Source: Rossellomorea aquimaris TF-12 (GTDB lineage Bacteria; Bacillota; Bacilli; Bacillales; Bacillaceae_B). From it: a stretch of DNA of 64,000 nucleotides. The notes under the pieces are model-generated. The model saw nothing but the letters and a program-made list of their open reading frames with translations, made no database searches and was not told the DNA's origin. Position numbers and translations under genes: made by a program. Of this stretch, positions 1 through 64,000 are shown piece by piece. Position 1 is the stretch's first letter; each line of letters begins with the position of its first letter. The stretch lies in contig NZ_LQXM01000026.1 in NCBI RefSeq assembly GCF_001648555.1, positions 1 through 64,000 of the forward strand. The letters run 5' to 3'.

Positions 1-257
1 CTTTTCTTATTGTCCAGCTCCGGCGGCTAGAGGCTCGAGGTCATAAGTCAAACCTACCAAAAAGGCAAAGGGCGCCTTTCCGGAAGGTTCGTCTTATGCT
101 TGTCGCCTCTTAGCAAGCCGCCTCCGCTTTTCTTATTGTCCAGCTCCGGCGGCTAGAGGCTCGAGGTCATAAGTCAAACCTACCAAAAAGGCAAAGGGCG
201 CCTTTCCGGAAGGTTCGTCTTATGCTTGTCGCCTCTGAGCGAGCCGCCTCCGCTTTT
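1..257. repeat. 126-bp tandem repeat, two copies
   Basis: Two nearly identical 126-bp units start at 1 and 127, and the first few bases of a third follow at 253. The units differ at a few bases near 231-236. Each has a G+C-rich palindromic core (AAAGGC...GCCTTT) and matching GGCGGC/GCCGCC ends, so a transcript would fold strongly. Units of this look are common intergenic repeats in Bacillaceae (from memory of the group). No coding sequence is visible. The array may continue to the left of the window. Confidence 0.85.
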
Positions 258-437
258 CTATGTAAATAATATTTCTATATAAGAAGAAACCAACAGAATA
301 GTAATTAGAATATTGATGGTTCTAAAGACTTTAGGCTGGCGTTCTTCAGGTATTTCTTTTTGTAAACATAAAGCGTTTGTCATTTTATTTATATAGAATA
401 AAATAAATACGGCAAAAACTAAAAACATGGAGATCAT
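258..437 (-). CDS. small membrane protein, 59 aa
   Basis: This short open frame starts with ATG at 437 behind a strong GGGGAGGGG ribosome binding site at 442-451. The translation begins MISMFLVFAVFILFYINK, a hydrophobic segment. A central charged stretch (QKEIPEERQPKVFR) and a second hydrophobic segment (INILITILLVSSYIEILF) follow, which suggests a two-pass membrane protein. The stop codon lies exactly where the 126-bp tandem repeat begins, so the 3' end may have been altered by the repeat. I do not recognise the family. The ribosome binding site and membrane-like composition are the reasons for calling it. Confidence 0.55.
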   Translation of the reverse strand: MISMFLVFAVFILFYINKMTNALCLQKEIPEERQPKVFRTINILITILLVSSYIEILFT

Positions 438-576
438 CCAAACCCCTCCCCGTTATCTCCTTTAAGCTCTACAATACCAAACTATTTCTATAAATGGTAG
501 CAGTACACTGTACCAATAAGAAAGTAGAAGGGTGACATCAATCATTGACCAATCCGTCAACGAATTTTCATCACCC

Positions 577-1113
577 TTACTGATAAATTAATATTTCATA
601 CCCTTCTTCATTTTCTTCAATTAATGCGTTCTTTGGTGAAGACATTAACTGCTTTACATAAATAAAGTCAATTGCACAAATTCCTGAATGATAGGCAAGT
701 AGCATGGTAAAGTAATGGGAATAATGTGCAAAGTGGAAACATCCATATAACAAGATACTGTTAATTATCAGAAATGGAGTAATTAAAGCTAATAAATAAC
801 GGTATTTTGAAATAGGTATGTCCACCCGTAAAGACACGATAGGAAGAATCGCTAATTTCCGATTACATTTCCATTTCATTTTGCTCACATAAGGAAAGAT
901 AGGAAGAAAATGAAAAAACTTATGCATAGGGTATATACTAATTAGTCCAAAAATGAAAACCATTAAATGATTATCATAAAATGAACTAGGAAATAGTAAC
1001 TTAATTGGAACGTATATAAATGAGAATACCATCATCATGATGATGGATGAAAGTAAAAAGACTCGGTAAAAACCAAATTGTTTTTCTAAGTTTATTGATT
1101 TCCAGCAATGCAT
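577..1113 (-). CDS. DUF3267-like membrane protein (YhaJ-like)
   Basis: This is a 179-residue integral membrane protein with about four hydrophobic segments. The ATG at 1113 (MHCWKSINLEKQFG) is preferred over the upstream ATG at 1161 because GGAGGCGATTTTTTT precedes it and nothing suitable precedes the longer form. The DUF3267 family is described as putative zincin peptidases. Here the HExxH-like motif reads HKFFH (in YPMHKFFHFLP), without the catalytic glutamate, so protease activity is doubtful. A later Cys-Ala-Ile-Asp motif may correspond to a third ligand region. The position beside yhaI and hpr matches the B. subtilis order. Function is unknown. Confidence 0.6.
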   Translation of the reverse strand: MHCWKSINLEKQFGFYRVFLLSSIIMMMVFSFIYVPIKLLFPSSFYDNHLMVFIFGLISIYPMHKFFHFLPIFPYVSKMKWKCNRKLAILPIVSLRVDIPISKYRYLLALITPFLIINSILLYGCFHFAHYSHYFTMLLAYHSGICAIDFIYVKQLMSSPKNALIEENEEGYEILIYQ

Positions 1114-1414
1114 AAAAAAATCGCCTCCATAGACGACAAGGTTTAATTTAACGCTTAACATACCTTATTACGATTGGAGGAAAAAATCAATAGGTTTTTA
1201 ATAGTTTTTTCAATGATTTTTCAAGAGGTATTTAAAGACATACATTTTATTGTTTTGTACAATGAAAACGGGAAAGATCAATTATTTTACATAGTATGAA
1301 TCATATGAATTTTTATGAGTGTTTTAGATCATTTTCTATATTCGTACCTAATCAAAGGAAAAACGACTTAATGGTCGCTTTTCATATCAAACTATCAACA
1401 GATTGGTGATTAAA

Positions 1415-1744
1415 ATGGATGATTTACTAAATATAATAGAAAAGCTTGAATATTATCAGAGACTTATGGCTGAAATGGTGCCAAAGGAAGGATATGCCTT
1501 TCATCGATTGGTCATTAAGAATGGATTAACAGAGGAAGAGGTGGAGGAATTTTATAATCTTTGTGATGTGATGAGCAAGAAAATAGAAAAACAAAAAGCG
1601 GAAGAATTTGTTTACAATACTCCGCTTTTTAAAGAATTTGAAAAGGAATTGCACTCAGAGCTGAATGTGATTGAAGTGGTTGATAGCTGTTTAGCTCAGA
1701 ATATTTATCCAACTTTAATGCAACAGTTAAAAAAGAGTTTATAG
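1415..1744 (+). CDS. yhaI: YhaI family protein (DUF1878)
   Basis: This 109-residue acidic, mostly helical cytosolic protein resembles B. subtilis YhaI along its length (opening with RLEYY-like residues, a central LCDVMSKKIEKQKAE helix, and a C-terminal ALYEQ/YPTLMQQL-like end). The ATG at 1415 follows a GGTGAT ribosome binding site at 1405-1410; a TTG at 1403 would overlap it. The gene converges on hpr, their ends one base apart, as in B. subtilis. No catalytic motif is visible and the function is not established. Confidence 0.75.
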   Translation: MDDLLNIIEKLEYYQRLMAEMVPKEGYAFHRLVIKNGLTEEEVEEFYNLCDVMSKKIEKQKAEEFVYNTPLFKEFEKELHSELNVIEVVDSCLAQNIYPTLMQQLKKSL

Positions 1745-1745
1745 A

Positions 1746-2330
1746 TTAAGCGAGATCTTCTTTATCTTCAAACAATTCACTAAGCTTGCCATTGTCATCT
1801 GAGAAATCATTATCAATGTTGTGAAATGACTTTTCGAATATCTCCATGAAATCGTTTCCGTATATATTTCGAACCACAGTCATCATTTCAATCATTTCAG
1901 GGAACTTTCCATATAATTCTCTTAATGGAGAGACTCCTTGAAAAATGGAATGACTCTCTGGCTTATAATTCTTCATAAGTTCCAGAAGAATTCCTTCACC
2001 TTTTTCAGTTAGTTGAATATATGTGTTCCTTTTATCATTGTCACGTTTCGAAAATTGCAATAATTCTCTTTCCTCCAACTTTTTTGAAAAATTAAAAGCT
2101 GTCGATACATGCATGACTCCGAACTTCGCTACGTCTGAAATTGAAGCACCTTTAAGGTGATACGCAATCCAAAGAATATGGTGTTCATTAATATTTAAGT
2201 CGTATGGCTTGATCCACTGTTGCCAGTCTTTTTCAATGGCTTTCCACAAAGCTTTACTAAGCTGAGCCATTCGTTGACTAAAGAGCATGGCTTCTTTTAA
2301 AGAAAATTCTCTTTCCTTCATTTCATTCAC
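1746..2330 (-). CDS. hpr: HTH-type transcriptional regulator Hpr (ScoC), MarR family
   Basis: This 194-residue winged-helix MarR-family regulator is very close to B. subtilis Hpr/ScoC. It shares [18 protein letters not shown] and the DNA-binding region [21 protein letters not shown] (residues about 64-84). The acidic C-terminal tail ([17 protein letters not shown]) differs. In B. subtilis, Hpr is a transition-state repressor of protease genes (aprE, nprE), of oligopeptide permease and of sporulation-linked genes. The start is the ATG at 2330 after GGGTGA. The 445-base gap upstream suggests its own promoter. Confidence 0.95.
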
Positions 2331-2560
2331 CCACTTTGCTAGAAAATCTTTTGAAACTACTTAAGTACTTAAATCCTCACTAAAACTACTATCGGAAAAA
2401 AGAAAGCGCTTATATTTTATTATGCCAATAAAATAAAAATTAATAAAGTCTAAATTGACAAAATTTTTAGAAGTCTACAATTTTTGGTGTTTTTTTCTAG
2501 TAATAGGCGAGTAAAAAAGCTTTTTTTTAAGTATTCAGCGATTGATATTAACATGTAAGA
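2331..2560 (-). promoter_or_regulatory. hpr upstream region with a cre-like site
   Basis: This AT-rich region precedes hpr on the minus strand. At 2401-2414 it contains AGAAAGCGCTTATA, which matches the catabolite-responsive element consensus TGWAANCGNTNWCA at 12 of 14 positions and is built on the palindrome AAGCGCTT. I cannot place the -35 and -10 boxes with certainty. CcpA control is an inference from the motif only. Confidence 0.35.
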
Positions 2561-2597
2561 AAAAAGCCTGTTCTTAAAATTGCTGTTTTTCACTATT

Positions 2598-2680
2598 AAG
2601 CTTTGTCACGCAAATCTATTTAATATGGTGAGGGGAACTGCCTATACTCCTGCGGGAAAACGGGCGTGCTAAAGACCCCC
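2598..2680. repeat. half copy of the GCTCTGTCA palindromic element (degenerate)
   Basis: AAGCTTTGTCACG at 2598 and GGTGAGGGGAACTG at 2627-2640 match the left half of the complete elements at 28343-28459 and 35137-35302. The right half (AGTTCCCCTCACC ... TGACAGAGC) is missing. In its place is CTCCTGCGGGAAAA, a motif of the second repeat family (compare 35445). It looks like a decayed or recombined mosaic. Confidence 0.6.
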
Positions 2681-2695
2681 AACTTAAAGAAAAAA

Positions 2696-2766
2696 GACCC
2701 TCATTACTTTTGTAATGGATCTCATCTTTTGAAAAGTTAAGATTCATTACAAAAGTAATTTGGGTC
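2696..2766. terminator. long inverted repeat built from two smaller palindromes
   Basis: GACCC plus CATTACTTTTGTAATG (2696-2717) is repeated in inverted form as CATTACAAAAGTAAT plus GGGTC (2744-2766). Each arm is itself palindromic (ATTAC-TTTT-GTAAT and ATTAC-AAAA-GTAAT), so the region could fold as one long hairpin or as two small ones. It lies just past the end of yhaH on the minus strand. It probably serves as the yhaH terminator, although no strong T-run follows. Confidence 0.5.
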
Positions 2767-2775
2767 ATGGGATGG

Positions 2776-3135
2776 TTATTTTGGTGAATTTAAAGAATTC
2801 TCAAGATCTTCAATTGATTTTTGGATAGCTTGCAGTTCCTCTTGAAGCTGCTGGTTATTAGGTTCAGTTGAAGCTTGCCACTGCTTAAATGAAGTTTGAA
2901 GGTCTTTGGAAAGCTGTATTACTGTTTCCTTCCCTTCTTGAGAAAGAGTTCCGATTGAATCTTTAATTTCTCCAATGTGAATCTTCATATCTTCAAAGAC
3001 CTGGCTCCAATCATCTTTTTTGTCCTTGAGCTGAGTTCTAAGATCTTTCCCTGAAGAAGGGGCTGAAAGAATGGCGCTAATTCCGCCGATGACTCCACCA
3101 ATTAATAGTCCGTATCCTAACGATTTTTTTCTCAT
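2776..3135 (-). CDS. yhaH: YtxH domain protein (YhaH)
   Basis: This 119-residue protein has an N-terminal glycine-rich hydrophobic segment (YGLLIGGVIGGISAILSAPSSG, residues about 8-29). An amphipathic, charged, probably coiled-coil tail follows. The segment and the APSSGKDLR motif are the hallmark of the YtxH/gas-vesicle-like general stress family. GAGGTGATC precedes the ATG at 3135. B. subtilis yhaH lies at the same place between hpr and trpP. The molecular role of the family is unknown, and a membrane-anchored stress protein is the usual description. Confidence 0.85.
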   Translation of the reverse strand: MRKKSLGYGLLIGGVIGGISAILSAPSSGKDLRTQLKDKKDDWSQVFEDMKIHIGEIKDSIGTLSQEGKETVIQLSKDLQTSFKQWQASTEPNNQQLQEELQAIQKSIEDLENSLNSPK

Positions 3136-3293
3136 TATTGATCACCTCATTCTTCTATAATACTCTATTTCTACAACTAATCTCTATATTCCTTTCCCTA
3201 AAATGCCATTTTAAAAACAACTCAAATCATATCCTTAAACTTTTCAGCATAAAAATAAGGTTAAGAGGCTGAATGGGGGAGGAGTGTGGAAGG

Positions 3294-3485
3294 ATGGACG
3301 GCATTATTTTTGGTTTTTTTGCACTTAGTGGCGTATTGTTCTTAAGTATGGTTTATAATTTTATCAGTATTCAAAAGCCGGGTATGTATCCTCCGAAGAA
3401 TATTTTAAAGAAACGAGCAGCCATTTTAGGTTCTGGAGGATTGGTGACCTTTTTAGTTGGTGTTTTTTGTTGGCTGATTGTTTAG
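3294..3485 (+). CDS. small two-pass membrane protein, 63 aa
   Basis: The frame starts at the ATG at 3294 because GGGGGAGGAG at 3274-3283 is correctly spaced for it; the ATG at 3273 would lie on top of that site. The protein has two hydrophobic segments (IIFGFFALSGVLFLSMVYNF and AAILGSGGLVTFLVGVFCWLIV). They are joined by a basic loop with a proline pair (KPGMYPPKNILKKR), which implies both ends face the same side of the membrane. It converges on trpP across a shared terminator. I do not recognise the family. Confidence 0.6.
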   Translation: MDGIIFGFFALSGVLFLSMVYNFISIQKPGMYPPKNILKKRAAILGSGGLVTFLVGVFCWLIV

Positions 3486-3498
3486 TATTAAAGATAAA

Positions 3499-3533
3499 AA
3501 AGGGACAACATTCAAAAGAATGTTGTCCCTTTA
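3499..3533. terminator. bidirectional terminator between the small membrane gene and trpP
   Basis: A perfect 15-base stem (AAAGGGACAACATTC / GAATGTTGTCCCTTT) with an AAAA loop has A-runs and T-runs on both sides. It can therefore end transcription from both convergent genes. Confidence 0.9.
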
Positions 3534-3540
3534 TATCATA

Positions 3541-4077
3541 TTAGGATAGTTGTTCAGTTGTAACAGCTTCCTTAATGGTTGAACGTTTTAAGATACCGTT
3601 AATGATTGGATATACAACAAACATTGCACCAGCATTTACTAATGTGGCTGGAAGTACTACTGCTGCAAATAGAGCGAAAAATGCTCCTGGTAATCCAACA
3701 ATTAAATAGGCAGAAAGCAAGAAAATACTCCCTGAAACAAGTGTTCCGACTGCTGTAAGCACAGAAGCACCTATAATAGTTGAAGTAAACCTTTTGCTTG
3801 CTAAAAATAAACCATAGAAAACGAATGCTGTGATAGGCTTATCAATCAGATTAGGTAGAAAACCTCCAGGGAATTGTGTGGTTAAACCTGAAATAACCCC
3901 GGTTAAGATACCTAATAACAAAACATTTTTCCTTGCTGGAAAAAGGATAATTCCTAAAAACATCATCGTTAGCATCATATCAGGCTTCATTCCTAAAAAG
4001 ATACCTGGTATAACAGTGTGTAGAACGGCTCCGATCCCAACTAATAAAGATAGGGATACTAGTGTTTTTGTATTCAT
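3541..4077 (-). CDS. trpP: tryptophan transporter TrpP
   Basis: This 178-residue, highly hydrophobic protein has five or six predicted membrane segments and a short polar C-terminus (KRSTIKEAVTTEQLS). Sequence and position between yhaH and hit match B. subtilis TrpP (YhaG). That protein imports tryptophan and is translationally repressed by TRAP. The ATG at 4077 has the ribosome binding site GAGGAG, which is embedded in an array of NAG triplets (4080-4102), as expected for TRAP control. A sigma-A promoter lies at 4162-4189. Tryptophan is a biosynthetic relative of anthranilate, the likely substrate of the cluster at 28-43 kb. The position of trpP is nevertheless ancestral and not part of that island. 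Confidence 0.9.
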   Translation of the reverse strand: MNTKTLVSLSLLVGIGAVLHTVIPGIFLGMKPDMMLTMMFLGIILFPARKNVLLLGILTGVISGLTTQFPGGFLPNLIDKPITAFVFYGLFLASKRFTSTIIGASVLTAVGTLVSGSIFLLSAYLIVGLPGAFFALFAAVVLPATLVNAGAMFVVYPIINGILKRSTIKEAVTTEQLS

Positions 4078-4079
4078 TT

Positions 4080-4102
4080 CTCATCTCTCCTCAACTATTC
4101 TA
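4080..4102 (-). promoter_or_regulatory. TRAP-type NAG repeat array over the trpP ribosome binding site
   Basis: Read on the minus strand, the leader has five consecutive triplets TAG, TAG, GAG, GAG, GAG separated by exactly two bases each (AA, TT, GA, AT). The array ends two bases before the ATG and contains the Shine-Dalgarno sequence. Further TAG and GAG triplets lie upstream at about 4120-4130. TRAP binds 9-11 such triplets spaced by two or three bases, and in B. subtilis it blocks trpP translation this way. TRAP itself (mtrB) is not in the window. Confidence 0.7.
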
Positions 4103-4161
4103 TACTTTTAATAGGTCTTCTCCTAATGTGCACTCATTGCCATTAGCGAAAAGATAGGTAT

Positions 4162-4189
4162 ATTATAACACGGTATGACACCTTGTCAA
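4162..4189 (-). promoter_or_regulatory. sigma-A promoter of trpP
   Basis: The minus strand shows a perfect TTGACA at 4189-4184, a 16-base spacer and a perfect TATAAT at 4167-4162, about 90 bases upstream of the trpP start. It lies after the hit stop codon, so trpP has its own promoter. Confidence 0.8.
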
Positions 4190-4219
4190 AGGTAAAAGGT
4201 CCGATATTTCTAGCTTTAG

Positions 4220-4642
4220 TTATGACAAGTGCTGTCCTATTGAATCAGCTATTTCCTTTAAATCTTCTTGGGTGTATTCATCATTATGTGTTTTCCAAAT
4301 AGCACCGAATCCGTCTCCTTTTCCGTAACGAGGAATTAGGTGAAGGTGAAAATGGAAAACAGATTGTCCTGCTTGTTCACCAGTATTACTTAACAAGTTC
4401 ATTCCAACCGGTTCATACTCAGTTTTGATGCTATTAGCGATTTTTGGGGCGATGGAGAACAAGTGACTTGCTAACTCAGGTGTTAGCTCATATACATTTT
4501 CCTGATGTTCTTTAGGAATGAGTAAGGTATGCCCCTTTGTTACTTGACTAATATCAAGGAATGCGAGAACGTGTTCATCTTCATATACTTTCATAGCAGG
4601 AATATCACCTGAAATGATTTTACAGAAAATACAATCACTCAT
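4220..4642 (-). CDS. hit: HIT family protein Hit
   Basis: This 140-residue protein is a histidine-triad nucleotide hydrolase/transferase (HINT type). The N-terminal CIFCKII motif supplies two zinc-site cysteines, and the active-site triad reads HFHLHLIPR near the C-terminus. Residues such as YEDEHVLAFLDISQVTKGHTL are nearly identical to B. subtilis Hit. ATG 4642 (MSDCIFCK) follows GGGTGG at good spacing; the TTG at 4660 lies upstream of that site and is rejected. The gene sits between trpP and ecsA as in B. subtilis. The family hydrolyses AMP-linked substrates, but the physiological substrate is unknown. Confidence 0.95.
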   Translation of the reverse strand: MSDCIFCKIISGDIPAMKVYEDEHVLAFLDISQVTKGHTLLIPKEHQENVYELTPELASHLFSIAPKIANSIKTEYEPVGMNLLSNTGEQAGQSVFHFHLHLIPRYGKGDGFGAIWKTHNDEYTQEDLKEIADSIGQHLS

Positions 4643-4799
4643 GTTATTTCCACCCTTCAAAATGGTATTTTTATGTAACGTGATTTAAAATGTATTTTAA
4701 CATGAATTGGTATAGAAATGAAGAAGAGACAGGATCGATTTTCCTGCCTCTCTCTTCTGAAGGGGTATTACTTTAAAGGTTTATGCGGCAAGCTTCCTT

Positions 4800-5210
4800 C
4801 TCTTTGATAAACACCTCATTTGCTAGTAGCTGCTGTGTGAAGATACCATTCTTAAGTTAGAATGAATATTGTTCAATGCGACCATCCCCTTATCTTTTAG
4901 CTAATAAGCATTAAGACAGTAGAAATAGTAAGTCGTCTTGGACAAACACCTCATTTGCTATAAGCATGATTTGTGTAAACAAGTTGGAAGATGAATGACT
5001 TTGTTCAAAATGACCATCCCCTTATCTTTTTAGCTGTAAGCGAATAAGACGGTTGATTTAGTCAAAATGTGCTTTAACAAACACCTCATTTATCAAGTTA
5101 GTGACGAATGAAAATGGTGAGTGTGTCATTCACTATGAAGACGACCATCTTTAAAGTCGCAAACAATAGTGAAATCGGATAACTGGTCTTTAACAACCAC
5201 CCCGTTTTTC
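4800..5210. repeat. degenerate tandem repeat, about 135-bp period, between hit and ecsA
   Basis: The motif ACACCTCATT begins at 4811, 4946 and 5081 (exactly 135 bases apart), with a diverged copy at about 5197. The companion motif GACCATCCCCTTATC begins at 4880 and 5012, with a diverged GACCATC at 5143. This gives three units and part of a fourth. Read on the minus strand, the most promoter-distant-looking copy falls inside the small ORF at 5126-5296, in line with its GVVVKD and DGRL residues. The other copies carry similar short frames (NEVFVK-like, GDGR/GDGH-like) broken by stops. It looks like an expanded and decayed small-gene 3' end. Confidence 0.75.
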
Positions 5211-5296
5211 TTATTGCTGGCCCCTTCAGATATTATGATGTGCAAAAAACCAATACTTATGAATACTAATAAATGGAATAGACGGTTTTCCTTCAT
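5126..5296 (-). CDS. possible small secreted or membrane-anchored peptide, 56 aa
   Basis: The frame begins at ATG 5296 (MKENRLFHLLVFISIGFLHI). It has a short basic start, a hydrophobic core of about 18 residues and then a polar stretch (SEGASNKKNG), so it looks like a signal peptide followed by about 30 residues ending DFKDGRLHSE. AAAGG directly before the ATG is too close to be an ideal ribosome binding site. The 3' half belongs to the tandem repeat at 4800-5210. The architecture resembles exported signalling-peptide precursors, but no family match is recognised. It is divergent from ecsA, with the promoter regions overlapping. Confidence 0.4.
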   Translation of the reverse strand: MKENRLFHLLVFISIGFLHIIISEGASNKKNGVVVKDQLSDFTIVCDFKDGRLHSE

Positions 5297-5361
5297 GCCT
5301 TTATGATTGAATTTTGTTAAGATAGAGTTAATATAGTGGAACAGAAAGGACGTTGCTGCCC

Positions 5362-6105
5362 GTGTCATTATTAGAGATCACAAACCTCGTTGGAGGATAT
5401 ACCCGTAAACCGGTGTTAAAGGATATATCCTTTAACATTCACTCAAATGAAATTGTTGGCTTAATCGGATTAAATGGAGCAGGAAAAAGCACAACCATAA
5501 AACATATAATCGGCCTGATGGAGCCTAAACAAGGAGAAGTTTCCATTAATGGTCAGACATTAAAAAAGAATGCAGATGAATATCGCAAACAGTTTTCTTA
5601 CATACCCGAAACACCTATTCTTTACGATGAATTAACTCTTGAGGACCATTTAAAGCTTACTGCTATGGCTTATGGATTATCAGAGGTTGAATATAAGGAT
5701 AGAATCGATAAGCTTCTTAAGGCGTTTCGCATGGAAAAGAAGCTTAGCTGGTTTCCAGCTCACTTCTCAAAAGGAATGAAGCAGAAAGTCATGATTATGT
5801 GTGCTTTTCTAATTCAACCGAGTCTTTATATCATTGATGAACCCTTTGTTGGCCTGGATCCACTTGGTATTCAATCATTATTAGAGTGGATGGAGGAAAT
5901 GAAGCAAAATGGTGCTGGAATTCTTATGTCAACGCACATATTAGCAACAGCAGAAAGATATTGTGACTCTTTTATCATTCTTCATGAAGGGAAAATTAGA
6001 GCGAAAGGTACATTAGAAGAGCTTCGTAAAGAATTTTCCATGGAAAATGCTACATTAGATGATATCTATATCCAGTTAACAAAGGAAGAGAATCATGATG
6101 AATAA
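5362..6105 (+). CDS. ecsA: ABC transporter ATP-binding protein EcsA
   Basis: This 247-residue ATPase has Walker A GLNGAGKST (about 38-46), signature FSKGMKQKV and Walker B LYIIDEP, with the H-loop in MSTHILA. It is very close to B. subtilis EcsA. The GTG at 5362 (MSLLEITNL) gives the same length as that protein and is spaced 11 bases from AAAGGA; the TTG at 5353 is too near that site. EcsAB is needed in B. subtilis for normal secretion, competence, sporulation and function of the RasP protease. The next gene overlaps by 11 bases, so translation is probably coupled. Confidence 0.95.
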   Translation: MSLLEITNLVGGYTRKPVLKDISFNIHSNEIVGLIGLNGAGKSTTIKHIIGLMEPKQGEVSINGQTLKKNADEYRKQFSYIPETPILYDELTLEDHLKLTAMAYGLSEVEYKDRIDKLLKAFRMEKKLSWFPAHFSKGMKQKVMIMCAFLIQPSLYIIDEPFVGLDPLGIQSLLEWMEEMKQNGAGILMSTHILATAERYCDSFIILHEGKIRAKGTLEELRKEFSMENATLDDIYIQLTKEENHDE

Positions 6106-7324
6106 TGTAGAAAGTATTTGGAAAAAGCGAATTGTTGAGTATAATCAGGAGCTTCAAAAATATTTAAAATACATGTTTAATGATCATTTATTATTTGTTC
6201 TAATATTTGCATTAGGCGGAGCCGCTTTCACTTATAATCAATGGGTGAAGACGTTAGAACCAACATTCCCGGCTCCTATAATTATGGCGGTCATCTTAGG
6301 GGTTTTACTAGCCTGGAGCCCTGTTTATACCTTTCTTCGTGAAGCAGATGCTGTTTTTCTTTTGCCTTTAGAAGGCCGTTTATCCGGTTATTTCACCAAA
6401 AATATTTGGATTAGCTTTATGTTTCAATCCTATATTCAGTTGCTTGTGTTGGCAGCGTTAATGCCAATGTATGTTGCCGTTACCGGATCCACCTTTAAGC
6501 GTTTCTTTCCTTTACTTGCATTTATACTGGCATTGAAGGTTTGGAATTTATATGTGCGTTGGTTTATGCTGCGATTTCAGGAGAAAGAAGCCCATTGGAT
6601 GGATTCTCTTTTACGAGTTTTATTAAGCGGGGCTATTGTGTTCTTGGTCTTGTCTGGAGCTCCTTATTGGATGACAATCCTGATAGGGATTATCATGCTA
6701 CTTTACGCATTGTACTTTTATCAAACGTCGAAGACAAAGAATTTAAAATGGGATTTATTGATTAACCTCGAACAGCAAAGGATGTTAATTTTTTATCGTA
6801 TTGCAAACATGTTTACCGATGTTCCGAAATTAAAAGGAAGGATTCACCGCAGAAAATGGTTGGACGGGCTAGTAAAGACGCCATTTTCAGAAGAGTACAC
6901 GTATAGGTTTTTATACCTTCGCTCACTAGTAAGAACGAGTGAATATTCAGGTCTATATGTTAGGCTTACATTGATTGGAGCAGTATTAATTTATACAAAT
7001 CAATCCTTACTAGTAGGTGTATTAACAGCTGTGTTATTCCTATATTTAACAGGCTTTCAATTGATTCCATTGTTTAAGCGTTTTGATTATAAAATTTGGG
7101 TACTCCTTTATCCAGTATCGAGAGAATTGAAAAAGTCTTCCTTTCAAAAGGTGATGAATCAATCGATGATGCTTCAAGCCGTCGTGTTTTCTCTACCTTT
7201 TTTAATAAAAGGTATGTTGCTTGAATGTGTCATTACTTTATTGCTTGGACTGTCATTTTCTCTCCTGTTTAGTCAGTACTACTTGGTTCAGCGATTAAAA
7301 AAGATGGAAGACAGCATCTATTAA
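6095..7324 (+). CDS. ecsB: ABC transporter permease EcsB
   Basis: This 409-residue membrane protein with about eight hydrophobic segments is the partner of EcsA. The tandem ATG start (MMNNVESIWKKR) lies inside the end of ecsA. Length and order match B. subtilis EcsB (408 aa). A cytosolic stretch in the middle (IHRRKWLDGLVKTPFSEEYTYRFLYLR region) separates two membrane halves. Only one permease chain is encoded here, so the transporter is probably EcsA2B2 (inference). A 51-base gap separates it from ecsC. Confidence 0.93.
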   Translation: MMNNVESIWKKRIVEYNQELQKYLKYMFNDHLLFVLIFALGGAAFTYNQWVKTLEPTFPAPIIMAVILGVLLAWSPVYTFLREADAVFLLPLEGRLSGYFTKNIWISFMFQSYIQLLVLAALMPMYVAVTGSTFKRFFPLLAFILALKVWNLYVRWFMLRFQEKEAHWMDSLLRVLLSGAIVFLVLSGAPYWMTILIGIIMLLYALYFYQTSKTKNLKWDLLINLEQQRMLIFYRIANMFTDVPKLKGRIHRRKWLDGLVKTPFSEEYTYRFLYLRSLVRTSEYSGLYVRLTLIGAVLIYTNQSLLVGVLTAVLFLYLTGFQLIPLFKRFDYKIWVLLYPVSRELKKSSFQKVMNQSMMLQAVVFSLPFLIKGMLLECVITLLLGLSFSLLFSQYYLVQRLKKMEDSIY

Positions 7325-7375
7325 TGTAGTTTGAAATGAAAGAAAATAACGTTCCGAAAGAGAAGGTGATTCTAC

Positions 7376-8086
7376 TTGCAACATGAAAAAGAAGAGCTTG
7401 AATCTTGGAAACGAAAATTTATTCGAAAATCATCAGTACTCCAACGAATGTCTAAACAGGCCCAGACGAAATTGAATCAGTGGATTCCTGAAAAAGCTCA
7501 TAAGGTAGTAACAGAGAGTATTAAGGTGATGGTTGAAGGGACGTTAAAAGGGAGCGAATGGGTACCGGTTTCAAAAGTGACAAAACAGTCAACTTTACAG
7601 GATCGAGAGCGACTTATGAAGGATAGACTTGAATTTCACCGTAAAGCTGCAACCATTGAAGGTGCAGGTACTGGGGCAGGCGGAATCTTTCTTGGATTAG
7701 CAGATTTTCCCCTTCTCCTGTCAATAAAAATGAAATTCTTAAGTGAATGTTCCATTATCCATGGGTTTGATCCGAGGAGGTATGAAGAAAGATTATTCTT
7801 TTTGTATGTCTTTCAATTGGCATTCTCTAGTGATCAACATAAAAAAGATGTTCTGAACACCATCGAAAATTGGGACATTGAGAAAGAACGCCTTAAAGAG
7901 CTGGATTGGCGAACATTTCAGCAGGAGTATCGAGATTATATTGATTTTGTGAAAATGTTACAGCTTGTTCCGGGAATAGGGGCTGTGGTAGGGGCATATG
8001 CCAACTATCAGCTTCTGGATCAGTTGGGTGAAGTGGCAAAATTTGCGTATCGAATCCGGTATTTTAACGAAGTAGAAAATGGATAA
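7376..8086 (+). CDS. ecsC: EcsC family protein
   Basis: This 236-residue protein has the same length as B. subtilis EcsC. It contains the conserved glycine-rich segment IEGAGTGAGGIFLGLADFPLLL (around residue 100) and the C-terminal LVPGIGAVVGAYANYQLLDQLGEVAKFAYRIRYF motif. The start is a TTG at 7376 behind AGAAGGTGATT. As the third gene of the ecs operon it is followed by a terminator. The family is poorly characterised; in B. subtilis it is not required for the EcsAB phenotypes. Confidence 0.9.
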   Translation: MQHEKEELESWKRKFIRKSSVLQRMSKQAQTKLNQWIPEKAHKVVTESIKVMVEGTLKGSEWVPVSKVTKQSTLQDRERLMKDRLEFHRKAATIEGAGTGAGGIFLGLADFPLLLSIKMKFLSECSIIHGFDPRRYEERLFFLYVFQLAFSSDQHKKDVLNTIENWDIEKERLKELDWRTFQQEYRDYIDFVKMLQLVPGIGAVVGAYANYQLLDQLGEVAKFAYRIRYFNEVENG

Positions 8087-8117
8087 AGGTCGATCAATGA
8101 TCGATCTTTTCTTTTTA
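8086..8117 (+). terminator. terminator of ecsABC
   Basis: The hairpin GGTCGATCA / TGATCGATC (one G-T pair) is followed by TTTTCTTTTT directly after the ecsC stop codon. Confidence 0.8.
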
Positions 8118-8242
8118 TGTTAGGATGAATATTTGGACGCTAGGAAGAATAGATTCACATCGCTGTTTTTTTTAACAGTTGGAGTGAAGGTGTGAGACTC
8201 CAACAAATCAATACAAATAATACTATGAGAGGTGATTTCCCT

Positions 8243-8647
8243 ATGAATAAACGGAAGAGAATATTAAAACCATTCGGCTTGATTTTATTTGTCCTCTTTT
8301 TCTTTCTGGCTGGTGTGTTCCACTTCATTCATGCTAGAGGATTTGCTCAAATGATCCCTCCATTCATTCCTATGAGGGAAGAAATGGTTTACATTACAGG
8401 CATGGTGGAATTTGTACTTGCAATATTATTATTGCTTCCTAAAACCCGTGAAAAAGCTGGGATATTTACAGCCATATATTTAGTGCTAATCTTCCCTGCC
8501 AATATATATGCAGCGATAAAAGGCATTCCTGCACCCGGAAGTGAGGAAGCAAATCAAGTATTGCTTTGGGTACGTTTATTATTCCAGCCCCTTCTCATTT
8601 GGTGGGTACTTGCAGTTAGTAAAGTAGAAGAGAAACGGTTTTATTAA
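8243..8647 (+). CDS. DoxX family membrane protein
   Basis: This 134-residue protein has four hydrophobic segments. The first contains FFLAGVFHFIHARGF, and a PPFIPMREEMVYITG motif follows, the DoxX/DoxX-like pattern (AGxxHF ... PPxxP ... TGxxE). ATG 8243 (MNKRKRILKPFG) follows AGAGGTGAT; the longer frame upstream has no ribosome binding site. DoxX proteins are small quinone- or redox-linked membrane proteins whose exact roles vary, so no substrate is assigned. It is a single-gene unit between two terminators. Confidence 0.8.
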   Translation: MNKRKRILKPFGLILFVLFFFLAGVFHFIHARGFAQMIPPFIPMREEMVYITGMVEFVLAILLLLPKTREKAGIFTAIYLVLIFPANIYAAIKGIPAPGSEEANQVLLWVRLLFQPLLIWWVLAVSKVEEKRFY

Positions 8648-8652
8648 TAAGA

Positions 8653-8686
8653 AGGGATCAGCCTCTACCAAGAGGCTGATCCTTTT
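8653..8686. terminator. terminator after the DoxX gene
   Basis: GGATCAGCCTCT / AGAGGCTGATCC with a short ACCA loop is followed by TTTTT. It also faces the end of yhaA and may act in both directions. Confidence 0.9.
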
Positions 8687-8696
8687 TGAATTTCTT

Positions 8697-9899
8697 TTAC
8701 TGCGAAAAGGATTCTTTTTTAGAATGCTTCTCTTGGTATTGAAGTGTTGCTGAGGCTAATGATTTAGCGGCAATTAATAATGATTTTTCATTAATATCAA
8801 ATTTAGGGTGATGATGAGGATAAGCAATATCCGCATTTTCAGGCATAGCACCTGTAAAGAAAAATGTTCCTTTTACTTTTTCCAAATAATAAGCAAAATC
8901 TTCTCCTCCCATTTGAGGCTCTATTTCTTCTACAGCATGAACTTCATCGATGTGTTTAGCATATTGAACAAATAAGTCCGTTTCCTCAGCGTGATTAACA
9001 ACAGCAGGATAGCCTCGATCATAGTTATATTCATATTCACAACGTGCAGATAGACAGGTCCCTTTTATCACCTGTTCTATTTCTTTTTCAATAAAATCTC
9101 TTACTTCAGGGTTAAATGTTCTGACGGTTCCGATTAGCTTTGCTTGATCAGCAATCACATTGAAGGCATTATCGGCAATAAATGAACCAATGGTGACAAC
9201 AGCTGGATGAATTGGGTTTACACGTCTACTTACAATTTGCTGAAGATCTGAAACGAGTTGGGAAGCAATGACAATGGAGTCCTTGGTTTTGTGAGGCTGA
9301 GCTCCATGACCTCCGGAACCTTTAATCGTTATTTCAAAACGGTCAGCAGCTGCCATAACCGGACCTGTTCTATATAGAACTTTCCCATATGGTTCCTGAG
9401 CCCAAAGGTGAGTTCCAAAGATAACATCAACACCATCTAAGCATCCGGCTTCAATCATTGATTTCGCCCCACCAGGAGCATATTCTTCAGCGTGTTGATG
9501 TATGAGTACGATTGTACCTGAAAGCTGATCTCTCATCTCATGAAGGGTTTTTCCTAGTACAAGAAGAGTGGCAGTATGGCCATCATGACCACAGGCGTGC
9601 ATCACGCCTGGAACGGTTGAACGGTATTCAACATCTTTCTCATCGTGAATGGGAAGGGCATCAAAGTCTGCACGTAAAGCGACTGTCTTTCCAGGCAGTT
9701 TACCTTTAATGGTTGCAACGACACCATTACCACCGACACCTTCTTGCACTTGAACACCAATATTTTGATAGTAATCCGCAATATATTTCGAGGTGTTAAC
9801 CTCTTTGAAAGATAATTCAGGATGTTGATGAAGAAATCTTCTGATATTAACCATTTCTAACCAACGTTCTTCTAATTTCTGATATAATTCATTCAGCAA
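8697..9899 (-). CDS. yhaA: M20 family amidohydrolase YhaA
   Basis: This 400-residue zinc amidohydrolase/carboxypeptidase belongs to the IAA-amino-acid-hydrolase-like M20D group. Metal and catalytic motifs are visible: MHACGHDGHTAT, HQHAEE and the C-terminal PQMGGEDFAYY, then HHPKFDI. The start is a TTG at 9899 with AGGAGG eight bases upstream. B. subtilis yhaA likewise follows ecsC and is of similar length. The family removes acyl groups from N-acyl amino acids; the substrate here is not known. Confidence 0.88.
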   Translation of the reverse strand: MLNELYQKLEERWLEMVNIRRFLHQHPELSFKEVNTSKYIADYYQNIGVQVQEGVGGNGVVATIKGKLPGKTVALRADFDALPIHDEKDVEYRSTVPGVMHACGHDGHTATLLVLGKTLHEMRDQLSGTIVLIHQHAEEYAPGGAKSMIEAGCLDGVDVIFGTHLWAQEPYGKVLYRTGPVMAAADRFEITIKGSGGHGAQPHKTKDSIVIASQLVSDLQQIVSRRVNPIHPAVVTIGSFIADNAFNVIADQAKLIGTVRTFNPEVRDFIEKEIEQVIKGTCLSARCEYEYNYDRGYPAVVNHAEETDLFVQYAKHIDEVHAVEEIEPQMGGEDFAYYLEKVKGTFFFTGAMPENADIAYPHHHPKFDINEKSLLIAAKSLASATLQYQEKHSKKESFSQ

Positions 9900-9996
9900 A
9901 CGTAAAACCTCCTAATAAATGTTGAAGATTAAGAATATTATAACATCAATTAAATTGGGGAAAGAGTTAAATCAAACAAAATAAAGGAGAAATTCA

Positions 9997-10596
9997 ATGA
10001 AGAAGCCTCAATACATAAGCGCAATTATTTCATTCATATTATTTATGAGTATCGCCCATTTTGTTTTCTACAAAATGAATATTCCCTTTGATCCCTATTT
10101 ATTAGAAGTAATGGGTAACTGGGAAATGATTAAAATGTTTTCCGTATTAGGAACTGAATTAGTCATCGGTTTCTCGTCTATTGCTTTGATTCTTTTTTTA
10201 TGGTGGAAAAAGAAAGATTATGTTGGAGTTTTAACAGTCGTTGTAGCTGTTGCAGGAAGTAATGTGCTAAATAAAGTAATAAAAGGGTTAATGGAGAGAG
10301 AAAGACCAACCTTTGCTCATGGTGAAGAAGGATACAGCTTTCCAAGTGGACATGCAATGGTTGGAATTGTATTTCTATTCATTATTGCTTATTACATTAG
10401 TAAAGAGTTTACCTCGATAAAAATTAAAGTAACACTTTACATCTGTGGGTTTCTACTGGCTTTTGTAACAGGAATTAGCCGAATCGCAGAAAATGCTCAC
10501 TACCCATCGGATGTTGCCGCAGGCTTCTTCCTGGGCTATTCTTACTTTGTGCTCTGCATTACCCTTTATGAGAAAAGACCGCAGGAAGAAAGATAG
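9997..10596 (+). CDS. PAP2 family phosphatase (undecaprenyl-diphosphatase-like)
   Basis: This 199-residue membrane protein with about six hydrophobic segments carries the three acid-phosphatase motifs. They are K..MERERP (around residue 93-104), PSGHAM (around 113-118) and SRIAENAHYPSDV (around 160-172, with the catalytic histidine and aspartate). Such proteins dephosphorylate undecaprenyl diphosphate, phosphatidylglycerophosphate or similar lipids on the outer face of the membrane. AAAGGAG precedes ATG 9997. It is monocistronic and ends in a strong terminator. Confidence 0.85.
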   Translation: MKKPQYISAIISFILFMSIAHFVFYKMNIPFDPYLLEVMGNWEMIKMFSVLGTELVIGFSSIALILFLWWKKKDYVGVLTVVVAVAGSNVLNKVIKGLMERERPTFAHGEEGYSFPSGHAMVGIVFLFIIAYYISKEFTSIKIKVTLYICGFLLAFVTGISRIAENAHYPSDVAAGFFLGYSYFVLCITLYEKRPQEER

Positions 10597-10597
10597 A

Positions 10598-10645
10598 TAA
10601 AAGAGAGAGGGACGGACCTTGTAAGGTCCGTCCCTCTCTCTTTTA
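10598..10645. terminator. bidirectional terminator between the PAP2 gene and yhfA
   Basis: A near-perfect stem of about 22 bases (AAAAGAGAGAGGGACGGACC / GGTCCGTCCCTCTCTCTTTT) has a TTGTAA loop and serves both convergent genes. Confidence 0.9.
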
Positions 10646-10646
10646 T

Positions 10647-12041
10647 CTAAATCAAAAACATGGCTACGATGGTGGTGGCAGTTAGTCCGATGAGGACCGG
10701 GAGCAGGTTTCGTCTGGCAAGTTCGAATGGATCGACTCCGCAAATAGCTGCAGCTGGAATGAGTGCCCATGGAACGAGCGTTCCACCTCCAACCCAAATA
10801 GCTGCCACTTGACCTAATGCAGTAAGGGTAGCAATTCCTGAACCGATGCTTTCCGCAAACAAGTTAGCTACAGAACCTGCAAGAGAGATACCGGAAAAAC
10901 CTGAGCCATCTAATCCTGTTATGGCACCTACTGTTGTCAGAGTAATGGCTCCAACAGCTTTAGAAATAGGAACAACAGCAGCAAGGGATGCACCAAGGTC
11001 GTTTACGATACCTTGTGAAGTTGTAGGGAGGAAATCCCCTATAATCGTTTGAAAACCGGAGTCGCCTAAGTAGAAGAATGCAGCAATTGGAATGACTGGA
11101 CCAAAAACCTTAAACCCAAATTGAAATCCGTCTATCATAAAGCTGGTTGTTTTCTCCAATCCCTTCCCTTTAAAGGCAGATAAAGAGATTAAGAGGAGAA
11201 TCACGATAGATGTTCCTCCAATCAAAGCCGTTGCATCTCCCCCTTGTAAATCAAATATAACCATCGCTGTAATATCAAGAGCAAATAAGATGGGAATAAG
11301 AATAGCAATTCCTTTTTTCCATTTTGATGACAAGTGATGCGGTGATTCTTCACCTTGATCCACATTCACAAAAGAGTTGGTATCCACAGTTAGGCTTCCA
11401 TTCTTCATATCCCTTTTCAAAAATATAAAAGCGGTAACGGTTGTGACTACACCCATGACAATAATAAGTGGAATACTTGCAGAAATGACATCTGAAACAG
11501 GTATTCCTGCAGCATCTGCTGTTAATTTAGGGGCGGCTTGAATGACAAAATCCCCTGATAATGCAATACCATGACCAAATAGATTCATGGCCATGGCAAT
11601 TCCAAGAGCAGGTAACCCTACTCGGAGAGCTACCGGAACTAATACTGCACCTAAAAGTGCTACTGCTGGAGATGGCCAGAAAAACCATGAAATAAACATC
11701 ATAACGAGCCCAATCGTCCAGTAAGCAAGGGTGGGAGTTCGAATGAATGTGGTAAATGGTCGGATCATTACATCATTGATCCCAGTTGATGTTAACCCTT
11801 TACTCATAGCTACGATAATGGAAATTACAAGTATCGTAGACAGTAGTTCGGTTATAGCAAAGATAAAGCTATTAAAAATGCTGCTAATGGAACCACTTAA
11901 TGAACCCGTTGCTACTAGAGCAATACTGAATATTCCCAGAATACATATAATCGTCGTATCCTTGCGGAAAATCATAAATAGGATAATCAACCCTATGAAA
12001 GCTAAATAAATCCAATGAAGAGATGTTAAATCAATCCCCAT
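10647..12041 (-). CDS. yhfA: YhfA-like permease
   Basis: This 464-residue protein has 11-12 membrane segments and belongs to the IT-superfamily type of permeases (citrate/gluconate-transporter-like). Two similar halves are visible, with repeated glycine-rich motifs (IALSGDFVIQAAPKL in the first half, GSGFSGISLAGSVANLF in the second). Length and neighbourhood (before hemE) match B. subtilis YhfA, whose substrate is not firmly known. ATG 12041 follows a perfect AAGGAGG eight bases away; the TTG at 12059 lies upstream of that site and is rejected. Confidence 0.75.
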   Translation of the reverse strand: MGIDLTSLHWIYLAFIGLIILFMIFRKDTTIICILGIFSIALVATGSLSGSISSIFNSFIFAITELLSTILVISIIVAMSKGLTSTGINDVMIRPFTTFIRTPTLAYWTIGLVMMFISWFFWPSPAVALLGAVLVPVALRVGLPALGIAMAMNLFGHGIALSGDFVIQAAPKLTADAAGIPVSDVISASIPLIIVMGVVTTVTAFIFLKRDMKNGSLTVDTNSFVNVDQGEESPHHLSSKWKKGIAILIPILFALDITAMVIFDLQGGDATALIGGTSIVILLLISLSAFKGKGLEKTTSFMIDGFQFGFKVFGPVIPIAAFFYLGDSGFQTIIGDFLPTTSQGIVNDLGASLAAVVPISKAVGAITLTTVGAITGLDGSGFSGISLAGSVANLFAESIGSGIATLTALGQVAAIWVGGGTLVPWALIPAAAICGVDPFELARRNLLPVLIGLTATTIVAMFLI

Positions 12042-12281
12042 CTTAAGGACCTCCTTCAAACTTCAAATAATAGGCATTCGCCCGCATTTGTGTACTTATA
12101 GATTATGAAAATAGCAAAAAGGTGTGATTCAGTGGAAACTAATTTTTTCAGTCTGAAGACGTAGACAAAATCATGCCCATGCTCCTCATTCTCTAAAATA
12201 AAACAATCTATAATAGAGTAAATAACAGGAATTCAACCTTTTATAGCGAAAATAATACGTAGATGCAAAGGCGGTGTCTAA

Positions 12282-13097
12282 ATGAGATACAGAGGAAGAA
12301 AACAGTGGTTTTTCTCTTTTTTATTGATGGTAATAGGCGTGTGGTTATTACTATTGAATATTGGTGTCATTTCCTTGGAAATAACGCAGATATTTGTCAA
12401 TATAATTCCCATTTTGTTAGTAGTATTGGGTTTGAAGTGGACAATAGACAGTATGTTAAGAAAGAGCTTTGGGAAATTACTGTTTGGACTTTTCAGCTTA
12501 TCATTGGGAGCCCTGATCATGCTCGATCGGTTGCAAGTAGTTGACTTCCACTATGGAAGCTGGTGGAAACTATGGCCGTTACTGATTATTGCCATAGCGA
12601 TTCATCGAGTATTAGTAAATAAACCAATCAAAGTTAGTATAAGTAACGAATTTCCGTATGAGAAACCATCGAAGAAAGATTTTATAAATAAAGCAAAAGA
12701 ATTGGATGAAATAATTCCTAAGAAGAATAAAATGAACAGAGGTTTTATTGTTGGGGATATTCGATTTTCTGAACCAAACTGGCCATTAGAAAACATGAAA
12801 CTATACAATGCCATTGGAGATTATTACTTTGACTTCAGCAAAGCTTATATTCCAGAGGGGGAAACTCCCATAGAAATTAAAGGTTGGATAGGCGATGTGA
12901 AGATGATCATTCCAGAAAATATACCAGTGGAAATTAAATTGAAGGTGCAGGTTGGAGATGTTAAATTATTCGACCAGAAATCGGCGGATCTTCGTTCGGA
13001 ACTATTTTACCGTTCCCCAGACTATGAACAGGCAGGTAAAAAAATTAACTTATTGATTGATGTGAAAATTGGTTCAATTAGAATTACCCGTATATAA
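12282..13097 (+). CDS. liaF: LiaF-like cell-envelope stress regulator
   Basis: This 271-residue protein has about four N-terminal hydrophobic segments (residues 10-100) and a soluble C-terminal domain. The repeated GD motifs in the C-terminal domain (GDIRF, GDYYFDFSKA, GDVKMIIPEN, GDVKLFD) are the cell-wall-active antibiotic response domain of LiaF/VraT. LiaF binds and inhibits the sensor kinase LiaS until the envelope is stressed. AAAGGCGGTG precedes ATG 12282. It is the first gene of a three-gene operon with liaS (56-base gap) and liaR. No liaIH pair lies upstream, unlike in B. subtilis. Confidence 0.85.
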   Translation: MRYRGRKQWFFSFLLMVIGVWLLLLNIGVISLEITQIFVNIIPILLVVLGLKWTIDSMLRKSFGKLLFGLFSLSLGALIMLDRLQVVDFHYGSWWKLWPLLIIAIAIHRVLVNKPIKVSISNEFPYEKPSKKDFINKAKELDEIIPKKNKMNRGFIVGDIRFSEPNWPLENMKLYNAIGDYYFDFSKAYIPEGETPIEIKGWIGDVKMIIPENIPVEIKLKVQVGDVKLFDQKSADLRSELFYRSPDYEQAGKKINLLIDVKIGSIRITRI

Positions 13098-13153
13098 AAA
13101 TACCATCACAGAATATCGGAAAGAGACAATCTTGTGCAAAAGGGGGGAATCAC

Positions 13154-14179
13154 TTGAAGAAATCTTCAAACATCAGAAACTGGATATTTAAAAGCTTTTT
13201 CATGATGTCCATAATGGGGACATTATTCTTCTTTATATCACTTCAAATGTATATATTGGTATCTGATAATCCAAGTATTTCTCTTGGTCTATCCATTTAT
13301 TTAACGTTATGGATTTTTACCATTCTCCTGATATTGAGTATATATTTTGGATTTAGAACGGGTTATACCTTTAAAGGAAGAATTGATGATATTTCTACAT
13401 TTGTAACTCTTTTAAGAAGTGGGAAGTTTTCTGCAAGAGTGGATCGATTTGAACAAGATGAGATTGGTATATTGTCAGATGAATTGAATCAGCTGGCAGA
13501 GTTTATTCAGGAACAAGTGAAATCTTTGCAGCGTTTAGCTGATGAAAAATCTGAGCTTGCCGATCAAGCCCACCAAGCAGCAGTAATGGAGGAACGTCAA
13601 AGACTGGCAAGAGACTTGCATGATTCCGTTAGCCAGCAATTGTTTGCTTTAAACATGCTTTCGTCAGCTGCCCAAAAGACAGTGGGAAAAGAACTAAAGG
13701 TTGAACCGATTGTAAAGCAAATAGCTGAAATAGCAGGGAAAGCACAGGGAGAAATGAGAGCACTTCTACTGCATTTGAGACCCATTGATTTAAAAGGAGA
13801 AGGATTGTGTGAAGCACTAACCATCTTAATTCGGGAACTGAAAGAAAAGACACAAATTGAAATAGAAGCAGTTTTAGAGGGAATTGAAGATTTATCGAAA
13901 GGGACAGAAACTCATTTATTTCGGATTATCCAAGAAAGCCTGTCCAATATTCTCCGTCATTCAGAAGCCACCAGGGTGAAGATTGTCACTGAAAAAAAAG
14001 AAGGTTATTTAACAGTATATATAAGTGATAACGGTAAAGGGTTTAATTTAAAGGAAAATAAAATGACTTCATACGGGCTTCAAACCATGAGGGAGAGAGC
14101 TGAAGAAATAGGAGGACGTTTTCAAATTCGCTCTAAACAATTAGAGGGAACTTATATTGATTTGAGAATTCCAGTCTAA
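13154..14179 (+). CDS. liaS: LiaS-like sensor histidine kinase
   Basis: This 341-residue intramembrane-sensing kinase has two membrane segments (about 14-36 and 45-68) separated by a very short extracellular loop. They are followed by a HAMP domain, a HisKA_3 region with the phosphoacceptor His156 in ARDLHDSVSQQ, and an HATPase domain (DNGKGF, GLQTMRERAEEIGG). The short loop is typical of kinases that sense the envelope through partners such as LiaF. The start is a TTG at 13154 behind AAGGGGGG. Confidence 0.88.
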   Translation: MKKSSNIRNWIFKSFFMMSIMGTLFFFISLQMYILVSDNPSISLGLSIYLTLWIFTILLILSIYFGFRTGYTFKGRIDDISTFVTLLRSGKFSARVDRFEQDEIGILSDELNQLAEFIQEQVKSLQRLADEKSELADQAHQAAVMEERQRLARDLHDSVSQQLFALNMLSSAAQKTVGKELKVEPIVKQIAEIAGKAQGEMRALLLHLRPIDLKGEGLCEALTILIRELKEKTQIEIEAVLEGIEDLSKGTETHLFRIIQESLSNILRHSEATRVKIVTEKKEGYLTVYISDNGKGFNLKENKMTSYGLQTMRERAEEIGGRFQIRSKQLEGTYIDLRIPV

Positions 14180-14194
14180 AGGAGGGGGAAGGTT

Positions 14195-14842
14195 ATGAAT
14201 AAAGTAAAAGTGATGATTGTAGACGATCATGAAATGGTTCGATTAGGAATGAGAACCTATTTATTAACTGAGGATAAGGTAGAGTTTCTGGGAGAAGCAA
14301 GTAGTGGTAGAGAGGCTATTAAGTTAGCAAAACTTTACATGCCTGACGTGATACTTATGGATTTATTGATGGAAGACGGAAATGGAATTGAAGCAACAGA
14401 GCAAATATTAACATTTCATCCATCGTGTAAAATCATTATTTTAACAAGCTATTATGATGATGAAAAAGTTTTTCCCGCCATTGAAGCAGGCGCCCATAGT
14501 TACTTATTAAAAACGGCAAGTGCAGAGGAAGTAACATCAGCTGTGTACAAAGCGTCCAAAGGAGAATCTGTTATCGCTTCTAAAGTAGCAGATAAAATGA
14601 TGAATCGTTTCAGACCGAAAGATAAAAAGCCCCATGAAGAATTAACGACCAGAGAGTTCGATGTCCTTAAATGTTTAGGTGAAGGGATGACAAATCAGGA
14701 AATTTCAGAGGAATTATTTATTGGCATTAAAACAGTAAAGACACATGTCAGTAATATCTTAAGTAAATTAGGGGTTTCAGATCGAACTCAAGCAGCGATC
14801 TATGCAAATCGAAATGGAATTCTTTATGATGGAAAAGAGTAA
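14195..14842 (+). CDS. liaR: LiaR-like response regulator, NarL/LuxR family
   Basis: This 215-residue regulator has a receiver domain with phosphoacceptor Asp56 (ILMDLLMEDG), an acidic pair VDDHE at 9-13 and the conserved Lys in LLKTASAEE. The C-terminal LuxR-type helix-turn-helix is LTTREFDVLKCLGEG...NQEISEELFIGIKTVKTHVSNIL. It is the cognate partner of the kinase 15 bases upstream. AAAGGAGGGGG precedes ATG 14195. The targets cannot be inferred from the window. Confidence 0.9.
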   Translation: MNKVKVMIVDDHEMVRLGMRTYLLTEDKVEFLGEASSGREAIKLAKLYMPDVILMDLLMEDGNGIEATEQILTFHPSCKIIILTSYYDDEKVFPAIEAGAHSYLLKTASAEEVTSAVYKASKGESVIASKVADKMMNRFRPKDKKPHEELTTREFDVLKCLGEGMTNQEISEELFIGIKTVKTHVSNILSKLGVSDRTQAAIYANRNGILYDGKE

Positions 14843-14848
14843 TCAGCA

Positions 14849-14902
14849 AGGGGGCATAGTCAAAGGGAGTAAGTTGTATCACTCCTCTTGACTATGCCCC
14901 CT
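14849..14902. terminator. terminator of liaFSR
   Basis: GGGGGCATAGTCAA ... TTGACTATGCCCCC forms a 14-base stem that continues inward as GGGAGT/ACTCC. It also faces the end of the convergent hydrolase gene. No long T-run follows. Confidence 0.75.
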
Positions 14903-14922
14903 ATGCTAGGTTCAGGTTTTGT

Positions 14923-15501
14923 TTAATAAATGGTCGACTTATTTTTATTTGTATTAAAAGATAATATCTGTTGAGTAGATTGAATAGTAGCAAACTCATT
15001 ATGAAGATTTGCCAGTGAAAGATTATGAACAATTTCAGCAGAAAATAACGAGCTATCAAAGGATTTGGTCTCAAAGCAAGCAGTAGCATCACAGGGAATA
15101 ATGATTTCATAGCCCAAATTCGCTCCCATTCGAGCGGTTGAAGAAACACAATGGTTTGTGGTGAACCCTATTATGACAAGTGTAAGAAATTTTTCCTTTT
15201 TAAAATAAAGATCTAAATCCGTATCAATAAAGGCACTGTTAACATGTTTAATGATATGTTTTTCATTTCGAAGGGGGAGGAAATCATTCAGGAATTTAAA
15301 GCCATTCGAACTGGAATGCAATAAAGAATCCATCTTGGTTGACGAATGTTGAACATGTACTATCGGCCAGGCTTTCTCTCTCCAAAAAGATAATAATTCT
15401 TTTGCGTTTTTCTCCATTTCTACGTTATTCCGTTTACCCCAGGCAGGATGACTAAATGCCTTCTGAAAGTCAATAAGAAGTAAGCATGTTTGACTCATCA
15501 C
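14923..15501 (-). CDS. isochorismatase-family cysteine hydrolase
   Basis: This 192-residue alpha/beta hydrolase has the catalytic triad of the family: Asp in LLIDFQKAF, a Lys in the central region, and Cys in FTTNHCVSSTARMGANLGYE. The following GYEIIIPCDATA is also typical. Members include nicotinamidases, N-carbamoylsarcosine amidases and many of unknown substrate; no nicotinamidase metal site is evident here. The GTG at 15501 is followed immediately by an ATG, and AAAGGAG lies at workable distance from both. It is an isolated gene next to liaFSR. Confidence 0.82.
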   Translation of the reverse strand: MMSQTCLLLIDFQKAFSHPAWGKRNNVEMEKNAKELLSFWREKAWPIVHVQHSSTKMDSLLHSSSNGFKFLNDFLPLRNEKHIIKHVNSAFIDTDLDLYFKKEKFLTLVIIGFTTNHCVSSTARMGANLGYEIIIPCDATACFETKSFDSSLFSAEIVHNLSLANLHNEFATIQSTQQILSFNTNKNKSTIY

Positions 15502-15746
15502 TCATCTACTCCTTTAATGTTAAAGTGGACTTAGACACTTCTTACAGGGGTATTTCTCTTTCAGAATGAAGGCAAGTATAGATAACAATACGATAAAGTA
15601 TACTGTGTGAAAAATGGAATTATGTATGATCAATGAACTCTTTACAAAAGATTTAAAGAGTCTTTTTTGTGATTTTTAATTTTTTTCTTCTATTATTAAT
15701 ATACTTTTTGCGAAGATTGTGATTTGAAATATGTGTTCTTCCCATT

Positions 15747-15781
15747 GCTCTGTCAACCAGTATGTGCTGGTTGGTGAGGGT
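15747..15781. repeat. left half of the GCTCTGTCA palindromic element
   Basis: GCTCTGTCAACCAGTATGTGCTGG followed by TGGTGAGGG matches the start of the complete element at 35137 almost base for base. It breaks off after GGTGAGGG, and no right half follows. Confidence 0.75.
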
Positions 15782-15909
15782 ATAGATAATATGGAGATAC
15801 ATATTTACTAATAACTGATTTTTGAGCATCATAACGAGGTTAAATTGGTGCACCTTTGTAAATCGTTTTTTTTCTATCTATATTATTAGGTGCATAAATG
15901 TAGAAGCAC

Positions 15910-16015
15910 AGAGTGGATTGTAGCGGAAGGCACTTGACTCCTGCGGGAAATAGAGGCTCGACTTCCTCCCCGTGGAAAGCAATTCCCTGGAGCGGAAAGG
16001 AACGGTCCAGTTTTG
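15910..16015. repeat. degenerate copy of the GGAGCGGAAG dispersed repeat
   Basis: GGATTGTAGCGGAAGGCAC, GACTCCTGCGGGAAATAG and CCTGGAGCGGAAAGGAAC occur in the same order and spacing as in the better-preserved copy at 35445-35570. The arms are no longer good inverted repeats. Confidence 0.7.
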
Positions 16016-16124
16016 TTTCTATCACCCATCTAAAACTATACGATTTACTGTTTTGGAGTTATGTAAAGCAGATGTAGCAAACAATCTTTAAGAAAAGTAC
16101 CATTTTAAAGTTCCCCTTTAACGA

Positions 16125-16156
16125 AAAAAAGCTAACAGATAAACTGTTAGCTTTTT
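16125..16156 (-). terminator. terminator of hmoB
   Basis: AAAAAGCTAACAG / CTGTTAGCTTTTT with a four-base loop lies just past the hmoB stop codon and ends in a T-run on the minus strand. Confidence 0.9.
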
Positions 16157-16164
16157 GTTAGAGA

Positions 16165-16671
16165 CTATTGCTCTGAACTAATATAATAATTTGTTACATA
16201 AGAAGCACGGGGGAAAATGTCTTTTTTAGAATCAATTCCTTCTTCAGTTCCTCGTTTTTCATGTGCTTTTTGATATTGTTTTGATTCTTGCCATCCAAGG
16301 AAGCTCTTTTCGTTCTCCCACAGAGTCATAATAACATATGTATCAGAGTCTAATGGACGAAGGACACGAATAGCAATGAAACCTGATACCTCTTCAATAA
16401 GGCCAGCACGATTTTTAAATCGATACTCAAATAGGGGACGTCCTTCATCTGTGACGGGGATGTTATTAAAAACAGCATACCCTCTATTGTCCAGTTCACC
16501 TGAGGAATCGACAATTTCATAACTTCTAGGAGATTGGAAAATACTATCACTGTTTGTTTCATGTACTAAAAGAGCGTCTGTACCTTGCATAAGAAGCATT
16601 TTCTCTTCTGGATGTTGATCCATGATCTTTTTTAAGTATTCATGAGTTCCAGTCGTCATATACATATTCAT
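16165..16671 (-). CDS. hmoB: heme-degrading monooxygenase HmoB
   Basis: This 168-residue antibiotic-biosynthesis-monooxygenase (ABM) fold protein is close to B. subtilis HmoB (YhgC). Shared stretches include NNIPVTDEGRPLFEYRFKNRAG, FIAIRVLRPLDSDTYVIMTLWE and the C-terminal FPRASYVTNYY. HmoB cleaves heme to release iron. GAGGTGATT precedes ATG 16671. The gene is divergent from hemE, so heme synthesis and heme breakdown genes face away from one control region (16672-16960). Confidence 0.92.
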   Translation of the reverse strand: MNMYMTTGTHEYLKKIMDQHPEEKMLLMQGTDALLVHETNSDSIFQSPRSYEIVDSSGELDNRGYAVFNNIPVTDEGRPLFEYRFKNRAGLIEEVSGFIAIRVLRPLDSDTYVIMTLWENEKSFLGWQESKQYQKAHEKRGTEEGIDSKKDIFPRASYVTNYYISSEQ

Positions 16672-16960
16672 TTAAATCACCTCAAAATAGTAGTTACCTC
16701 TATTATACTCTTCCCTATTCTATATCTCATGTAACCTAATTTAAGAACAATTTTCTATAAATAGATGGACGTCAATCTTTAGACAAAGAAATATCGGCAA
16801 ATTTATGACATTTTCACATGAAAACTATACAATTCTTCATAAAACGAATATAGTTTAAAAGGGTTACCAAATGAACGGTATAGGTAGACAATTTTAGAAT
16901 CTAATTAATTTATTATACAATGATTAATAGAGATAAGTAGAAAGGTGGACAAACATAGGT
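16672..16960. promoter_or_regulatory. divergent hmoB / hemE control region
   Basis: These 289 bases hold the promoters of both genes. A -10-like TTATACAAT lies at about 16912-16920, upstream of hemE, but its -35 box is poor. I looked for Fur- and PerR-type inverted repeats and saw no good match. Confidence 0.4.
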
Positions 16961-17992
16961 ATGAAACCAATGAATGATACATTTTTAAGAGCAGCAAAGG
17001 GAGAAAAAACAGATTATACACCCGTATGGTATATGAGGCAAGCTGGTCGTTCACAGCCTGAATATCGTAAAATTAAGGAGAAGTATTCTCTCTTTGAAAT
17101 TACTCATCAACCTGAATTATGTGCTTACGTAACGAGGCTCCCAGTAGAGCAATATGATGTAGACGCTGCAATACTTTACAAAGACATTATGTCACCCCTT
17201 CCATCTATCGGTGTAGACGTGGAAATTAAATCAGGAATTGGGCCAGTAATTGATAATCCTATCCGAACAGTTGCTGATGTTGAAAAGCTTGGGGAAATCA
17301 ATCCTGAAGAGGATGTACCATATGTTTTAGAAACCATAAAATTATTAACTCAAGAACAATTATCAGTTCCTTTAATCGGTTTTGCAGGTGCACCATTTAC
17401 TATGGCCAGCTACATGATTGAAGGAGGACCATCAAAGAACTATAACAAAACAAAAGCCTTTATGTATGCAGAACCAAATGCTTGGTTTGCTCTAATGAAT
17501 AAACTGGCAGACATGACCATTACGTATGCCAAAGCGCAAATAAAAGCAGGAGCGTCTGCTTTCCAAATATTCGATTCATGGGTTGGGGCTTTAAATGTAC
17601 AAGATTACCGAACGTTTATTAAACCAATAATGGAGAAGATTTTTACAGAGCTGAAAAAAGAAAATGTTCCTTTAATTATGTTTGGTGTAGGAGCAAGTCA
17701 CCTTGCTAAAGAATGGCATGACCTTCCACTTGATGTAGTAGGTTTAGATTGGCGTCTTCCAATTCAAGAAGCACGGAGTATGGGTATTACCAAAACAGTC
17801 CAAGGGAATTTAGATCCTTCTATTCTTTTGGCTCCTTGGGAAGTGATTGAAGAAAGAGCCAAAGCGATACTTGATCAAGGGATGGAACTTCCAAGTTACA
17901 TCTTTAATCTAGGCCATGGAGTATTTCCTCAGGTGAATCCTGATACTCTGAAGCGTCTAACAGCCTTCGTTCATGAATACAGTGCTAAGTAA
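16961..17992 (+). CDS. hemE: uroporphyrinogen decarboxylase HemE
   Basis: This 343-residue enzyme decarboxylates the four acetate side chains of uroporphyrinogen III to give coproporphyrinogen III. Signature motifs are [17 protein letters not shown] near the N-terminus (substrate-binding arginines), IDSWVGAL-like [22 protein letters not shown] and the C-terminal NLGHGVFP. It aligns over its full length with B. subtilis HemE. The chosen ATG is 16961, with AAAGGTGG about 13 bases upstream. The next gene, hemH, follows after 91 bases. Confidence 0.95.
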
Positions 17993-18083
17993 AAACACAT
18001 TAACGAGTGTAAATGCGTGGATTGTCGTAAGAAAACATGGCAAAATAATGTAATGTATGAAACTGACAAAGAGGTGAAAGGTT

Positions 18084-19013
18084 ATGGCAAAAAAGAGAAT
18101 GGGTCTACTAGTGATGGCCTATGGAACTCCTTATAAAGAGGAAGATATAGAGCGGTACTATACTCATATCCGTCATGGAAGAGCTCCTTCTAGTGAAATG
18201 TTAGAAGATTTACGCAGTAGGTATGAAGCAATCGGTGGAATTTCACCATTAGCCAAAATTACCATGGACCAAGCAGAAAGTCTAGAACAACATTTAAATA
18301 AAATTCAAGATGAAATAGAGTTCAAAATGTACCTTGGTTTAAAGCATATTGAACCATTTGTTGAAGATGCTGTTGAAGCAATGCATAAAGATGGAATTGA
18401 AGAAGCAGTATCCATTGTTCTTGCTCCCCATTTCTCAACATTCAGTGTGAAGTCTTACAATGGACGTGCAAAAGAAACGGCAGAAAAATTAGGTGGTCCA
18501 CATATTACCTCAATAGAAAGCTGGTATGATGAGCCTAAATTCATCGACTATTGGGTGGAAAAGGTAAAGGACACTTATCAGAATATGCCTGAACAGAAAC
18601 GAAACAATGCAGTCCTAATTGTGTCTGCCCATAGTTTACCAGAACGTATCCTACAATCAGGAGATCCTTATCCTCAGCAATTAGAAGCTACTGCGAAGAT
18701 GATTGCTGACGGAGCGGGTGTAAAGCATTACGCTGTTGGTTGGCAAAGTGAAGGGAATACTCCCGATCCTTGGTTAGGTCCTGATGTTCAGGATTTAACG
18801 AGAGAGCTGTATAAGGAAAAAGGATATACAACATTTGTTTACACTCCAGTTGGATTTGTAGCAGATCATTTAGAAGTTTTATATGACAATGACTATGAAT
18901 GCAAAGTGGTAACAGATGAGATTGGGGCAAGTTATTATCGTCCTGAAATGCCAAATTCCAAACCAGAATTCATTGATGCTATGGCTGATGTCGTTTTAAA
19001 ACATGTTAAATAA
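18084..19013 (+). CDS. hemH: ferrochelatase HemH (CpfC)
   Basis: This 309-residue enzyme inserts Fe2+ into the porphyrin. In Bacillaceae, which use the coproporphyrin-dependent route, the substrate is coproporphyrin III. Active-site residues are in place: Tyr13 (MAYGTP), His183 (VSAHSLPER) and Glu264 ([10 protein letters not shown]). GAGGTGAAAGG precedes ATG 18084. It is co-directional with hemE and followed by a strong terminator before hemY. Confidence 0.95.
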
Positions 19014-19037
19014 TTTCTTGTTACTTGAGTGAAATAA

Positions 19038-19092
19038 AAGAAGGACTGGAGCGTATGAGTTCACTCTCACAGCTTTAGTCCTTCTTTTTTAA
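19038..19092 (+). terminator. terminator between hemH and hemY
   Basis: AGAAGGACT ... AGTCCTTCT with a nested GAG/CTC stem-loop is followed by TTTTTT. It separates hemH from hemY, so hemY depends on read-through or its own start. Confidence 0.8.
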
Positions 19093-19126
19093 AAAAGAAG
19101 ATATTTTGTTAAAGAAGGCGATGATT

Positions 19127-20533
19127 TTGTTGGAACAACCATACAAAAAGATTGTAGTAATTGGTGGAGGGATCACCGGGTTAACTACAGCCTACTATCT
19201 GCAAAAGGAAATTAAAGATAAAAATCTTCCTATTTCAGTGAAGTTAATGGAAGGAAGCCACCGATTAGGCGGAAAGGTTCAAACCGTAAAAAAAGAAGGG
19301 TATATCATTGAAAAGGGTCCCGATTCGTTTTTATCAAGCAAAACGAGTGTGACTCGTTTTGCAAAGGAAGTTGGTATCGATCATACATTACTGAGCAATG
19401 TTAAAGGGAAATCTTTTGTTATTGCTAATGATGAATTGTATCCGATACCGGGTGGGTCAATTGTAGGAATTCCAACACAAATCGTTCCATTTATAACAAC
19501 AAGCTTGTTTTCATTAACAGGAAAGGTAAGAGCGGCAGCAGATTTTGTACTTCCACGATCACAGAAACACGAAGATCAACCTCTTGGGAAGTTCTTTAGA
19601 AGAAGGATGGGCGATGAGGTTGTCGATCATTTAATTGAGCCTCTTTTAACCGGCATATTTGCTGGTGACATTGATCAGTTAAGTTTAATGTCTACATTTC
19701 CACAACTCTATGAAATAGAGCAAAGACACCGTAGTTTAATAGCAGGAATGAAAAAAAACAAAAATTCTAATCAACACTCTAATGAAAGAGGGGATTTTCT
19801 TACATTTACTGGAGGACTACAATCCTTAGTAGATGCAGTAGTGAATCGCTTAGAACCTAATACGGTTTATAAAAATATGAAAGTAAATAAGATTGAACAA
19901 AAAGGAAATGGGGGCTTCAATCTTACACTGGCAAGCAACCAGATTTTAGAAGCAGACAGTGTGATTGTTACAACACCTCACCATGCACTACAATCAATGC
20001 TTTCTACCTATTCATTTTTTGATTTTCTAAAAGAAATGCCCGCTACATCAGTAGCAACAGTAGCAATGGGATTTTCGGAAGAGGCTATAAACAAGGACAT
20101 AGACGGGACAGAGTTTTTGGTATCTAGAAATAGTGATTACTCCCTTACTGCTTGTACGTGGACTCATGAAAAATGGCCCCACACAGCTCCTGATGGAAAG
20201 CTTCTGCTGAGGTCTTATCTAGGGAAATCCGGCGATGAAACCATTGTCGATCTATCGGACGATCAAATCGAACAAATCGTTCTTGAAGATCTAAGTAAGA
20301 TTGTTGACATTAATGGAAATCCAGACTTCACCCTCGTATCAAGGTATAAAAATTCAATGCCTCAATATACGGTTGGGCACAAGAAACGTATCGAAGAAAT
20401 GTACCAAACCGCTGAATCAAGTTTACCTGGATTATTTATTGGAGGCAGTTCTTATGAAGGACTGAGTATTCCTGATTGTATTGAACAGGGTGAAAAAGCT
20501 GTAACTAATGCATTATCTTTTTTAAAATCGTAA
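19127..20533 (+). CDS. hemY: coproporphyrinogen/protoporphyrinogen oxidase HemY (CgoX)
   Basis: This FAD-dependent oxidase of about 468 residues oxidises coproporphyrinogen III to coproporphyrin III. The N-terminal dinucleotide-binding motif is VVIGGGITGLTTAYYL. FRRRMGDEVVDHLIEPLLTGIFAGD and the C-terminal GLFIGGSSYEGLSIPDCIEQG (FAD contact) are characteristic. TTG 19127 is chosen because AAGAAGG lies eight bases upstream; the upstream TTG (19106) and ATG (19121) do not fit that site. The terminator before it differs from the hemEHY operon of B. subtilis. Confidence 0.93.
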   Translation: MLEQPYKKIVVIGGGITGLTTAYYLQKEIKDKNLPISVKLMEGSHRLGGKVQTVKKEGYIIEKGPDSFLSSKTSVTRFAKEVGIDHTLLSNVKGKSFVIANDELYPIPGGSIVGIPTQIVPFITTSLFSLTGKVRAAADFVLPRSQKHEDQPLGKFFRRRMGDEVVDHLIEPLLTGIFAGDIDQLSLMSTFPQLYEIEQRHRSLIAGMKKNKNSNQHSNERGDFLTFTGGLQSLVDAVVNRLEPNTVYKNMKVNKIEQKGNGGFNLTLASNQILEADSVIVTTPHHALQSMLSTYSFFDFLKEMPATSVATVAMGFSEEAINKDIDGTEFLVSRNSDYSLTACTWTHEKWPHTAPDGKLLLRSYLGKSGDETIVDLSDDQIEQIVLEDLSKIVDINGNPDFTLVSRYKNSMPQYTVGHKKRIEEMYQTAESSLPGLFIGGSSYEGLSIPDCIEQGEKAVTNALSFLKS

Positions 20534-20585
20534 GGAATAAAGGACTGCTGGGAGACTAGTGGTCTTTTTTCTTTGAGAGTTTACT

Positions 20586-20738
20586 AGTGCAAATGATCCT
20601 GTCACGCGGAAAGCACTGAACCTGAAGCGGTTCTTTTCGTAAAGCTCTATTCGTAAACTTTGTTGCTTTTTAAGAAGAGAGTAGTAGTTGATTACGAGGG
20701 GTGCTCGCTTTCCCCGGGGCGTGAAGAGCCTCCTCAAG
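20586..20738. repeat. degenerate copy of the GGAGCGGAAG dispersed repeat
   Basis: CGTAAACTTTGTTGC at 20652 is followed by GTAGTAGTTGATT and GGTGCTCGCTTTCC. This is the flank and right arm of the element at 35445-35610, in reverse orientation. The rest (CACGCGGAAAGCAC) is eroded. No gene lies in the interval between hemY and the LysM gene. Confidence 0.65.
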
Positions 20739-20741
20739 CTG

Positions 20742-22151
20742 TTATTTCACTACTCTATACCTTGAATGCTGAAGCATCCAATTTTGTGGAAATGCGCTTC
20801 CTAGAACCCAGTAGCTCAAGCCTCTAAGTTTATAATCCTCCATCATTTTTTGTTTGGATAAAATGCTTCTAGCATCCTCAAACCAAACTTCATGTTTTTG
20901 CCCTGACTCATCCCAATACGTAAAAAAAGGAGATTGATATTCGTCATTATATTGAATACGAACTCCGTATTTGCTAGCTATGTCAAGTGCTCCTTGGGGA
21001 GAAACTGTTTTGGCAAATGTACCATCAACCCAGGGAACCTTCCAATCTCGTCCATACAAGGGTACACCCATAAGTATTTTTTTTCTTGGTATGACAGTAA
21101 CGGCATAATCGAGTACCTTTTTCACTTCATTTATTGGGGCAATTGCCCATGGACGCCCTCCAGCCCAACCCCATTCGTAGGTCATAAGGACAACAAAATC
21201 GACAATTTCACCATGAGCTTGATAATCATGTGCTTCATATAAAAGTCCTTTTTGATCTCCTTTTATTTTAGGAGCAAGAGCGGTTGAAACAGAGTAACCC
21301 TTTGGCTTTAAAGCTGAAACAACCCTTCTTAGAAAGGTATTGTAATTCTCACGGTCTTCAGGGTATACGTATTCGAAATCTATATTCAGCCCCTTATATC
21401 CCTTTGTTTGTATTTTATTTAAAATAGAAGAAATTAACGTGTTTTGTAGTGATTTACTTCTTAAAATAGTTGCCGCAAGATCAGAATTAAATTCCCCCCC
21501 AGTATAATTGGTTAGAACTAGAAGAGGATCGACATTATGATTATAGGAAGCTGTGATAAGTCCACTGTCATTCAGCTCCGTTATGGAACCCTCAGCAGTA
21601 ATAGAGTGGGTAAAGGGAGATAAATAGGTAAAGTAGCTGCCTAAACCATTTACTTCAGCAACTCCCTTACTATCTGTACGAGTGGTGTAGGCATTCGTTT
21701 CAATTTTTGGTTTGTTATTAGGTAGAAGAATTTGTTGGTTGGGATAAATTAGAGAAGGATTTTGAATATTATTTGCATTCAATATTTTTTGTAAAGATAC
21801 CTTATAGTTGTAAGAGATTGAATAAAGAGTTTCACCAGACTTAACCGTATGAGTAAAGAATGGCATAACGATTAACTGACCGGTAAATAGGAGAGAGGGA
21901 ACAGAAATATGATTGAAAGTAATAAGCTCTTGGAGGCTTACATTATACTTTTCGCTAATATTATACAAAGTATCTCCAGGTTGTACGATATATTCTTTTA
22001 AAGGTTCTGGTATTAAAAGACTTTGTCCAATCACTAGTAAATTGGGATTTTTTAGTTGGTTACCGTGAAAAATTTGATTCACCTCTACCCCATATTGTTG
22101 AGCAATCGACCAGAGTGAATCCCCGCTTTTAACTACATAAATATTCATCAT
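20742..22151 (-). CDS. LysM / GH18 cell-wall hydrolase (YaaH/SleL-like)
   Basis: This 469-residue protein has three LysM peptidoglycan-binding domains (about residues 3-48, 53-96 and 98-143; each with the GDTLY/GDSLW-type turn and NxxxxP end). A glycoside hydrolase family 18 domain follows (about 155-469). The active-site strand reads GLNIDFEYV, keeping the acid/base Glu and one Asp of DxxDxDxE, as in spore cortex N-acetylglucosaminidases. There is no cleavable signal peptide, as usual for spore-coat-associated SleL/YaaH. SleL relatives usually have two LysM domains, so a third is unusual. GGGGGGTGA precedes ATG 22151. Confidence 0.85.
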   Translation of the reverse strand: MMNIYVVKSGDSLWSIAQQYGVEVNQIFHGNQLKNPNLLVIGQSLLIPEPLKEYIVQPGDTLYNISEKYNVSLQELITFNHISVPSLLFTGQLIVMPFFTHTVKSGETLYSISYNYKVSLQKILNANNIQNPSLIYPNQQILLPNNKPKIETNAYTTRTDSKGVAEVNGLGSYFTYLSPFTHSITAEGSITELNDSGLITASYNHNVDPLLVLTNYTGGEFNSDLAATILRSKSLQNTLISSILNKIQTKGYKGLNIDFEYVYPEDRENYNTFLRRVVSALKPKGYSVSTALAPKIKGDQKGLLYEAHDYQAHGEIVDFVVLMTYEWGWAGGRPWAIAPINEVKKVLDYAVTVIPRKKILMGVPLYGRDWKVPWVDGTFAKTVSPQGALDIASKYGVRIQYNDEYQSPFFTYWDESGQKHEVWFEDARSILSKQKMMEDYKLRGLSYWVLGSAFPQNWMLQHSRYRVVK

Positions 22152-22324
22152 TCACCCCCCATAGAAACCTTATGTTTATAACCTATTCAAGCAGGCTTAT
22201 TTTTATTTGAAGAATGAATGAAAAAAATAACTTGTGTGTTATCAATAGATGTGATAAATTAATCAATGTTAGTAAAATGACTGGTTTTCGAATTTGGTCA
22301 AACGGTCAAAAAAGGGGTGAGCTC

Positions 22325-22897
22325 ATGGCGATTGATCGAAAGAAACAGATTCTAGAGGCTGCAACAAATTCATTTTCATTATTTGGCTATAAAGCGACCA
22401 CGATGGATCAAGTAGCAAAGTTAGCGAATGTTGGGAAAGGAACCATTTATACTTTCTTTAAAAATAAAGAAGAATTATTTGACGAGATTGTCTCGTCATT
22501 AATTAACGAAATGAAACTGGAAGCGGAAGAGGTAATTGATACTGAAGCTAGCTTTTCAGTAAATGTACATCACGCACTTTTTCGTATACTTGAATTTCGA
22601 AAAGAGCATAAGCTTACGATTAAGCTATATCAAGAAGCGCGAGAAATGGGAACTCCTGCTGTATCAGAAGTAATCGATCGAATGGAGAAAGTCGTGATTG
22701 ACTTTTTAAGTCTAAGAATTGAAAAAGCCATTTCTTCAAAAGCGATTAAGCCATGCAATCCAGAAATGACCGCTTTTGTTATGTTGAAGTTATATGTTTC
22801 TCTTATATTTGATTGGGAACGAGCACATGGCCCATTAGATAAAGATGAAATTGCTAATCTCTTTGAATTGTATTTAATTAAAGGGTTATCTAGCTGA
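22325..22897 (+). CDS. yhgD: TetR family regulator YhgD
   Basis: This 190-residue regulator has an N-terminal TetR helix-turn-helix (KKQILEAATNSFSLFGYKATTMDQVAKLANVGKGTIYTFFKNKEELF, residues about 5-52) and a C-terminal ligand-binding domain. ATG 22325 follows GGGGTGAG; the 37 extra residues of the longer frame have no ribosome binding site. It precedes yhgE as in B. subtilis and probably represses it (inference). A 12-base perfect inverted repeat in the yhgD-yhgE gap is a candidate operator. Confidence 0.85.
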   Translation: MAIDRKKQILEAATNSFSLFGYKATTMDQVAKLANVGKGTIYTFFKNKEELFDEIVSSLINEMKLEAEEVIDTEASFSVNVHHALFRILEFRKEHKLTIKLYQEAREMGTPAVSEVIDRMEKVVIDFLSLRIEKAISSKAIKPCNPEMTAFVMLKLYVSLIFDWERAHGPLDKDEIANLFELYLIKGLSS

Positions 22898-22915
22898 TAA
22901 TCCTTCATTTTTGGG

Positions 22916-22950
22916 AATAAATGACTAATTGAATAAAATAGTCATTTATT
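22916..22950. promoter_or_regulatory. inverted repeat between yhgD and yhgE
   Basis: AATAAATGACTA and TAGTCATTTATT form a perfect 12-base inverted repeat with an 11-base centre. It may be a weak yhgD terminator (no T-run follows) or a TetR-type operator controlling yhgE. The sequence alone does not decide. Confidence 0.5.
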
Positions 22951-23002
22951 TCATGACCTTATTCACCGCTCTAATGCAAGTGAAAATAAAAGGAGGAAAA
23001 AC

Positions 23003-25201
23003 ATGAAGAAATCATTTATTGGTTCAGAGTTTAAAGGAATTTTTCGAAATAAGAAGCTACTCATCCCGATTTTAGCTGTTTTATTCATTCCTGTTCTATA
23101 CAGTGGTATGTTTCTGTGGGCGTTTTGGGATCCTTACGAACAACTTAAGGACTTGCCGGTAGCCGTTGTAAATAGTGATCAGGGGGCAGAATTTGATGGA
23201 GAGGAATTGGAAATCGGATCTGATCTCGTGGAAAAATTGAAGGATAGTAATCAATTTGACTTTCACTTCGTAGATAAAGAAGAAGGATACAAGAATTTAA
23301 AGAATCAAGAATATTACATGCTCGTTGAAATTCCAGAGGATTTCTCTGAAAACGGTACAACATTGTTAGAGGAAACCCCTCAAAAGCTTTCTCTAAAATA
23401 TGTACCCAATGAAAGTTTTAACTTCTTGTCCGCTCAAATTGGAGATACAGCAATGAAAGAAATCAAAGCTGGCCTTTCTAAATCTGTATCTGAAACATAT
23501 GCTGAAACGATGTTTGATAAGATTCAGAAAATGGGAGATGGATTCCAAACGGCGAGTGACAAAGCCGGAGAAATTAATAATGGAGCCATTGACTTATCTC
23601 AAGGTGCCAAAAAGCTAAAAGATAATTTAGCCGTGTTAGCTGAAAAAAATGTTGAGATGAATGATGGTGTTGCCAAAACTCGTGCTGGTGCTGAAAAACT
23701 GGCTAAAGGTTCTAAAGAGCTATCTGACGGTGTTGGGATCATGACAGGAAAGACTCAACAGCTTTACAAAGGAACGCAAGATGTTCAATCAGGAATTGAC
23801 TCTCTTGCAGCAGGAATTGACCAAAGTAAAGCAGGTTTAGAAGAGGTAGAAGTTGGCTTAGACAGTGCAGTCACCAATACAGCTAAATTATATGCGGGTT
23901 CACAAAATTTAGCGGATAAACTGGGTAGCTTGCAAGGTGGAGCAGATAATGCCAAGGCAGGTGCTCAAGCTATCGGATCAGGAGCTGAAGATCTGGAAAA
24001 AGAATTAGCTCCATTCATGGGAAGTCTCCCCGAGGAGAAAAAAGCTCAATTACAAGCAGCAATTGATCAGATTAAACAAGGAGCAACTAATCTACAAGCA
24101 GGAACTGGAGCATTAAGTGCTGGAGCATCTGAGCTGCAAAATGGTGCTGATTCTCTCGCGGGTGGAATTGGAGCATTAAACGAAGGTCAGAAGAAACTTC
24201 AAGGTGGAGTAGGACAATTAGTAGATGGTTCTGCCCAGCTGGACCAAGGCTCCAATCAACTGCAAGCTGGCCAAAAGGAAATCGTGAAAAATTTCGGCCT
24301 GCTTAATGGTAAGCTTGACGAGGTGTATCAAGGGACAGTAAGTGTTGCTTCAGGAGCAAGTGATTTGAGTTCAGGACTTAACAGAGTATATGATGGTTCA
24401 ACTCAATTAACAGACGGATCTAGAAAGCTTGCTGATGGTTCATCAGAATTGGCAGAAGGCTCTACGAAACTTTCTGATGGAACAACGGAATATGAGTCGA
24501 AGTTAAAAGACGCTGCTAAAGAAGCTAATAGTGTCAATCCAAATGACGATACGTATAACATGATGGCAGCTCCAGTGGATGTGAAGAATGAGAAAATCAA
24601 TCATGTTCCAAACTATGGAACAGGTTTTGCTCCTTACTTCTTATCCCTAGGATTATTTGTCGGGGCGCTATTAATCTCAATTGTTTATCCATTGAAAGAA
24701 CCAGCTAATCGTCCATCAAGTGGAATGAGTTGGTTCCTAGGTAAATTCACTGTTCTTACAACTGTAGGAATTATTCAATCACTGATTGCAGCAGGAATTT
24801 TACTGCTAGGATTAGGTCTTGAAGTGGAAAGTGTACCTTTATTCTTGCTTTCAACTATTATTACGAGCCTTACATTCCTTGCGTTAATTCAAATGCTTGT
24901 TACAATCCTGGGAGATCCAGGTCGCTTCGTAGCGATTATCATATTAATCCTACAACTAACAACAAGCGCGGGAACTTTCCCATTAGAATTAATACCCACA
25001 GCACTACAACCAATTAGTGCACTGTTACCGATGACGTATTCAGTAGCAGGATTTAAAGCGGTTATCTCAAGTGGTGACTTTGCTTTTATGTGGCAAAACC
25101 TTTTCATCCTACTTGGCTACTTCCTAGTGTTCATAACACTAACAGCTATATATTTCGTAGGACTATTTAAGAAACAATATACAAGAACTGTTGAAGCATA
25201 A
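23003..25201 (+). CDS. yhgE: YhgE/Pip family membrane protein
   Basis: This 732-residue protein has one N-terminal membrane segment (about residues 20-38), a large extracellular region and five or six C-terminal segments (from about residue 540). The middle (about 190-510) is a long repeat of short G/A-rich helical units of the type GAxxLxxGxxxLxxG, as in the phage-infection protein Pip. The membrane part resembles ABC-2 type permeases. AAAAGGAGG precedes ATG 23003. The function in bacilli is not known; phage-receptor and export roles exist in relatives. Confidence 0.88.
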   Translation: MKKSFIGSEFKGIFRNKKLLIPILAVLFIPVLYSGMFLWAFWDPYEQLKDLPVAVVNSDQGAEFDGEELEIGSDLVEKLKDSNQFDFHFVDKEEGYKNLKNQEYYMLVEIPEDFSENGTTLLEETPQKLSLKYVPNESFNFLSAQIGDTAMKEIKAGLSKSVSETYAETMFDKIQKMGDGFQTASDKAGEINNGAIDLSQGAKKLKDNLAVLAEKNVEMNDGVAKTRAGAEKLAKGSKELSDGVGIMTGKTQQLYKGTQDVQSGIDSLAAGIDQSKAGLEEVEVGLDSAVTNTAKLYAGSQNLADKLGSLQGGADNAKAGAQAIGSGAEDLEKELAPFMGSLPEEKKAQLQAAIDQIKQGATNLQAGTGALSAGASELQNGADSLAGGIGALNEGQKKLQGGVGQLVDGSAQLDQGSNQLQAGQKEIVKNFGLLNGKLDEVYQGTVSVASGASDLSSGLNRVYDGSTQLTDGSRKLADGSSELAEGSTKLSDGTTEYESKLKDAAKEANSVNPNDDTYNMMAAPVDVKNEKINHVPNYGTGFAPYFLSLGLFVGALLISIVYPLKEPANRPSSGMSWFLGKFTVLTTVGIIQSLIAAGILLLGLGLEVESVPLFLLSTIITSLTFLALIQMLVTILGDPGRFVAIIILILQLTTSAGTFPLELIPTALQPISALLPMTYSVAGFKAVISSGDFAFMWQNLFILLGYFLVFITLTAIYFVGLFKKQYTRTVEA

Positions 25202-25206
25202 GTAAG

Positions 25207-25243
25207 AAGGCGGGAGGTGCCATGGCACCTCCCGCTTTCTTTC
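25207..25243 (+). terminator. terminator of yhgE
   Basis: GCGGGAGGTGCC / GGCACCTCCCGC form a perfect stem around ATGGCA, with TTTC following. Confidence 0.85.
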
Positions 25244-25346
25244 ATAAAATGGACAAACCTTACGTATGCATGAGGATGGTATACTAATTTGTGAGATGTT
25301 CATAATGGGTGATGAACTAATGTTTGTACTTAAAGGAGAGTATCAT

Positions 25347-26090
25347 ATGAAGAAGTTAGGCATTTTGATGTTATTAGGTGTATTGTCGTTATTTTTAGCA
25401 GCATGCGGAAATTCAAATGGAGAAAACTCAACAGATGAAGATAAAAAAATGGTTCAGGTTGATGCGAACCTGGAGCTTCCTCAAAAAGCGAAAAAAGGTG
25501 AAACCGTTTCTCTATCTACAAAGGTCACTCAAGGTGACGAGAATGTAGATGATGCAGAAGAAGTAAAATACGAGATATGGAAAAACGGTAAAAAAGAAGA
25601 AAGTGAAATGATTGAAGCGAAGCATGAGAAAGATGGAGTATACAAGGCTGAAAAAGCCTTTGAAGAAGATGGAATGTACACAGTACAAGTTCATGTAACA
25701 GCTCGTGATATGCATACAATGCCAAAAGCTGAAATTGCAATCGGTGATGTTGAAGCAAGGGAACATGAAGAAAGTGGCGACGATCACCATCACGGAGACC
25801 ATGTTTCTATTCACTTAATGAAACCTGATACTATCATTGCAAAAGAAGATGCTGAAATGATGGTGCTTGTAGAAAGCAAAGAAAAGTCTTTAGAAGATGC
25901 TGAAGTCCGTTTTGAGATTTACAAAGAAGGTCAAGAGAAGCATGAATGGGTAGATCTAACAGCTGGTGATGCCGGTAAGTATAATGGTTCGTATGCTTTC
26001 CCTGAAAAGGGTACCTACAATGTACAGGTTCATGTAACCAAAGGAGAAGAAATTCACGAACACACAATGAAAATAGTGAAAGTTCAATAA
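25347..26090 (+). CDS. lipoprotein with two YtkA-like domains
   Basis: This 247-residue lipoprotein has the signal peptide MKKLGILMLLGVLSLFLAAC with lipobox LAAC (Cys20). Two similar beta-sandwich repeats follow, each ending in YTVQVHV or YNVQVHV (about residues 40-135 and 155-247). A histidine-rich linker (DDHHHGDH) joins them. The repeats fit the YtkA/FixH-like domain, often linked to metal or respiratory-chain contexts. ATG 25347 follows AAAGGAG. The histidine-rich linker hints at metal binding (inference). It has its own terminator. Confidence 0.8.
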   Translation: MKKLGILMLLGVLSLFLAACGNSNGENSTDEDKKMVQVDANLELPQKAKKGETVSLSTKVTQGDENVDDAEEVKYEIWKNGKKEESEMIEAKHEKDGVYKAEKAFEEDGMYTVQVHVTARDMHTMPKAEIAIGDVEAREHEESGDDHHHGDHVSIHLMKPDTIIAKEDAEMMVLVESKEKSLEDAEVRFEIYKEGQEKHEWVDLTAGDAGKYNGSYAFPEKGTYNVQVHVTKGEEIHEHTMKIVKVQ

Positions 26091-26094
26091 CAAT

Positions 26095-26131
26095 AAAAAG
26101 GATGCTCTTGACGTCAAGAGCATCCTTTTTA
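26095..26131. terminator. terminator between the YtkA-like gene and yhfH
   Basis: AAAAGGATGCTCTTGACG / CGTCAAGAGCATCCTTTTT is a near-perfect palindrome that can serve both convergent genes. Confidence 0.9.
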
Positions 26132-26138
26132 TTACCCC

Positions 26139-26273
26139 TTAATATTCATAATCAGTCGTACATTTTTCACAATAAATGCCGTAGCATTCATGCTGCTCTT
26201 CAATTGTATCTCCACACTGGGCACAAGACTTAGGCGGCAAATTTCGAAAGAACTCCACAATATTTTTAACCAT
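26139..26273 (-). CDS. yhfH: YhfH family zinc-ribbon-like protein, 44 aa
   Basis: This very small gene translates with N-terminus MVKNIVEFFRNLPPKSCAQC and then ...HECYGIYCEKCTTDYEY. Two Cys-x-x-Cys pairs (CAQC and CEKC), plus an extra Cys, suggest a structural zinc site. The sequence FFRNLPPKSCAQCGD and EEQHECY match the B. subtilis YhfH family, and the place before yhfI matches too. GGAGGGTGAT precedes the ATG at 26273. Function unknown. Confidence 0.85.
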   Translation of the reverse strand: MVKNIVEFFRNLPPKSCAQCGDTIEEQHECYGIYCEKCTTDYEY

Positions 26274-26477
26274 GTTTATCACCCTCCGTAAATTTGTTTT
26301 CACCCATCAATTGTTTGTGTTATATAACTGATGTGTTAATTTATTTTATTGTATTATAACAGTGTGGAGTTCGTCAATGATTTATTTAAAAATAGGCGAA
26401 AAAAATGAAAAAATAGGCACAATGAAGTATAGTAAGAATGATAATCAAATATTGTACTGGGGAGGTTCAAGTTCAAT

Positions 26478-27212
26478 ATGAAACTTACTGTCATTGGACA
26501 ATGGGGAGGCTACCCTAAGGCAGGAGAAGCAAGTTCTGGCTATTTACTTGAACATAATGGCTTTAAACTGCTACTTGATTGTGGGAGTGGAGTATTATCT
26601 AATCTGCAAAATCATGTGGAGGCAACAGATTTGGATGCCCTCCTACTATCTCATTATCATCCTGACCATGTAGCAGATATAGGTGTACTACAACACGCCC
26701 TCTTAATTCAGTATTTTCTCGGGAAGAATAATGGAACATTGCCTGTCTATGCCCATGCAGAGGATAAAAATGGATTTCATTCTCTTACATATAAAGAATT
26801 AATGAAAGCAAACGAGTATAACAGCCAATCAACATTATCGATTGGTCCATTCACTGTTACATTTATAAAGACTAAGCACCCTGTTCCTTGTTTTGGAATG
26901 AGAATTGAAGCAGACGGGAAATCCATCTTTTATACAGCAGATACAGCCTACCTGGAATCATTTGTTTCATTTGGAAAAGATGCTGACCTACTTTTATGTG
27001 AATGTAACTTTTACGGGGAAATGGATGCTTCAAATGCCGGACATATGACGAGTTTAGATGCAGGGAAACTTGCAATGAAGACTAATGTTAAAAGATTAAT
27101 CCTGACTCATCTGCCCCATTTTGGAGACTTAGAGCAACTGGTTACTGAAGCAAAGAGTCTATATAAAGGCGAGGTCTTATTAGCACAAAAAGATATGGAA
27201 CTAATTATTTAG
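26478..27212 (+). CDS. yhfI: metallo-beta-lactamase fold hydrolase YhfI
   Basis: This 244-residue protein has the same length as B. subtilis YhfI. It has the MBL metal motif HYHPDH (about residues 59-64), a conserved Asp in TADTAYL and histidines near GHMTSLDAG and LTHLPHFGD. This places it near the RNase Z/phosphodiesterase type of MBL proteins. The substrate is unknown. GGGGAGG precedes ATG 26478. Only 11 bases separate it from lplJ, so the two are probably co-transcribed. Confidence 0.88.
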   Translation: MKLTVIGQWGGYPKAGEASSGYLLEHNGFKLLLDCGSGVLSNLQNHVEATDLDALLLSHYHPDHVADIGVLQHALLIQYFLGKNNGTLPVYAHAEDKNGFHSLTYKELMKANEYNSQSTLSIGPFTVTFIKTKHPVPCFGMRIEADGKSIFYTADTAYLESFVSFGKDADLLLCECNFYGEMDASNAGHMTSLDAGKLAMKTNVKRLILTHLPHFGDLEQLVTEAKSLYKGEVLLAQKDMELII

Positions 27213-27223
27213 GAGGATGAACA

Positions 27224-28210
27224 ATGCTATTTATTGATAATAAAGGAATTACGGATCCAAAAATTAATTTAGCTATTGAAGAATATGCTCTGAAAAATTT
27301 AGATATTAATGAAAGTTATTTGCTGTTTTATATTAATGAGCCATCCATTATTATTGGTAAAAATCAAAATACTGTTGAAGAGATAAATACAGATTACGTA
27401 GAGAAGCAAGGTCTTCATGTCGTTCGTCGTCTTTCTGGTGGGGGAGCTGTGTATCATGATTTAGGGAATCTGAATTTTAGCTTTATCACAAAAGATGATG
27501 GAGAGAGCTTCCATAACTTTAAGAAATTCACAGAGCCTGTGGTAACGGCTCTTCACAAGCTGGGAGTAAAAGCTGAACTAAGCGGACGAAATGATATCAT
27601 TGCAGAAGGCAGAAAGATTTCCGGGAACGCTCAGTTTTCAACAAAAGGGCGCATGTTTAGCCACGGAACTCTATTATTTGATTCTGAAATGGAAAACGTC
27701 GTATCAGCTCTAAATGTGAAAAAAGATAAAATTGAATCAAAAGGAATCAAATCCATCCGTAGTCGAGTAGCCAATATCTCTGAATTCTTAACAGAAGGGA
27801 TGACCATAGAAACGTTTCGCTCAACACTTTTAGAATATATCTTTGATGGGAGTGACGTTGAAGAATATGTTTTAACAGAAGAAGACTGGAAGAATATTCA
27901 TGACCTTTCAATAGAACGCTATGGAAACTGGAACTGGAATTACGGAAAGTCACCTAAGTTTAACTTGCAGCATTCTCACCGCTTTCCTGTCGGCCAAATT
28001 GACGTTCGATTAGAGGTAAACAAAGGACTTATTGAAAACTGTAAAATCTACGGTGATTTCTTTGGGGTTGGGAATGTAGAGGATATAGAAGAAAAGCTGA
28101 CGGGCACACGCTATGAACGTAATGAAATTGCCCAGGCACTTGAAAGTGTTGATATTCAACACTACTTTGGAAATGTTACGAAGGAAGAATTTGTGGATTT
28201 GGTGTATTAA
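27224..28210 (+). CDS. lplJ: lipoate-protein ligase LplJ
   Basis: This 328-residue ligase activates free lipoate with ATP and attaches it to lipoyl domains. Motifs are RRLSGGGAVYHDLGNLNFSF (adenylate-binding), NDIIAEGRKISGNAQF (catalytic Lys in GRKISG) and GTLLFDS. The C-terminal accessory domain (from about residue 245) is present. AGGAGGATG precedes ATG 27224. In B. subtilis lplJ (yhfJ) is followed by yhfK and yhfL; here the catabolic island follows instead. Confidence 0.93.
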   Translation: MLFIDNKGITDPKINLAIEEYALKNLDINESYLLFYINEPSIIIGKNQNTVEEINTDYVEKQGLHVVRRLSGGGAVYHDLGNLNFSFITKDDGESFHNFKKFTEPVVTALHKLGVKAELSGRNDIIAEGRKISGNAQFSTKGRMFSHGTLLFDSEMENVVSALNVKKDKIESKGIKSIRSRVANISEFLTEGMTIETFRSTLLEYIFDGSDVEEYVLTEEDWKNIHDLSIERYGNWNWNYGKSPKFNLQHSHRFPVGQIDVRLEVNKGLIENCKIYGDFFGVGNVEDIEEKLTGTRYERNEIAQALESVDIQHYFGNVTKEEFVDLVY

Positions 28211-28342
28211 TAAAATCAGGAACTTTATTTTAAAAAAGGATTTTTTTGTAAAATTTCTCTCCTACCTTAGAAAAGAAAATAGTAGTTGATTTCCTTTTAA
28301 GGAAGAGAAATTTGTTTTCTGTTATTCTTTTGCACCTTTTTA

Positions 28343-28459
28343 GCTCTGTCACGATAAATCTTTTAAAGGTGGTGAGGGGAACTTTGGAGGCTCGGTCGAA
28401 CGCTAGCTGCAAGCGGAATAGTTCCCCTCACCATCTAAGTACATACTAATTGACAGAGC
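28343..28459. repeat. complete GCTCTGTCA palindromic element, 117 bp
   Basis: The ends are GCTCTGTCA and TGACAGAGC. Inside are GGTGAGGGGAACT and AGTTCCCCTCACC, so the whole unit is a nested inverted repeat. The central part (GGAGGCTCGG) is shared in part with the copy at 35137. No reading frame is present. It resembles a miniature palindromic element rather than an insertion sequence. No clear target-site duplication is visible. Confidence 0.85.
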
Positions 28460-28550
28460 CTAGCAGGCTTTTGTTGAAAACATCATTTTTTACGAAAATA
28501 ACCTAATAAAAAAAAGAAAATTAAATAAAAATTAGATTTTTTAAAAAATT

Positions 28551-28591
28551 CTCACAATAATTTCACATTATGAAATTATTGTGAGTTTTTT
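28551..28591 (+). terminator. hairpin upstream of the catabolic operon (terminator or operator)
   Basis: CTCACAATAATTTC and GAAATTATTGTGAG form a perfect 14-base stem with a 6-7 base loop, followed by TTTTTTT. It could terminate read-through from lplJ. Its half-site ACAATAATT recurs in the palindrome in front of the IclR gene (30667-30683), so it may instead, or also, be a regulator-binding site. Confidence 0.7.
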
Positions 28592-28651
28592 TAGTTAGAA
28601 AGGTTTAGTATAGAGGTCAGATTAAGAAATAAGGAGGTGGCATTTAAGAAA

Positions 28652-29134
28652 ATGGATATACGTGATTTGCGAAACTGTTTTGGGAAATTTGCCACGGGAG
28701 TAACAGTCGTTTCATGGAAAGGTGAAAATAATCAAAATCATGGTATTACCGTTAATTCTTTTACTTCAGTTTCTTTAGATCCTCCACTAGTACTGGTATC
28801 TATTGATAAAAAAGCCAGGGCGAAAGAAAGAATGAAAGGAAAACCATTCGTAATTAATATTTTAGCAGCTGGTCAAGAAGCAGTTGCCTGGCAGTTTGCC
28901 GGAAAGGAACAGCAAGGTCTTCAAATTGAATGGAAAGACTCAGAATGTGGACCGATGATTAAGGGGTCTCTAGCCACATTAAATTGTAAGCCTTGGAAAG
29001 AATACGATGGGGGAGATCATGTTTTATTTATTGGTGAAGTAGAAGATTACCATTATGAAGAAGGTAATAGTTTAGTATTTTTTCAAGGAAAGTTTTTAGA
29101 AACCAACTCCATTGATAATTATGTGAAAAAGTAG
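28652..29134 (+). CDS. flavin reductase, small component of anthranilate 3-monooxygenase
   Basis: This 160-residue protein belongs to the HpaC/ActVB-type flavin reductase family, which reduces FAD or FMN with NAD(P)H and passes it to a partner oxygenase. Family motifs are FATGVTVVSW near the N-terminus, NSFTSVSLDPPLVLVSIDK and the C-terminal GDHVLFIGEVEDY. The GTG at 28637 lies on the AAGGAGGTGG site itself; ATG 28652 is the likelier start. It lies 18 bases before the large oxygenase gene, supporting a two-component system. Confidence 0.85.
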   Translation: MDIRDLRNCFGKFATGVTVVSWKGENNQNHGITVNSFTSVSLDPPLVLVSIDKKARAKERMKGKPFVINILAAGQEAVAWQFAGKEQQGLQIEWKDSECGPMIKGSLATLNCKPWKEYDGGDHVLFIGEVEDYHYEEGNSLVFFQGKFLETNSIDNYVKK

Positions 29135-29152
29135 GATTAAGGGGGAGAATAA

Positions 29153-30631
29153 ATGGCAATTCGTAATGGAGCACAGTATATATCGGGTTTGAAGGACCGT
29201 AAGCCAGAGGTTTGGTTAGGTGGGAAAAAAGTAGAGAATGTTTATGACGAAGAAGTATTCCGTCAGCCTATTCATGAAATCGCGAAACTCTATGACATTC
29301 AAAATGATCCTAAGTACAAAGAAGATATCACCTACATATGTGAAGAAACAGGTGAAAGATTCTCCCATGCTTTTAAAGTCCCAAAATCATATGAAGATTT
29401 AAAAGCAAGAAGTAAACTTTTTGAAGTTTGGGCAAGAGCTACTTTTGGTTTAATGGGTAGAACTCCAGATTTTTTAAATGTAACCATAACAGCCATGGCA
29501 AGCAATACGTGGTTCCTGGATCAATACAATCCAGAGTGGTCTAAGAACATGGTGAATTACTATGATTATATTAGAACGAATGACTTATTTTTAACCCATG
29601 CTATTATTAATCCTCAGAATGACCGTAGCAAATCCTCTCATGAGCAGCAAGATGAATTCACCCACTTAGGAGTTGTAGAAGAAAGACCTGATGGCTTTAT
29701 CGTTCGTGGAGCGAAAATGCTGGCGACTCTTGCACCGATTACAGATGAAGTCATTATATACTCCTTCCCGGGTTTTCAACCGGGTGATGAGAAACATGCC
29801 ATTGCATTTGCTCTTCCAATAGATACCCCAGGATTACGGATTATATGTAGAGAACCGATGCAAGATGGGAAACGATCAGTATTAGATCATCCACTCGCTT
29901 CGAGATATGAAGAAATGGATGCCTTATTGGTCTTCAATGATGTATTTGTTCCGAGTGAACGAATTTTTATTAATCAAAATATTGAAGCCGCTAATCTTTT
30001 ATACCCTAAAACGGGAATTGGACAACAGCCGGCACACCAATCAGGTGTTAGAGGCTTGGTGAAGCTGCAATTCGCTTCTGAGGTAGCTGCTAGAGTTGCA
30101 GATTCCATTGGGGTTGACGGTTATTTAAACGTTCAAACCCAGTTGGGAGAATTAATGCAGTCAGTTGAAGCCATAAGAGCTCTATTGAGAGTAGCAGAAT
30201 ATGAATACGAAACCACTGATTTAGGAGAGGTAAGACCGGCGGGCACACCACTTGAAACGATACGTGGAATGCTGCCTAAGTTATATCCTCGTGCCATTGA
30301 AGTGATGCAAACAGTTGGAGCTGGCGGACTATTAATGTCCCCGACCTTTGCCGATTTTGAAAATCCTGAACTTCGTGGAGATGCTGAAAAGTACTATGTA
30401 GGACGGAAAGGGATTTCATCACAAGAGCGTGTTCAGTTGTTTAAACTTGCATGGGATCTATGTGGAGAAGCCTTTGGTCAAAGGTTACTTCAATATGAAC
30501 GTTATTATTCTGGGGATCCATTAAGAAGGCTTGGGCGATTTTATGCAGGGTTTAAGAAACAGCATTCTTTTGACATGGTTGATGAAGCATTAAAGGGCTC
30601 AAAAGACTTAGAGCAACAACCTACCCCTTAA
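29153..30631 (+). CDS. FAD-dependent anthranilate 3-monooxygenase, HpaB family
   Basis: This 492-residue oxygenase is of the 4-hydroxyphenylacetate-3-hydroxylase (HpaB) family with acyl-CoA-dehydrogenase-like fold; typical motifs are [29 protein letters not shown] and [18 protein letters not shown] member of this family from Geobacillus thermodenitrificans is the established anthranilate 3-monooxygenase (EC 1.14.14.8). Here the downstream genes all process 3-hydroxyanthranilate and its products, so anthranilate is the best substrate (inference). No homoprotocatechuate-pathway gene is present, which argues against 4-hydroxyphenylacetate. AAGGGGGAG precedes ATG 29153. Confidence 0.82.
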
Positions 30632-30632
30632 A

Positions 30633-30646
30633 TGAAAGCGCTTTAT
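30633..30646. promoter_or_regulatory. candidate cre (CcpA) site
   Basis: TGAAAGCGCTTTAT matches the cre consensus TGWAANCGNTNWCA at 12 of 14 positions and is centred on the palindrome AAAGCGCTTT. It lies just after the monooxygenase stop codon and about 90 bases before the IclR gene. Catabolite repression of an aromatic pathway would be expected biology, but this is inferred from the motif. Confidence 0.5.
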
Positions 30647-30666
30647 TTATTAGTTGAAAAGAAGGG

Positions 30667-30683
30667 ATTGTAACAATAATTGT
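30667..30683. promoter_or_regulatory. overlapping palindromes before the IclR gene, candidate operator
   Basis: ATTGTAACAATAATTGT reads as two overlapping 11-base palindromes (ATTGT-A-ACAAT and ACAAT-A-ATTGT). The half-site ACAATAATT is also found in the hairpin at 28551-28584 before the first gene of the cluster. A shared site next to the regulator gene and in front of the operon is what an autoregulated IclR system would show. Confidence 0.45.
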
Positions 30684-30736
30684 CAAATCCTTAATGTGGT
30701 ACTGGTAATCAATCGTAGGATGAGGGGGATAAGGAA

Positions 30737-31489
30737 TTGATTTCTTCTGTAAAGAAAATTTCCAAAATTCTGAACTGTTTCACCAATGAAGAGCCTGCAT
30801 TAGGAAATAATGAAATTGCCGAAAAGCTTGGGATGAATGCGAGTACAGTGCATCACTTAGTCCGTTCATTATGTGAAGAGGGAATGTTAATACAGGACAG
30901 TCGAAAAAAATACCGGTTAGGATGGAAGCTCTTAGAATGGAGTAACCATGTTATGTATCAACAGGATATCTACAGTGAAGCAACGCCTTTTTGTGAAGGG
31001 TTAATTCGAAAATTTCAAGGTACAGTTCATATTGGAATGTTTGATTCAGGAGAAGTTCGATTTGTCTTAAAAGTAAAATCCAAAACATCTTTGCCTATTC
31101 CCACTTATGTTGGAGCCACTAAACCTGCCTACTGTACGAGTACAGGGAAGGTTTTATTGGCCAATAACCCTTCATTAATTAAACCTACGATTGCCAAAGG
31201 TCTATTACAACGTGCACCTAATACCATTACATGCGTATCAAAATTAAAGGAAGAGCTAAAACAAATAAAGATCCAAGGGTATGCCATTAGCAATAATGAA
31301 AATGAACTTGGCCTTTACGGAATAGCAGCCCCTATTCGTTCCTACAATGGTCAAACCATTGCGGCGCTAAATATGGTGGGGCCTATTTCATATATGGACG
31401 GAAGAAATCGAAATGAAATGATCAGAAGTGTCGTAAGTACAGCAGAAAATATCTCTAAGGACATTGGATATATTAGCAGTGTGTTGTAA
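30737..31489 (+). CDS. IclR family transcriptional regulator of the catabolic cluster
   Basis: This 250-residue regulator has an N-terminal winged helix (residues about 5-65, NEIAEKLGMNASTVHHLVRSLCEEG) and a C-terminal IclR effector domain. The domain carries the typical AYCTSTGKVLLA, GYAISNNENELGLYGIAAPI and the final MVGPIS region. Family members control aromatic-acid catabolism and bind pathway compounds. The start is a TTG at 30737 with GGGGGATAAGG upstream. It lies inside the cluster in the same direction. Anthranilate or 3-hydroxyanthranilate as effector is an inference. Confidence 0.85.
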   Translation: MISSVKKISKILNCFTNEEPALGNNEIAEKLGMNASTVHHLVRSLCEEGMLIQDSRKKYRLGWKLLEWSNHVMYQQDIYSEATPFCEGLIRKFQGTVHIGMFDSGEVRFVLKVKSKTSLPIPTYVGATKPAYCTSTGKVLLANNPSLIKPTIAKGLLQRAPNTITCVSKLKEELKQIKIQGYAISNNENELGLYGIAAPIRSYNGQTIAALNMVGPISYMDGRNRNEMIRSVVSTAENISKDIGYISSVL

Positions 31490-31516
31490 GGATATTAAAT
31501 TTTAGGAGGATGTAAT

Positions 31517-32068
31517 ATGACTACTCAATCAAAATCATTTTTAAAAACGAGAGTACTAGATTTATTTAAAACAATAGAAGATAACAAAGACTTACTAAAG
31601 CCACCAGTAAACAATAAAGTGCTTTGGGAAGACTCTGAGTTTATTGCAATGCTACTTGGTGGGCCGAATAAACGCCGAGATTTTCATGTGGATCCCTCAG
31701 ATGAATTTTTTTATCAAGTTAAAGGAAATGCCTATGTTGAATGTATTAATGAAGAAGGTAAGCGTGAAGTAGTGACAGTAGGCGAAGGGGAAATATTCAT
31801 GCTGCCGGCAAATGTACCTCACTCCCCACATAGAGTGGCAGATTCCTATGGAATTGTACTTGAAAGAAAAAGAAATCAGGGTGAATTAGAAAGCTTTGTT
31901 TGGTTCTGTGATAAATGTGACCATGAAATGCACAAAGCTACTGTTCAACTTACAAATATTGAAACACAAGTGAAAGAAGCGATAGAGCATTTTAATTCTA
32001 GTGAAGATTTGCGTATATGTGAAAATTGTGGTTATAAAATGCCTCCAGAAGCAGAGGAATGGAAATGA
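31517..32068 (+). CDS. nbaC: 3-hydroxyanthranilate 3,4-dioxygenase
   Basis: This 183-residue cupin dioxygenase opens the ring of 3-hydroxyanthranilate to 2-amino-3-carboxymuconate semialdehyde. The Fe2+ ligands are visible as His57 and Glu63 (RRDFHVDPSDEFFYQ) and His102 (VPHSPHR). A second, rubredoxin-like metal site near the C-terminus has Cys131/Cys134 (CDKC) and Cys168/Cys171 (CENC), as in other bacterial enzymes of this type. The start is ATG 31517 after AGGAGGATG. The stop overlaps the start of the decarboxylase gene (ATGA). Confidence 0.93.
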   Translation: MTTQSKSFLKTRVLDLFKTIEDNKDLLKPPVNNKVLWEDSEFIAMLLGGPNKRRDFHVDPSDEFFYQVKGNAYVECINEEGKREVVTVGEGEIFMLPANVPHSPHRVADSYGIVLERKRNQGELESFVWFCDKCDHEMHKATVQLTNIETQVKEAIEHFNSSEDLRICENCGYKMPPEAEEWK

Positions 32069-33114
32069 GAGTAGATTTTCATACACACATAATTCCAAAA
32101 GAATTACCGGATTTTGCTGAAAAATATGGAGGGAAGTGGCCAGTTCTTCATCAAACATGTGCGTGTGGTGCCAATATTATGGTGGAAGGTAAGGTATTTA
32201 GAGAGGTCACGGATCAAGTCTGGAGTCCTCAAAAGAGAATTCAAGACATGGATCGAGAAGGTGTCGATATTCAAGTGCTTTCACCTATTCCCGTGACATT
32301 TTCTTACTGGGCTGAAAAGGATGCTGCCCTTGAAATGGCAAAGATTCAAAATGACTTTATCTCTAAAACCGTCCAAGAATATCCTGCCCGTTTTGTAGGT
32401 TTAGGCACTGTTCCTATGCAGGATGCAGAAACGGCCATTAAAGAGATGGATCGTTGTATCCATGAGTTGAACTTATATGGAATTGAGATTGGAACGAATG
32501 TGAATGGCGAAAATTTAGACGCACCTGATTTTCTACCGTTTTTTGAGATGGCTGAAAAATGGAATGTTCCATTATTTATTCATCCATGGGAAACGCTGGC
32601 GAGAGACAGAACACCTCGTCATAATTTCATGTACACAATCGGAATGCCGAGTGAAACAGCTCTTGCTGCTGCCAGTCTTGTGTGGAGTGGAGTAATAGAG
32701 AAATTTCCAAATTTAAAGGTTTGTTTTGCACATGGTGGAGGCTCATTTCCTTACATTCTCCCAAGATTAGATCAAGGATGGAAGGTATGGCCACAATTGC
32801 GGTTAACAACTCACCCACCTAGCTACTATGTGAAAAACTTTTACTTTGATTCATTAAACTATGATTCATTAAATGTAAATTATTTAATCGATCGATTTGG
32901 CCATGAAAAAGTATTGATGGGTTCGGATTATCCTTTCTTATTAAGAGAGATTCCACCAGGTAAGGTAATAGACGGAATGGCTGACTTAACCTCTGTACAA
33001 AAGCGAATGATACTTGGTGAAAATGCTTTGAGATTCTTAAATATAAAGGAGTTTAGATCTGATGGAACCAAAACTAATGACGCCAGAGGAGAAACTTCAA
33101 AATCTGGGACTTAA
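32065..33114 (+). CDS. nbaD: aminocarboxymuconate-semialdehyde decarboxylase
   Basis: This metal-dependent amidohydrolase-fold decarboxylase of about 349 residues converts 2-amino-3-carboxymuconate semialdehyde to 2-aminomuconate semialdehyde. It prevents spontaneous cyclisation to quinolinate. The zinc motif HTH (MRVDFHTHIIP, His6 and His8), the later FAHGGGSFPYILPRLDQGW and the metal Asp in MGSDYPFLL are present. ATG 32065 forms an ATGA overlap with nbaC and is six or seven bases from AGAGG. The 3' end overlaps the next gene by 53 bases, so the last residues (FRSDGTKTNDARGETSKSGT) are an unusual hydrophilic tail. Confidence 0.92.
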   Translation: MRVDFHTHIIPKELPDFAEKYGGKWPVLHQTCACGANIMVEGKVFREVTDQVWSPQKRIQDMDREGVDIQVLSPIPVTFSYWAEKDAALEMAKIQNDFISKTVQEYPARFVGLGTVPMQDAETAIKEMDRCIHELNLYGIEIGTNVNGENLDAPDFLPFFEMAEKWNVPLFIHPWETLARDRTPRHNFMYTIGMPSETALAAASLVWSGVIEKFPNLKVCFAHGGGSFPYILPRLDQGWKVWPQLRLTTHPPSYYVKNFYFDSLNYDSLNVNYLIDRFGHEKVLMGSDYPFLLREIPPGKVIDGMADLTSVQKRMILGENALRFLNIKEFRSDGTKTNDARGETSKSGT

Positions 33115-33541
33115 CCTTTCACCTGTTCGCCCAGCGGTAGGAAACTACGTGAGCAGAGTTCGCGTAGGGAATTTAATTTTCACTTCAGGTCAAGGTGTAG
33201 ATGAATTCCATGGAAAGCTTGGTAGGGACTTAGATGTCGAGGAAGGCTACCTTGCCGCTCGTCAATCCATGGTGAATTTATTAAATGTTCTTAAGGCTGA
33301 AGTTGGGGAGCTTAGCCGAATTAAGAGGATTGTTAAAATCTTAGGTTTTGTTAACTCCACAGAAGATTTTATTGATCAGCCGAAAGTAATGAATGGTGCC
33401 TCTGATTTACTGGTAGAAGTGTTTGGAGATAGGGGTCGACATGCTCGCTCAGCCGTAGGGATGGCTCAATTACCTGGAGGAACAGCCATAGAAATAGAGA
33501 TGATCGTTGAACTAGAAGATCCATTAACTAAAGTAGAGTAA
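33062..33541 (+). CDS. nbaF: 2-aminomuconate deaminase, RidA/YjgF family
   Basis: This 159-residue RidA-fold protein hydrolyses the enamine/imine nitrogen of 2-aminomuconate to give 4-oxalocrotonate and ammonia. Family motifs are VGNLIFTSGQG near residue 37 and GRHARSAVGMAQLPGGTAIEIEMIVEL at the C-terminus, with the substrate-binding arginine. Its place between decarboxylase and dehydrogenase genes supports this role over generic RidA housekeeping. AAAGGAG lies ten bases before ATG 33062. A terminator-like hairpin follows directly. Confidence 0.88.
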   Translation: MEPKLMTPEEKLQNLGLNLSPVRPAVGNYVSRVRVGNLIFTSGQGVDEFHGKLGRDLDVEEGYLAARQSMVNLLNVLKAEVGELSRIKRIVKILGFVNSTEDFIDQPKVMNGASDLLVEVFGDRGRHARSAVGMAQLPGGTAIEIEMIVELEDPLTKVE

Positions 33542-33542
33542 C

Positions 33543-33575
33543 AAAAAAAGGTGGCGATTCTGTCACCTTTTTTCA
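33543..33575 (+). terminator. internal terminator or attenuator after nbaF
   Basis: AAAAAGGTG / CACCTTTTTT with a loop of about ten bases, ending in T-runs, sits between nbaF and nbaE. It would reduce transcription of the rest of the cluster, or the second part has its own promoter. Confidence 0.65.
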
Positions 33576-33613
33576 AAATAACAACTAGTGACTGTGAATA
33601 GGAGGTTCTTTCA

Positions 33614-35089
33614 TTGCAATTAAAAGAGAAGTCTAACCAAAAAGTCAGACCAATCGATTGTAGGCACTTCATTAATGGTGAATATAGAGATTCATACGAT
33701 TTGAAAACCTTTAACAATATGAACCCAGCAACAGAAGAAATTTTAGGAACAGTTGCCGAAGGTGGAAAAAGGGAAGTGGATGCGGCGGTAAAAGCAGCAA
33801 AGAAAGCTTTAGTTGGCCCATGGAAAACGTTTACTTCCAGTCAACGTTCCGCTGTTTTAAGAAGAATTGGTGATTTAATTCTTGAACGAAAAGAAGAGCT
33901 AGCTGTTCTAGAATCGATGGATACAGGAAAGCCGTATCAAATGTCACTTGAAATCGATATCCCAAGAGCAGCTTATAATTTTCATTTTTTTGCAGATTAC
34001 TTAACGTCGATGGGTACGGAAGCTTATCAACAAGATCAACAAGCTCTACATTATTCCATTCGTCGCCCAGTTGGAGTGGTAGGGATGATTAACCCATGGA
34101 ATCTACCATTGTTACTCCTTACTTGGAAAATGGCTCCATGTCTTGCTGCTGGAAATACTGCAGTAATGAAGCCGGCAGAATGGACTCCAATGACTGCGAC
34201 AGTGCTGGCAGAAATATGTAAAGATGCAGGAGTTCCAGACGGAGTAGTCAATCTAGTACATGGATTTGGGCCAGGTTCAGCTGGAGCTGCCATTACGGAA
34301 CACCCTGACGTAGATGCCGTTACGTTTACTGGTGAAACAAAAACAGGAACAGCGATCATGAAAGCTGCTGCTCCTACCTTAAAGAAATTATCATACGAGC
34401 TAGGCGGGAAAAACCCTAATATTATCTTTGCGGATTCCGATTTAGATGAAGTGATCGAGACCACATTGAAATCAAGTTTTATGAATCAAGGTGAAGTTTG
34501 TTTATGTGGTTCGCGAATTTATGTGGAAAGCCCTGTTTACGAAAATTTCATAGAAAAATTCACCGCAAAAACGAGAGAACTTAAAGTGGGAAATCCCTTT
34601 AATAGTGATACAAATGTTGGAGCAGTAATCAGTAAAGAACACTATGATCGAGTGTTAGGTTACATACAGTCAGCAAGAGATGAAGGAGGAACTGTACTGA
34701 CTGGAGGGGAGAGACAAACAGCTGAAGATAAAGGATATTTCATCATGCCTACGATTGTCGTGGGACTTGATCGAAATGCTAAATGTGTCCGAGAAGAAAT
34801 TTTTGGCCCTGTTGTGACTGTACTTCCTTTTGACACTGAGGAGGAAGTAATCGAACAAGCAAATGATACACATTACGGATTAGGAACAACCATTTGGACG
34901 AATGATTTACGAAAGGCACATCGAGTCGCTCACCAAATAGAAGCAGGAATTATTTGGGTTAACACCTGGTACTTACGTGATCTCCGCACTCCTTTTGGAG
35001 GGATGAAGCAAAGTGGGATTGGTAGAGAAGGTGGAATGCACAGCTTTGAGTTTTATAGTGAACTATCAAATATCACCATCAAGTTATAA
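33614..35089 (+). CDS. nbaE: 2-aminomuconate-semialdehyde dehydrogenase
   Basis: This 491-residue NAD-dependent aldehyde dehydrogenase oxidises 2-aminomuconate semialdehyde to 2-aminomuconate. The catalytic Cys296 (NQGEVCLCG, with a second Cys298) and Glu262 (YELGGKNPN) are present, as are the NAD-binding GFGPGSAGAAI turn and the C-terminal PFGGMKQSGIGREGG motif. The NQGEVCLCGSR context is typical of the 2-hydroxymuconate/2-aminomuconate semialdehyde group. The TTG start at 33614 has AGGAGG upstream. A 550-base gap with two repeats follows. Confidence 0.9.
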   Translation: MQLKEKSNQKVRPIDCRHFINGEYRDSYDLKTFNNMNPATEEILGTVAEGGKREVDAAVKAAKKALVGPWKTFTSSQRSAVLRRIGDLILERKEELAVLESMDTGKPYQMSLEIDIPRAAYNFHFFADYLTSMGTEAYQQDQQALHYSIRRPVGVVGMINPWNLPLLLLTWKMAPCLAAGNTAVMKPAEWTPMTATVLAEICKDAGVPDGVVNLVHGFGPGSAGAAITEHPDVDAVTFTGETKTGTAIMKAAAPTLKKLSYELGGKNPNIIFADSDLDEVIETTLKSSFMNQGEVCLCGSRIYVESPVYENFIEKFTAKTRELKVGNPFNSDTNVGAVISKEHYDRVLGYIQSARDEGGTVLTGGERQTAEDKGYFIMPTIVVGLDRNAKCVREEIFGPVVTVLPFDTEEEVIEQANDTHYGLGTTIWTNDLRKAHRVAHQIEAGIIWVNTWYLRDLRTPFGGMKQSGIGREGGMHSFEFYSELSNITIKL

Positions 35090-35136
35090 AGCTCTTTTCT
35101 CAAAGATTGTTGTTTTATACATGAGTCTGTTAAATG

Positions 35137-35302
35137 GCTCTGTCAACCAATGTGTGCTGGATGGTGAGGGGAACTACTTCGCTTTCCGAGGATGTTCGGC
35201 CGAGCCTCCTCAGCTTCGCTTCCGGGGTCTCGTCACGCCCATACTTCCGCAGAAGTCTACGCAGTTCCCCTCACCATCTATAAGAGGTTTAAGTGACAGA
35301 GC
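35137..35302. repeat. complete GCTCTGTCA palindromic element, 166 bp
   Basis: The ends are GCTCTGTCA and TGACAGAGC, with internal GGTGAGGGGAACT and AGTTCCCCTCACC. The centre is about 50 bases longer than in the copy at 28343 and contains CCGAGG/CCTCAG-type arms. It has the same nested inverted-repeat layout, with no reading frame of its own. Confidence 0.88.
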
Positions 35303-35444
35303 TTTATTGTGACAAAAAGTAAATCGAAAGAAGCTGTCATTCTATAATACAAGTTATATTGACCACTACACATATTATAAAATGCTGTTTTTCAAGCATA
35401 TATGGTATTTATATCAGTCTGTATCAGAAACTCAGCCTTTGAAA

Positions 35445-35570
35445 GTTGATTGGAGCGGAAGGTGCTCGACTCCTGTGGGAATAGCGAGAAAGTTGAGACC
35501 CCACAAGGCAAAGCCCGAGGAGGCTCAACTCACGCCCCAAGGAAAGCGAGCACCTGGAGCGGAAATCAAC
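35445..35570. repeat. GGAGCGGAAG dispersed repeat, best-preserved copy, 126 bp
   Basis: The outer arms GTTGATT / AATCAAC and inner arms GGTGCTCG / CGAGCACC enclose GACTCCTGTGGGAA, GAGACCCCACA and GCCCGAGGAGGCTCA. The flank to about 35610 (CGTAAACTTTGTGGC read on the minus strand) recurs at 20652 and 55852. Elements of this kind are common between genes in Bacillus-related genomes (from memory). No protein is encoded. Confidence 0.85.
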
Positions 35571-35643
35571 TTCTACTCGCTTTATCTATTCAATAGCCAC
35601 AAAGTTTACGAAAACAGCCAATTATAAAAAGGAGGGTTAAGTA

Positions 35644-36441
35644 ATGTTTGAACCTACCATGACGAAAGAGATTAAGAGTCTTTCAAGTCATTTAATGGAA
35701 GCAGAAAAAAAGAAACATGGAGTGAAACCAATAACTGAATTGAAGCCCTCAATCTCTATTCAGGAAGCTTACCATGTTCAATTGGAAACCATCACCCAAA
35801 AAGTTGAAAATGGTGCAACCATCATAGGGAAAAAAATAGGGTTAACATCCATTGCTATGCAGGAGCTACTCGGGGTTGATGAGCCAGATTACGGACATCT
35901 TCTTGATGGAATGGCAGTAGAAAATAATGGAGCTGTTAAAGGAAATCAAGTCCTTCAACCAAGGGTAGAGGGTGAAATCGCCTTTGTTTTAAAAAAAGAA
36001 TTAAAAGGACCTGATGTAACAGTAGAAGACGTATTAGAGGCGACAGATTACGTGTTACCCGCCTTAGAAATTGTGGATAGTAGAATACTCGATTGGAAGA
36101 TCAAATTACAAGATACGATTGCAGATAACGCGTCCTCTGGTTTGTTTGTCTTAGGTGATCATCCAGTATCAATTAATGAAGTGAACTTAAAAGAAGTTCA
36201 GGTGAAGCTATTTCGAAATGGAGAGTTGATGAATACTGGAAAGGGATCTGCTGCACTTGGCGACCCTGCCTATTGTGTAGCTTGGTTAGCTAATAAACTG
36301 GCTGACTATGATCTGTCTCTTGAGCCTGGTGAAGTCATTTTATCAGGAGCCTTATCAGCAGCCGTATTTGCCCATCCCGGAGATGAATTTTCAGCTGATT
36401 TCGATTGGTTTGGGAAAGTTTCCTGCACGTTTGCAAGGTAA
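35644..36441 (+). CDS. nbaG: 2-oxopent-4-enoate hydratase
   Basis: This 265-residue enzyme of the hydratase/decarboxylase (fumarylacetoacetate-hydrolase-like) family adds water to 2-oxopent-4-enoate, giving 4-hydroxy-2-oxovalerate. Visible motifs are GKKIGLTSIAMQELLGVDEPDYG, RVEGEIAFVLKKEL (metal-binding Glu residues) and ALEIVDSRI...DNASSGLFVLG. It is a paralogue of the decarboxylase at 38406. Its leading position in the lower-pathway block and resemblance to DmpE/NbaG decide the assignment. AAAGGAGGG precedes ATG 35644. Confidence 0.85.
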   Translation: MFEPTMTKEIKSLSSHLMEAEKKKHGVKPITELKPSISIQEAYHVQLETITQKVENGATIIGKKIGLTSIAMQELLGVDEPDYGHLLDGMAVENNGAVKGNQVLQPRVEGEIAFVLKKELKGPDVTVEDVLEATDYVLPALEIVDSRILDWKIKLQDTIADNASSGLFVLGDHPVSINEVNLKEVQVKLFRNGELMNTGKGSAALGDPAYCVAWLANKLADYDLSLEPGEVILSGALSAAVFAHPGDEFSADFDWFGKVSCTFAR

Positions 36442-36459
36442 GGAAGGGAGGATGCATGA

Positions 36460-37335
36460 ATGAAAATGAAAGCTGCTATTATTGGTTCAGGGAATATAGG
36501 AACCGATTTAATGAAAAAAATGCTTCATTCTGAGGTTTTAGACTTAACCACAATGATTGGAATTGACCCAAATTCAGAGGGATTAAAGATGGCTAAGGAA
36601 CATGGCCTTCATACGATTTCTAATGGGATAGAAGGATTTATAGAAAATCCAGATTTAGCTGATATTCTTTATGATGCAACTTCTGCAAAAGCACATATTA
36701 ATCATTCTGAAATTGTAAAAAAGCTTGGGAAAAAAATGATTGATCTTACTCCTGCTGCCATAGGACCTTTTGTTGTTCCTCCAGTAAATTTAAGCGAGCA
36801 CTTGCAAGAACTTAATGTAAATATGATTACTTGTGGAGGGCAGGCAACCATACCTATTGTTCACAGTGTAAATCAAGTAGCCCAAGTAGAATACGCAGAA
36901 ATAGTAGCCACTATTTCTAGTAGAAGTGCCGGACCAGGTACACGGGCCAACATAGACGAATTCACCGTGACAACAGCAAAAGGGCTTGAAGTGATCGGTG
37001 GAGCTAAAAGAGGTAAGGCTATTATCATTCTCAATCCGGCTGAACCACCCATTTTAATGAGGGATACTATTTATTGTCTTGTTAATGGAAAAGTCGACAA
37101 AGAAGCAATTACTCAATCTATAAAGAAAATGGTTAGTAAAGTGAAGGAATATGTTCCAGGATATCGTCTGCGGACTGACCCTATTATTGAAGACAATAAG
37201 GTGACAGTTTTTGTTGAGGTGGAGGGTTCTGGAGACTACCTGCCAAGCTATGCTGGTAATTTGGATATTATGACTGCTTCAGCTCTAAAAGTAGGAGAAG
37301 AAATGGCAAAACATTCAATAGCACAGCAAGCATAG
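36460..37335 (+). CDS. nbaJ: acetaldehyde dehydrogenase (acylating)
   Basis: This 291-residue NAD- and CoA-dependent enzyme oxidises acetaldehyde from the aldolase to acetyl-CoA. The nucleotide-binding [16 protein letters not shown], catalytic Cys in [11 protein letters not shown] and [17 protein letters not shown] are characteristic of the DmpF/NbaJ/BphJ family. This enzyme channels acetaldehyde from its aldolase partner (next gene, 33 bases downstream). GGGAGG precedes ATG 36460. Confidence 0.93.
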
Positions 37336-37374
37336 GAATACTGATGGTATTCATTAAGAGAAAGGAGAATGAGG

Positions 37375-38406
37375 GTGAAACATCCGGATGTTACTATCAC
37401 TGAGGTAGCTTTAAGGGATGGCAGCCATGCTATTGGTCACAATTATACAGTCGAGCAAGTAGAGGCTGTGGCGAAAGCATTGGATAATGCGGGCGTTCCC
37501 TATATTGAAGTTTCGCATGGAGATGGGCTCGGAGGATCGTCTCTACAATACGGACTCTCTAAAACCAATGAATTCGACTTAATATCAGCAGCTGTTTCTG
37601 TATGTACACAAGCTAGAATCGGAGTCCTGCTTATACCCGGAATAGGCACAGTTGCAGAGTTAATGTTAGCTGAAGATGCAGGGGCAAGGCTGGCCAGAAT
37701 AGCCACCCATGTAACAGAAGCAGATGTATCAAAACAACACATTCAAAAAGCAAAAGAATTAGGAATGGAAACAGTGGGTTTCTTAATGATGGCTCATATG
37801 GCTCCGGTAGAAAAGTTAGTACAGCAAGCAAAATTAATGGAAAGCTACGGTGCTGATACCATTTATATTGTGGATTCAGCTGGAGCACTGCTCCCACATG
37901 AAGTAAGGGAAAGAGTGAGAGCTTTAAAACAGAATCTACAATCCCATGTGGGATTTCATGCCCATAATAATCTTTCATTAGCTATGGCTAATACACTTGT
38001 GGCCATTGAAGAAGGAGCGACTAGAGTTGATGGCAGCGTCAGATGCCTGGGGGCAGGTGCTGGTAATACTCAAACGGAAGTGCTTGTTTCCATTCTTGAT
38101 CGTATGAACATATCCACTTGTATCGATCCATATAAAATGATGGATTTGGCAGAAGAGATTGTGGCCCCCATTTTAGAGAAGCCACAGGAAATCACAAGAG
38201 GAAGTTTAATTCTTGGGTATGCTGGAGTGTATTCAAGCTTTTTGCTCCATGCCCAAAGAGCGGCTGATAAATTTAATGTCGATTCAAGAGACATCTTAGT
38301 TGAATTAGGTAAAAGAGGTGTCGTTGGAGGACAAGAAGACATGATTATTGATGTTGCTTATGAATTATCGAACAGAGCTACATCAGTGTTGAAAGGGGTT
38401 AAATAA
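37375..38406 (+). CDS. nbaI: 4-hydroxy-2-oxovalerate aldolase
   Basis: This metal-dependent TIM-barrel aldolase of about 343 residues splits 4-hydroxy-2-oxovalerate to pyruvate and acetaldehyde. Motifs are ALRDGSHAIGHNYT (catalytic Arg/Asp/His), VGFHAHNNLSLAMANT (metal-binding His pair) and GSVRCLGAGAGNTQTE. GTG 37375 is preferred because AAAGGAG is seven bases upstream; ATG 37369 lies too close to that site. The stop codon overlaps the next start (TAATG). It forms a channelling complex with the preceding dehydrogenase in relatives. Confidence 0.92.
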   Translation: MKHPDVTITEVALRDGSHAIGHNYTVEQVEAVAKALDNAGVPYIEVSHGDGLGGSSLQYGLSKTNEFDLISAAVSVCTQARIGVLLIPGIGTVAELMLAEDAGARLARIATHVTEADVSKQHIQKAKELGMETVGFLMMAHMAPVEKLVQQAKLMESYGADTIYIVDSAGALLPHEVRERVRALKQNLQSHVGFHAHNNLSLAMANTLVAIEEGATRVDGSVRCLGAGAGNTQTEVLVSILDRMNISTCIDPYKMMDLAEEIVAPILEKPQEITRGSLILGYAGVYSSFLLHAQRAADKFNVDSRDILVELGKRGVVGGQEDMIIDVAYELSNRATSVLKGVK

Positions 38407-39206
38407 TGGAGACAAAAACTCAAAGCCTAAAGCAAATAGCTGAAAATATTGATTTTCACCAAACGAAAGGGATTGAAATGGATAAGCTTACGATTGCTTA
38501 TCCAAACTTGAGCGTAAGGGATGCCTATGAAATTCAGGAACTATGGGAGCAATGTGCCAAGAAGCGCGAAGATAATAAAATCGGATGGAAAATGGGCTTG
38601 ACGAGTATTGCAAAACAAAAATCGGTTGGAGTAAACGAACCGATTTATGGAAGACTGACAAATTCAATGGAAGTGAAGGGGAATACTCTTTCTTTAAAAG
38701 GATTGATCCATCCAAGGGTTGAACCGGAAGTTGCATTTGTCATGAAAAAAGACTTAAAGGGAAAGAATTTGACTCCTCGAGATGTATGGAGTGCTACTGA
38801 GTTTATTATGCCGGCAGTTGAAGTAATTGATAGTCGTTATAAGAATTTTTCTTTTACACTTGTTGACGTTGTAGCAGATAATGCCTCTTCTTCCCGATTT
38901 ATTCTTAGTAATCAAGCTTTCTCCCCTTTTCACTCACCAATGGATAGCTTAGAAGTTTCTATGTATCGGAACGGAGAAAAGGTTCAATCCGGCTTAGGAT
39001 CAGCAGTCTTAGGACACCCGGTAAAATCGATTATCAAATTAGCAGAAATGTTGGATAGAGACGGTTTGGGAATCGAAGCAGGGATGGTCGTTTTAACAGG
39101 AGGAATGACGGAAGCCATTAATATTTATGACGGAGATACCGTAAAAGTTGAATTTGGTCCCCTGGGTTCGATTAGCTTTAATGCAAGTAACGGAAAGGAT
39201 GAGTAA
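38406..39206 (+). CDS. nbaH: 4-oxalocrotonate decarboxylase
   Basis: This 266-residue enzyme is of the same family as nbaG, catalysing decarboxylation of 4-oxalocrotonate to 2-oxopent-4-enoate. Motifs are GWKMGLTSIAKQKSVGVNEPIYG, RVEPEVAFVMKKDL and AVEVIDSRYKNFSFTLVDVVADNASSSRF. The YKNFSF insert and resemblance to DmpH/NbaH separate it from the hydratase. In relatives the two form a complex. AAAGGGG precedes ATG 38406, which overlaps the aldolase stop. Confidence 0.87.
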   Translation: METKTQSLKQIAENIDFHQTKGIEMDKLTIAYPNLSVRDAYEIQELWEQCAKKREDNKIGWKMGLTSIAKQKSVGVNEPIYGRLTNSMEVKGNTLSLKGLIHPRVEPEVAFVMKKDLKGKNLTPRDVWSATEFIMPAVEVIDSRYKNFSFTLVDVVADNASSSRFILSNQAFSPFHSPMDSLEVSMYRNGEKVQSGLGSAVLGHPVKSIIKLAEMLDRDGLGIEAGMVVLTGGMTEAINIYDGDTVKVEFGPLGSISFNASNGKDE

Positions 39207-39208
39207 GA

Positions 39209-39403
39209 GTGCCTATCACTCATCTTCATATCATTGAAGGAAGAAGTGCAGAAGTAAAACAAAGGCTTATGGAAACGATTACTCATTCTATATGCGAATG
39301 CTTAGGAACCAGTCCTGAACAAGTACGGGTTTTAATTCACGAGGTTCCAAAAGAGAATTGGGGTGTCGGTGGTGCGCCTAAAGAACATATATTGGATCGT
39401 TAA
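39209..39403 (+). CDS. 4-oxalocrotonate tautomerase
   Basis: This 64-residue protein has the catalytic Pro right after the initiator Met (MPITHLHIIEGRS) and Arg residues at the positions used by 4-OT (RSAEVKQRL, VRVLIHEVP). It interconverts 2-hydroxymuconate and 4-oxalocrotonate (2-oxo-3-hexenedioate). The start is GTG 39209, two bases after the decarboxylase stop, with AAAGGATGAG upstream. It would supply the correct tautomer to nbaH. Confidence 0.9.
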   Translation: MPITHLHIIEGRSAEVKQRLMETITHSICECLGTSPEQVRVLIHEVPKENWGVGGAPKEHILDR

Positions 39404-39421
39404 TAAATAGGAGGTGCTTTG

Positions 39422-39958
39422 GTGGAAAGACTTCATAGTCAGTCATTTGAATGGCCCCAATCCATCGTTACAATCGGTGCATTTGATGGTGTACACAAAG
39501 GACATCAGTCGGTGATAACTTACGCTGTTAATGAAAGTAGGAAAAAAGGAATTCCCTGTTTAGTGTATACGTTTGACCCGCCTCCAAGAGCCTATTTTAA
39601 CGGAGTGAAAATGCTAACAACCTTAGAAGAAAAGCTTGTTCGTATAGAGGCTCTTGGTGTTGATTACATTAAAGTTGCCAACTTCAACGAAGAATTCCTA
39701 AAACAAACTTCAGCTCAGTTCATTCAAACTCTGAGAAACTTCAAACCTATGGAGATTTTTGTAGGTAATGAATTTAGGTTTGGAAATGGTCGAGAAGGAA
39801 ATGTTGATACACTGAAGAAGCTATTCAAGGTCACTACATTGGAACCTGTCTGTTGTGAGGAGGGTGTAGTGATTTCCTCAACTAGAATAAGAGAGCTTGT
39901 GGAGCAGGGCAAAGATTTCGAAGCTAGTAATTTATTAGGCTTGCATTTTCAAATGTAA
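39422..39958 (+). CDS. stand-alone FAD synthetase domain (RibF N-terminal domain only)
   Basis: This 178-residue protein equals the FMN-adenylyltransferase half of bifunctional RibF. The nucleotidyltransferase motif GAFDGVHKGH is at residues 19-28 and the C-terminal SSTRIRELVEQG motif near 152-163. The riboflavin kinase domain of about 130 residues is absent. The ORF ends cleanly with a normal stop, so this is a single-domain protein rather than a visible frameshift. GTG 39422 follows AGGAGG by seven bases. A dedicated FAD supply for the flavin-dependent monooxygenase is the likely reason for its presence (inference). Confidence 0.8.
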   Translation: MERLHSQSFEWPQSIVTIGAFDGVHKGHQSVITYAVNESRKKGIPCLVYTFDPPPRAYFNGVKMLTTLEEKLVRIEALGVDYIKVANFNEEFLKQTSAQFIQTLRNFKPMEIFVGNEFRFGNGREGNVDTLKKLFKVTTLEPVCCEEGVVISSTRIRELVEQGKDFEASNLLGLHFQM

Positions 39959-40017
39959 GGAAGGCTAACAACCTTCTAAAATTGAAGAGTTTTACTAATG
40001 ATAAGGGGGAAATGAAA

Positions 40018-41043
40018 TTGAAAACAATGAAAAAGTGGGGTTTATCATTCTTAAGCTTGGTCCTTGTAATTGGTGTTCTAGTTGCTTGTGGATCTGGAGA
40101 AACCAAGACCAGTAGTGGAACAGAAGGAGACTCAGAAAAAACGTATAACTTTAAGTTGGCTCATATTACACCACCAACTCATATGTGGCACAAAGGGGCA
40201 GAAAAATTCAAAGAAGAGCTTGAAAAAAGATCAGAAGGTCGCATGAAATTAGAAATTTACCCTTCAAGTCAATTAGGAACAGAAGCCGATATGGTAGAAC
40301 AAATTGCTGCGGGATCTGTTGACTTCGGTTTAATAACTGCGGCTTATATGAGTTCAAGAGAACCTTCCTTCGCAGCCTGGTTTACCCCTTACGCTTTTGA
40401 GGATTTAAATGCAGCAAATGATGCAAGAGATTCTGAAGTGGCTAAAAAGATTCTTGATACCATCGATAAACAAGGATTGGTAGGTCTTGACTATTTATTC
40501 GCCGGGCAACGGGTAATGTTGTTTAAAGATAAAGAAGTGAAGGGTCCTTCAGATATGGAAGGGTTAAAATTACGTGTAACTCCAAGTCCTCCAATGCAGG
40601 ATTTTTACCAATTCTCAGGTGCTTCTACCGAGGGGCTTCCACTTCCTGAAGTTTATTCAGCCGTTCAAACGGGTGTTATTGATGGAATGGATATGGACTT
40701 AGATGCTGCGATTACAAACAAGTATCATGAAGTAGTGAAATACGGGGCTGTCACTAATCATATGGTTTGGCCAGCCGTTGCGATGATGAATAAAAAGACA
40801 TTTGAAGGTATGTCTGAAGAAGATCAAAAAATCATTCGTGAATCCATGGCAGCAGCAGCAGACTTCGCAGCTACAACAAGAGCAGGACAAGAAGAAGAGT
40901 TTAGACAAACGCTAAAGGACGAAGGAATGACCATTTATGAATTGGATGCTGATGTATTTAGCGAACAAATGAATAAGTTTGATGAAAAATATGGTCCTAC
41001 TGATCCACTTATTCAAGAGTTTATTGATACCTTCCGAAAGTAA
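40018..41043 (+). CDS. dctP: TRAP transporter solute-binding lipoprotein, DctP family
   Basis: This 342-residue extracytoplasmic solute-binding protein has a lipoprotein signal peptide (hydrophobic LSFLSLVLVIGVLVAC, lipobox LVAC) and a DctP fold. Family motifs are AHITPPTHMWHKGAEKFKEEL, LRVTPSPPMQDF (with the carboxylate-binding Arg) and GVIDGMDMDLDA. TTG 40018 is spaced seven bases from AAGGGGG; ATG 40012 is too close. Although the family is named for dicarboxylates, members bind many organic and aromatic acids. Its place at the end of this cluster suggests anthranilate or a related acid. Confidence 0.85.
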   Translation: MKTMKKWGLSFLSLVLVIGVLVACGSGETKTSSGTEGDSEKTYNFKLAHITPPTHMWHKGAEKFKEELEKRSEGRMKLEIYPSSQLGTEADMVEQIAAGSVDFGLITAAYMSSREPSFAAWFTPYAFEDLNAANDARDSEVAKKILDTIDKQGLVGLDYLFAGQRVMLFKDKEVKGPSDMEGLKLRVTPSPPMQDFYQFSGASTEGLPLPEVYSAVQTGVIDGMDMDLDAAITNKYHEVVKYGAVTNHMVWPAVAMMNKKTFEGMSEEDQKIIRESMAAAADFAATTRAGQEEEFRQTLKDEGMTIYELDADVFSEQMNKFDEKYGPTDPLIQEFIDTFRK

Positions 41044-41069
41044 TAGATTAGCATAGGGGGTCAAAGATT

Positions 41070-41549
41070 ATGAAGGCGATAAGTAACGGCATTTCATCTA
41101 TAGAAAAAATACTGTCAATCATACTAATGTTTTCGATGGCCGTTATCGTAACGTTAGCAGTTGGTTTTCGTTATATTCTTAATTCTCCATTGTCTTGGGC
41201 TGGAGAAGTATCTATTTTTCTTCTCATATGGATTAGTTTTATTGGAGGGAGCTTGGGGCTGAAATATAAGTCCCAAGCCTCTGTTACCATACTTCTCGAA
41301 TATGTATCTACTAAAATGAAAAGAATAATTCTTATTTTAGGGCATATCATTATGCTCGTTTTTCTCGTTCTACTGATCTATTACAGCGTGATGTGGATTT
41401 TATCACCTAGTGTAGGGTATCAAAAATCAACTGCCATGCTCATTCCTATGTGGATACCTTATTTAGCCGTGCCACTCGGACTAACCTTTGCAAGTATACA
41501 TGTGTTATCAAACCTCCTTGATTTTGTGAAAAAGGAGGGAACAGAATGA
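41070..41549 (+). CDS. dctQ: TRAP transporter small membrane subunit, DctQ family
   Basis: This 159-residue protein has four hydrophobic segments and the family motif SWAGEVSIFLLIWISFIGGSLGLKYKSQ. DctQ forms the membrane complex with DctM for sodium- or proton-driven uptake of the DctP-bound solute. AGGGGG precedes ATG 41070. Its stop overlaps the dctM start (ATGA), which implies coupled translation. Confidence 0.9.
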   Translation: MKAISNGISSIEKILSIILMFSMAVIVTLAVGFRYILNSPLSWAGEVSIFLLIWISFIGGSLGLKYKSQASVTILLEYVSTKMKRIILILGHIIMLVFLVLLIYYSVMWILSPSVGYQKSTAMLIPMWIPYLAVPLGLTFASIHVLSNLLDFVKKEGTE

Positions 41550-42826
41550 CGATAATAGTAGTGATTTGCTTTTTCTTGCTTTTATTTATGGCTGTTCCCA
41601 TATCATTAGTATTAGGAATTACAACGATTTTGTATTTTTTTATTGTTGGGAATACGGCACTCTTACCGTCTACACCAATGAGACTCTATTCCGGACTGGA
41701 CAATTTCGGGTTATTAGCAATCCCATTATTTATGCTTGCTGGAGAGTTGATGAATGGCGGGGGAATCACCACTAGATTAGTAAAATTCGCAAGAGTGTTA
41801 ATTGGTCATGTTCGTGGAGGATTAGCTTATGTGACAGTAATAGCAAATATGTTTTTAGCCTCTATTTTGGGGTCGGCAAATGCTCAAGCAGCAATGATGA
41901 GCAAAGTAATGGTCCCTGAAATGGAAAAGGAGGGATACGATAGGGAGTTTTCCTCAGCTTTGACGTTGGCCTCTTCTATCGTAGCTCCAATCATTCCTCC
42001 AAGTATGATTTTTATCATATATGGAACCCTTTCTGGAACCTCCATTGGCGGTTTATTTATGGCGGGTATTATTCCTGGAATTATGTATGGTATTGGTTTT
42101 ATAAGCTTAATCGCTTTTCTTGGCTATAAATATAATTTTAAAAAATCCACTAGGGCATCAGGTAAAGAAATGATGACTAGTTTTCTAAGTGTCTTGCCAG
42201 CCTTATTGGTTCCATTTATTATTATCTTTGGAATATTAAGTGGGGCCTTTACAGCAACGGAGTCAGCAGCGGTTGCATCTGCTGTGGCTTTCATTGTAGG
42301 AATGATCTTTTACAAAGAATTAAAGTGGAAGAAGATCCCTGGAATCTTAGTGAATACTGTTACGTCAACAGCAACCGTTACCTTTTTAATTGCTATGGCA
42401 AATATTTTCGGGTGGATGATTGCATTCGAACAAATTCCACAAGCAATCGTCACACAAATGACTTCCCTCTCGAGTAATCCATTTGTTTTTCTTTTATTGG
42501 TGAATATATTATTGCTATTACTCGGTGCTGTACTTGATGGTATCGCTGCTTTAATTATTTTAGTACCAGTTTTTATGCCACTTATTACTGCCTTTCACAT
42601 TGATCCAATTCATTTTGGTGTTATCATTTGTATTAATCTTACAATTGGACTCCTCACACCGCCAGTCGGTACCGGGCTGTTCATTGTCTCATCCATTGCA
42701 GAAGTCAGGTTTGAAAGATTAGTAAGAGCTACGTTGCCATTTCTTGTGATGGGTATATTCATTTTGTTCATTATCACCTACTGGGAAGGTGCTGTAATGT
42801 GGATTCCTAATAAACTTGGACTTTAG
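41546..42826 (+). CDS. dctM: TRAP transporter large membrane subunit, DctM family
   Basis: This 426-residue permease has about 12 hydrophobic segments. Conserved DctM motifs are FMLAGELMNGGGI, ANAQAAMMSKVMVPEMEKEGYDREFSSALTLASSIVAPIIPPSM and NLTIGLLTPPVGTGLF. AAGGAGGG precedes the ATG. It is the last gene of the catabolic cluster and is followed by a strong terminator. Confidence 0.93.
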   Translation: MTIIVVICFFLLLFMAVPISLVLGITTILYFFIVGNTALLPSTPMRLYSGLDNFGLLAIPLFMLAGELMNGGGITTRLVKFARVLIGHVRGGLAYVTVIANMFLASILGSANAQAAMMSKVMVPEMEKEGYDREFSSALTLASSIVAPIIPPSMIFIIYGTLSGTSIGGLFMAGIIPGIMYGIGFISLIAFLGYKYNFKKSTRASGKEMMTSFLSVLPALLVPFIIIFGILSGAFTATESAAVASAVAFIVGMIFYKELKWKKIPGILVNTVTSTATVTFLIAMANIFGWMIAFEQIPQAIVTQMTSLSSNPFVFLLLVNILLLLLGAVLDGIAALIILVPVFMPLITAFHIDPIHFGVIICINLTIGLLTPPVGTGLFIVSSIAEVRFERLVRATLPFLVMGIFILFIITYWEGAVMWIPNKLGL

Positions 42827-42835
42827 GGTTCAAGT

Positions 42836-42874
42836 AAAACCAGTTTCCTTACTAATAGGAGGCTGGTTTTTTTA
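42836..42874 (+). terminator. terminator at the end of the catabolic island
   Basis: AAAACCAGTTTCCT / AGGAGGCTGGTTTT (one mismatch) is followed by TTTTTTT just after the dctM stop. Confidence 0.88.
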
Positions 42875-42973
42875 TAGTCAATATATCCCATATAAAATAT
42901 AGAACTAAATATTTATGTACCTTAATGAATTATTATTCTATCATTTAACTATTACATAATTTGGAGGTATAAA

Positions 42974-45376
42974 ATGAAGAATAAGATCATTGCAGGTATT
43001 GCTAGTTTTACTCTACTTTCTACCACACCGTTTAATGTTTTAGCAGAATCTCCTCAGACAACGATTCAATCTACTATGTTAGAAGAAAAAGACAAAAGCT
43101 TATTTAATAGTGAGCATTACGACTTTGTAAAATACACAGAAATTGAAGAGAAACTCCAAGCATTAGCTCAAGAGAGTAATCGAATTTCTTTAGAAAAAAG
43201 TGAGCATAAATCGGCTCTCGGGCAGGATATGTATGTGGTTACAATCTCTGACCCTTCAGCAAAAGGAAAGTATGGATATTATAAAGGTCTCCGCAAAAAA
43301 ATGATTCAATCTCCGGAGAAAGCCCAGTCTTTTATTGATAAACATCCAGACCTAAAGATTCCTGTAATGATCAATGGATCCATTCATGGAACTGAGTTTG
43401 TTGGGACAGATGCTGCTTTACAACTTATAGAGCGTTTTGCAACGGCTAATGATGATGAAACGACGAGCATTTTACAAGATCATATTCTTATCTTTAATGT
43501 TGTTGCAAATCCAGATGGCCGTATAGGTGCTACTCGATTCAATGGGAATGGAATTGATCTTAACCGTGATTTCATCACCCAGTCTCAGCCTGAAACAGAG
43601 CATATGGTGAACTTGATTACAGAGTGGAATCCCATGGTCTATCTCGATTTACATGGATACGTAAAAAGCTATGGTGGAGCTTCTAAACCAGGTTTAATTG
43701 AACCTTGTACACCGCCACATAATCCAAATTATGAATACGACCTGTATTCGAAATGGGCCATGAATCAGGCAGAAGCAATGGAATCTAGTATTGTTTCAAA
43801 TAAAGGAAACTATGAAAATACTCACACAGAATCTTCGAAAGTAGATTATCAAAATATGAAGGGGACTTATATCCCGCAACGTGATGATTCAGCCGGATGG
43901 GATGATTACCCACCTATTTTTACTCCCATGTATGCTATGTACCACGGGGCATACGGCTATACACTTGAAGCGCCAACCAATGATTGGGATGGAGTTCAAT
44001 GGACATACGATGCTGTAATGGGAGCATTAAGTTATGCAAGTGAAAATAAAGAAGCCATGGTGAAGGACCAAATTGAGGTGTTTAAACGTGGAGTACAATT
44101 TGACCATCCATTCCATAAAGAAGGTCACTTCCCAACAGCTTATATTTTACCGAATGGAGAAAATGATCAAACAGCAACTATTCAAGCAGTAGAGCATCTT
44201 CAAGACAACGATATTCTAGTAGAAGAAGCAAAGAAAGACTTTGTCTATAATGGTGTAACATACCCTAAAGGTACTTACATTGTCCCGATGGACCAAGCAA
44301 AAGCCGGACTTGCCAATACCATGCTATGGGACGGAGAAGACATAACCGAGGACACCCCTAGCATGTATGATATCTCTGCTTGGAACCTACCAGAACTTTG
44401 GGGCTTTGAAGCAGTAGAAGTAAGCAGTCAAGCCCAGCTTAACGTAAAGTCCAATACAGTCAAATCATTAGATTCAAAAGGTGAAGTAATCGGGGACGGA
44501 CCTTATGCGATTCCAAATACTTCAGTTAAGTCCATCGCCATTGGGAATCAGTTATTAAATAGCGGTCATACCCTTTACAGAGGGAGCGATGGAACATTGT
44601 ATGCAGATGGAGATACAAGAGAAGAGTTGGCTGAGCTTGTAAAAGAATCAGCTGTGACAATTCCGACTGCTTCCATCCCCCTTGATGCTAAAGAGATCAC
44701 ATCTCAAGAAGTGACTCTTCTAAAAGACGGTGGAATAAACAAAGCTCAATCTCACTCAGGAACGAAATTGGCTTTAGAACGACTTGGTTTTACAGTTGTG
44801 GAAAAAACCCCTCAACAAGTTGCAGATGAAGGACTAGGTTCGACGGATGTGTTTATTTATAATGGCAAATCCAATCTGATTTCTTATCAAAACAGCACGG
44901 CGAACAAAGAATTTGGACTAAAGGACAAGACACAATACGAAGCTTTCAAGAAAAACGTTGAAGCCTTTGTAGCAAATGGTGGCCAATATCTCGCCATCGG
45001 TGCAGGTGCTTCTCAAGCCTCAACGCAACTTGGTTTAAGTGATATAAAGGTAGAAAGCGGTGGATCCAATAGTAATGGAATCGTTCATGTTACACATAAT
45101 GAATCATCGTATACTGCCGGTTACACTAAAGAAGATATAGGGTTTGTGTATCAACCAACATGGTATTCAAATACAGATAACGCAGAAATTCTATCAACTT
45201 ATCAAGATAGCAATGACTTTTTCCTTGCAGGGCACTGGAAAAATAGTGAATCTGCTCAAGGTAAGCCGGTCATGGTTAAGGATGATAATGTATTGTTTAT
45301 AGGTTTAGAACCAACATTCAGAGATCATACAGATTATCTATTCAGACTTGTGTCCAACGCCATTTTTACGAAGTAA
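42974..45376 (+). CDS. secreted M14 family zinc carboxypeptidase
   Basis: This 800-residue exported protein has an N-terminal signal peptide (MKNKIIAGIASFTLLSTTPF, with cleavage likely after VLA near residue 25). The M14 catalytic domain has zinc ligands His138 and Glu141 (SIHGTEF) and His227 (LDLHGY), and the substrate-binding NPDGRIGATRFNGNGIDLNRDF. The C-terminal half (about 430-800) is not clearly catalytic and includes a possible glutamine-amidotransferase-like stretch (FVANGGQYLAIGAG). Family members trim peptides or peptidoglycan stems. AATTTGGAGG precedes ATG 42974. It is monocistronic. Confidence 0.82.
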   Translation: MKNKIIAGIASFTLLSTTPFNVLAESPQTTIQSTMLEEKDKSLFNSEHYDFVKYTEIEEKLQALAQESNRISLEKSEHKSALGQDMYVVTISDPSAKGKYGYYKGLRKKMIQSPEKAQSFIDKHPDLKIPVMINGSIHGTEFVGTDAALQLIERFATANDDETTSILQDHILIFNVVANPDGRIGATRFNGNGIDLNRDFITQSQPETEHMVNLITEWNPMVYLDLHGYVKSYGGASKPGLIEPCTPPHNPNYEYDLYSKWAMNQAEAMESSIVSNKGNYENTHTESSKVDYQNMKGTYIPQRDDSAGWDDYPPIFTPMYAMYHGAYGYTLEAPTNDWDGVQWTYDAVMGALSYASENKEAMVKDQIEVFKRGVQFDHPFHKEGHFPTAYILPNGENDQTATIQAVEHLQDNDILVEEAKKDFVYNGVTYPKGTYIVPMDQAKAGLANTMLWDGEDITEDTPSMYDISAWNLPELWGFEAVEVSSQAQLNVKSNTVKSLDSKGEVIGDGPYAIPNTSVKSIAIGNQLLNSGHTLYRGSDGTLYADGDTREELAELVKESAVTIPTASIPLDAKEITSQEVTLLKDGGINKAQSHSGTKLALERLGFTVVEKTPQQVADEGLGSTDVFIYNGKSNLISYQNSTANKEFGLKDKTQYEAFKKNVEAFVANGGQYLAIGAGASQASTQLGLSDIKVESGGSNSNGIVHVTHNESSYTAGYTKEDIGFVYQPTWYSNTDNAEILSTYQDSNDFFLAGHWKNSESAQGKPVMVKDDNVLFIGLEPTFRDHTDYLFRLVSNAIFTK

Positions 45377-45387
45377 GATGTAAAAGA

Positions 45388-45425
45388 GAAAGGCTGCCCT
45401 GCAGAGGAGGGCAGCCTTTTATTTA
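45388..45425 (+). terminator. terminator of the M14 peptidase gene
   Basis: AAAGGCTGCCCT / AGGGCAGCCTTTT with a GCAGAGG loop is followed by ATTTAT. Confidence 0.88.
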
Positions 45426-45472
45426 TGTAGGAGATTGAATAGATTAGAATCATTATTATTATTCACAGTCAA

Positions 45473-45593
45473 ACGGATAAATGAGCTAATATCACGAATA
45501 AATTGAAAAAACTTACGGATAAACCTATTGGAACTACGGATAAATTGAATATTTCACGAATAAATACAACAAACTCACGCATAATCCAGTAAT
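45473..45593. repeat. six-copy 21-bp tandem array (ACGGATAAAT type)
   Basis: The motif ACGRATAAAT and variants occur with the C at 45474, 45495, 45516, 45537, 45557 and 45578: spacings 21, 21, 21, 20 and 21 bases. Each copy is a conserved ACGGATAAA or ACGAATAAA core followed by ten variable A/T-rich bases. No gene covers it. The period is two turns of B-DNA, so the cores lie on one face of the helix. It is not a CRISPR array (no constant repeat plus unique spacer of the proper size). Confidence 0.8.
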
Positions 45594-45744
45594 TTGAATC
45601 TGACAGAAACTTTTCGATATTCACTCTAATTCTTTTTGTAAATACTTGTATTAATAGTATTCTTTATATAAAATATATTTTGAATACTTTTAATAGTTTG
45701 ATGAATGACTATTCATTCAGTTTATCCAAAGGGGAGGGATATCA
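45594..45744 (+). promoter_or_regulatory. lcfB promoter region with FadR-type operator
   Basis: TGAATGACTATTCATTCA at 45702-45719 is a near-perfect palindrome. It agrees with the FadR (YsiA) operator of Bacillus fatty-acid degradation genes, consensus TGAATGANTANTCATTCA. It lies 26 bases before the lcfB start. AT-rich -10-like sequences (TATAAA at about 45666) lie upstream, so bound FadR would block the start of transcription or elongation. Confidence 0.75.
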
Positions 45745-47301
45745 TTGAATATTTCAACACGGTTAGAACAAATCGCTCAACAGAAAGCAGATAAAACAGC
45801 GTATCATTTCTTAAATACCTCTAGTACATATGGAGAGTTAAATGCGGCTGTTTCAAAATTCGCCAGTGGCTTAGAGCAATTAGGGCTAAAAAAAGGGGAT
45901 CATATTGCCCTTGTTTTAGGAAATTCACCACATTTCGTGATTGGATTATATGGAGCTTTACGATTGGGGTTAAAAGTTATTCCTGTAAATCCAATTTATA
46001 CGCCAGATGAGATTGGATATATTATTAAAAATGGTGATGTGAAAGCCATCGTTACCCTTGACTTGCTTGTGCCATTAGTTGAGAAAATGCAGCCATTACT
46101 TTCAACTGTAGATCACTTTATTATTTGCGAATCAGGAGACGAAAGAGCAAAAGGGATTGATCTTGAAAAGCTCTCAATGGCGTACCCTAAAATGAAATCG
46201 TTTACAGGGGTTCTTGAAAAAGGGGATATTTCTTTCAAGGGGCCTGAAGTAGATGAAGAGGAAGTAGCGATCATCCTTTACACTTCCGGAACGACAGGGA
46301 AACCTAAAGGGGCAATGCTGACTCATAAGAATGTATATTCTAATGCTACAGATGTTGGCAGCTATTTAAAAATGAATGAAGAAGACCGTGTCATAACGGC
46401 ACTTCCAATGTTTCATGTATTTTGTCTTACAGTTGTCTTAAATGCTCCACTAATGACAGGAGCAACACTTTTAATCGTGCCACGTTTTAGTCCAAAGGAA
46501 ATTTTTGAACTATCAAAACACTACCAACCGACAGTATTTGCTGGTGTACCAACTATGTACAATTTCTTATTCCAGTATCCGGAAGGAAATCCAGAGGACT
46601 TATCTACACTTCGTCTATGTATTTCTGGTGGTGCTTCATTACCAGTTGCACTACTGAAAAATTTCGAGCAAAAATTCAATGTAATGATTTCTGAAGGGTA
46701 CGGTTTATCAGAAGCGTCACCTGTAACATGCTTCAATCCACTTGACCGTCCTAGAAAACCAGGATCAATCGGTACGTCCATTATGAATGTAGAAAATAAA
46801 GTAGTGGATGAATTAGGTGATGAAGTAGCAGTTGGTGAAGTAGGCGAATTAATTGTAAGAGGTCCAAATGTTATGAAGGGCTACTACAAAATGGAAGAAG
46901 AAACATCTGCTACGATACGTGATGGATGGTTATACACTGGAGACTTGGCACGCGTAGATGAAGATGGTTATTTTTACATTGTAGATCGTAAAAAGGAGCT
47001 AATCATCGTGGGTGGATACAACGTCTATCCTCGTGAAGTCGAGGAGGTTTTATACAATCATCCTCAAGTTGTCGAAGCTGCCGTAATTGGTGTACCTCAC
47101 CCAGAAATGGGTGAAGCCGTAAGCTGCTATGTGGTTAAAAATGATTCTACCCTTACTGAAGGGGAATTAATGAGTTATTGTAAAGAGCATCTAGCAAAAT
47201 ATAAGCTACCGGCGTCCATTGAATTTTTAGATGAGCTTCCAAAGAATACAACAGGAAAAATTCTTAGAAGAGCATTGAAGGAGCAAGTTTTACAATCCTA
47301 A
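45745..47301 (+). CDS. lcfB: long-chain fatty-acid-CoA ligase LcfB
   Basis: This 518-residue acyl-adenylate-forming enzyme activates fatty acids with ATP and CoA for beta-oxidation. Motifs are the phosphate-binding [17 protein letters not shown], the [11 protein letters not shown] motif, [13 protein letters not shown] and the hinge/catalytic [23 protein letters not shown] with C-terminal Lys in [11 protein letters not shown]. Length and place match B. subtilis LcfB (YhfL). TTG 45745 follows GGGGAGGG. The FadR operator upstream supports a role in fatty-acid use. The catabolic island separates it from lplJ, its near neighbour in B. subtilis. Confidence 0.92.
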
Positions 47302-47307
47302 AAGAGA

Positions 47308-47343
47308 AGATGTTCAGTTGTTAACAACTGAACATCTTTTTAT
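47308..47343. terminator. terminator of lcfB
   Basis: AGATGTTCAGTTGTTAACAACTGAACATCT is a perfect palindrome followed by TTTTT. It also faces the next, convergent gene. Confidence 0.9.
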
Positions 47344-47350
47344 GTTGTCA

Positions 47351-47647
47351 TTATTTCATTGCTTTACTTTGTTGAAGAAGCTTCGATTCTCCTTTTTCCC
47401 AGGTCTCCACTTGCTCAATAGCTTGCTCTGGGGTAAATCCTTGACCAACCAATACTCCAGATAAAATGAATTCCTGGAATAAATGAGTAAGATTTATTCC
47501 TTCTTCCACTTCAGAAAGGGCACGTGTGACAAGTGGCTGGATATATTCAACCCACTGATCAGGGAGACTTTGATCTTCTCTATACTGATTTCCGTAATTC
47601 ACTTGGTAATGATGATGATATGGGTATTGATTCGTGCGGTAATACAT
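47351..47647 (-). CDS. hypothetical protein with histidine/tyrosine-rich N-terminus, 98 aa
   Basis: The product starts MYYRTNQYPYHHHYQVNYGN, rich in Tyr and His as in spore-associated proteins. It continues with a predicted helical domain (LPDQWVEYIQPLVTRALSEV ... GQGFTPEQAIEQVETWE). ATG 47647 follows AAAGGAG; the longer frame to 47704 has no ribosome binding site. I do not recognise the family. The His/Tyr-rich head suggests metal binding or a coat protein, as a guess only. Confidence 0.65.
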   Translation of the reverse strand: MYYRTNQYPYHHHYQVNYGNQYREDQSLPDQWVEYIQPLVTRALSEVEEGINLTHLFQEFILSGVLVGQGFTPEQAIEQVETWEKGESKLLQQSKAMK

Positions 47648-47801
47648 TAGAAATTCAACTCCTTTATGGGTATGCGTCACGTTTAGCTTATGCAGTTTGT
47701 TCAAAATGTGTTAAGACCTATTTAAAAACAGGAAAGGGTTTTTGAATTTTGTGTCGAATGCTACATACAGGGGAAACACTATCACAAAGGGGAGAACATT
47801 T

Positions 47802-48578
47802 ATGGAATCTATTTTATTAGAGCAAAAGGGACACCTGGCAACCGTAACCATTAATCGACCCGAGGCAATGAATGCCTTTAATTACGATACGTTAAACGAA
47901 TTACAGCAGGTTGTAGAAGCACTTCGCATCAATCCAGACGTAAGAGTAGTCATCTTCACTGGAAGCGGGGAAAAAGCCTTCAGTGTTGGAGCTGATCTGA
48001 AGGAAAGAAAAACCTTAACAGAACAACAAGTCATTCGTAATGTCTATAAAATTGGTGAAGTCTTTCAATCCGTTGCTACCCTCCCGCAACCAACCGTAGC
48101 CGCTATGAACGGCTATGCCTTTGGAGGTGGAATGGAGTTGGCATTAGCGTGTGACTTCCGAATTGCTGTCTCTGGTACCACAATGGGACTAACAGAAACC
48201 AGTCTTGCCATTATCCCGGGAGCAGGCGGAACCCAGCGATTGCCACGTTTAATTGGAGAATCTAAAGCTCTGGAGTTAATCCTTACAGCAAGACGACTAA
48301 ATTCAAACGAAGCACTAGATTTAGGATTGGTGACTAGAGTAGTAGAAAAAGATAATTTTTCAAATGAAGTTCATGCCTTTGTAGAACCAATGCTGGCTAA
48401 CGGACCAATTGCTCTTCAACAAGCAAAGTACGCAGTGAAAAATGGAATGAACGTAGATCTTCAAACAGGGTTGCAAATTGAAAGGAAAGCATATGAGATT
48501 ACCATTCCCACTGAAGACCGGGTAGAAGCATTAATGGCGTTTAGTCAGAAAAGGAAGCCAGAGTTTAAGGGGAAATGA
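47802..48578 (+). CDS. enoyl-CoA hydratase/isomerase family protein
   Basis: This 258-residue crotonase-fold protein has an oxyanion hole motif in FSVGADLKERK and the glycine-rich GYAFGGGMELALACDFRIA. The two catalytic glutamates of enoyl-CoA hydratases appear as GGGMELALACD and ETSLAIIPGAGGTQRLPR, so hydratase activity is likely. ATG 47802 follows AAAGGGGAG; an upstream extension lacks a ribosome binding site. The gene lies downstream of lcfB with a divergent small gene between, which fits beta-oxidation, though a methylglutaconyl-CoA hydratase is also possible. Confidence 0.88.
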   Translation: MESILLEQKGHLATVTINRPEAMNAFNYDTLNELQQVVEALRINPDVRVVIFTGSGEKAFSVGADLKERKTLTEQQVIRNVYKIGEVFQSVATLPQPTVAAMNGYAFGGGMELALACDFRIAVSGTTMGLTETSLAIIPGAGGTQRLPRLIGESKALELILTARRLNSNEALDLGLVTRVVEKDNFSNEVHAFVEPMLANGPIALQQAKYAVKNGMNVDLQTGLQIERKAYEITIPTEDRVEALMAFSQKRKPEFKGK

Positions 48579-48589
48579 TTTTGCTTGTG

Positions 48590-48620
48590 AAAAAAGAACT
48601 CATTTTGGGTTCTTTTTTTG
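48590..48620 (+). terminator. terminator of the enoyl-CoA hydratase gene
   Basis: AAAAAAGAACTC / GGGTTCTTTTTTT with an ATTTT loop (one G-T pair) follows the stop codon. Confidence 0.8.
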
Positions 48621-48686
48621 GCTTGAATTAAATAACATCTCCAAGTTATTAAAGCATTCTAAAGGGTCATACTAGGGAGGGGGATT

Positions 48687-48980
48687 ATGAGGAAGGATAG
48701 ACACCAGTATGTTCTCGTCTTTTTTCTATTTATTCTTCTGTTTACGGCAATCATAACAAACCCGTCTAAAGACGACTATATTCAGTTTTCTGAAGAGTCC
48801 ATAGGACAACCCAATCCCGCTGGTTTAGAAATTGAAAGAATAAACTTTTATTTTTTCTCTGCATATACCCCAGTATTTTTTGATGAGTACGGTGTAAGTT
48901 ATCTAGGATTATTCGGAAAGTTTATTCGAATTTCTGATGGACAGTTTGATTATCCCTGGTGGTTGGAGTTTTTTAACTAA
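48687..48980 (+). CDS. small exported or membrane-anchored protein, 97 aa (DUF4359-like)
   Basis: A basic N-terminus is followed by a hydrophobic segment (YVLVFFLFILLFTAIIT, residues about 8-24). Then come NPSKDDYIQFSEESIG and an aromatic-rich C-terminus (FYFFSAYTPVFFDEYG ... YLGLFGKFIRI). The post-membrane NPSKxDYxxF pattern is seen in DUF4359 proteins. GGGAGGGGG precedes ATG 48687. Function unknown. Confidence 0.7.
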   Translation: MRKDRHQYVLVFFLFILLFTAIITNPSKDDYIQFSEESIGQPNPAGLEIERINFYFFSAYTPVFFDEYGVSYLGLFGKFIRISDGQFDYPWWLEFFN

Positions 48981-49132
48981 AGGGGCAAAAGTTTCTCTTT
49001 TAGTATTCTTCTATATGAAGAGTATTTGGAAAAAGGCTATGAGAATGATAGCATTAGATTTCCTTTTTGCACAAAACGAGATATACGTATTGAAAATTTT
49101 TGATTAACCCCCTATATACAGAGGTGATTCTC

Positions 49133-49975
49133 ATGAAAATCATTGATACCATCCCATTTTTTCTAAAAAACTATCAACCTTCTTTAGAGCATTTAAAAAA
49201 TTACTATAATGAATATCCAGAAGTATTTAATGAATATTTTGCTTATCACTGCAAAAATACTGATGAAAGACTTAATCAGGCTGTTTCAAAGTATCCAGAA
49301 GTTTTATCAAACATCAAGGAAGTCCACCAAAACATTATCCCTATCATTAAAGAGATAACGGAGGAATACTATAAACGATATAAAGTCTCTTTTCCCATAG
49401 AGGTGAATTTAATTATTGGAGGATTTGGATCCAACGCCTATACACATCGTCAGATCATTCCTAACATCACATTTGCACTGGAAAAGTTATCTCCAGAACC
49501 TGACCATCTAAAAACCATTGTTGCCCATGAATTTGGTCATGCTGCTCATAATATCCTTTCAGATGAGTCGGGAATTCAATGGGAAAATATTAAGTGGACC
49601 AGTCCCCTCACTTGGCTGAATCAAGAAGGAGCCGCTATTCATTTTTCCAGGGGGAATGTAGCTCATTTACATCCTTCTATTTATTTTCACTTTAATGAAG
49701 AAGGGTATGAATGGCTAACCTTTGCTAATTCTAATAAGAATGCTATTAAATGGGAGTTTGCTCAAGACTACAGAGCAGAAACACCTCAATCCATCTTTCG
49801 TGAGTGGTTTTCTATACATGGTGGAAAAAAATTTGGCTTTAGTAGATTAGGATACTTTCTAGGAGATATATTTTTTCAAAATCAAATAATGACGCTCGGG
49901 GAAATGAAGGCAATCATTGCATGGAAAGAAAAGGATTTTGAAGAGCAAGTGGAAAACTGGTTATATCAAAAATAG
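49133..49975 (+). CDS. putative zinc-dependent protease with HExxH motif
   Basis: This 280-residue protein without a clear signal peptide has the zincin motif HEFGH (His132, Glu133, His136 in TIVAHEFGHAAHNI). It lies in a domain reminiscent of DUF2268-like predicted Zn-dependent proteases. A later QDYRAETPQSIFREWF may hold the third ligand. ATG 49133 follows AGAGGTGAT; the upstream start is unsupported. The neighbouring kinase-like gene follows after 16 bases, so the two may be co-expressed. The substrate is unknown. Confidence 0.7.
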   Translation: MKIIDTIPFFLKNYQPSLEHLKNYYNEYPEVFNEYFAYHCKNTDERLNQAVSKYPEVLSNIKEVHQNIIPIIKEITEEYYKRYKVSFPIEVNLIIGGFGSNAYTHRQIIPNITFALEKLSPEPDHLKTIVAHEFGHAAHNILSDESGIQWENIKWTSPLTWLNQEGAAIHFSRGNVAHLHPSIYFHFNEEGYEWLTFANSNKNAIKWEFAQDYRAETPQSIFREWFSIHGGKKFGFSRLGYFLGDIFFQNQIMTLGEMKAIIAWKEKDFEEQVENWLYQK

Positions 49976-49991
49976 ATAGGTGATTAGTAAA

Positions 49992-50759
49992 ATGAATGAT
50001 AAATTAAAAACAAAAATCCAAGAAGTAATAGGTGAAGTATATTCGGTAACCTTTCTAGATGAGCAAGGGTGCACTTCAGAGGTTCGTAAGCTTAATACTG
50101 GAAAGGGATTGTACTTACTCAAAAGTTCCTTTAAGGAAAAATATCGTCCTTGGCTAGAGTCAGAAGCTCAACTATTAGAAAAGCTAAATCACAAAGGGAT
50201 GGCAGTTCCTCATTACTATGGGTTTATTAAAGAAAAGGATAGTAGCCATTTATTGATGTCATTTGAAAAGGGAATGACCTTAACAGCTGCTTTGAAGGCA
50301 GCTACGTCCCTGTCAGAAAAGAAAACATTGATTCGTAGTTTTGGAGAGTTTCTTCATGACTTCCATGAAATGAACCCACTAGATTCCTTTGAAAAGAAGG
50401 ATGATTGGCTAGATGACCAATTGGATAAGGCAAAAAACTATGTTGAAAATGGGCAAGCAGATGGGACCATACAGTTGTTAGAGAAGTTAATGAGTCACAA
50501 ACCCCTACCGGTGAAGCAAACCATGATCCATGGAGATTGTACTATAGATAATGTCCTTGTAGTTGATGGTAAAGTAAAGCTATTTATTGATGTGGCCGGT
50601 ATGACCGTAGGGGACCCTCGTTATGATGAATCCTTAGCTATTCGAAAATTTCTAAACAACCCTGAATACATAAATTCTTTCTATGAAGGATACAAGCGCT
50701 ACAAAGTAACTAATGCTGAATTCCAATATTTTAATGAAGGGTTATATGAGTTTTTCTAG
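49992..50759 (+). CDS. aminoglycoside-phosphotransferase-like kinase (APH family)
   Basis: This protein of about 255 residues has the APH/choline-kinase catalytic loop IHGDCTIDNVLVVDGK (HGDxxxxN) followed by the metal-binding Asp in LFIDVAGMTVGDPRYDESLA. The N-lobe contains a nucleotide-binding Lys region (YLLKSSFKEKYRPWLESEAQLL). Such proteins phosphorylate antibiotics, amino sugars, choline or other alcohols, and nothing here fixes the substrate. ATG 49992 follows AGGTGATT; the GTG at 49980 lies within that site. Confidence 0.8.
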   Translation: MNDKLKTKIQEVIGEVYSVTFLDEQGCTSEVRKLNTGKGLYLLKSSFKEKYRPWLESEAQLLEKLNHKGMAVPHYYGFIKEKDSSHLLMSFEKGMTLTAALKAATSLSEKKTLIRSFGEFLHDFHEMNPLDSFEKKDDWLDDQLDKAKNYVENGQADGTIQLLEKLMSHKPLPVKQTMIHGDCTIDNVLVVDGKVKLFIDVAGMTVGDPRYDESLAIRKFLNNPEYINSFYEGYKRYKVTNAEFQYFNEGLYEFF

Positions 50760-50790
50760 AAAACGAAAGACACATTTTGATGAATGCTTA

Positions 50791-50832
50791 TCTAAAAAAT
50801 CCTACATATGTGTTCACATGCAGGATTTTTTC
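50791..50832. terminator. bidirectional terminator between the kinase gene and the XRE-cupin gene
   Basis: AAAAAATCCT-CAT-TGTG / CACATG-AGGATTTTTT, with small bulges, has T-runs on both sides. Confidence 0.85.
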
Positions 50833-50835
50833 TGT

Positions 50836-51393
50836 TTATTCCTCACCATAATAAATAACCATCTGACATACAGCTTCTTCTTCTGATACATTCAAATATT
50901 CATGCCCGGAATCAGCCGCAAATCGAATTGAGCTGCCTTCTCCCAATTCATAGATTTCTTCATCAATTTTAAGGGCTATTTCCCCAGACAATACCGTAAT
51001 GTACTCTTCTACACCCTTAGGATGTCCTTCATTCCTGTATGAGCATCCTGGCTTCATTTCCACACGATAGCTTTCCCATTTTTTAAAAGGGTCAAAAGGG
51101 AAGATAGGGTAAACGATGTAGTTTCCATTATCTTCAAGGACAGGCTGGACATCCTCATAATGAATGATGGATATTTGATTGGTTGGTTTTTCGATTAGAG
51201 ATGAGAACGACACCTTTAATCCGTTTGCAATCTTCCACAGGATGGCGACGGTTGGGTTCGAGTCTCCTCGTTCAATTTGCCCGATCATCGCTTTACTAAC
51301 CCCTGTTTGTTCAGACATTTGCTCGAGGCTTAAACCTCGTTCTCTACGAATCTTTCTTATATTATCGCCAATTTGAATCGGAAAGTTTTCCAT
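50836..51393 (-). CDS. XRE-family regulator with C-terminal cupin domain
   Basis: This 185-residue regulator has an N-terminal helix-turn-helix (residues about 8-62, IRKIRRERGLSLEQMSEQTGVSKAMIGQIERGDSNPTVAILWKIA) and a C-terminal cupin (about 105-180, GVEEYITVLSGEIALKI ... GSSIRFAADSGHEY). This class of sensors often controls amino-acid or polyamine transport genes. ATG 51393 follows AGAGAGG. It is divergent from azlCD, with direct repeats in between, so it most likely controls that exporter and itself. Confidence 0.88.
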   Translation of the reverse strand: MENFPIQIGDNIRKIRRERGLSLEQMSEQTGVSKAMIGQIERGDSNPTVAILWKIANGLKVSFSSLIEKPTNQISIIHYEDVQPVLEDNGNYIVYPIFPFDPFKKWESYRVEMKPGCSYRNEGHPKGVEEYITVLSGEIALKIDEEIYELGEGSSIRFAADSGHEYLNVSEEEAVCQMVIYYGEE

Positions 51394-51420
51394 ACTATAA
51401 CCTCTCTTGTATACTATAAC
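51392..51420. promoter_or_regulatory. direct repeats ATACTATAAC, candidate operator
   Basis: ATACTATAAC occurs at 51392-51401 and again at 51411-51420, 19 bases apart. It overlaps the ribosome binding region of the XRE-cupin gene and lies upstream of azlC. Autoregulation is the simplest reading (inference). Confidence 0.5.
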
Positions 51421-51495
51421 GTCTATATGTATAATATAATAAATTATCAAAGTATTAAAATAGTTTATTATTTTTATTATAAAGGATGTGATGGA

Positions 51496-52218
51496 GTGGA
51501 GGCACTTCTTTCTACCAAAAAAGTTAGTGATTTTCGATATGGTTTGCAGGGAGGACTTAGTATTGCCATCGGTTATATGCCTGTTGCATTAACATTTGGC
51601 TTATTAGCCAGAACTACGGGCCTTACGATTTTCGAAACCATACTTATGAGCATGTTTGTTTTTGCAGGAGCTGCACAATACATATCACTTAGCTTGATTG
51701 CTGTTGGAACAGGAATTATTGAGATAATTTTAACAACTTTCATTGTGAACATCCGTCACTTCCTTATGTCAGCCTCTCTAAGTGAAAAACTCGAAGATGA
51801 TCGGTTATTTAAAAAGCTATTCTATGCTTTTGGTATTACGGATGAAACCTTTACGGTTATTAGTGTAAAAGAAGGCAAGGTAAAAACAGGTTTTGCCTTT
51901 GGGGTTATATTGATTTCATATGGAAGCTGGGTCGTGAATTCTGGTATTGGTTATCTCATTGGTGAAATCCTGCCTGCATTTTTACAGGCAAGTATGACTA
52001 TCGCCCTGTATGCTATGTTTGTTGGATTGCTCGTTCCTTCAATGAAGAAAAGTGTAAAAGTTATGTTTTTGGCTTTGATTGCAGGTGCTCTAAATAGCGT
52101 CCTACTTTTTACCACCAGTCTTTCAAATGGCTGGTCCATCGTTTTAGCAACTCTTGTTTCAGCAGTCATTGTTGAATTCATCGTAATGCTGAAAAAAGGG
52201 GGAATAGCTTATGAATAG
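51496..52218 (+). CDS. azlC: AzlC family branched-chain amino acid exporter, large subunit
   Basis: This 241-residue membrane protein has the AzlC signatures FRYGLQGGLSIAIGYMPVALTFGLLA, FAGAAQYISL and NIRHFLMSASLSEKL. With AzlD it exports branched-chain amino acids or their analogues. The start is GTG 51496 behind AAAGGATG; the frame upstream is AT-rich leader sequence without a ribosome binding site. The start of azlD overlaps the end of this gene by eight bases. Confidence 0.9.
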   Translation: MEALLSTKKVSDFRYGLQGGLSIAIGYMPVALTFGLLARTTGLTIFETILMSMFVFAGAAQYISLSLIAVGTGIIEIILTTFIVNIRHFLMSASLSEKLEDDRLFKKLFYAFGITDETFTVISVKEGKVKTGFAFGVILISYGSWVVNSGIGYLIGEILPAFLQASMTIALYAMFVGLLVPSMKKSVKVMFLALIAGALNSVLLFTTSLSNGWSIVLATLVSAVIVEFIVMLKKGGIAYE

Positions 52219-52522
52219 TACAGTCGTGTGGATGATTGTTGGAATGGCGGTTGTTACGTATATTCCGCGAATGCTTCCCTTCCTTGTTTTTAAAGGAAAA
52301 GAACTTCCACCCTTTATTCAAGGGGTATTAAAGAACGTTCCCTTTGCTGTATTGGGAGCGCTAATTTTTCCAAGTATTTTATTGATCCAAGAGGGAAATC
52401 TAATGTTTGGAGTAGTCGGGACCGCATCGGCATTTGCCATTGCTTTTTTAGGTGCCAATGTTATGATCGTTGTCATCGGGGCGATTTCCGTTTTGTCCCT
52501 TTATTCGTTATTCTTAATGTAG
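52211..52522 (+). CDS. azlD: AzlD family small subunit of the branched-chain amino acid exporter
   Basis: This 103-residue protein has three or four hydrophobic segments and the family motif VVTYIPRMLPFLVF near residue 15. Its ATG at 52211 follows AAAAAAGGGGG inside azlC, which indicates coupled translation of the two subunits. A terminator follows. Confidence 0.9.
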   Translation: MNSTVVWMIVGMAVVTYIPRMLPFLVFKGKELPPFIQGVLKNVPFAVLGALIFPSILLIQEGNLMFGVVGTASAFAIAFLGANVMIVVIGAISVLSLYSLFLM

Positions 52523-52529
52523 AGTGTTA

Positions 52530-52557
52530 GTCACGATTCTTTCGTGGCTTTTTTTGA
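52530..52557 (+). terminator. terminator of azlCD
   Basis: AGTCACGA / TCGTGGCT with a TTCTT-like loop is followed by TTTTTTT. Confidence 0.85.
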
Positions 52558-52597
52558 TTGGCGTGATGTTGGGGGGAGTGTGTCGAATTTTATAGAA

Positions 52598-52717
52598 TGG
52601 CAGATATATTGAAATAATGGCAGATAAAAAATAATTATGGCAGATATAATGAGAATACGGCAGATATTTTTCCATTTTGGCATGTAAATCCGTAAAACGG
52701 CAGATAAAACATTCTCC
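52598..52717. repeat. six-copy 20-bp tandem array (GGCAGATA type)
   Basis: The core GGCAGATA (variant GGCATGTA in copy five) begins at 52599, 52619, 52639, 52659, 52679 and 52699, exactly 20 bases apart each time. The base before it is T or C, and the ten bases after it are variable and A/T-rich. The layout equals that of the array at 45473-45593. It lies between the azlCD terminator and yhfN. Confidence 0.88.
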
Positions 52718-52806
52718 ACTAATTAGAATCCCCGTATGATGTGTTTAAGTTCTAAATGATAGGACAAGGTATTACATATAGTATAGAAGAAGATAAGGGG
52801 GGAAGT

Positions 52807-54078
52807 ATGTTGGTTAGAAAATGGGCGTTTCGATCTGTACTAGCTTATTTGCTATTAGGCTTATTTTTATATGTGTATTTATTTTTCCTGGCTGATTCCA
52901 CACTACCTGATATGTATAAAGGGAGCAGTGCGGATCCAGCCACTTTTATGAATGATCGTGAACTCATGCTGAGTGAGGAATTTTCAAAGATTAAGAATTT
53001 ATTGTTTTTCTTATCAACACCATATGAGTGGCTGTTTTATTTCTTGATTCTCATTCTTGGGGTTTCAAAAGGGTTTGAAAGATGGGCTAGAGGAACGGTG
53101 AAAAATGGCTTCCTTCAGACAGCGATTTATCTCTTCTGGTTATCTCTTGCTTCATTTGTCGCTATTTTTCCGTTGCAATACATTTCATATAAAGTTTCGA
53201 AAACCTATAATATATCGACTCAAACCTTTTCCATGTGGATGAAAGATGAGTTTACTGATTTCTGGGTGAACTATCTCATGATGTTTATCATCGTAACTGT
53301 TTTATATGGACTGATGAAAAGGTTCAAGCAGCGTTGGTGGCTGGCAGCATGGGCACTGTCCGTCCCATTTACCATTTTCATGATGTTTGTGCAGCCAGTA
53401 TTAATTGACCCTTTATACAATGACTTTTATCCATTAAAGGATAAAGCATTGGAGGAACAAATCCTTTCTCTTGCAGATAAAGCGAAGATTCCAACTGACC
53501 ATGTCTTTGAAGTCGATATGTCGGAAAAAACAAATTCCCTTAATGCCTATGTAACAGGAGTAGGATCCAATTCACGAATCGTCCTGTGGGATACGACTCT
53601 CGAAAAATTAACCGATGAAGAAATTCTCTTTGTCATGGCGCACGAAATGGCTCATTATGTGGAGAAGCATATCTATATAGGCATCGCCATTTATTTGGTG
53701 CTCTCCTTCTTTGGCTTATTCCTTACAGCAAAGCTAATGAGAGGTATAGTAGCCAATTATAAAGATGATATGAAAGTGTCCAGTGTGTCCAGCTTAAGCT
53801 CTCTACCGCTGTTCTTAATGATAACGTCTATGCTATTGTTTACCGTTAGTCCATTTAGTAACTGGATTTCTCGATACGAAGAAACGAGAGCCGACCGATA
53901 TGCCATTGAATTAACAGGTGATAAGGTAGCGGCGATTTCATCCTTCCAGAAGCTGTCTAAAGTAGGGCTGTCGCAAGTGAATCCACCGCTTCTGGTGAAA
54001 ATTTTCCGGTACGGTCACCCAACGATGCTCGAGAGATTAACCATGCTTGAGAAATATGAATTAGAGAAAAAAGAATAA
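52807..54078 (+). CDS. yhfN: M48 family CAAX-type protease YhfN (Ste24-like)
   Basis: This 423-residue integral membrane metalloprotease has about seven membrane segments and the zinc motif HEMAH (in FVMAHEMAHYVEKH), with the third ligand Glu in ISRYEETRADRYAIELTG. The order and type match B. subtilis YhfN. ATG 52807 follows AAGGGGGG; the upstream residues lack a ribosome binding site. Ste24 homologues cleave membrane or misfolded proteins, and bacterial substrates are largely unknown. Confidence 0.9.
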   Translation: MLVRKWAFRSVLAYLLLGLFLYVYLFFLADSTLPDMYKGSSADPATFMNDRELMLSEEFSKIKNLLFFLSTPYEWLFYFLILILGVSKGFERWARGTVKNGFLQTAIYLFWLSLASFVAIFPLQYISYKVSKTYNISTQTFSMWMKDEFTDFWVNYLMMFIIVTVLYGLMKRFKQRWWLAAWALSVPFTIFMMFVQPVLIDPLYNDFYPLKDKALEEQILSLADKAKIPTDHVFEVDMSEKTNSLNAYVTGVGSNSRIVLWDTTLEKLTDEEILFVMAHEMAHYVEKHIYIGIAIYLVLSFFGLFLTAKLMRGIVANYKDDMKVSSVSSLSSLPLFLMITSMLLFTVSPFSNWISRYEETRADRYAIELTGDKVAAISSFQKLSKVGLSQVNPPLLVKIFRYGHPTMLERLTMLEKYELEKKE

Positions 54079-54083
54079 GGAAA

Positions 54084-54121
54084 AAAAGCCTCGTCTTCCT
54101 TCAGAGACGAGGCTTTTTCTT
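54084..54121 (+). terminator. terminator of yhfN
   Basis: AAAGCCTCGTCT / AGACGAGGCTTT with a TCCTTCAG loop is followed by TTCTTTG. Confidence 0.9.
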
Positions 54122-54221
54122 TGATTAGTGTGAGGGATTGACGCTATGAGATAGAGTACAATTTCGGAGATAGGGGTGCCTGGCAGTGGAGAATGATGTA
54201 GAGGTACGCCCCTCAAAAAAA

Positions 54222-54254
54222 GAAACAGCTGACTCGTGTAGGAGTCAGCTATTG
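54222..54254 (-). terminator. terminator of the IDEAL-domain gene
   Basis: On the minus strand, TAGCTGACTC ... GAGTCAGCT is followed by GTTTCTTTTTTT just past the stop codon. Confidence 0.8.
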
Positions 54255-54258
54255 TTGA

Positions 54259-54495
54259 TTATCCGTAGCTAAGGTTGAGTTGGTTTAGTTCATTTGTCAG
54301 TTCCATGAACAATGACTTGTTTTTATTATCTAAGGCGGCATCAATGTCTTTTAAGAGTTTTGTTTTGCGCGTTTTTAGAATGCTTTCATTCAGCACCATG
54401 TCAATGTAAATTTCCAGTACGCTTTTTTCAGTGGACTTTTTCCGGGTCATCGCAGAAGCTTTCATCATTTCGGTATAGGATTTTTTGTTTTCCAT
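54259..54495 (-). CDS. IDEAL domain protein, 78 aa
   Basis: This small cytosolic protein ends with an IDEAL domain (about residues 38-74). The IDEAL signature region reads LLKDIDAALDNKNKSLFMELTNELNQL. The domain is found in several short Firmicute proteins such as YpiB. AGAGGTGATC precedes ATG 54495. It is divergent from comK. The role is unknown, and no direct link to competence can be shown from sequence. Confidence 0.82.
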   Translation of the reverse strand: MENKKSYTEMMKASAMTRKKSTEKSVLEIYIDMVLNESILKTRKTKLLKDIDAALDNKNKSLFMELTNELNQLNLSYG

Positions 54496-54563
54496 ATACG
54501 ATCACCTCTGAATTCTTTTTATTAGTATATGGGGAAAGAAGAAAAAATTCAACCAAAAAATTA

Positions 54564-54578
54564 AATATTCTGAAAATT
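54564..54578. promoter_or_regulatory. CodY box upstream of comK
   Basis: AATATTCTGAAAATT matches the CodY consensus AATTTTCWGAAAATT at 14 of 15 positions. It lies about 50 bases upstream of the comK -35 box, in the divergent region shared with the IDEAL gene. CodY directly represses comK in B. subtilis, which fits. Confidence 0.75.
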
Positions 54579-54629
54579 TTTTTATTCATGAAAATAGTAG
54601 ATTAATTTCTGAATTTTTTAAAAATATTC

Positions 54630-54658
54630 GAGACAACCGTCGAATTTTATGGTATTAT
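54630..54658 (+). promoter_or_regulatory. comK promoter
   Basis: GAGACA (54630-54635), a 17-base spacer and TATTAT (54653-54658) give a sigma-A promoter with a weak -35, about 32 bases before the ATG. The surrounding 54540-54650 stretch is very A/T-rich with several AAAA and TTTT runs, as expected for ComK- and Rok-bound DNA. No canonical pair of ComK AT-boxes could be fixed by eye. Confidence 0.5.
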
Positions 54659-54690
54659 TTTGGAGAAAAATGTAAATGGAGGGCGGATAA

Positions 54691-55257
54691 ATGAGAGGGA
54701 AATCTCGAATTATAGAGGAATATGAAGTTAATCCCCATACGATGATGCTTAAACCAATAGAATACGGATCTAGAACATTTACTGAAATATTAGAAGTGGA
54801 TGATGTTTTAGTGTCACCTTTTAAACCATTTGAAATTTTAAGGAAGAGCTGTGAATTTTTTGGCTCATCATATGAAGGTAGGAAAGAAGGTACTAAAAAG
54901 TTAACGGGAATTGTCTATAAGGCTCCTATCATTGTTAATCCTCAAATGTCTATTTTTCTGTTCCCGACGGTTTCGCCCACTAAACAAGAGTGTGCTTGGG
55001 TTTCACATTCCCATGTACGTCGTTATGATCGATCAAATGCTGGTTTTACAAAAGTTTTTTTTCAAAATCGTCAATCGTGTGATATTCCTATTTCATATAG
55101 TTCTTTTGAGAATCAAATGCTTCGCACTTCTGACTTACGAATCGCTTATTCACAAAGAATATCAGAAATGGAGAGCAAATACACGATGGTCAATACTGAA
55201 GTGAAAAAGGTTAAGACGTTTTATTTGAATAGAAATAGTAAGACATCCGATGCGTGA
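54691..55257 (+). CDS. comK: competence transcription factor ComK
   Basis: This 188-residue protein is the master activator of DNA uptake genes. The family region YGSRTFTEILE, SCEFFGSSYEGRKEGTKKLTGI and KAPIIVNPQMSIFLFPTVSP and the CAWVSHSHVRRY motif are recognisable. The length is near that of B. subtilis ComK (192 aa). GGAGGG precedes ATG 54691. The CodY box upstream and the neighbouring yhjD gene match the known setting. An intact comK suggests that competence is at least potentially encoded. Confidence 0.93.
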   Translation: MRGKSRIIEEYEVNPHTMMLKPIEYGSRTFTEILEVDDVLVSPFKPFEILRKSCEFFGSSYEGRKEGTKKLTGIVYKAPIIVNPQMSIFLFPTVSPTKQECAWVSHSHVRRYDRSNAGFTKVFFQNRQSCDIPISYSSFENQMLRTSDLRIAYSQRISEMESKYTMVNTEVKKVKTFYLNRNSKTSDA

Positions 55258-55269
55258 GAGTAGTTTTAT

Positions 55270-55659
55270 TCACGCTTCTTTTGTTGAATCAGATGTCGGC
55301 TTCATTAATCTTCGGTACAAATAATGTCTCATTAATTCCTCTACACGGTTTCTTAACCTCGGATTAAAATAATTATGATGCTCTTCATATCCTTTGTACA
55401 AAAACATGTACATCGTAAAGGCATCATCTGACTGAATTCTTTCTACCTTCATTTTATTCACCCTCATATACTTTTTTACATGAGCTAATTCTCCTTGTAT
55501 GACTTTCATCGTTTCTTCAATTAATTCTAAATAGGGTCTTTTTAATTTAAACGGACTGCTATCAACAATTTGCATATCTCGGTTTAAAATCGTTAACACC
55601 ATAGGGAGATAAATAGCTTGCTCAAGGATGTTACGGTCATTTTCTGGAATTCTGGTCAT
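55270..55659 (-). CDS. yhjD: YhjD family protein
   Basis: This 129-residue, mostly helical, basic cytosolic protein begins MTRIPENDRNILEQAIYLPM and has FKLKRPYLELIEETM. I match it to YhjD mainly by memory of that start and by its convergent place next to comK, as in B. subtilis. No catalytic motif is seen. AAAGGAG precedes ATG 55659. Function unknown. Confidence 0.7.
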   Translation of the reverse strand: MTRIPENDRNILEQAIYLPMVLTILNRDMQIVDSSPFKLKRPYLELIEETMKVIQGELAHVKKYMRVNKMKVERIQSDDAFTMYMFLYKGYEEHHNYFNPRLRNRVEELMRHYLYRRLMKPTSDSTKEA

Positions 55660-56021
55660 ATGAAAAGGCTCCTTTTCACTTTGATATAGAACGTGTGTTC
55701 GTATTTATATTCTACGTTGAATTCAATTTACTTTCAATAGGGAAAGTTGTTAGAATGTGATTTTGTTTCTATTATGAAGGTCAGAGGTCTTTTTTATCCC
55801 TGGATTATTTACAGGTGATTTTTTGAGAGGCTTTTTCTTAAGGGTGTTTTAGTAAACTTTATTGCTTTTGAAAAAGCGAGTAATAGTTGATTTCCACAAC
55901 AGGGATCACCCTCAAGGAGTGAATCCAACAATTTCATTTATCAGAACTTTATCCATAAAGGATATGCATTGATAACGTCGAATACAATAACGTGAGTGTT
56001 AGAAAGGAAGGAATGTATAAA
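55660..56021. other. intergenic region with repeat remnant
   Basis: This divergent region of about 360 bases between yhjD and the S9 peptidase contains GTAAACTTTATTGC ... GAGTAATAGTTGATT (55852-55900), a remnant of the flank of the dispersed repeat seen at 20652 and 35445. Promoters must lie here but are not obvious. Confidence 0.5.
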
Positions 56022-57995
56022 ATGAATCATAAAGGAATTGAAATCAACGATTTATATGAATTAAAAGCTATATCCGACCCAAGACTTTCTCCTAATGGAG
56101 AGGAAGCCATTTTCATTCAAACGATGATGTGTGAGGAAAAGAATGAATATTTCTCACATTTACATAGCATAAACATAGAGAGTAAGCGTATCCGTCAGTG
56201 GACTTTCGAAGAACAAAGAATATCCTCGCCAAGATGGTCTCCAGATGGGAAAAGGATTGCCTTCATATCCAATCGTTCAGGAGTGAATCAACTCTATGTC
56301 ATTCAGTATGACGGAGGAGAGGCTGAACAACTAACTGAATATAGAAAAGGAGTTTCCAACCCAGTCTGGTCTCCATGTGGAGAGCGAATTGCTTGCTCCA
56401 TTCGATTAGAAGAAGGGGAGGTTATTGAATGCAATGAAGAGAAAGAGGAAAAATTGAAGCCTTTTGTTACCTCTTCTATGAAATATAAAACAGATGATCG
56501 AGGCTTTCATGACAATTGCTACGCTCAGTTAGCAATTGTTGACGTTAAAAAGAAAGAATTAAAGAGACTAACAAATGATCAACATGATTATTCAATGCAT
56601 TCCTGGTCCCCGGATGGGAAATACATCGCATTTTCAGCGGATTTGAAAGAAGAGAAAGATTTCTCCTTTCAATCAGATTTATATATTTTTGATCTTGAAA
56701 ACAATAATCAAAAGAAGGTGAATCCAGGAGAAGGATATTATGGTGGGGCGAGCTGGTCTTATAACGGAAGGTACCTGGCTTACGTCGGTCATAATCGAGA
56801 ATTCGAGAATGCTACACACAATAAAGTATGGTTATATGAGATGGAGTCAGATCAATCTGTTTGTCTTACAGAAGAAATGGATGTACCAGTAGGGGATTAT
56901 CTCAATAGTGACAGTATCCAAGGCTCTTCACAAGCTGGAATTGTATGGTCAAAAGACAATGAAAGTCTATACTTTCTAGCTTCTGATACTGGAAATACGG
57001 TTCTTTACTATGGGCATATTGAAGGAGCTATCTACCCGGCATTATTACAGGAAGAGCAGCATGTATATGGATTTGATTTTGATTCAGAACGACAATTGAT
57101 GCTAGTAGCAATGAGCAAGCCGACTGAACCTGGCGAGTTATATACTCTGCATGTTCCAACAGGGAAACTCGAAAAACTTACGAACCTGAATGGGAGTTGG
57201 CTAGAACAGAGAGAATTGTCTTCACCGGAAACTTTTATGTACAGCGGTTCCAAAGATTGGCCAGTGCAAGGGTGGATAATGAAGCCGGTCGGTTACGAAG
57301 AAGGAAAGAAATACCCTCTTGTCGTAGAAATACACGGCGGTCCACATACTATGTATGGAAACACATTCTTTCATGAATTCCAAGTTCTGGCTAGTAAAGG
57401 ATATGCCGTTTTATATGTCAATCCAAGAGGAAGTTACGGGTACGGACAAACGTTTGTCGATGCAGTAAGAGGCGACTATGGAGGAGGAGATTACGAAGAT
57501 ATCATGAAGGGAGTCGAATATGCCCTAAAAGAATATTCATTTATCGATGAATCCCGTTTAGGTGTGACAGGTGGAAGCTATGGAGGTTTTATGACCAACT
57601 GGATTATTGGCCATAGCGACATTTTTAAAGCTGCTGCTACTCAACGGTCAATCAGTAACTGGATTAGTTTTTATGGAGTAAGTGATATTGGCTACTACTT
57701 CTCGGAGTGGCAAATTCAAAAGGATTTAAGTGATGTGGATTCCCTGTGGAAGCATTCCCCCTTAGCATATGTGAACAACATGAATACACCATTGCTGATT
57801 CTGCACAGTGAAAAGGACTACCGTTGTCCCATTGAGCAGGCAGAGCAATTATTTATCGCATTAAAACGCCAGAAAAAAGAAACCAGATTCGTTCGATTTC
57901 CAGAATCAAACCATAATCTCTCAAGGACAGGAAAGCCATCCTTAAGAGAGGCTCGTTTACAAGAAATGCTGGATTGGTTTAAAAAGTATTTATAA
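56022..57995 (+). CDS. S9 family prolyl oligopeptidase-like serine peptidase (YuxL-like)
   Basis: This protein of about 657 residues has an N-terminal beta-propeller with repeated SPDGKRIAF or WSPDG units (residues about 40-370) and a C-terminal alpha/beta-hydrolase domain. The catalytic Ser519 is in TGGSYGGFM, the Asp in HSEKDYRCPIEQ, and the His in ESNHNLSRTG. ATG 56022 gives a length equal to B. subtilis YuxL and follows AAAGGAAGG; earlier starts lie on that site. It is an acylaminoacyl-peptidase-like cytosolic enzyme. Confidence 0.9.
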   Translation: MNHKGIEINDLYELKAISDPRLSPNGEEAIFIQTMMCEEKNEYFSHLHSINIESKRIRQWTFEEQRISSPRWSPDGKRIAFISNRSGVNQLYVIQYDGGEAEQLTEYRKGVSNPVWSPCGERIACSIRLEEGEVIECNEEKEEKLKPFVTSSMKYKTDDRGFHDNCYAQLAIVDVKKKELKRLTNDQHDYSMHSWSPDGKYIAFSADLKEEKDFSFQSDLYIFDLENNNQKKVNPGEGYYGGASWSYNGRYLAYVGHNREFENATHNKVWLYEMESDQSVCLTEEMDVPVGDYLNSDSIQGSSQAGIVWSKDNESLYFLASDTGNTVLYYGHIEGAIYPALLQEEQHVYGFDFDSERQLMLVAMSKPTEPGELYTLHVPTGKLEKLTNLNGSWLEQRELSSPETFMYSGSKDWPVQGWIMKPVGYEEGKKYPLVVEIHGGPHTMYGNTFFHEFQVLASKGYAVLYVNPRGSYGYGQTFVDAVRGDYGGGDYEDIMKGVEYALKEYSFIDESRLGVTGGSYGGFMTNWIIGHSDIFKAAATQRSISNWISFYGVSDIGYYFSEWQIQKDLSDVDSLWKHSPLAYVNNMNTPLLILHSEKDYRCPIEQAEQLFIALKRQKKETRFVRFPESNHNLSRTGKPSLREARLQEMLDWFKKYL

Positions 57996-58008
57996 TGAAA
58001 AGAAGAGA

Positions 58009-58043
58009 CAGCCATTTCTAATTAGAAATGGCTGTTTTTTTGC
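58009..58043 (+). terminator. terminator of the S9 peptidase gene
   Basis: ACAGCCATTTCTAATTAGAAATGGCTGT is a perfect palindrome followed by TTTTTTT. Confidence 0.92.
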
Positions 58044-58287
58044 AGTTATTCTCCTAAATCGTACGAATAATTATCATCCTAAAACACATATTCACTCCAA
58101 AATATACAAAACCTACTGCTAAAAGGTTTAGTTTCTCATCCATTAGGAAAAGGTTGTAATACTTATCCAAGCGTAACATGTTAACAAATATGGAAATCTT
58201 CAACGGTTGTGATATGATGAAAATAGAAAGCAACGATAGGATGAAATGAGTTTAATGTTCATGGTCGTTTAAGGGGAAGCATATAAT

Positions 58288-58929
58288 ATGGATATTAATG
58301 CGATAAAAGATTGGTTCACATTAGAAAATATTATGGATTTAATCCAGCAATACCGAGCGATTGGACCGATACCAGGTATATTATTGCCTATGCTGGAAGC
58401 ATTTCTCCCATTTTTGCCGTTGTTTGTATTCGTCATGGCAAATGCAAATGCCTTTGGTTTATGGTGGGGATTTCTCTTTTCGTGGATTGGAGCTTCTGTC
58501 GGAGCATTAATCGTTTTCCTATTAGTGAGAAAATATGGTGAGACACGAATTTTCCGCTTTATCAGAAGGAATCGTCAAGTAAACCGGTTAACTAAATGGG
58601 TAGACAGGCATGGGTTTGGTCCATTATTTCTCCTCTTATGTTTTCCTTTTACGCCATCAGCTGTTGTAAATGTCGTAGCAGGATTATCAGGGATAAGCAT
58701 TGCTCAATATATGCTTGCAGTATTAACAGGGAAAATGGTGATGATTTTCACCATAAGCTTTATAGGGTATGATATTATATCATTAATAAAACAACCAATA
58801 CGAACAGTCATTGTAGCTGTCATTATTTTTGTTTTGTGGATTGTAGGGAAACGGATTGAAATTCGTTTGAATAAAAAAGTAGAAACTGATCAAAGAAATG
58901 ACCGGAGAAAGCAGGAGGAATCAAATTGA
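58288..58929 (+). CDS. TVP38/TMEM64 family membrane protein (YhjE-like)
   Basis: This 213-residue protein has four or five hydrophobic segments and the family motifs AFLPFLPLFVFVMANANAFG, GASVGALIVFLLVRKYGE and CFPFTPSAVVNVVAGLSGI. It is related to DedA-type proteins, which in part flip undecaprenyl phosphate or lipids. AAGGGGAAG precedes ATG 58288. The signal peptidase gene overlaps its 3' end by four bases, the same pairing as yhjE-sipV in B. subtilis. Confidence 0.85.
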   Translation: MDINAIKDWFTLENIMDLIQQYRAIGPIPGILLPMLEAFLPFLPLFVFVMANANAFGLWWGFLFSWIGASVGALIVFLLVRKYGETRIFRFIRRNRQVNRLTKWVDRHGFGPLFLLLCFPFTPSAVVNVVAGLSGISIAQYMLAVLTGKMVMIFTISFIGYDIISLIKQPIRTVIVAVIIFVLWIVGKRIEIRLNKKVETDQRNDRRKQEESN

Positions 58930-59486
58930 GAGAAGAGATTAAAAGAGAAGGACTGGAATGGATAAAAGCCTTAGGAATTGGATTAATTATTTTTATCATC
59001 ATTCGAACCTTTCTCTTCTCCAACTATGTAGTCGAGGGCGAATCAATGATGCCAACGTTACAGGATGGAAATAAATTAGTGGTGAATAAAATAGGATACC
59101 AAATCGGAGAATTAAATCATTTTGACGTGGTGGTCTTTCATGCCAATGAGAATGAAGATTATGTGAAACGAATCATTGGATTACCAGGTGATAAAGTGGA
59201 ATACAAGGATGATAAACTTTATATAAATGGTGAATATTTTCCTGAGCCTTATCTGGAAAAATTCAAGCAGGATTATATTGGGAATAAGCTAACAGGTGAT
59301 TTTACTCTTCAAGAAATTACAGAAGAGCAAACGGTCCCCGAAGGCAAAGTCTTTGTTTTAGGTGATAATCGAAGAGGAAGTATGGATAGTCGTTACTTTG
59401 GCTTTATTGAACAAGGGCAAATCGTTGGAAAAGTAGATTTGCGATACTGGCCTATTAGTGAATGGGACTTTCAATTTAAAAATTAA
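58926..59486 (+). CDS. sipV: type I signal peptidase (SipV-like)
   Basis: This 186-residue membrane-bound serine protease cleaves secretory signal peptides outside the cell membrane. One N-terminal membrane segment (residues 13-32) is followed by catalytic Ser40 (VEGESMMPTL) and Lys81 (DYVKRIIGLPGD). The C-terminal box is LGDNRRGSMDSRYFG. A TTG start at 58926 with GCAGGAGGAA upstream is used. The symbol rests on place after a YhjE-like gene; the sequence alone could suit any Bacillus Sip. Confidence 0.85.
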   Translation: MREEIKREGLEWIKALGIGLIIFIIIRTFLFSNYVVEGESMMPTLQDGNKLVVNKIGYQIGELNHFDVVVFHANENEDYVKRIIGLPGDKVEYKDDKLYINGEYFPEPYLEKFKQDYIGNKLTGDFTLQEITEEQTVPEGKVFVLGDNRRGSMDSRYFGFIEQGQIVGKVDLRYWPISEWDFQFKN

Positions 59487-59488
59487 GG

Positions 59489-59537
59489 ATGAAGAGAATT
59501 TTGTTCAGTGATGGATACTGAATGAAATTCTCTTCGT
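59489..59537 (+). terminator. terminator of the TVP38-signal peptidase pair
   Basis: GAAGAGAATTT-GTTCAGT / ACTGAAT-AAATTCTCTTC forms a long stem with small internal bulges after the stop codon. No strong T-run follows. Confidence 0.7.
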
Positions 59538-59571
59538 GCATGAGAGGGACTAACAGAATGGAATAAAATAA

Positions 59572-59605
59572 AAAACCACAAAGACTATTCTTTGCGGTTT
59601 TTTAT
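59572..59605 (-). terminator. terminator of the small membrane gene
   Basis: AAAACCACAAAG / CTTTGCGGTTTT with an ACTATT loop has T-runs on both strands. It fits the minus-strand gene that ends at 59636. Confidence 0.8.
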
Positions 59606-59635
59606 TTTATTGCTTTGAGTTAGTTTGCTTACCAC

Positions 59636-59884
59636 CTAACCCCTAGAAATTAGCCAAACGAGCAAGTTTCCGGCGATTATTCCAAATAAACCACTGATAA
59701 CCCCCATTATTATAAGTGCAAGACCATGAGAACGCACATTATAGTCTTTTCTTAGTATAAAACCTATGCCTACGGCAAATGCACCAAAGAAGATGGAGTC
59801 AAAAAAAGCCAAAATGACAGAAATCCAACCAAGTATCAGCAAAATACTTCTTCCTGATGTTTTAATAATCCATCCCCCATTCAT
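59636..59884 (-). CDS. small membrane protein, 82 aa
   Basis: Two or three hydrophobic segments (ILLILGWISVILAFFDSIFFGAFAVGIGFIL and ALIIMGVISGLFGIIAGNLLVWLI) are separated by RKDYNVRSHG. The shape resembles small DUF4190-like membrane proteins. There is no convincing ribosome binding site before ATG 59884; GGGGGATGG lies just inside the frame, so the true start may be a little downstream. Function unknown. Confidence 0.6.
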   Translation of the reverse strand: MNGGWIIKTSGRSILLILGWISVILAFFDSIFFGAFAVGIGFILRKDYNVRSHGLALIIMGVISGLFGIIAGNLLVWLISRG

Positions 59885-60144
59885 ATTTTAGTTGAATCAT
59901 AGGTGTTCGCAAAAACCCATATAATTACTATTATAACATTATATAACAGTATAATTCTCTACTTTTCATGTCCTATTATACCTATGACTGAGTTTTATAT
60001 CGGAACAATAAGTGCTAGAGCAATAGATGGTCTACTTTTCAGATTTTGATGGATTCTTTTTCATTTTTACACAGGTTCTCATCCAGTGCATCTCATAAAT
60101 ATGATAAAATAGTAAGAAAATTCTATTTTTTCGAGGGTGATCGT

Positions 60145-63100
60145 GTGACAACAGAAATTCCAATCATTGAAACCAAGTTCGTTCCGCCTGTTGTCAAAGA
60201 TTCGTACATTAGGCGTCCAACGTTAATGAAAAAAATGAGAACGTTTCCTGACTATAAATTGGTTATTGTGCATTCAGGTGCAGGATATGGGAAGAGTATC
60301 GCTATCAGTCAGTTCCTGCAAAATAGTAAACCACTCTACTGCTGGTACTCGATTACAGGGAACGATGACGGATTAGTCCCCTTCGTAACGAATATAGTAT
60401 ATACCATCCAAAAGCAGCGTCCCGGTTTTGGGGATGAGCTCAAGGAAACATTATTATCCATGGGCCAGCATATGAAAGATGAGGACATTTACCGATTAAG
60501 TGCATTGTTTATTAACGAATGCATGAAGATTCAAGATGACCTCACATTGATACTTGATGATTATCACTTGGTGGATCATTCTTTTCTCATAAACCAATGG
60601 ATGGAGAAGGTGATTGAACATTTACCACATCACATACATTTCTTTCTTTCGACTCGAACGAAACCTTCTTGGGCTAGTTTAATACAACTAAAAATATCCC
60701 GTCAGCTACTAGAGATAACAGAAAATGATTTGTGTTTAACAAAGGAAGAAGTGGAAATCCTTCTAACTGATTTTCATGAAACCCCCATCCCCCCATCTCA
60801 ACTTGAGGCAATTTGTCATTTAACAGAAGGCTGGGTTATTGCAGTCAGCATGATACACTCACAGCTTCAAGAAAATCCCGATATTCTCATGGTCGAAAAA
60901 CAATACTCCTCTCTTGAAGAGCTTTTTCAGTATTTGGCTCATGAGGTTTTTTCAAAACAGTCACCGATTGTGAAACAATTCTTAAAGCAAATCTCCATTT
61001 TAGAAGAAATAAACGGTAGAGTATGCGAAGAAATCTTTGAACTGCCTGGTGCAGAACTAATGCTTAAACAACTCTCAGAGAAAAATGCATTGCTACAAGA
61101 GATGAAGGGAGCAAGCCATTACCGACTTCATGCTTTGTTTCAAACATTTTTAGAAGGTGAGTTAAAAGCTGAAAATGTACGTCTTTACAAGGAGTTGCAG
61201 ATGAAATGCGCCCAGTACTTTGAACGAAGAGGGCAGTGGAAAAAAGCAGTATATCACTATTTGAAAATGGAAAATATTGAAGCGGTTTCATCAATTTTAA
61301 TTGAAGAGGCTGAAGGGATGATGAAAAGTGGACATCTTGAAATTCTTGGTGAATACTTGCAGCAGGTCCCGGAACACATTAAGAATCAATACTACCCCCT
61401 TTGGATTTATCAAGGTGAATTCTTTCGTTATCGTTCTTTTTATGAAAAAGCGGAGAAGGCATACGATAATGGTATTGTGTTAGCTATCGAAAAACAGGAT
61501 ACAGTCATGCTTAGCAAAGCATACGAGGGAATAGGAAGAATCTATTTAGATACCATTCAACCAGGTAAAGCTCAACAATACTTATTAAAAGCCATTAACT
61601 GCCTGGAGAATGAAGAAAGTGATTTTATTAAAGAAAAGAACCATTTGTATTATTTGATTTCCGAAAATCTTGTGAATTCCGGTAATGCAATGAAGGCAAA
61701 ACTGTGGTACGAAAAAGGAAAGAGTAATGGCTTTATGAAGGAAGAAGGAAACTTAGAAGCGAGAATGCTTCTGAGAACAGGGAAGCTGCAAGACGCTAAA
61801 CAAGCTCTTTTATGTAAAGAGGCGGAGGATCAGCTTCCACAATCCCATCGAGAAAAGGAGCTTTTATTATCATTAATTGAATCCTTTATGGGTAATGGTA
61901 TGGAAGCGAAACGATTAGCTCAGCAGGGAATCAATCAAGGAATTAAAGGTAAATCTCTTTTTGTTGAGGCTTGCGGCTGGATTAGGATGGGGCATGCAGT
62001 CCAGTTAATGAATGATTATGATTCTGAACTGGCAAAAAGCTGCTATAATACGTCCCTTGAACTGATGAGTCAAATTAATATCTCAAGGGGAAAAGCAGAG
62101 CCTTATATGGGGCTATCTATTTTGTATGGGAGATTAGGAGAATATCAGAAAGCTAAAGAATTAGCTGAACAGGCGCTGCACGAAACAGAGAAAGTTGAAG
62201 ATTTATGGCTGTCTTCGTTAATACTGTTGTCTTCTGGGATAAATGATTTTTATAAGGGTGAGCTTCAAGCAGCCGAGAAGAGCATTGAACGAGCGTCCAC
62301 ACAATTCGAAGCATGTGGTGATCGCTATGGAAAAATGCTGACGGATTTATGGAAAAGTAGCATCTACTATAAGACAGGAAATCAAGAAATGTTTGCAGAG
62401 AACATCATGTCTTGCTTAAATGAGGTTCAAACTGGAGAGTTCGGGTTCGTCTTTCTTAAACCGACAACATTTGGTCCGAAAGATCTTCAAATGAATATTC
62501 CATTATTAGTGAAGGCTTATCAAGAAGGAATACACGCTCCTTACTGCCAGCAGCTCTTAACAACGTTAGGGTATGAAACCATTACTTCTCATCCAGGGTA
62601 TACATTAAAAGTACAAAGTCTTGGCCACTTTGAAATATGCTTGGGAGACCATAAGGTAAATGAAAAGGAATGGCAGCGAGATAAAGCAAAGGAATTATTT
62701 CAATATCTTCTTATTCAACGAAATCAATTGAAAGGGAAGGAAGAGGTTATTGAGGAATTATGGCCAGAAGGAACAGGCTCTGACCGTGATTTCAAAGTCG
62801 CATTAAATACGTTGAATAATGTGTTGGAGCCTAATCGTCAAGCAAGGGGAAAAGCATTTTTTATTCAGCGTCAACAAGAAGGATATCGGTTAAATCCCAT
62901 GGCCAGTATAGATTATGATGCAGATCAATTTACAAATTGGATGACCGAAGGACTAAAGGAAAAAGATATAGAAAAATCCATACAATATCTAGAATCAGGA
63001 ATCCACTACTACAAAGGAGTTTTTCTCCCCGATCGAAAAGGGAATTGGTGGTCAGAAAAGGAAAGAGAGCGACTACACCTTCTCTACTTAAGAGGTTTAG

Positions 63101-63360
63101 AAAAGCGTGCTCAGCTAGCCATAAGAATGGAGAATGTAGACGAAGCTATCGATTATTGTTTAGGGATTATTGAAAGTGATCCCCTTTGGGAAGAAGCTTA
63201 CCGGATTCTTATGTATAGTTACTATCATAAAAATAATCGCCCACAAGCTGTTAAGTGGTTTCAACGTTGCAAAAGCATATTGGAAGCGGAACTTGGAGTA
63301 GAACCTATGAAAGCCACTCAACAAATGTATGAAATGGTCATCGGTGCAACATCCAATTAA
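60145..63360 (+). CDS. MalT-type STAND transcriptional activator with C-terminal BTAD
   Basis: This protein of about 1071 residues has an N-terminal P-loop ATPase (SGAGYGKSIAI and Walker B LTLILDDYHLVD), followed by a long helical TPR-like region. A C-terminal OmpR-type winged helix with bacterial transcriptional activation domain closes it (about 830-1071: QRDKAKELFQYLLIQ, EELWPEG, ALNTLNNVL, YDADQF). MalT-like ATPases switch on when they bind an inducer. The GTG at 60145 follows GAGGGTGA; the 33 residues upstream are AT-rich leader-like and lack a ribosome binding site. The inducer and targets are unknown. Confidence 0.85.
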   Translation: MTTEIPIIETKFVPPVVKDSYIRRPTLMKKMRTFPDYKLVIVHSGAGYGKSIAISQFLQNSKPLYCWYSITGNDDGLVPFVTNIVYTIQKQRPGFGDELKETLLSMGQHMKDEDIYRLSALFINECMKIQDDLTLILDDYHLVDHSFLINQWMEKVIEHLPHHIHFFLSTRTKPSWASLIQLKISRQLLEITENDLCLTKEEVEILLTDFHETPIPPSQLEAICHLTEGWVIAVSMIHSQLQENPDILMVEKQYSSLEELFQYLAHEVFSKQSPIVKQFLKQISILEEINGRVCEEIFELPGAELMLKQLSEKNALLQEMKGASHYRLHALFQTFLEGELKAENVRLYKELQMKCAQYFERRGQWKKAVYHYLKMENIEAVSSILIEEAEGMMKSGHLEILGEYLQQVPEHIKNQYYPLWIYQGEFFRYRSFYEKAEKAYDNGIVLAIEKQDTVMLSKAYEGIGRIYLDTIQPGKAQQYLLKAINCLENEESDFIKEKNHLYYLISENLVNSGNAMKAKLWYEKGKSNGFMKEEGNLEARMLLRTGKLQDAKQALLCKEAEDQLPQSHREKELLLSLIESFMGNGMEAKRLAQQGINQGIKGKSLFVEACGWIRMGHAVQLMNDYDSELAKSCYNTSLELMSQINISRGKAEPYMGLSILYGRLGEYQKAKELAEQALHETEKVEDLWLSSLILLSSGINDFYKGELQAAEKSIERASTQFEACGDRYGKMLTDLWKSSIYYKTGNQEMFAENIMSCLNEVQTGEFGFVFLKPTTFGPKDLQMNIPLLVKAYQEGIHAPYCQQLLTTLGYETITSHPGYTLKVQSLGHFEICLGDHKVNEKEWQRDKAKELFQYLLIQRNQLKGKEEVIEELWPEGTGSDRDFKVALNTLNNVLEPNRQARGKAFFIQRQQEGYRLNPMASIDYDADQFTNWMTEGLKEKDIEKSIQYLESGIHYYKGVFLPDRKGNWWSEKERERLHLLYLRGLEKRAQLAIRMENVDEAIDYCLGIIESDPLWEEAYRILMYSYYHKNNRPQAVKWFQRCKSILEAELGVEPMKATQQMYEMVIGATSN

Positions 63361-63390
63361 AAAAGGAGCAGTTTTCATCTGCTCCTTTTG
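63360..63390. terminator. bidirectional terminator between the activator and the HD-GYP gene
   Basis: AAAAGGAGCAG / CTGCTCCTTTT with a TTTTCAT loop has A and T runs on both sides. Confidence 0.9.
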
Positions 63391-64000
63391 TTATGAATAA
63401 TTCCTTAGCCGGTTCTCCTGACTCGTGTTCATTCGTTTAAGAAAGGCTTCAACAAACACTGAATCCCACTGTGTTCCTTTCCCTTCATTTAATATGGAAA
63501 AGGCTTTTTCAAAAGGCATACCTCTTCGATAAGGTCGATCAGAAGTCATAGCATCAAATGCATCTGCCACAGCAATTAACCGACCAAAGATAGGAATGTC
63601 ATCGCCTATTAGCTTGTCCGGGTATCCACGTCCATCAATCCGTTCGTGATGATGCTTTATTCCAGGCAAAATCGGAAGAAGGTCTTCAGTTAATTGAACG
63701 CCTTTTACAATTTCCTCTCCGATAACAGGGTGACGCTTAATCTGCTCAAACTCTTCATCTGTCAACTTTCCATCCTTTAAAAGAACATCATCTCGGATAC
63801 CGATTTTACCAATATCATGGAGCAAAGCCGATTTTTTGAGTAAATCTATCTCCTTTGAAGACCAGTTACATTCCTCTGCAATATAAACGGAATATTCGGC
63901 TACACGTTTCGAATGACCGGCTGTATAAGGATCTCTGGCATCCAATGTTCCTGCTATTACCGCGAAAAATTGATCAAGGAGTTGTTGATTTTTCTGATCT
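63391..64000 (-). CDS. HD-GYP domain phosphodiesterase, cut by the window edge
   Basis: The reading frame stays open to the window end, so the visible part (about 203 residues) is the C-terminal portion of a longer gene. A TTG at 63945 should not be taken as its start. The HD-GYP signature residues are all present: HSKRVAEYS, LLHDIGKIGI, HHHERIDGRGYPDKL and DAFDAMTSDRPYR. Such domains hydrolyse cyclic di-GMP or related dinucleotides. Any sensor domain would lie outside the window. Confidence 0.88.
   Translation of the reverse strand, partial: DQKNQQLLDQFFAVIAGTLDARDPYTAGHSKRVAEYSVYIAEECNWSSKEIDLLKKSALLHDIGKIGIRDDVLLKDGKLTDEEFEQIKRHPVIGEEIVKGVQLTEDLLPILPGIKHHHERIDGRGYPDKLIGDDIPIFGRLIAVADAFDAMTSDRPYRRGMPFEKAFSILNEGKGTQWDSVFVEAFLKRMNTSQENRLRNYS

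Follow-up and report, generated by a model that had tools for sequence, protein, structure and literature searches.

An operon-like unit for predicted anthranilate catabolism, with a TRAP transporter and an IclR-family regulator, in Rossellomorea aquimaris TF-12

Gene content of the block

Positions 28637-42826 of the window (the whole 64-kb stretch of DNA that was analysed) hold 16 co-directional genes on the + strand, as judged from the ORF list and family profile matches (Table 1). A preliminary description of this DNA had counted 15 or 16 such genes and had proposed a complete pathway from anthranilate to central metabolism; both claims were borne out. Each reaction on the way from anthranilate to pyruvate and acetyl-CoA has a family match, and further matches identify a TRAP transporter, an FAD synthetase of a single domain and an IclR regulator. 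The start of the first gene was set mechanically at GTG 28637; the start given previously, ATG 28652, is in the same frame. The tautomerase gene was below the ORF-list length and was placed by eye, after which its family was confirmed by profile match. The interval from lplJ to lcfB holds the block, as previously described, and also an M14 peptidase gene (42974-45376).

Table 1. Features of the block and its surroundings (positions in the window)
Feature	Position	Strand	Basis
Predicted operator of the block's IclR, palindrome ATTTCA-N5-TGAAAT	28560..28576		Conservation across clusters
Flavin reductase, oxygenase partner	28637..29134	+	PF01613
HpaB-type oxygenase, predicted anthranilate 3-monooxygenase	29153..30631	+	PF11794, PF03241; below HpaB-1 cut-off
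IclR-family regulator	30737..31489	+	Family match
3-Hydroxyanthranilate 3,4-dioxygenase (3-HAO)	31517..32068	+	TIGR03037
2-Amino-3-carboxymuconate 6-semialdehyde decarboxylase (ACMSD)	32059..33114	+	Family match; solved relatives
RidA/YjgF-type protein, predicted 2-aminomuconate deaminase	33062..33541	+	Step suggested by position and pathway
2-Aminomuconate 6-semialdehyde dehydrogenase (AMSDH)	33614..35089	+	Family match; closest relatives
Dispersed repeat, GCTCTGTCA/TGACAGAGC ends; not part of the system	35134..35306		Related copy at ~28340-28460
Repeat of a second dispersed family; not part of the system	35430..35588		Sequence matches
2-Oxopent-4-enoate hydratase	35644..36441	+	Family match, below equivalog cut-off
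Acylating acetaldehyde dehydrogenase	36460..37335	+	Family match
4-Hydroxy-2-oxovalerate aldolase	37369..38406	+	Family match
4-Oxalocrotonate (2-oxo-3-hexenedioate) decarboxylase	38406..39206	+	Family match, below equivalog cut-off
4-Oxalocrotonate tautomerase type, 64 aa, GTG start, Pro at position 2	39209..39403	+	Family match
Single-domain FAD synthetase (FMN adenylyltransferase half of RibF), 179 aa	39419..39958	+	PF06574
TRAP solute-binding protein DctP, predicted anthranilate receptor	39982..41043	+	Family match; solved relatives
TRAP small permease DctQ	41070..41549	+	Family match
TRAP large permease DctM	41546..42826	+	Family match
Terminator-like hairpin, 14 pairs, possible transcription-unit end	42836..42870	+	Hairpin scan

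3-HAO matched TIGR03037 with 240.5 bits (cut-off 145.95), and matches to TIGR03215 (463.1 bits; cut-off 282.25) and TIGR03217 (524.7 bits; cut-off 286) were also found within the block. The top solved relatives of the amidohydrolase assigned as ACMSD were ACMSD entries (1e-94), and the seven top relatives of the aldehyde dehydrogenase assigned as AMSDH were all 2-aminomuconate semialdehyde dehydrogenases. The block holds 3-HAO and the meta-cleavage enzymes leading to acetyl-CoA; three of these downstream enzymes scored under their equivalog cut-offs (TIGR03216, TIGR03220, TIGR03218). The Pseudomonas-type kynurenine and 2-nitrobenzoate meta-cleavage pathways comprise 3-HAO, ACMSD, AMSDH, a deaminase and the lower meta pathway. 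The block differs from them in its entry step, which would be catalysed by a flavin monooxygenase acting on anthranilate.

Profile search matched all three TRAP families (DctP, DctQ, DctM). The closest solved relative of DctP was SPO1773 (4paf, 4pai, 4pbh; E = 4.5e-52, next relative 5.6e-38), whose ligands we take to be benzoates. The transporter is likely an anthranilate importer. A structure model of DctP was too weak for use (mean pLDDT 59.1). The 179-aa FAD synthetase matched FAD_syn (PF06574) at 1e-40, aligned only to the N-terminal half of RibF models, and is without the riboflavin kinase half. Two nucleotidyl-transfer motifs are expected in an FMN adenylyltransferase domain, and both were found in this protein.

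Distribution and history of the unit

Of 397 genomes sampled from the order, 63 carry a member of the oxygenase clade. Neighbouring genes were counted at 80 named oxygenase loci, which are the best 80 of 199 found and include no Geobacillus record. Within the sequence available around these best 80 of 199, 3-HAO, ACMSD and an AMSDH-type gene each occurred at 72 loci and all three together at 69 (hand count); DctP occurred at 36 and the FAD synthetase gene at 38, in its short form in all 38. Eight loci of this set lack 3-HAO; contig ends truncate several of these eight, and two are in genomes whose second cluster has 3-HAO. In a second layout among relatives, the order is oxygenase, FAD synthetase, reductase.

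The preliminary description viewed the block as an island inserted in a conserved backbone and proposed comparing the lplJ-lcfB interval in related genomes. This comparison showed that close relatives do not all carry the block at this place: of 36 congeners, 4 have it after lplJ and 31 lack it there, with one left unscored. In two further congeners the block has another location, and four more have a diverged version elsewhere. These observations, together with repeats close to the left edge, would suit a recently acquired mobile island between lplJ and lcfB. However, the four carriers at the lplJ site do not form a clade in a two-gene tree, and synonymous differences from the other three carriers were 0.49-0.77 in the block and 0.69-0.75 in the flanks, near saturation. 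Simple insertion is doubtful because the carriers form no clade and divergence in the block is about equal to that in the flanks.

The repeats are real, as previously noted, but fail as marks of an island: they belong to two dispersed families, for which the genome gives 44 and 47 matches. In three sister clusters, the gaps at the repeat positions are too short to contain them. The repeats are later additions to the block. A test for mobile-element marks (integrase/transposase, tRNA target, flanking direct repeats, odd composition) came out negative, with no integrase or transposase family match among the 16 genes, no tRNA in the 64-kb window and no shift of base composition at the block. The oxygenase has matches in 260 plasmid records, but the best match in each is below 60% identity, and none carries it at ≥ 60%. 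A recent mobile island is therefore unlikely. A unit that is old and patchily retained in Bacillales chromosomes fits these data better than a fresh insertion; its history would be either an early presence followed by repeated losses or an ancient exchange, both of which agree better with the data than simple insertion does.

Predicted operator and transcript ends

The core palindrome TTTCA-N5-TGAAA was found upstream of 45 of 47 IclR-bearing clusters vs. none of 34 IclR-free clusters, and ranked first among the 9 x 1024 palindromes tried. It is therefore the probable operator for the IclR protein of the block. The strict 17-mer ATTTCA-N5-TGAAAT has three copies genome-wide, and the one upstream of the block is the sole copy outside a long frame; the other two, both within long frames, were rejected as operators. 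The core was not found in the kyn and TDO (tryptophan dioxygenase) stretches of the genome that were examined. In strain TF-12, the palindrome sits within a terminator-like hairpin (28551-28585). A consensus scan revealed no sigma-70-like promoter on the + strand between lplJ and the first gene. The hairpin beyond dctM is by itself weak evidence of a transcript end, because the scan gave 14 terminator-like sites vs. 10.3 expected. No Rfam family matched in 27000-46000 at gathering scores. Among the titles and abstract beginnings listed for open-licence papers, neither such an operator nor an anthranilate TRAP transporter was described.

The oxygenase, its predicted substrate and the probable link to tryptophan

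The oxygenase matched PF11794 (HpaB_N; 8e-97) and PF03241 (6e-54), and the cluster contains a separate flavin reductase (PF01613, Flavin_Reduct; 6e-36). In oxygenase family and two-component scheme it resembles HpaB/HpaC (4-hydroxyphenylacetate 3-monooxygenase); however, its score against the HpaB-1 model TIGR02309 was 432.6 bits, below the curated cut-off of 480.2. According to PMC10537072, Arg100-Tyr104-His142 and Ser197-Thr198 contact 4-hydroxyphenylacetate in Thermus HpaB. Arg100 and His142 (Thermus HpaB numbering) are retained across the oxygenase clade, as in HpaB, whereas Tyr104 is replaced by Phe and Ser197-Thr198 by Phe-Pro in 96/96 clade rows, which include at least 11 second copies of a contig. 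Thus, in this alignment, residues binding 4-hydroxyphenylacetate are substituted throughout the clade. The paralogue rows (n = 14) have Tyr at 104 in all 14, Ser at 197 in 9, and Thr or Pro at 198 in 9 and 5, respectively. A structure model of the oxygenase was too weak for use (mean pLDDT 49.4).

Degradation of anthranilate via 3-hydroxyanthranilate is credited to strain NG80-2 of Geobacillus thermodenitrificans (Liu et al. 2010, doi 10.1099/mic.0.031880-0, as described in PMC4539516, PMC5698749 and PMC10816480). Its HpaB-type GTNG_3160 (UniProt A4IT51 in PMC10816480) is stated to have been demonstrated to convert anthranilate to 3-hydroxyanthranilate (PMC5698749), although a review table places it under 4-hydroxyphenylacetate hydroxylases (PMC10816480). 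By these accounts, NG80-2 and the block share an HpaB-type FAD-dependent oxygenase, an FAD reductase, an FAD-making gene and the meta-cleavage route (PMC4539516, PMC5698749); the FAD gene has one adenylyltransferase domain here and is described as a riboflavin kinase/FMN adenylyltransferase in NG80-2 (PMC4539516). The IclR gene and TRAP transporter lie inside the unit here. We take NG80-2 locus tags 3158, 3159 and 3160 to be reductase, FAD gene and oxygenase; this order is closer to the second layout among relatives than to the block. The pathway itself is thus already known, a point absent from the preliminary description, and the additions from the present comparisons are a predicted control site, a likely importer and patchy inheritance.

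It is very unlikely that another aminated or hydroxylated benzoate, e.g., a substituted anthranilate, is the main substrate and anthranilate a secondary one. HpaB-family enzymes are broad, as stated in PMC10537072 and PMC10816480, and the substituted pocket residues exclude a substrate rather than name one; however, 3-HAO, ACMSD and the AMSDH-type gene are all present at 69 of the best 80 of 199 loci.

The preliminary description argued for anthranilate entry from the lack of a kynureninase. This entry point and this lack held for the block, whose 16 genes include no kynureninase match. The argument did not hold for the genome, which encodes a kynureninase elsewhere (418 bits) along with arylformamidase and TDO. 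Anthranilate therefore probably arises internally from tryptophan as well. Across the order, kynureninase was found in 60 of 63 oxygenase-bearing genomes vs. 181 of 334 oxygenase-free genomes; within the genus (10/10 with the oxygenase, 23/26 without) it did not discriminate. The least probable alternative, to which we give little credence, is that the oxygenase acts on kynurenine in place of kynurenine 3-monooxygenase and the genomic kynureninase then yields 3-hydroxyanthranilate, the route branching before anthranilate: these kynurenine genes, their co-occurrence with the oxygenase and a search that showed no clear kynurenine 3-monooxygenase in the genome, only one full-length PF01494 protein of uncertain assignment, would agree with it, but the Geobacillus enzyme is credited with anthranilate hydroxylation (PMC4539516, PMC5698749), TRAP genes are frequent in the unit (DctP at 36 of the best 80 of 199 loci), and kynureninase is below cut-off in 3 of 67 oxygenase-bearing genomes.

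We consider the block to be an operon-like anthranilate catabolism unit of the G. thermodenitrificans kind, with TRAP uptake, IclR control and old, patchy retention (probability roughly 0.87). Anthranilate would be imported by the TRAP transporter and may also be supplied from tryptophan by the action of TDO, arylformamidase and kynureninase, all encoded outside the block. The dedicated FMN adenylyltransferase would make FAD, the reductase would pass reduced FAD to the oxygenase, and the oxygenase would convert anthranilate to 3-hydroxyanthranilate, as suggested by the Geobacillus enzyme and by conserved gene neighbours. Ring opening by 3-HAO would be followed by decarboxylation (ACMSD), oxidation (AMSDH) and deamination (RidA type). 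Tautomerase, decarboxylase, hydratase and aldolase would then give pyruvate and acetaldehyde, and the latter would be converted to acetyl-CoA. Conservation of ATTTCA-N5-TGAAAT suggests that IclR would control the unit through this site. We give even odds to a fuller model of a Bacillales anthranilate regulon, in which IclR acts via this palindrome, the TRAP transporter carries anthranilate, a stand-alone FMN adenylyltransferase serves the two-component monooxygenase, and the whole is retained or lost as one piece and is associated with genomes making anthranilate from tryptophan.

A pathway described from one Geobacillus strain thus emerges as a patchy yet widespread Bacillales unit, and the oxygenase clade gains an active-site signature. 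If this reading of the pathway is correct, tryptophan breakdown would run to completion in bacteria in which it otherwise stops at anthranilate.

Gene content of the block

Frame listing and family profile searches placed 16 genes in the block, and every reaction needed to convert anthranilate into pyruvate and acetyl-CoA has a gene among them; the step order of this route is established. The proposal that the block covers the whole path from anthranilate to central metabolism was borne out by this one-gene-per-step correspondence in family matches and solved relatives. The nearest solved relatives of the 3-hydroxyanthranilate dioxygenase (3-HAO), ACMS decarboxylase (ACMSD) and aldehyde dehydrogenase were 3-HAO entries, ACMSD entries and 2-aminomuconate 6-semialdehyde dehydrogenases, respectively, which supports the amino-specific steps. 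The hydratase, decarboxylase and aldehyde dehydrogenase did not reach equivalog cut-offs in the profile search; their exact assignments are therefore partly context-based. A consensus scan of the + strand found nothing sigma-70-like in the gap that separates lplJ from the block, and the hairpin scan yielded 14 terminator-like sites versus 10.3 expected. The source assembly has a completeness of 99.92% and an estimated contamination of 9.56%.

Features of the block and its borders (window coordinates)
Feature	Position	Strand or side	Remark
Left-edge repeat copy	about 28340-28460		family of 171-base element, by ends and inverted matches
Block	28637-42826	+	16 genes
Genes 1-6: flavin reductase, HpaB-type oxygenase, IclR regulator, 3-HAO, ACMSD, RidA-type protein		+	in order
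Genes 7-10: aminomuconate semialdehyde dehydrogenase (AMSDH), hydratase, acylating acetaldehyde dehydrogenase, hydroxy-oxovalerate aldolase		+	
Genes 11-13: oxalocrotonate decarboxylase, 4-oxalocrotonate tautomerase, single-domain FAD synthetase		+	
Genes 14-16: DctP, DctQ, DctM		+	
171-base element	35130-35300		44 matches in source genome
4-Oxalocrotonate tautomerase	39209-39403	+	frame positioned by eye, family match confirms
159-base element	35430-35588		47 matches in source genome
Terminator-like hairpin, 14 pairs	42836-42870	3′ of block	hairpin scan
M14 carboxypeptidase gene, 800 aa	42974-45376		apparently shortened in genome G029

An FAD synthetase gene occurred in 38/80 named loci (the best 80 of 199 oxygenase relatives found by a named-genome scan), always short (173-226 aa, one split into 106 + 89 aa). 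With the window frame included, nucleotidyl-transfer motifs of the GxFDGxHxGH type and ISSTxIR type were found in 38/40 and 39/40 frames, respectively. In Neobacillus pocheonensis (L131, 11507-12054) this gene consists of two overlapping frames.

Site and history of the block

Among 36 Rossellomorea genomes, all carry lplJ, and the block follows it in 4: the source genome, G010, G013 and G017 (in G010 and G017 the stretch examined stops before lcfB). The preliminary description had named carriage at lplJ by all close relatives as the opposing case; these 4/36 are the carriers. The lplJ-lcfB spacing was 150-193 bases in 15 other genomes, 10 had an M14 peptidase gene in between (one copy shortened), 6 had intervals of other lengths without block genes, and 1 reached a contig end. 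The interval often gains or loses genes, since the M14 gene also comes and goes. The block lay at other sites in G002 and G019 (adjoining a chromate transporter gene in the latter), and a diverged version in G001, G004, G005 and G022. In G005 the FAD synthetase and 3-HAO genes are separated by one for an FMN_red-type protein; G001, G004 and G022 show a similarly sized frame at that position.

A tree built from lplJ and the adjacent upstream gene, two genes being a weak basis for a species tree, placed the source genome outside the clade with G010, G013 and G017; grouping of the four carriers was rejected (p-AU 6e-6). On this tree, site occupancy required 4 changes and presence of any block version 9. 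Between the source and the other carriers, synonymous-difference proportions were 0.49-0.77 for block genes, 0.69-0.75 for two upstream flanking genes and 0.70 for lcfB where available, values of ~0.7 being close to saturation. Because the block is about as diverged as its flanks, it would be old at the lplJ site or exchanged long ago. A simple insertion, as proposed in the preliminary description, is doubtful, and a recent one is unlikely. The corresponding ranges for block and flanking genes were 0.19-0.45 and 0.29-0.42 for G002 versus G019, and 0.10-0.33 and 0.25-0.36 for G017 versus G013 and G010; some later exchange perhaps occurred among G010, G013 and G017.

The repeats reported at the left edge and inside the block were both present, but they belong to dispersed families (40 candidate places were scored per element). 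They most likely arrived later, because the corresponding gaps are much shorter in the three sister clusters (164-165 versus 427 bases in the window; about 16 versus 554).

Oxygenase substrate and sources of anthranilate

An oxygenase with at least 71% identity was found in 16/101 relatives (source genome counted); the remaining full-length matches had at most 41%. At the best 80 of 199 named loci, neighbours included 3-HAO (72/80), ACMSD (72/80), RidA (71/80) and an AMSDH-type gene (72/80, a count that may include other aldehyde dehydrogenases); 3-HAO, ACMSD and AMSDH-type genes occurred together in 69/80 by hand count.

Alignment to Thermus HpaB showed Arg100 and His142 to be conserved in the clade. 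PMC10537072 describes Tyr104 of Thermus HpaB as binding the phenol hydroxyl and Ser197-Thr198 as holding the carboxyl group. The Tyr104 position was Phe in 96/96 clade rows and Tyr in 14/14 paralogue rows; positions 197-198 were Phe-Pro in 96/96 clade rows, and paralogues had Ser in 9/14, Thr in 9/14 and Pro in 5/14. The clade rows comprise the window, 15 relatives' loci and 80 named loci, with at least 11 contigs entered twice. Since these contacts are replaced across the clade, the residue changes argue against 4-hydroxyphenylacetate as substrate, and they fit one without its phenol. GTNG_3160 of Geobacillus thermodenitrificans NG80-2 is tabulated among 4-hydroxyphenylacetate hydroxylases in PMC10816480; PMC5698749 reports that it was shown to convert anthranilate to 3-hydroxyanthranilate.

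Some clade members had atypical surroundings. Two separate oxygenase clusters occur in each of Bacillus sp. FJAT-14578 and Priestia abyssalis (L114, L115, L116, L117), one with IclR, 3-HAO and TRAP genes and one with IclR, FAD synthetase and later steps. A locus search found no 3-HAO in the second cluster, and the pathway may be split over two places. Neither 3-HAO nor ACMSD was present in the examined DNA of L149, L176, L184 and L186 (Brevibacillus, Paenibacillus and Neobacillus); L176 ends shortly past the oxygenase, and a full cluster is present at L126 in the same genome as L184. The two Brevibacillus cases may reflect another oxygenase use or a scattered pathway.

The absence of kynureninase, stated in the preliminary description, holds for the block but not for the source genome, which has one (418.5 bits, cut-off 246.4) adjoining arylformamidase (250 bits, cut-off 223.05). 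Tryptophan 2,3-dioxygenase (TDO; 421.7 bits, cut-off 390.7) is encoded on the same contig as the window. Within the genus, kynureninase (33/36) and TDO (32/36) were over cut-off, and kynureninase was non-discriminating (10/10 genomes with the oxygenase, 23/26 without). The oxygenase clade was found in 63/397 sampled genomes of the order (E 1e-150 or better). Kynureninase was present in 60/63 of these versus 181/334 others, the latter by subtraction from 241/397 with both counts assumed to be from the same draw (Fisher p 3e-11, a test that ignores kinship, related genomes not being independent). Given these three genes and the co-occurrence, anthranilate is probably also formed inside the cell from tryptophan.

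Predicted operator and importer

The sequence TTTCACATTATGAAA lies 5′ of the first gene and is common to clusters at the lplJ site. We scored TTTCA-N5-TGAAA in 81 regions (the window and the best 80 of 199 named loci). Each region ran from 350 bases ahead of the first gene's start to 60 bases past it, whether that gene encoded the reductase or the oxygenase; in the window the span began 300 bases before, not 350. The motif was present in 45/47 IclR-bearing clusters versus 0/34 IclR-free ones; the window and sister clusters are not independent support, because it was first noticed there. Positive clusters span 10 genus labels, and the two exceptions are a Cytobacillus and an Alteribacter locus. 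The overall rate was 63 per 1.63 million bases of the 80 loci, first-gene copies included. Of 9 × 1024 palindromes (5-base arms, gaps 0-8) it ranked first, followed by its shifted form (43/47) and, next, one at 14/47. The strict 17-mer has three copies in the source genome, the other two inside long frames; in the source strain the motif sits inside a longer hairpin that is also terminator-like. These results make TTTCA-N5-TGAAA the predicted operator of the block.

An IclR gene is missing from the diverged clusters L043, L166, L167, L168 and L171, and the palindrome does not occur close to their oxygenase genes. L043 has two Crp/Fnr-type regulator genes directly upstream, which may replace IclR.

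TRAP transporter genes follow the same motif, since in 7 Fictibacillus loci that begin with IclR and TRAP genes a further copy precedes IclR by ~120-130 bases, and in sister clusters L108 and L109 a copy starts 26 bases before the dctP frame. DctP genes occurred at at least 36/80 named loci (best 80 of 199), a lower bound because many loci stop short of the dctP position. Among solved proteins, the one closest to DctP in sequence is SPO1773 from Ruegeria pomeroyi (4paf, 4pai, 4pbh), whose ligands are presumably benzoates. The TRAP transporter of the block is likely an anthranilate importer.

The block is thus a real and complete predicted anthranilate unit of an already described pathway, to which the present comparison adds an operator prediction, a probable uptake transporter and a putative active-site signature of the oxygenase.
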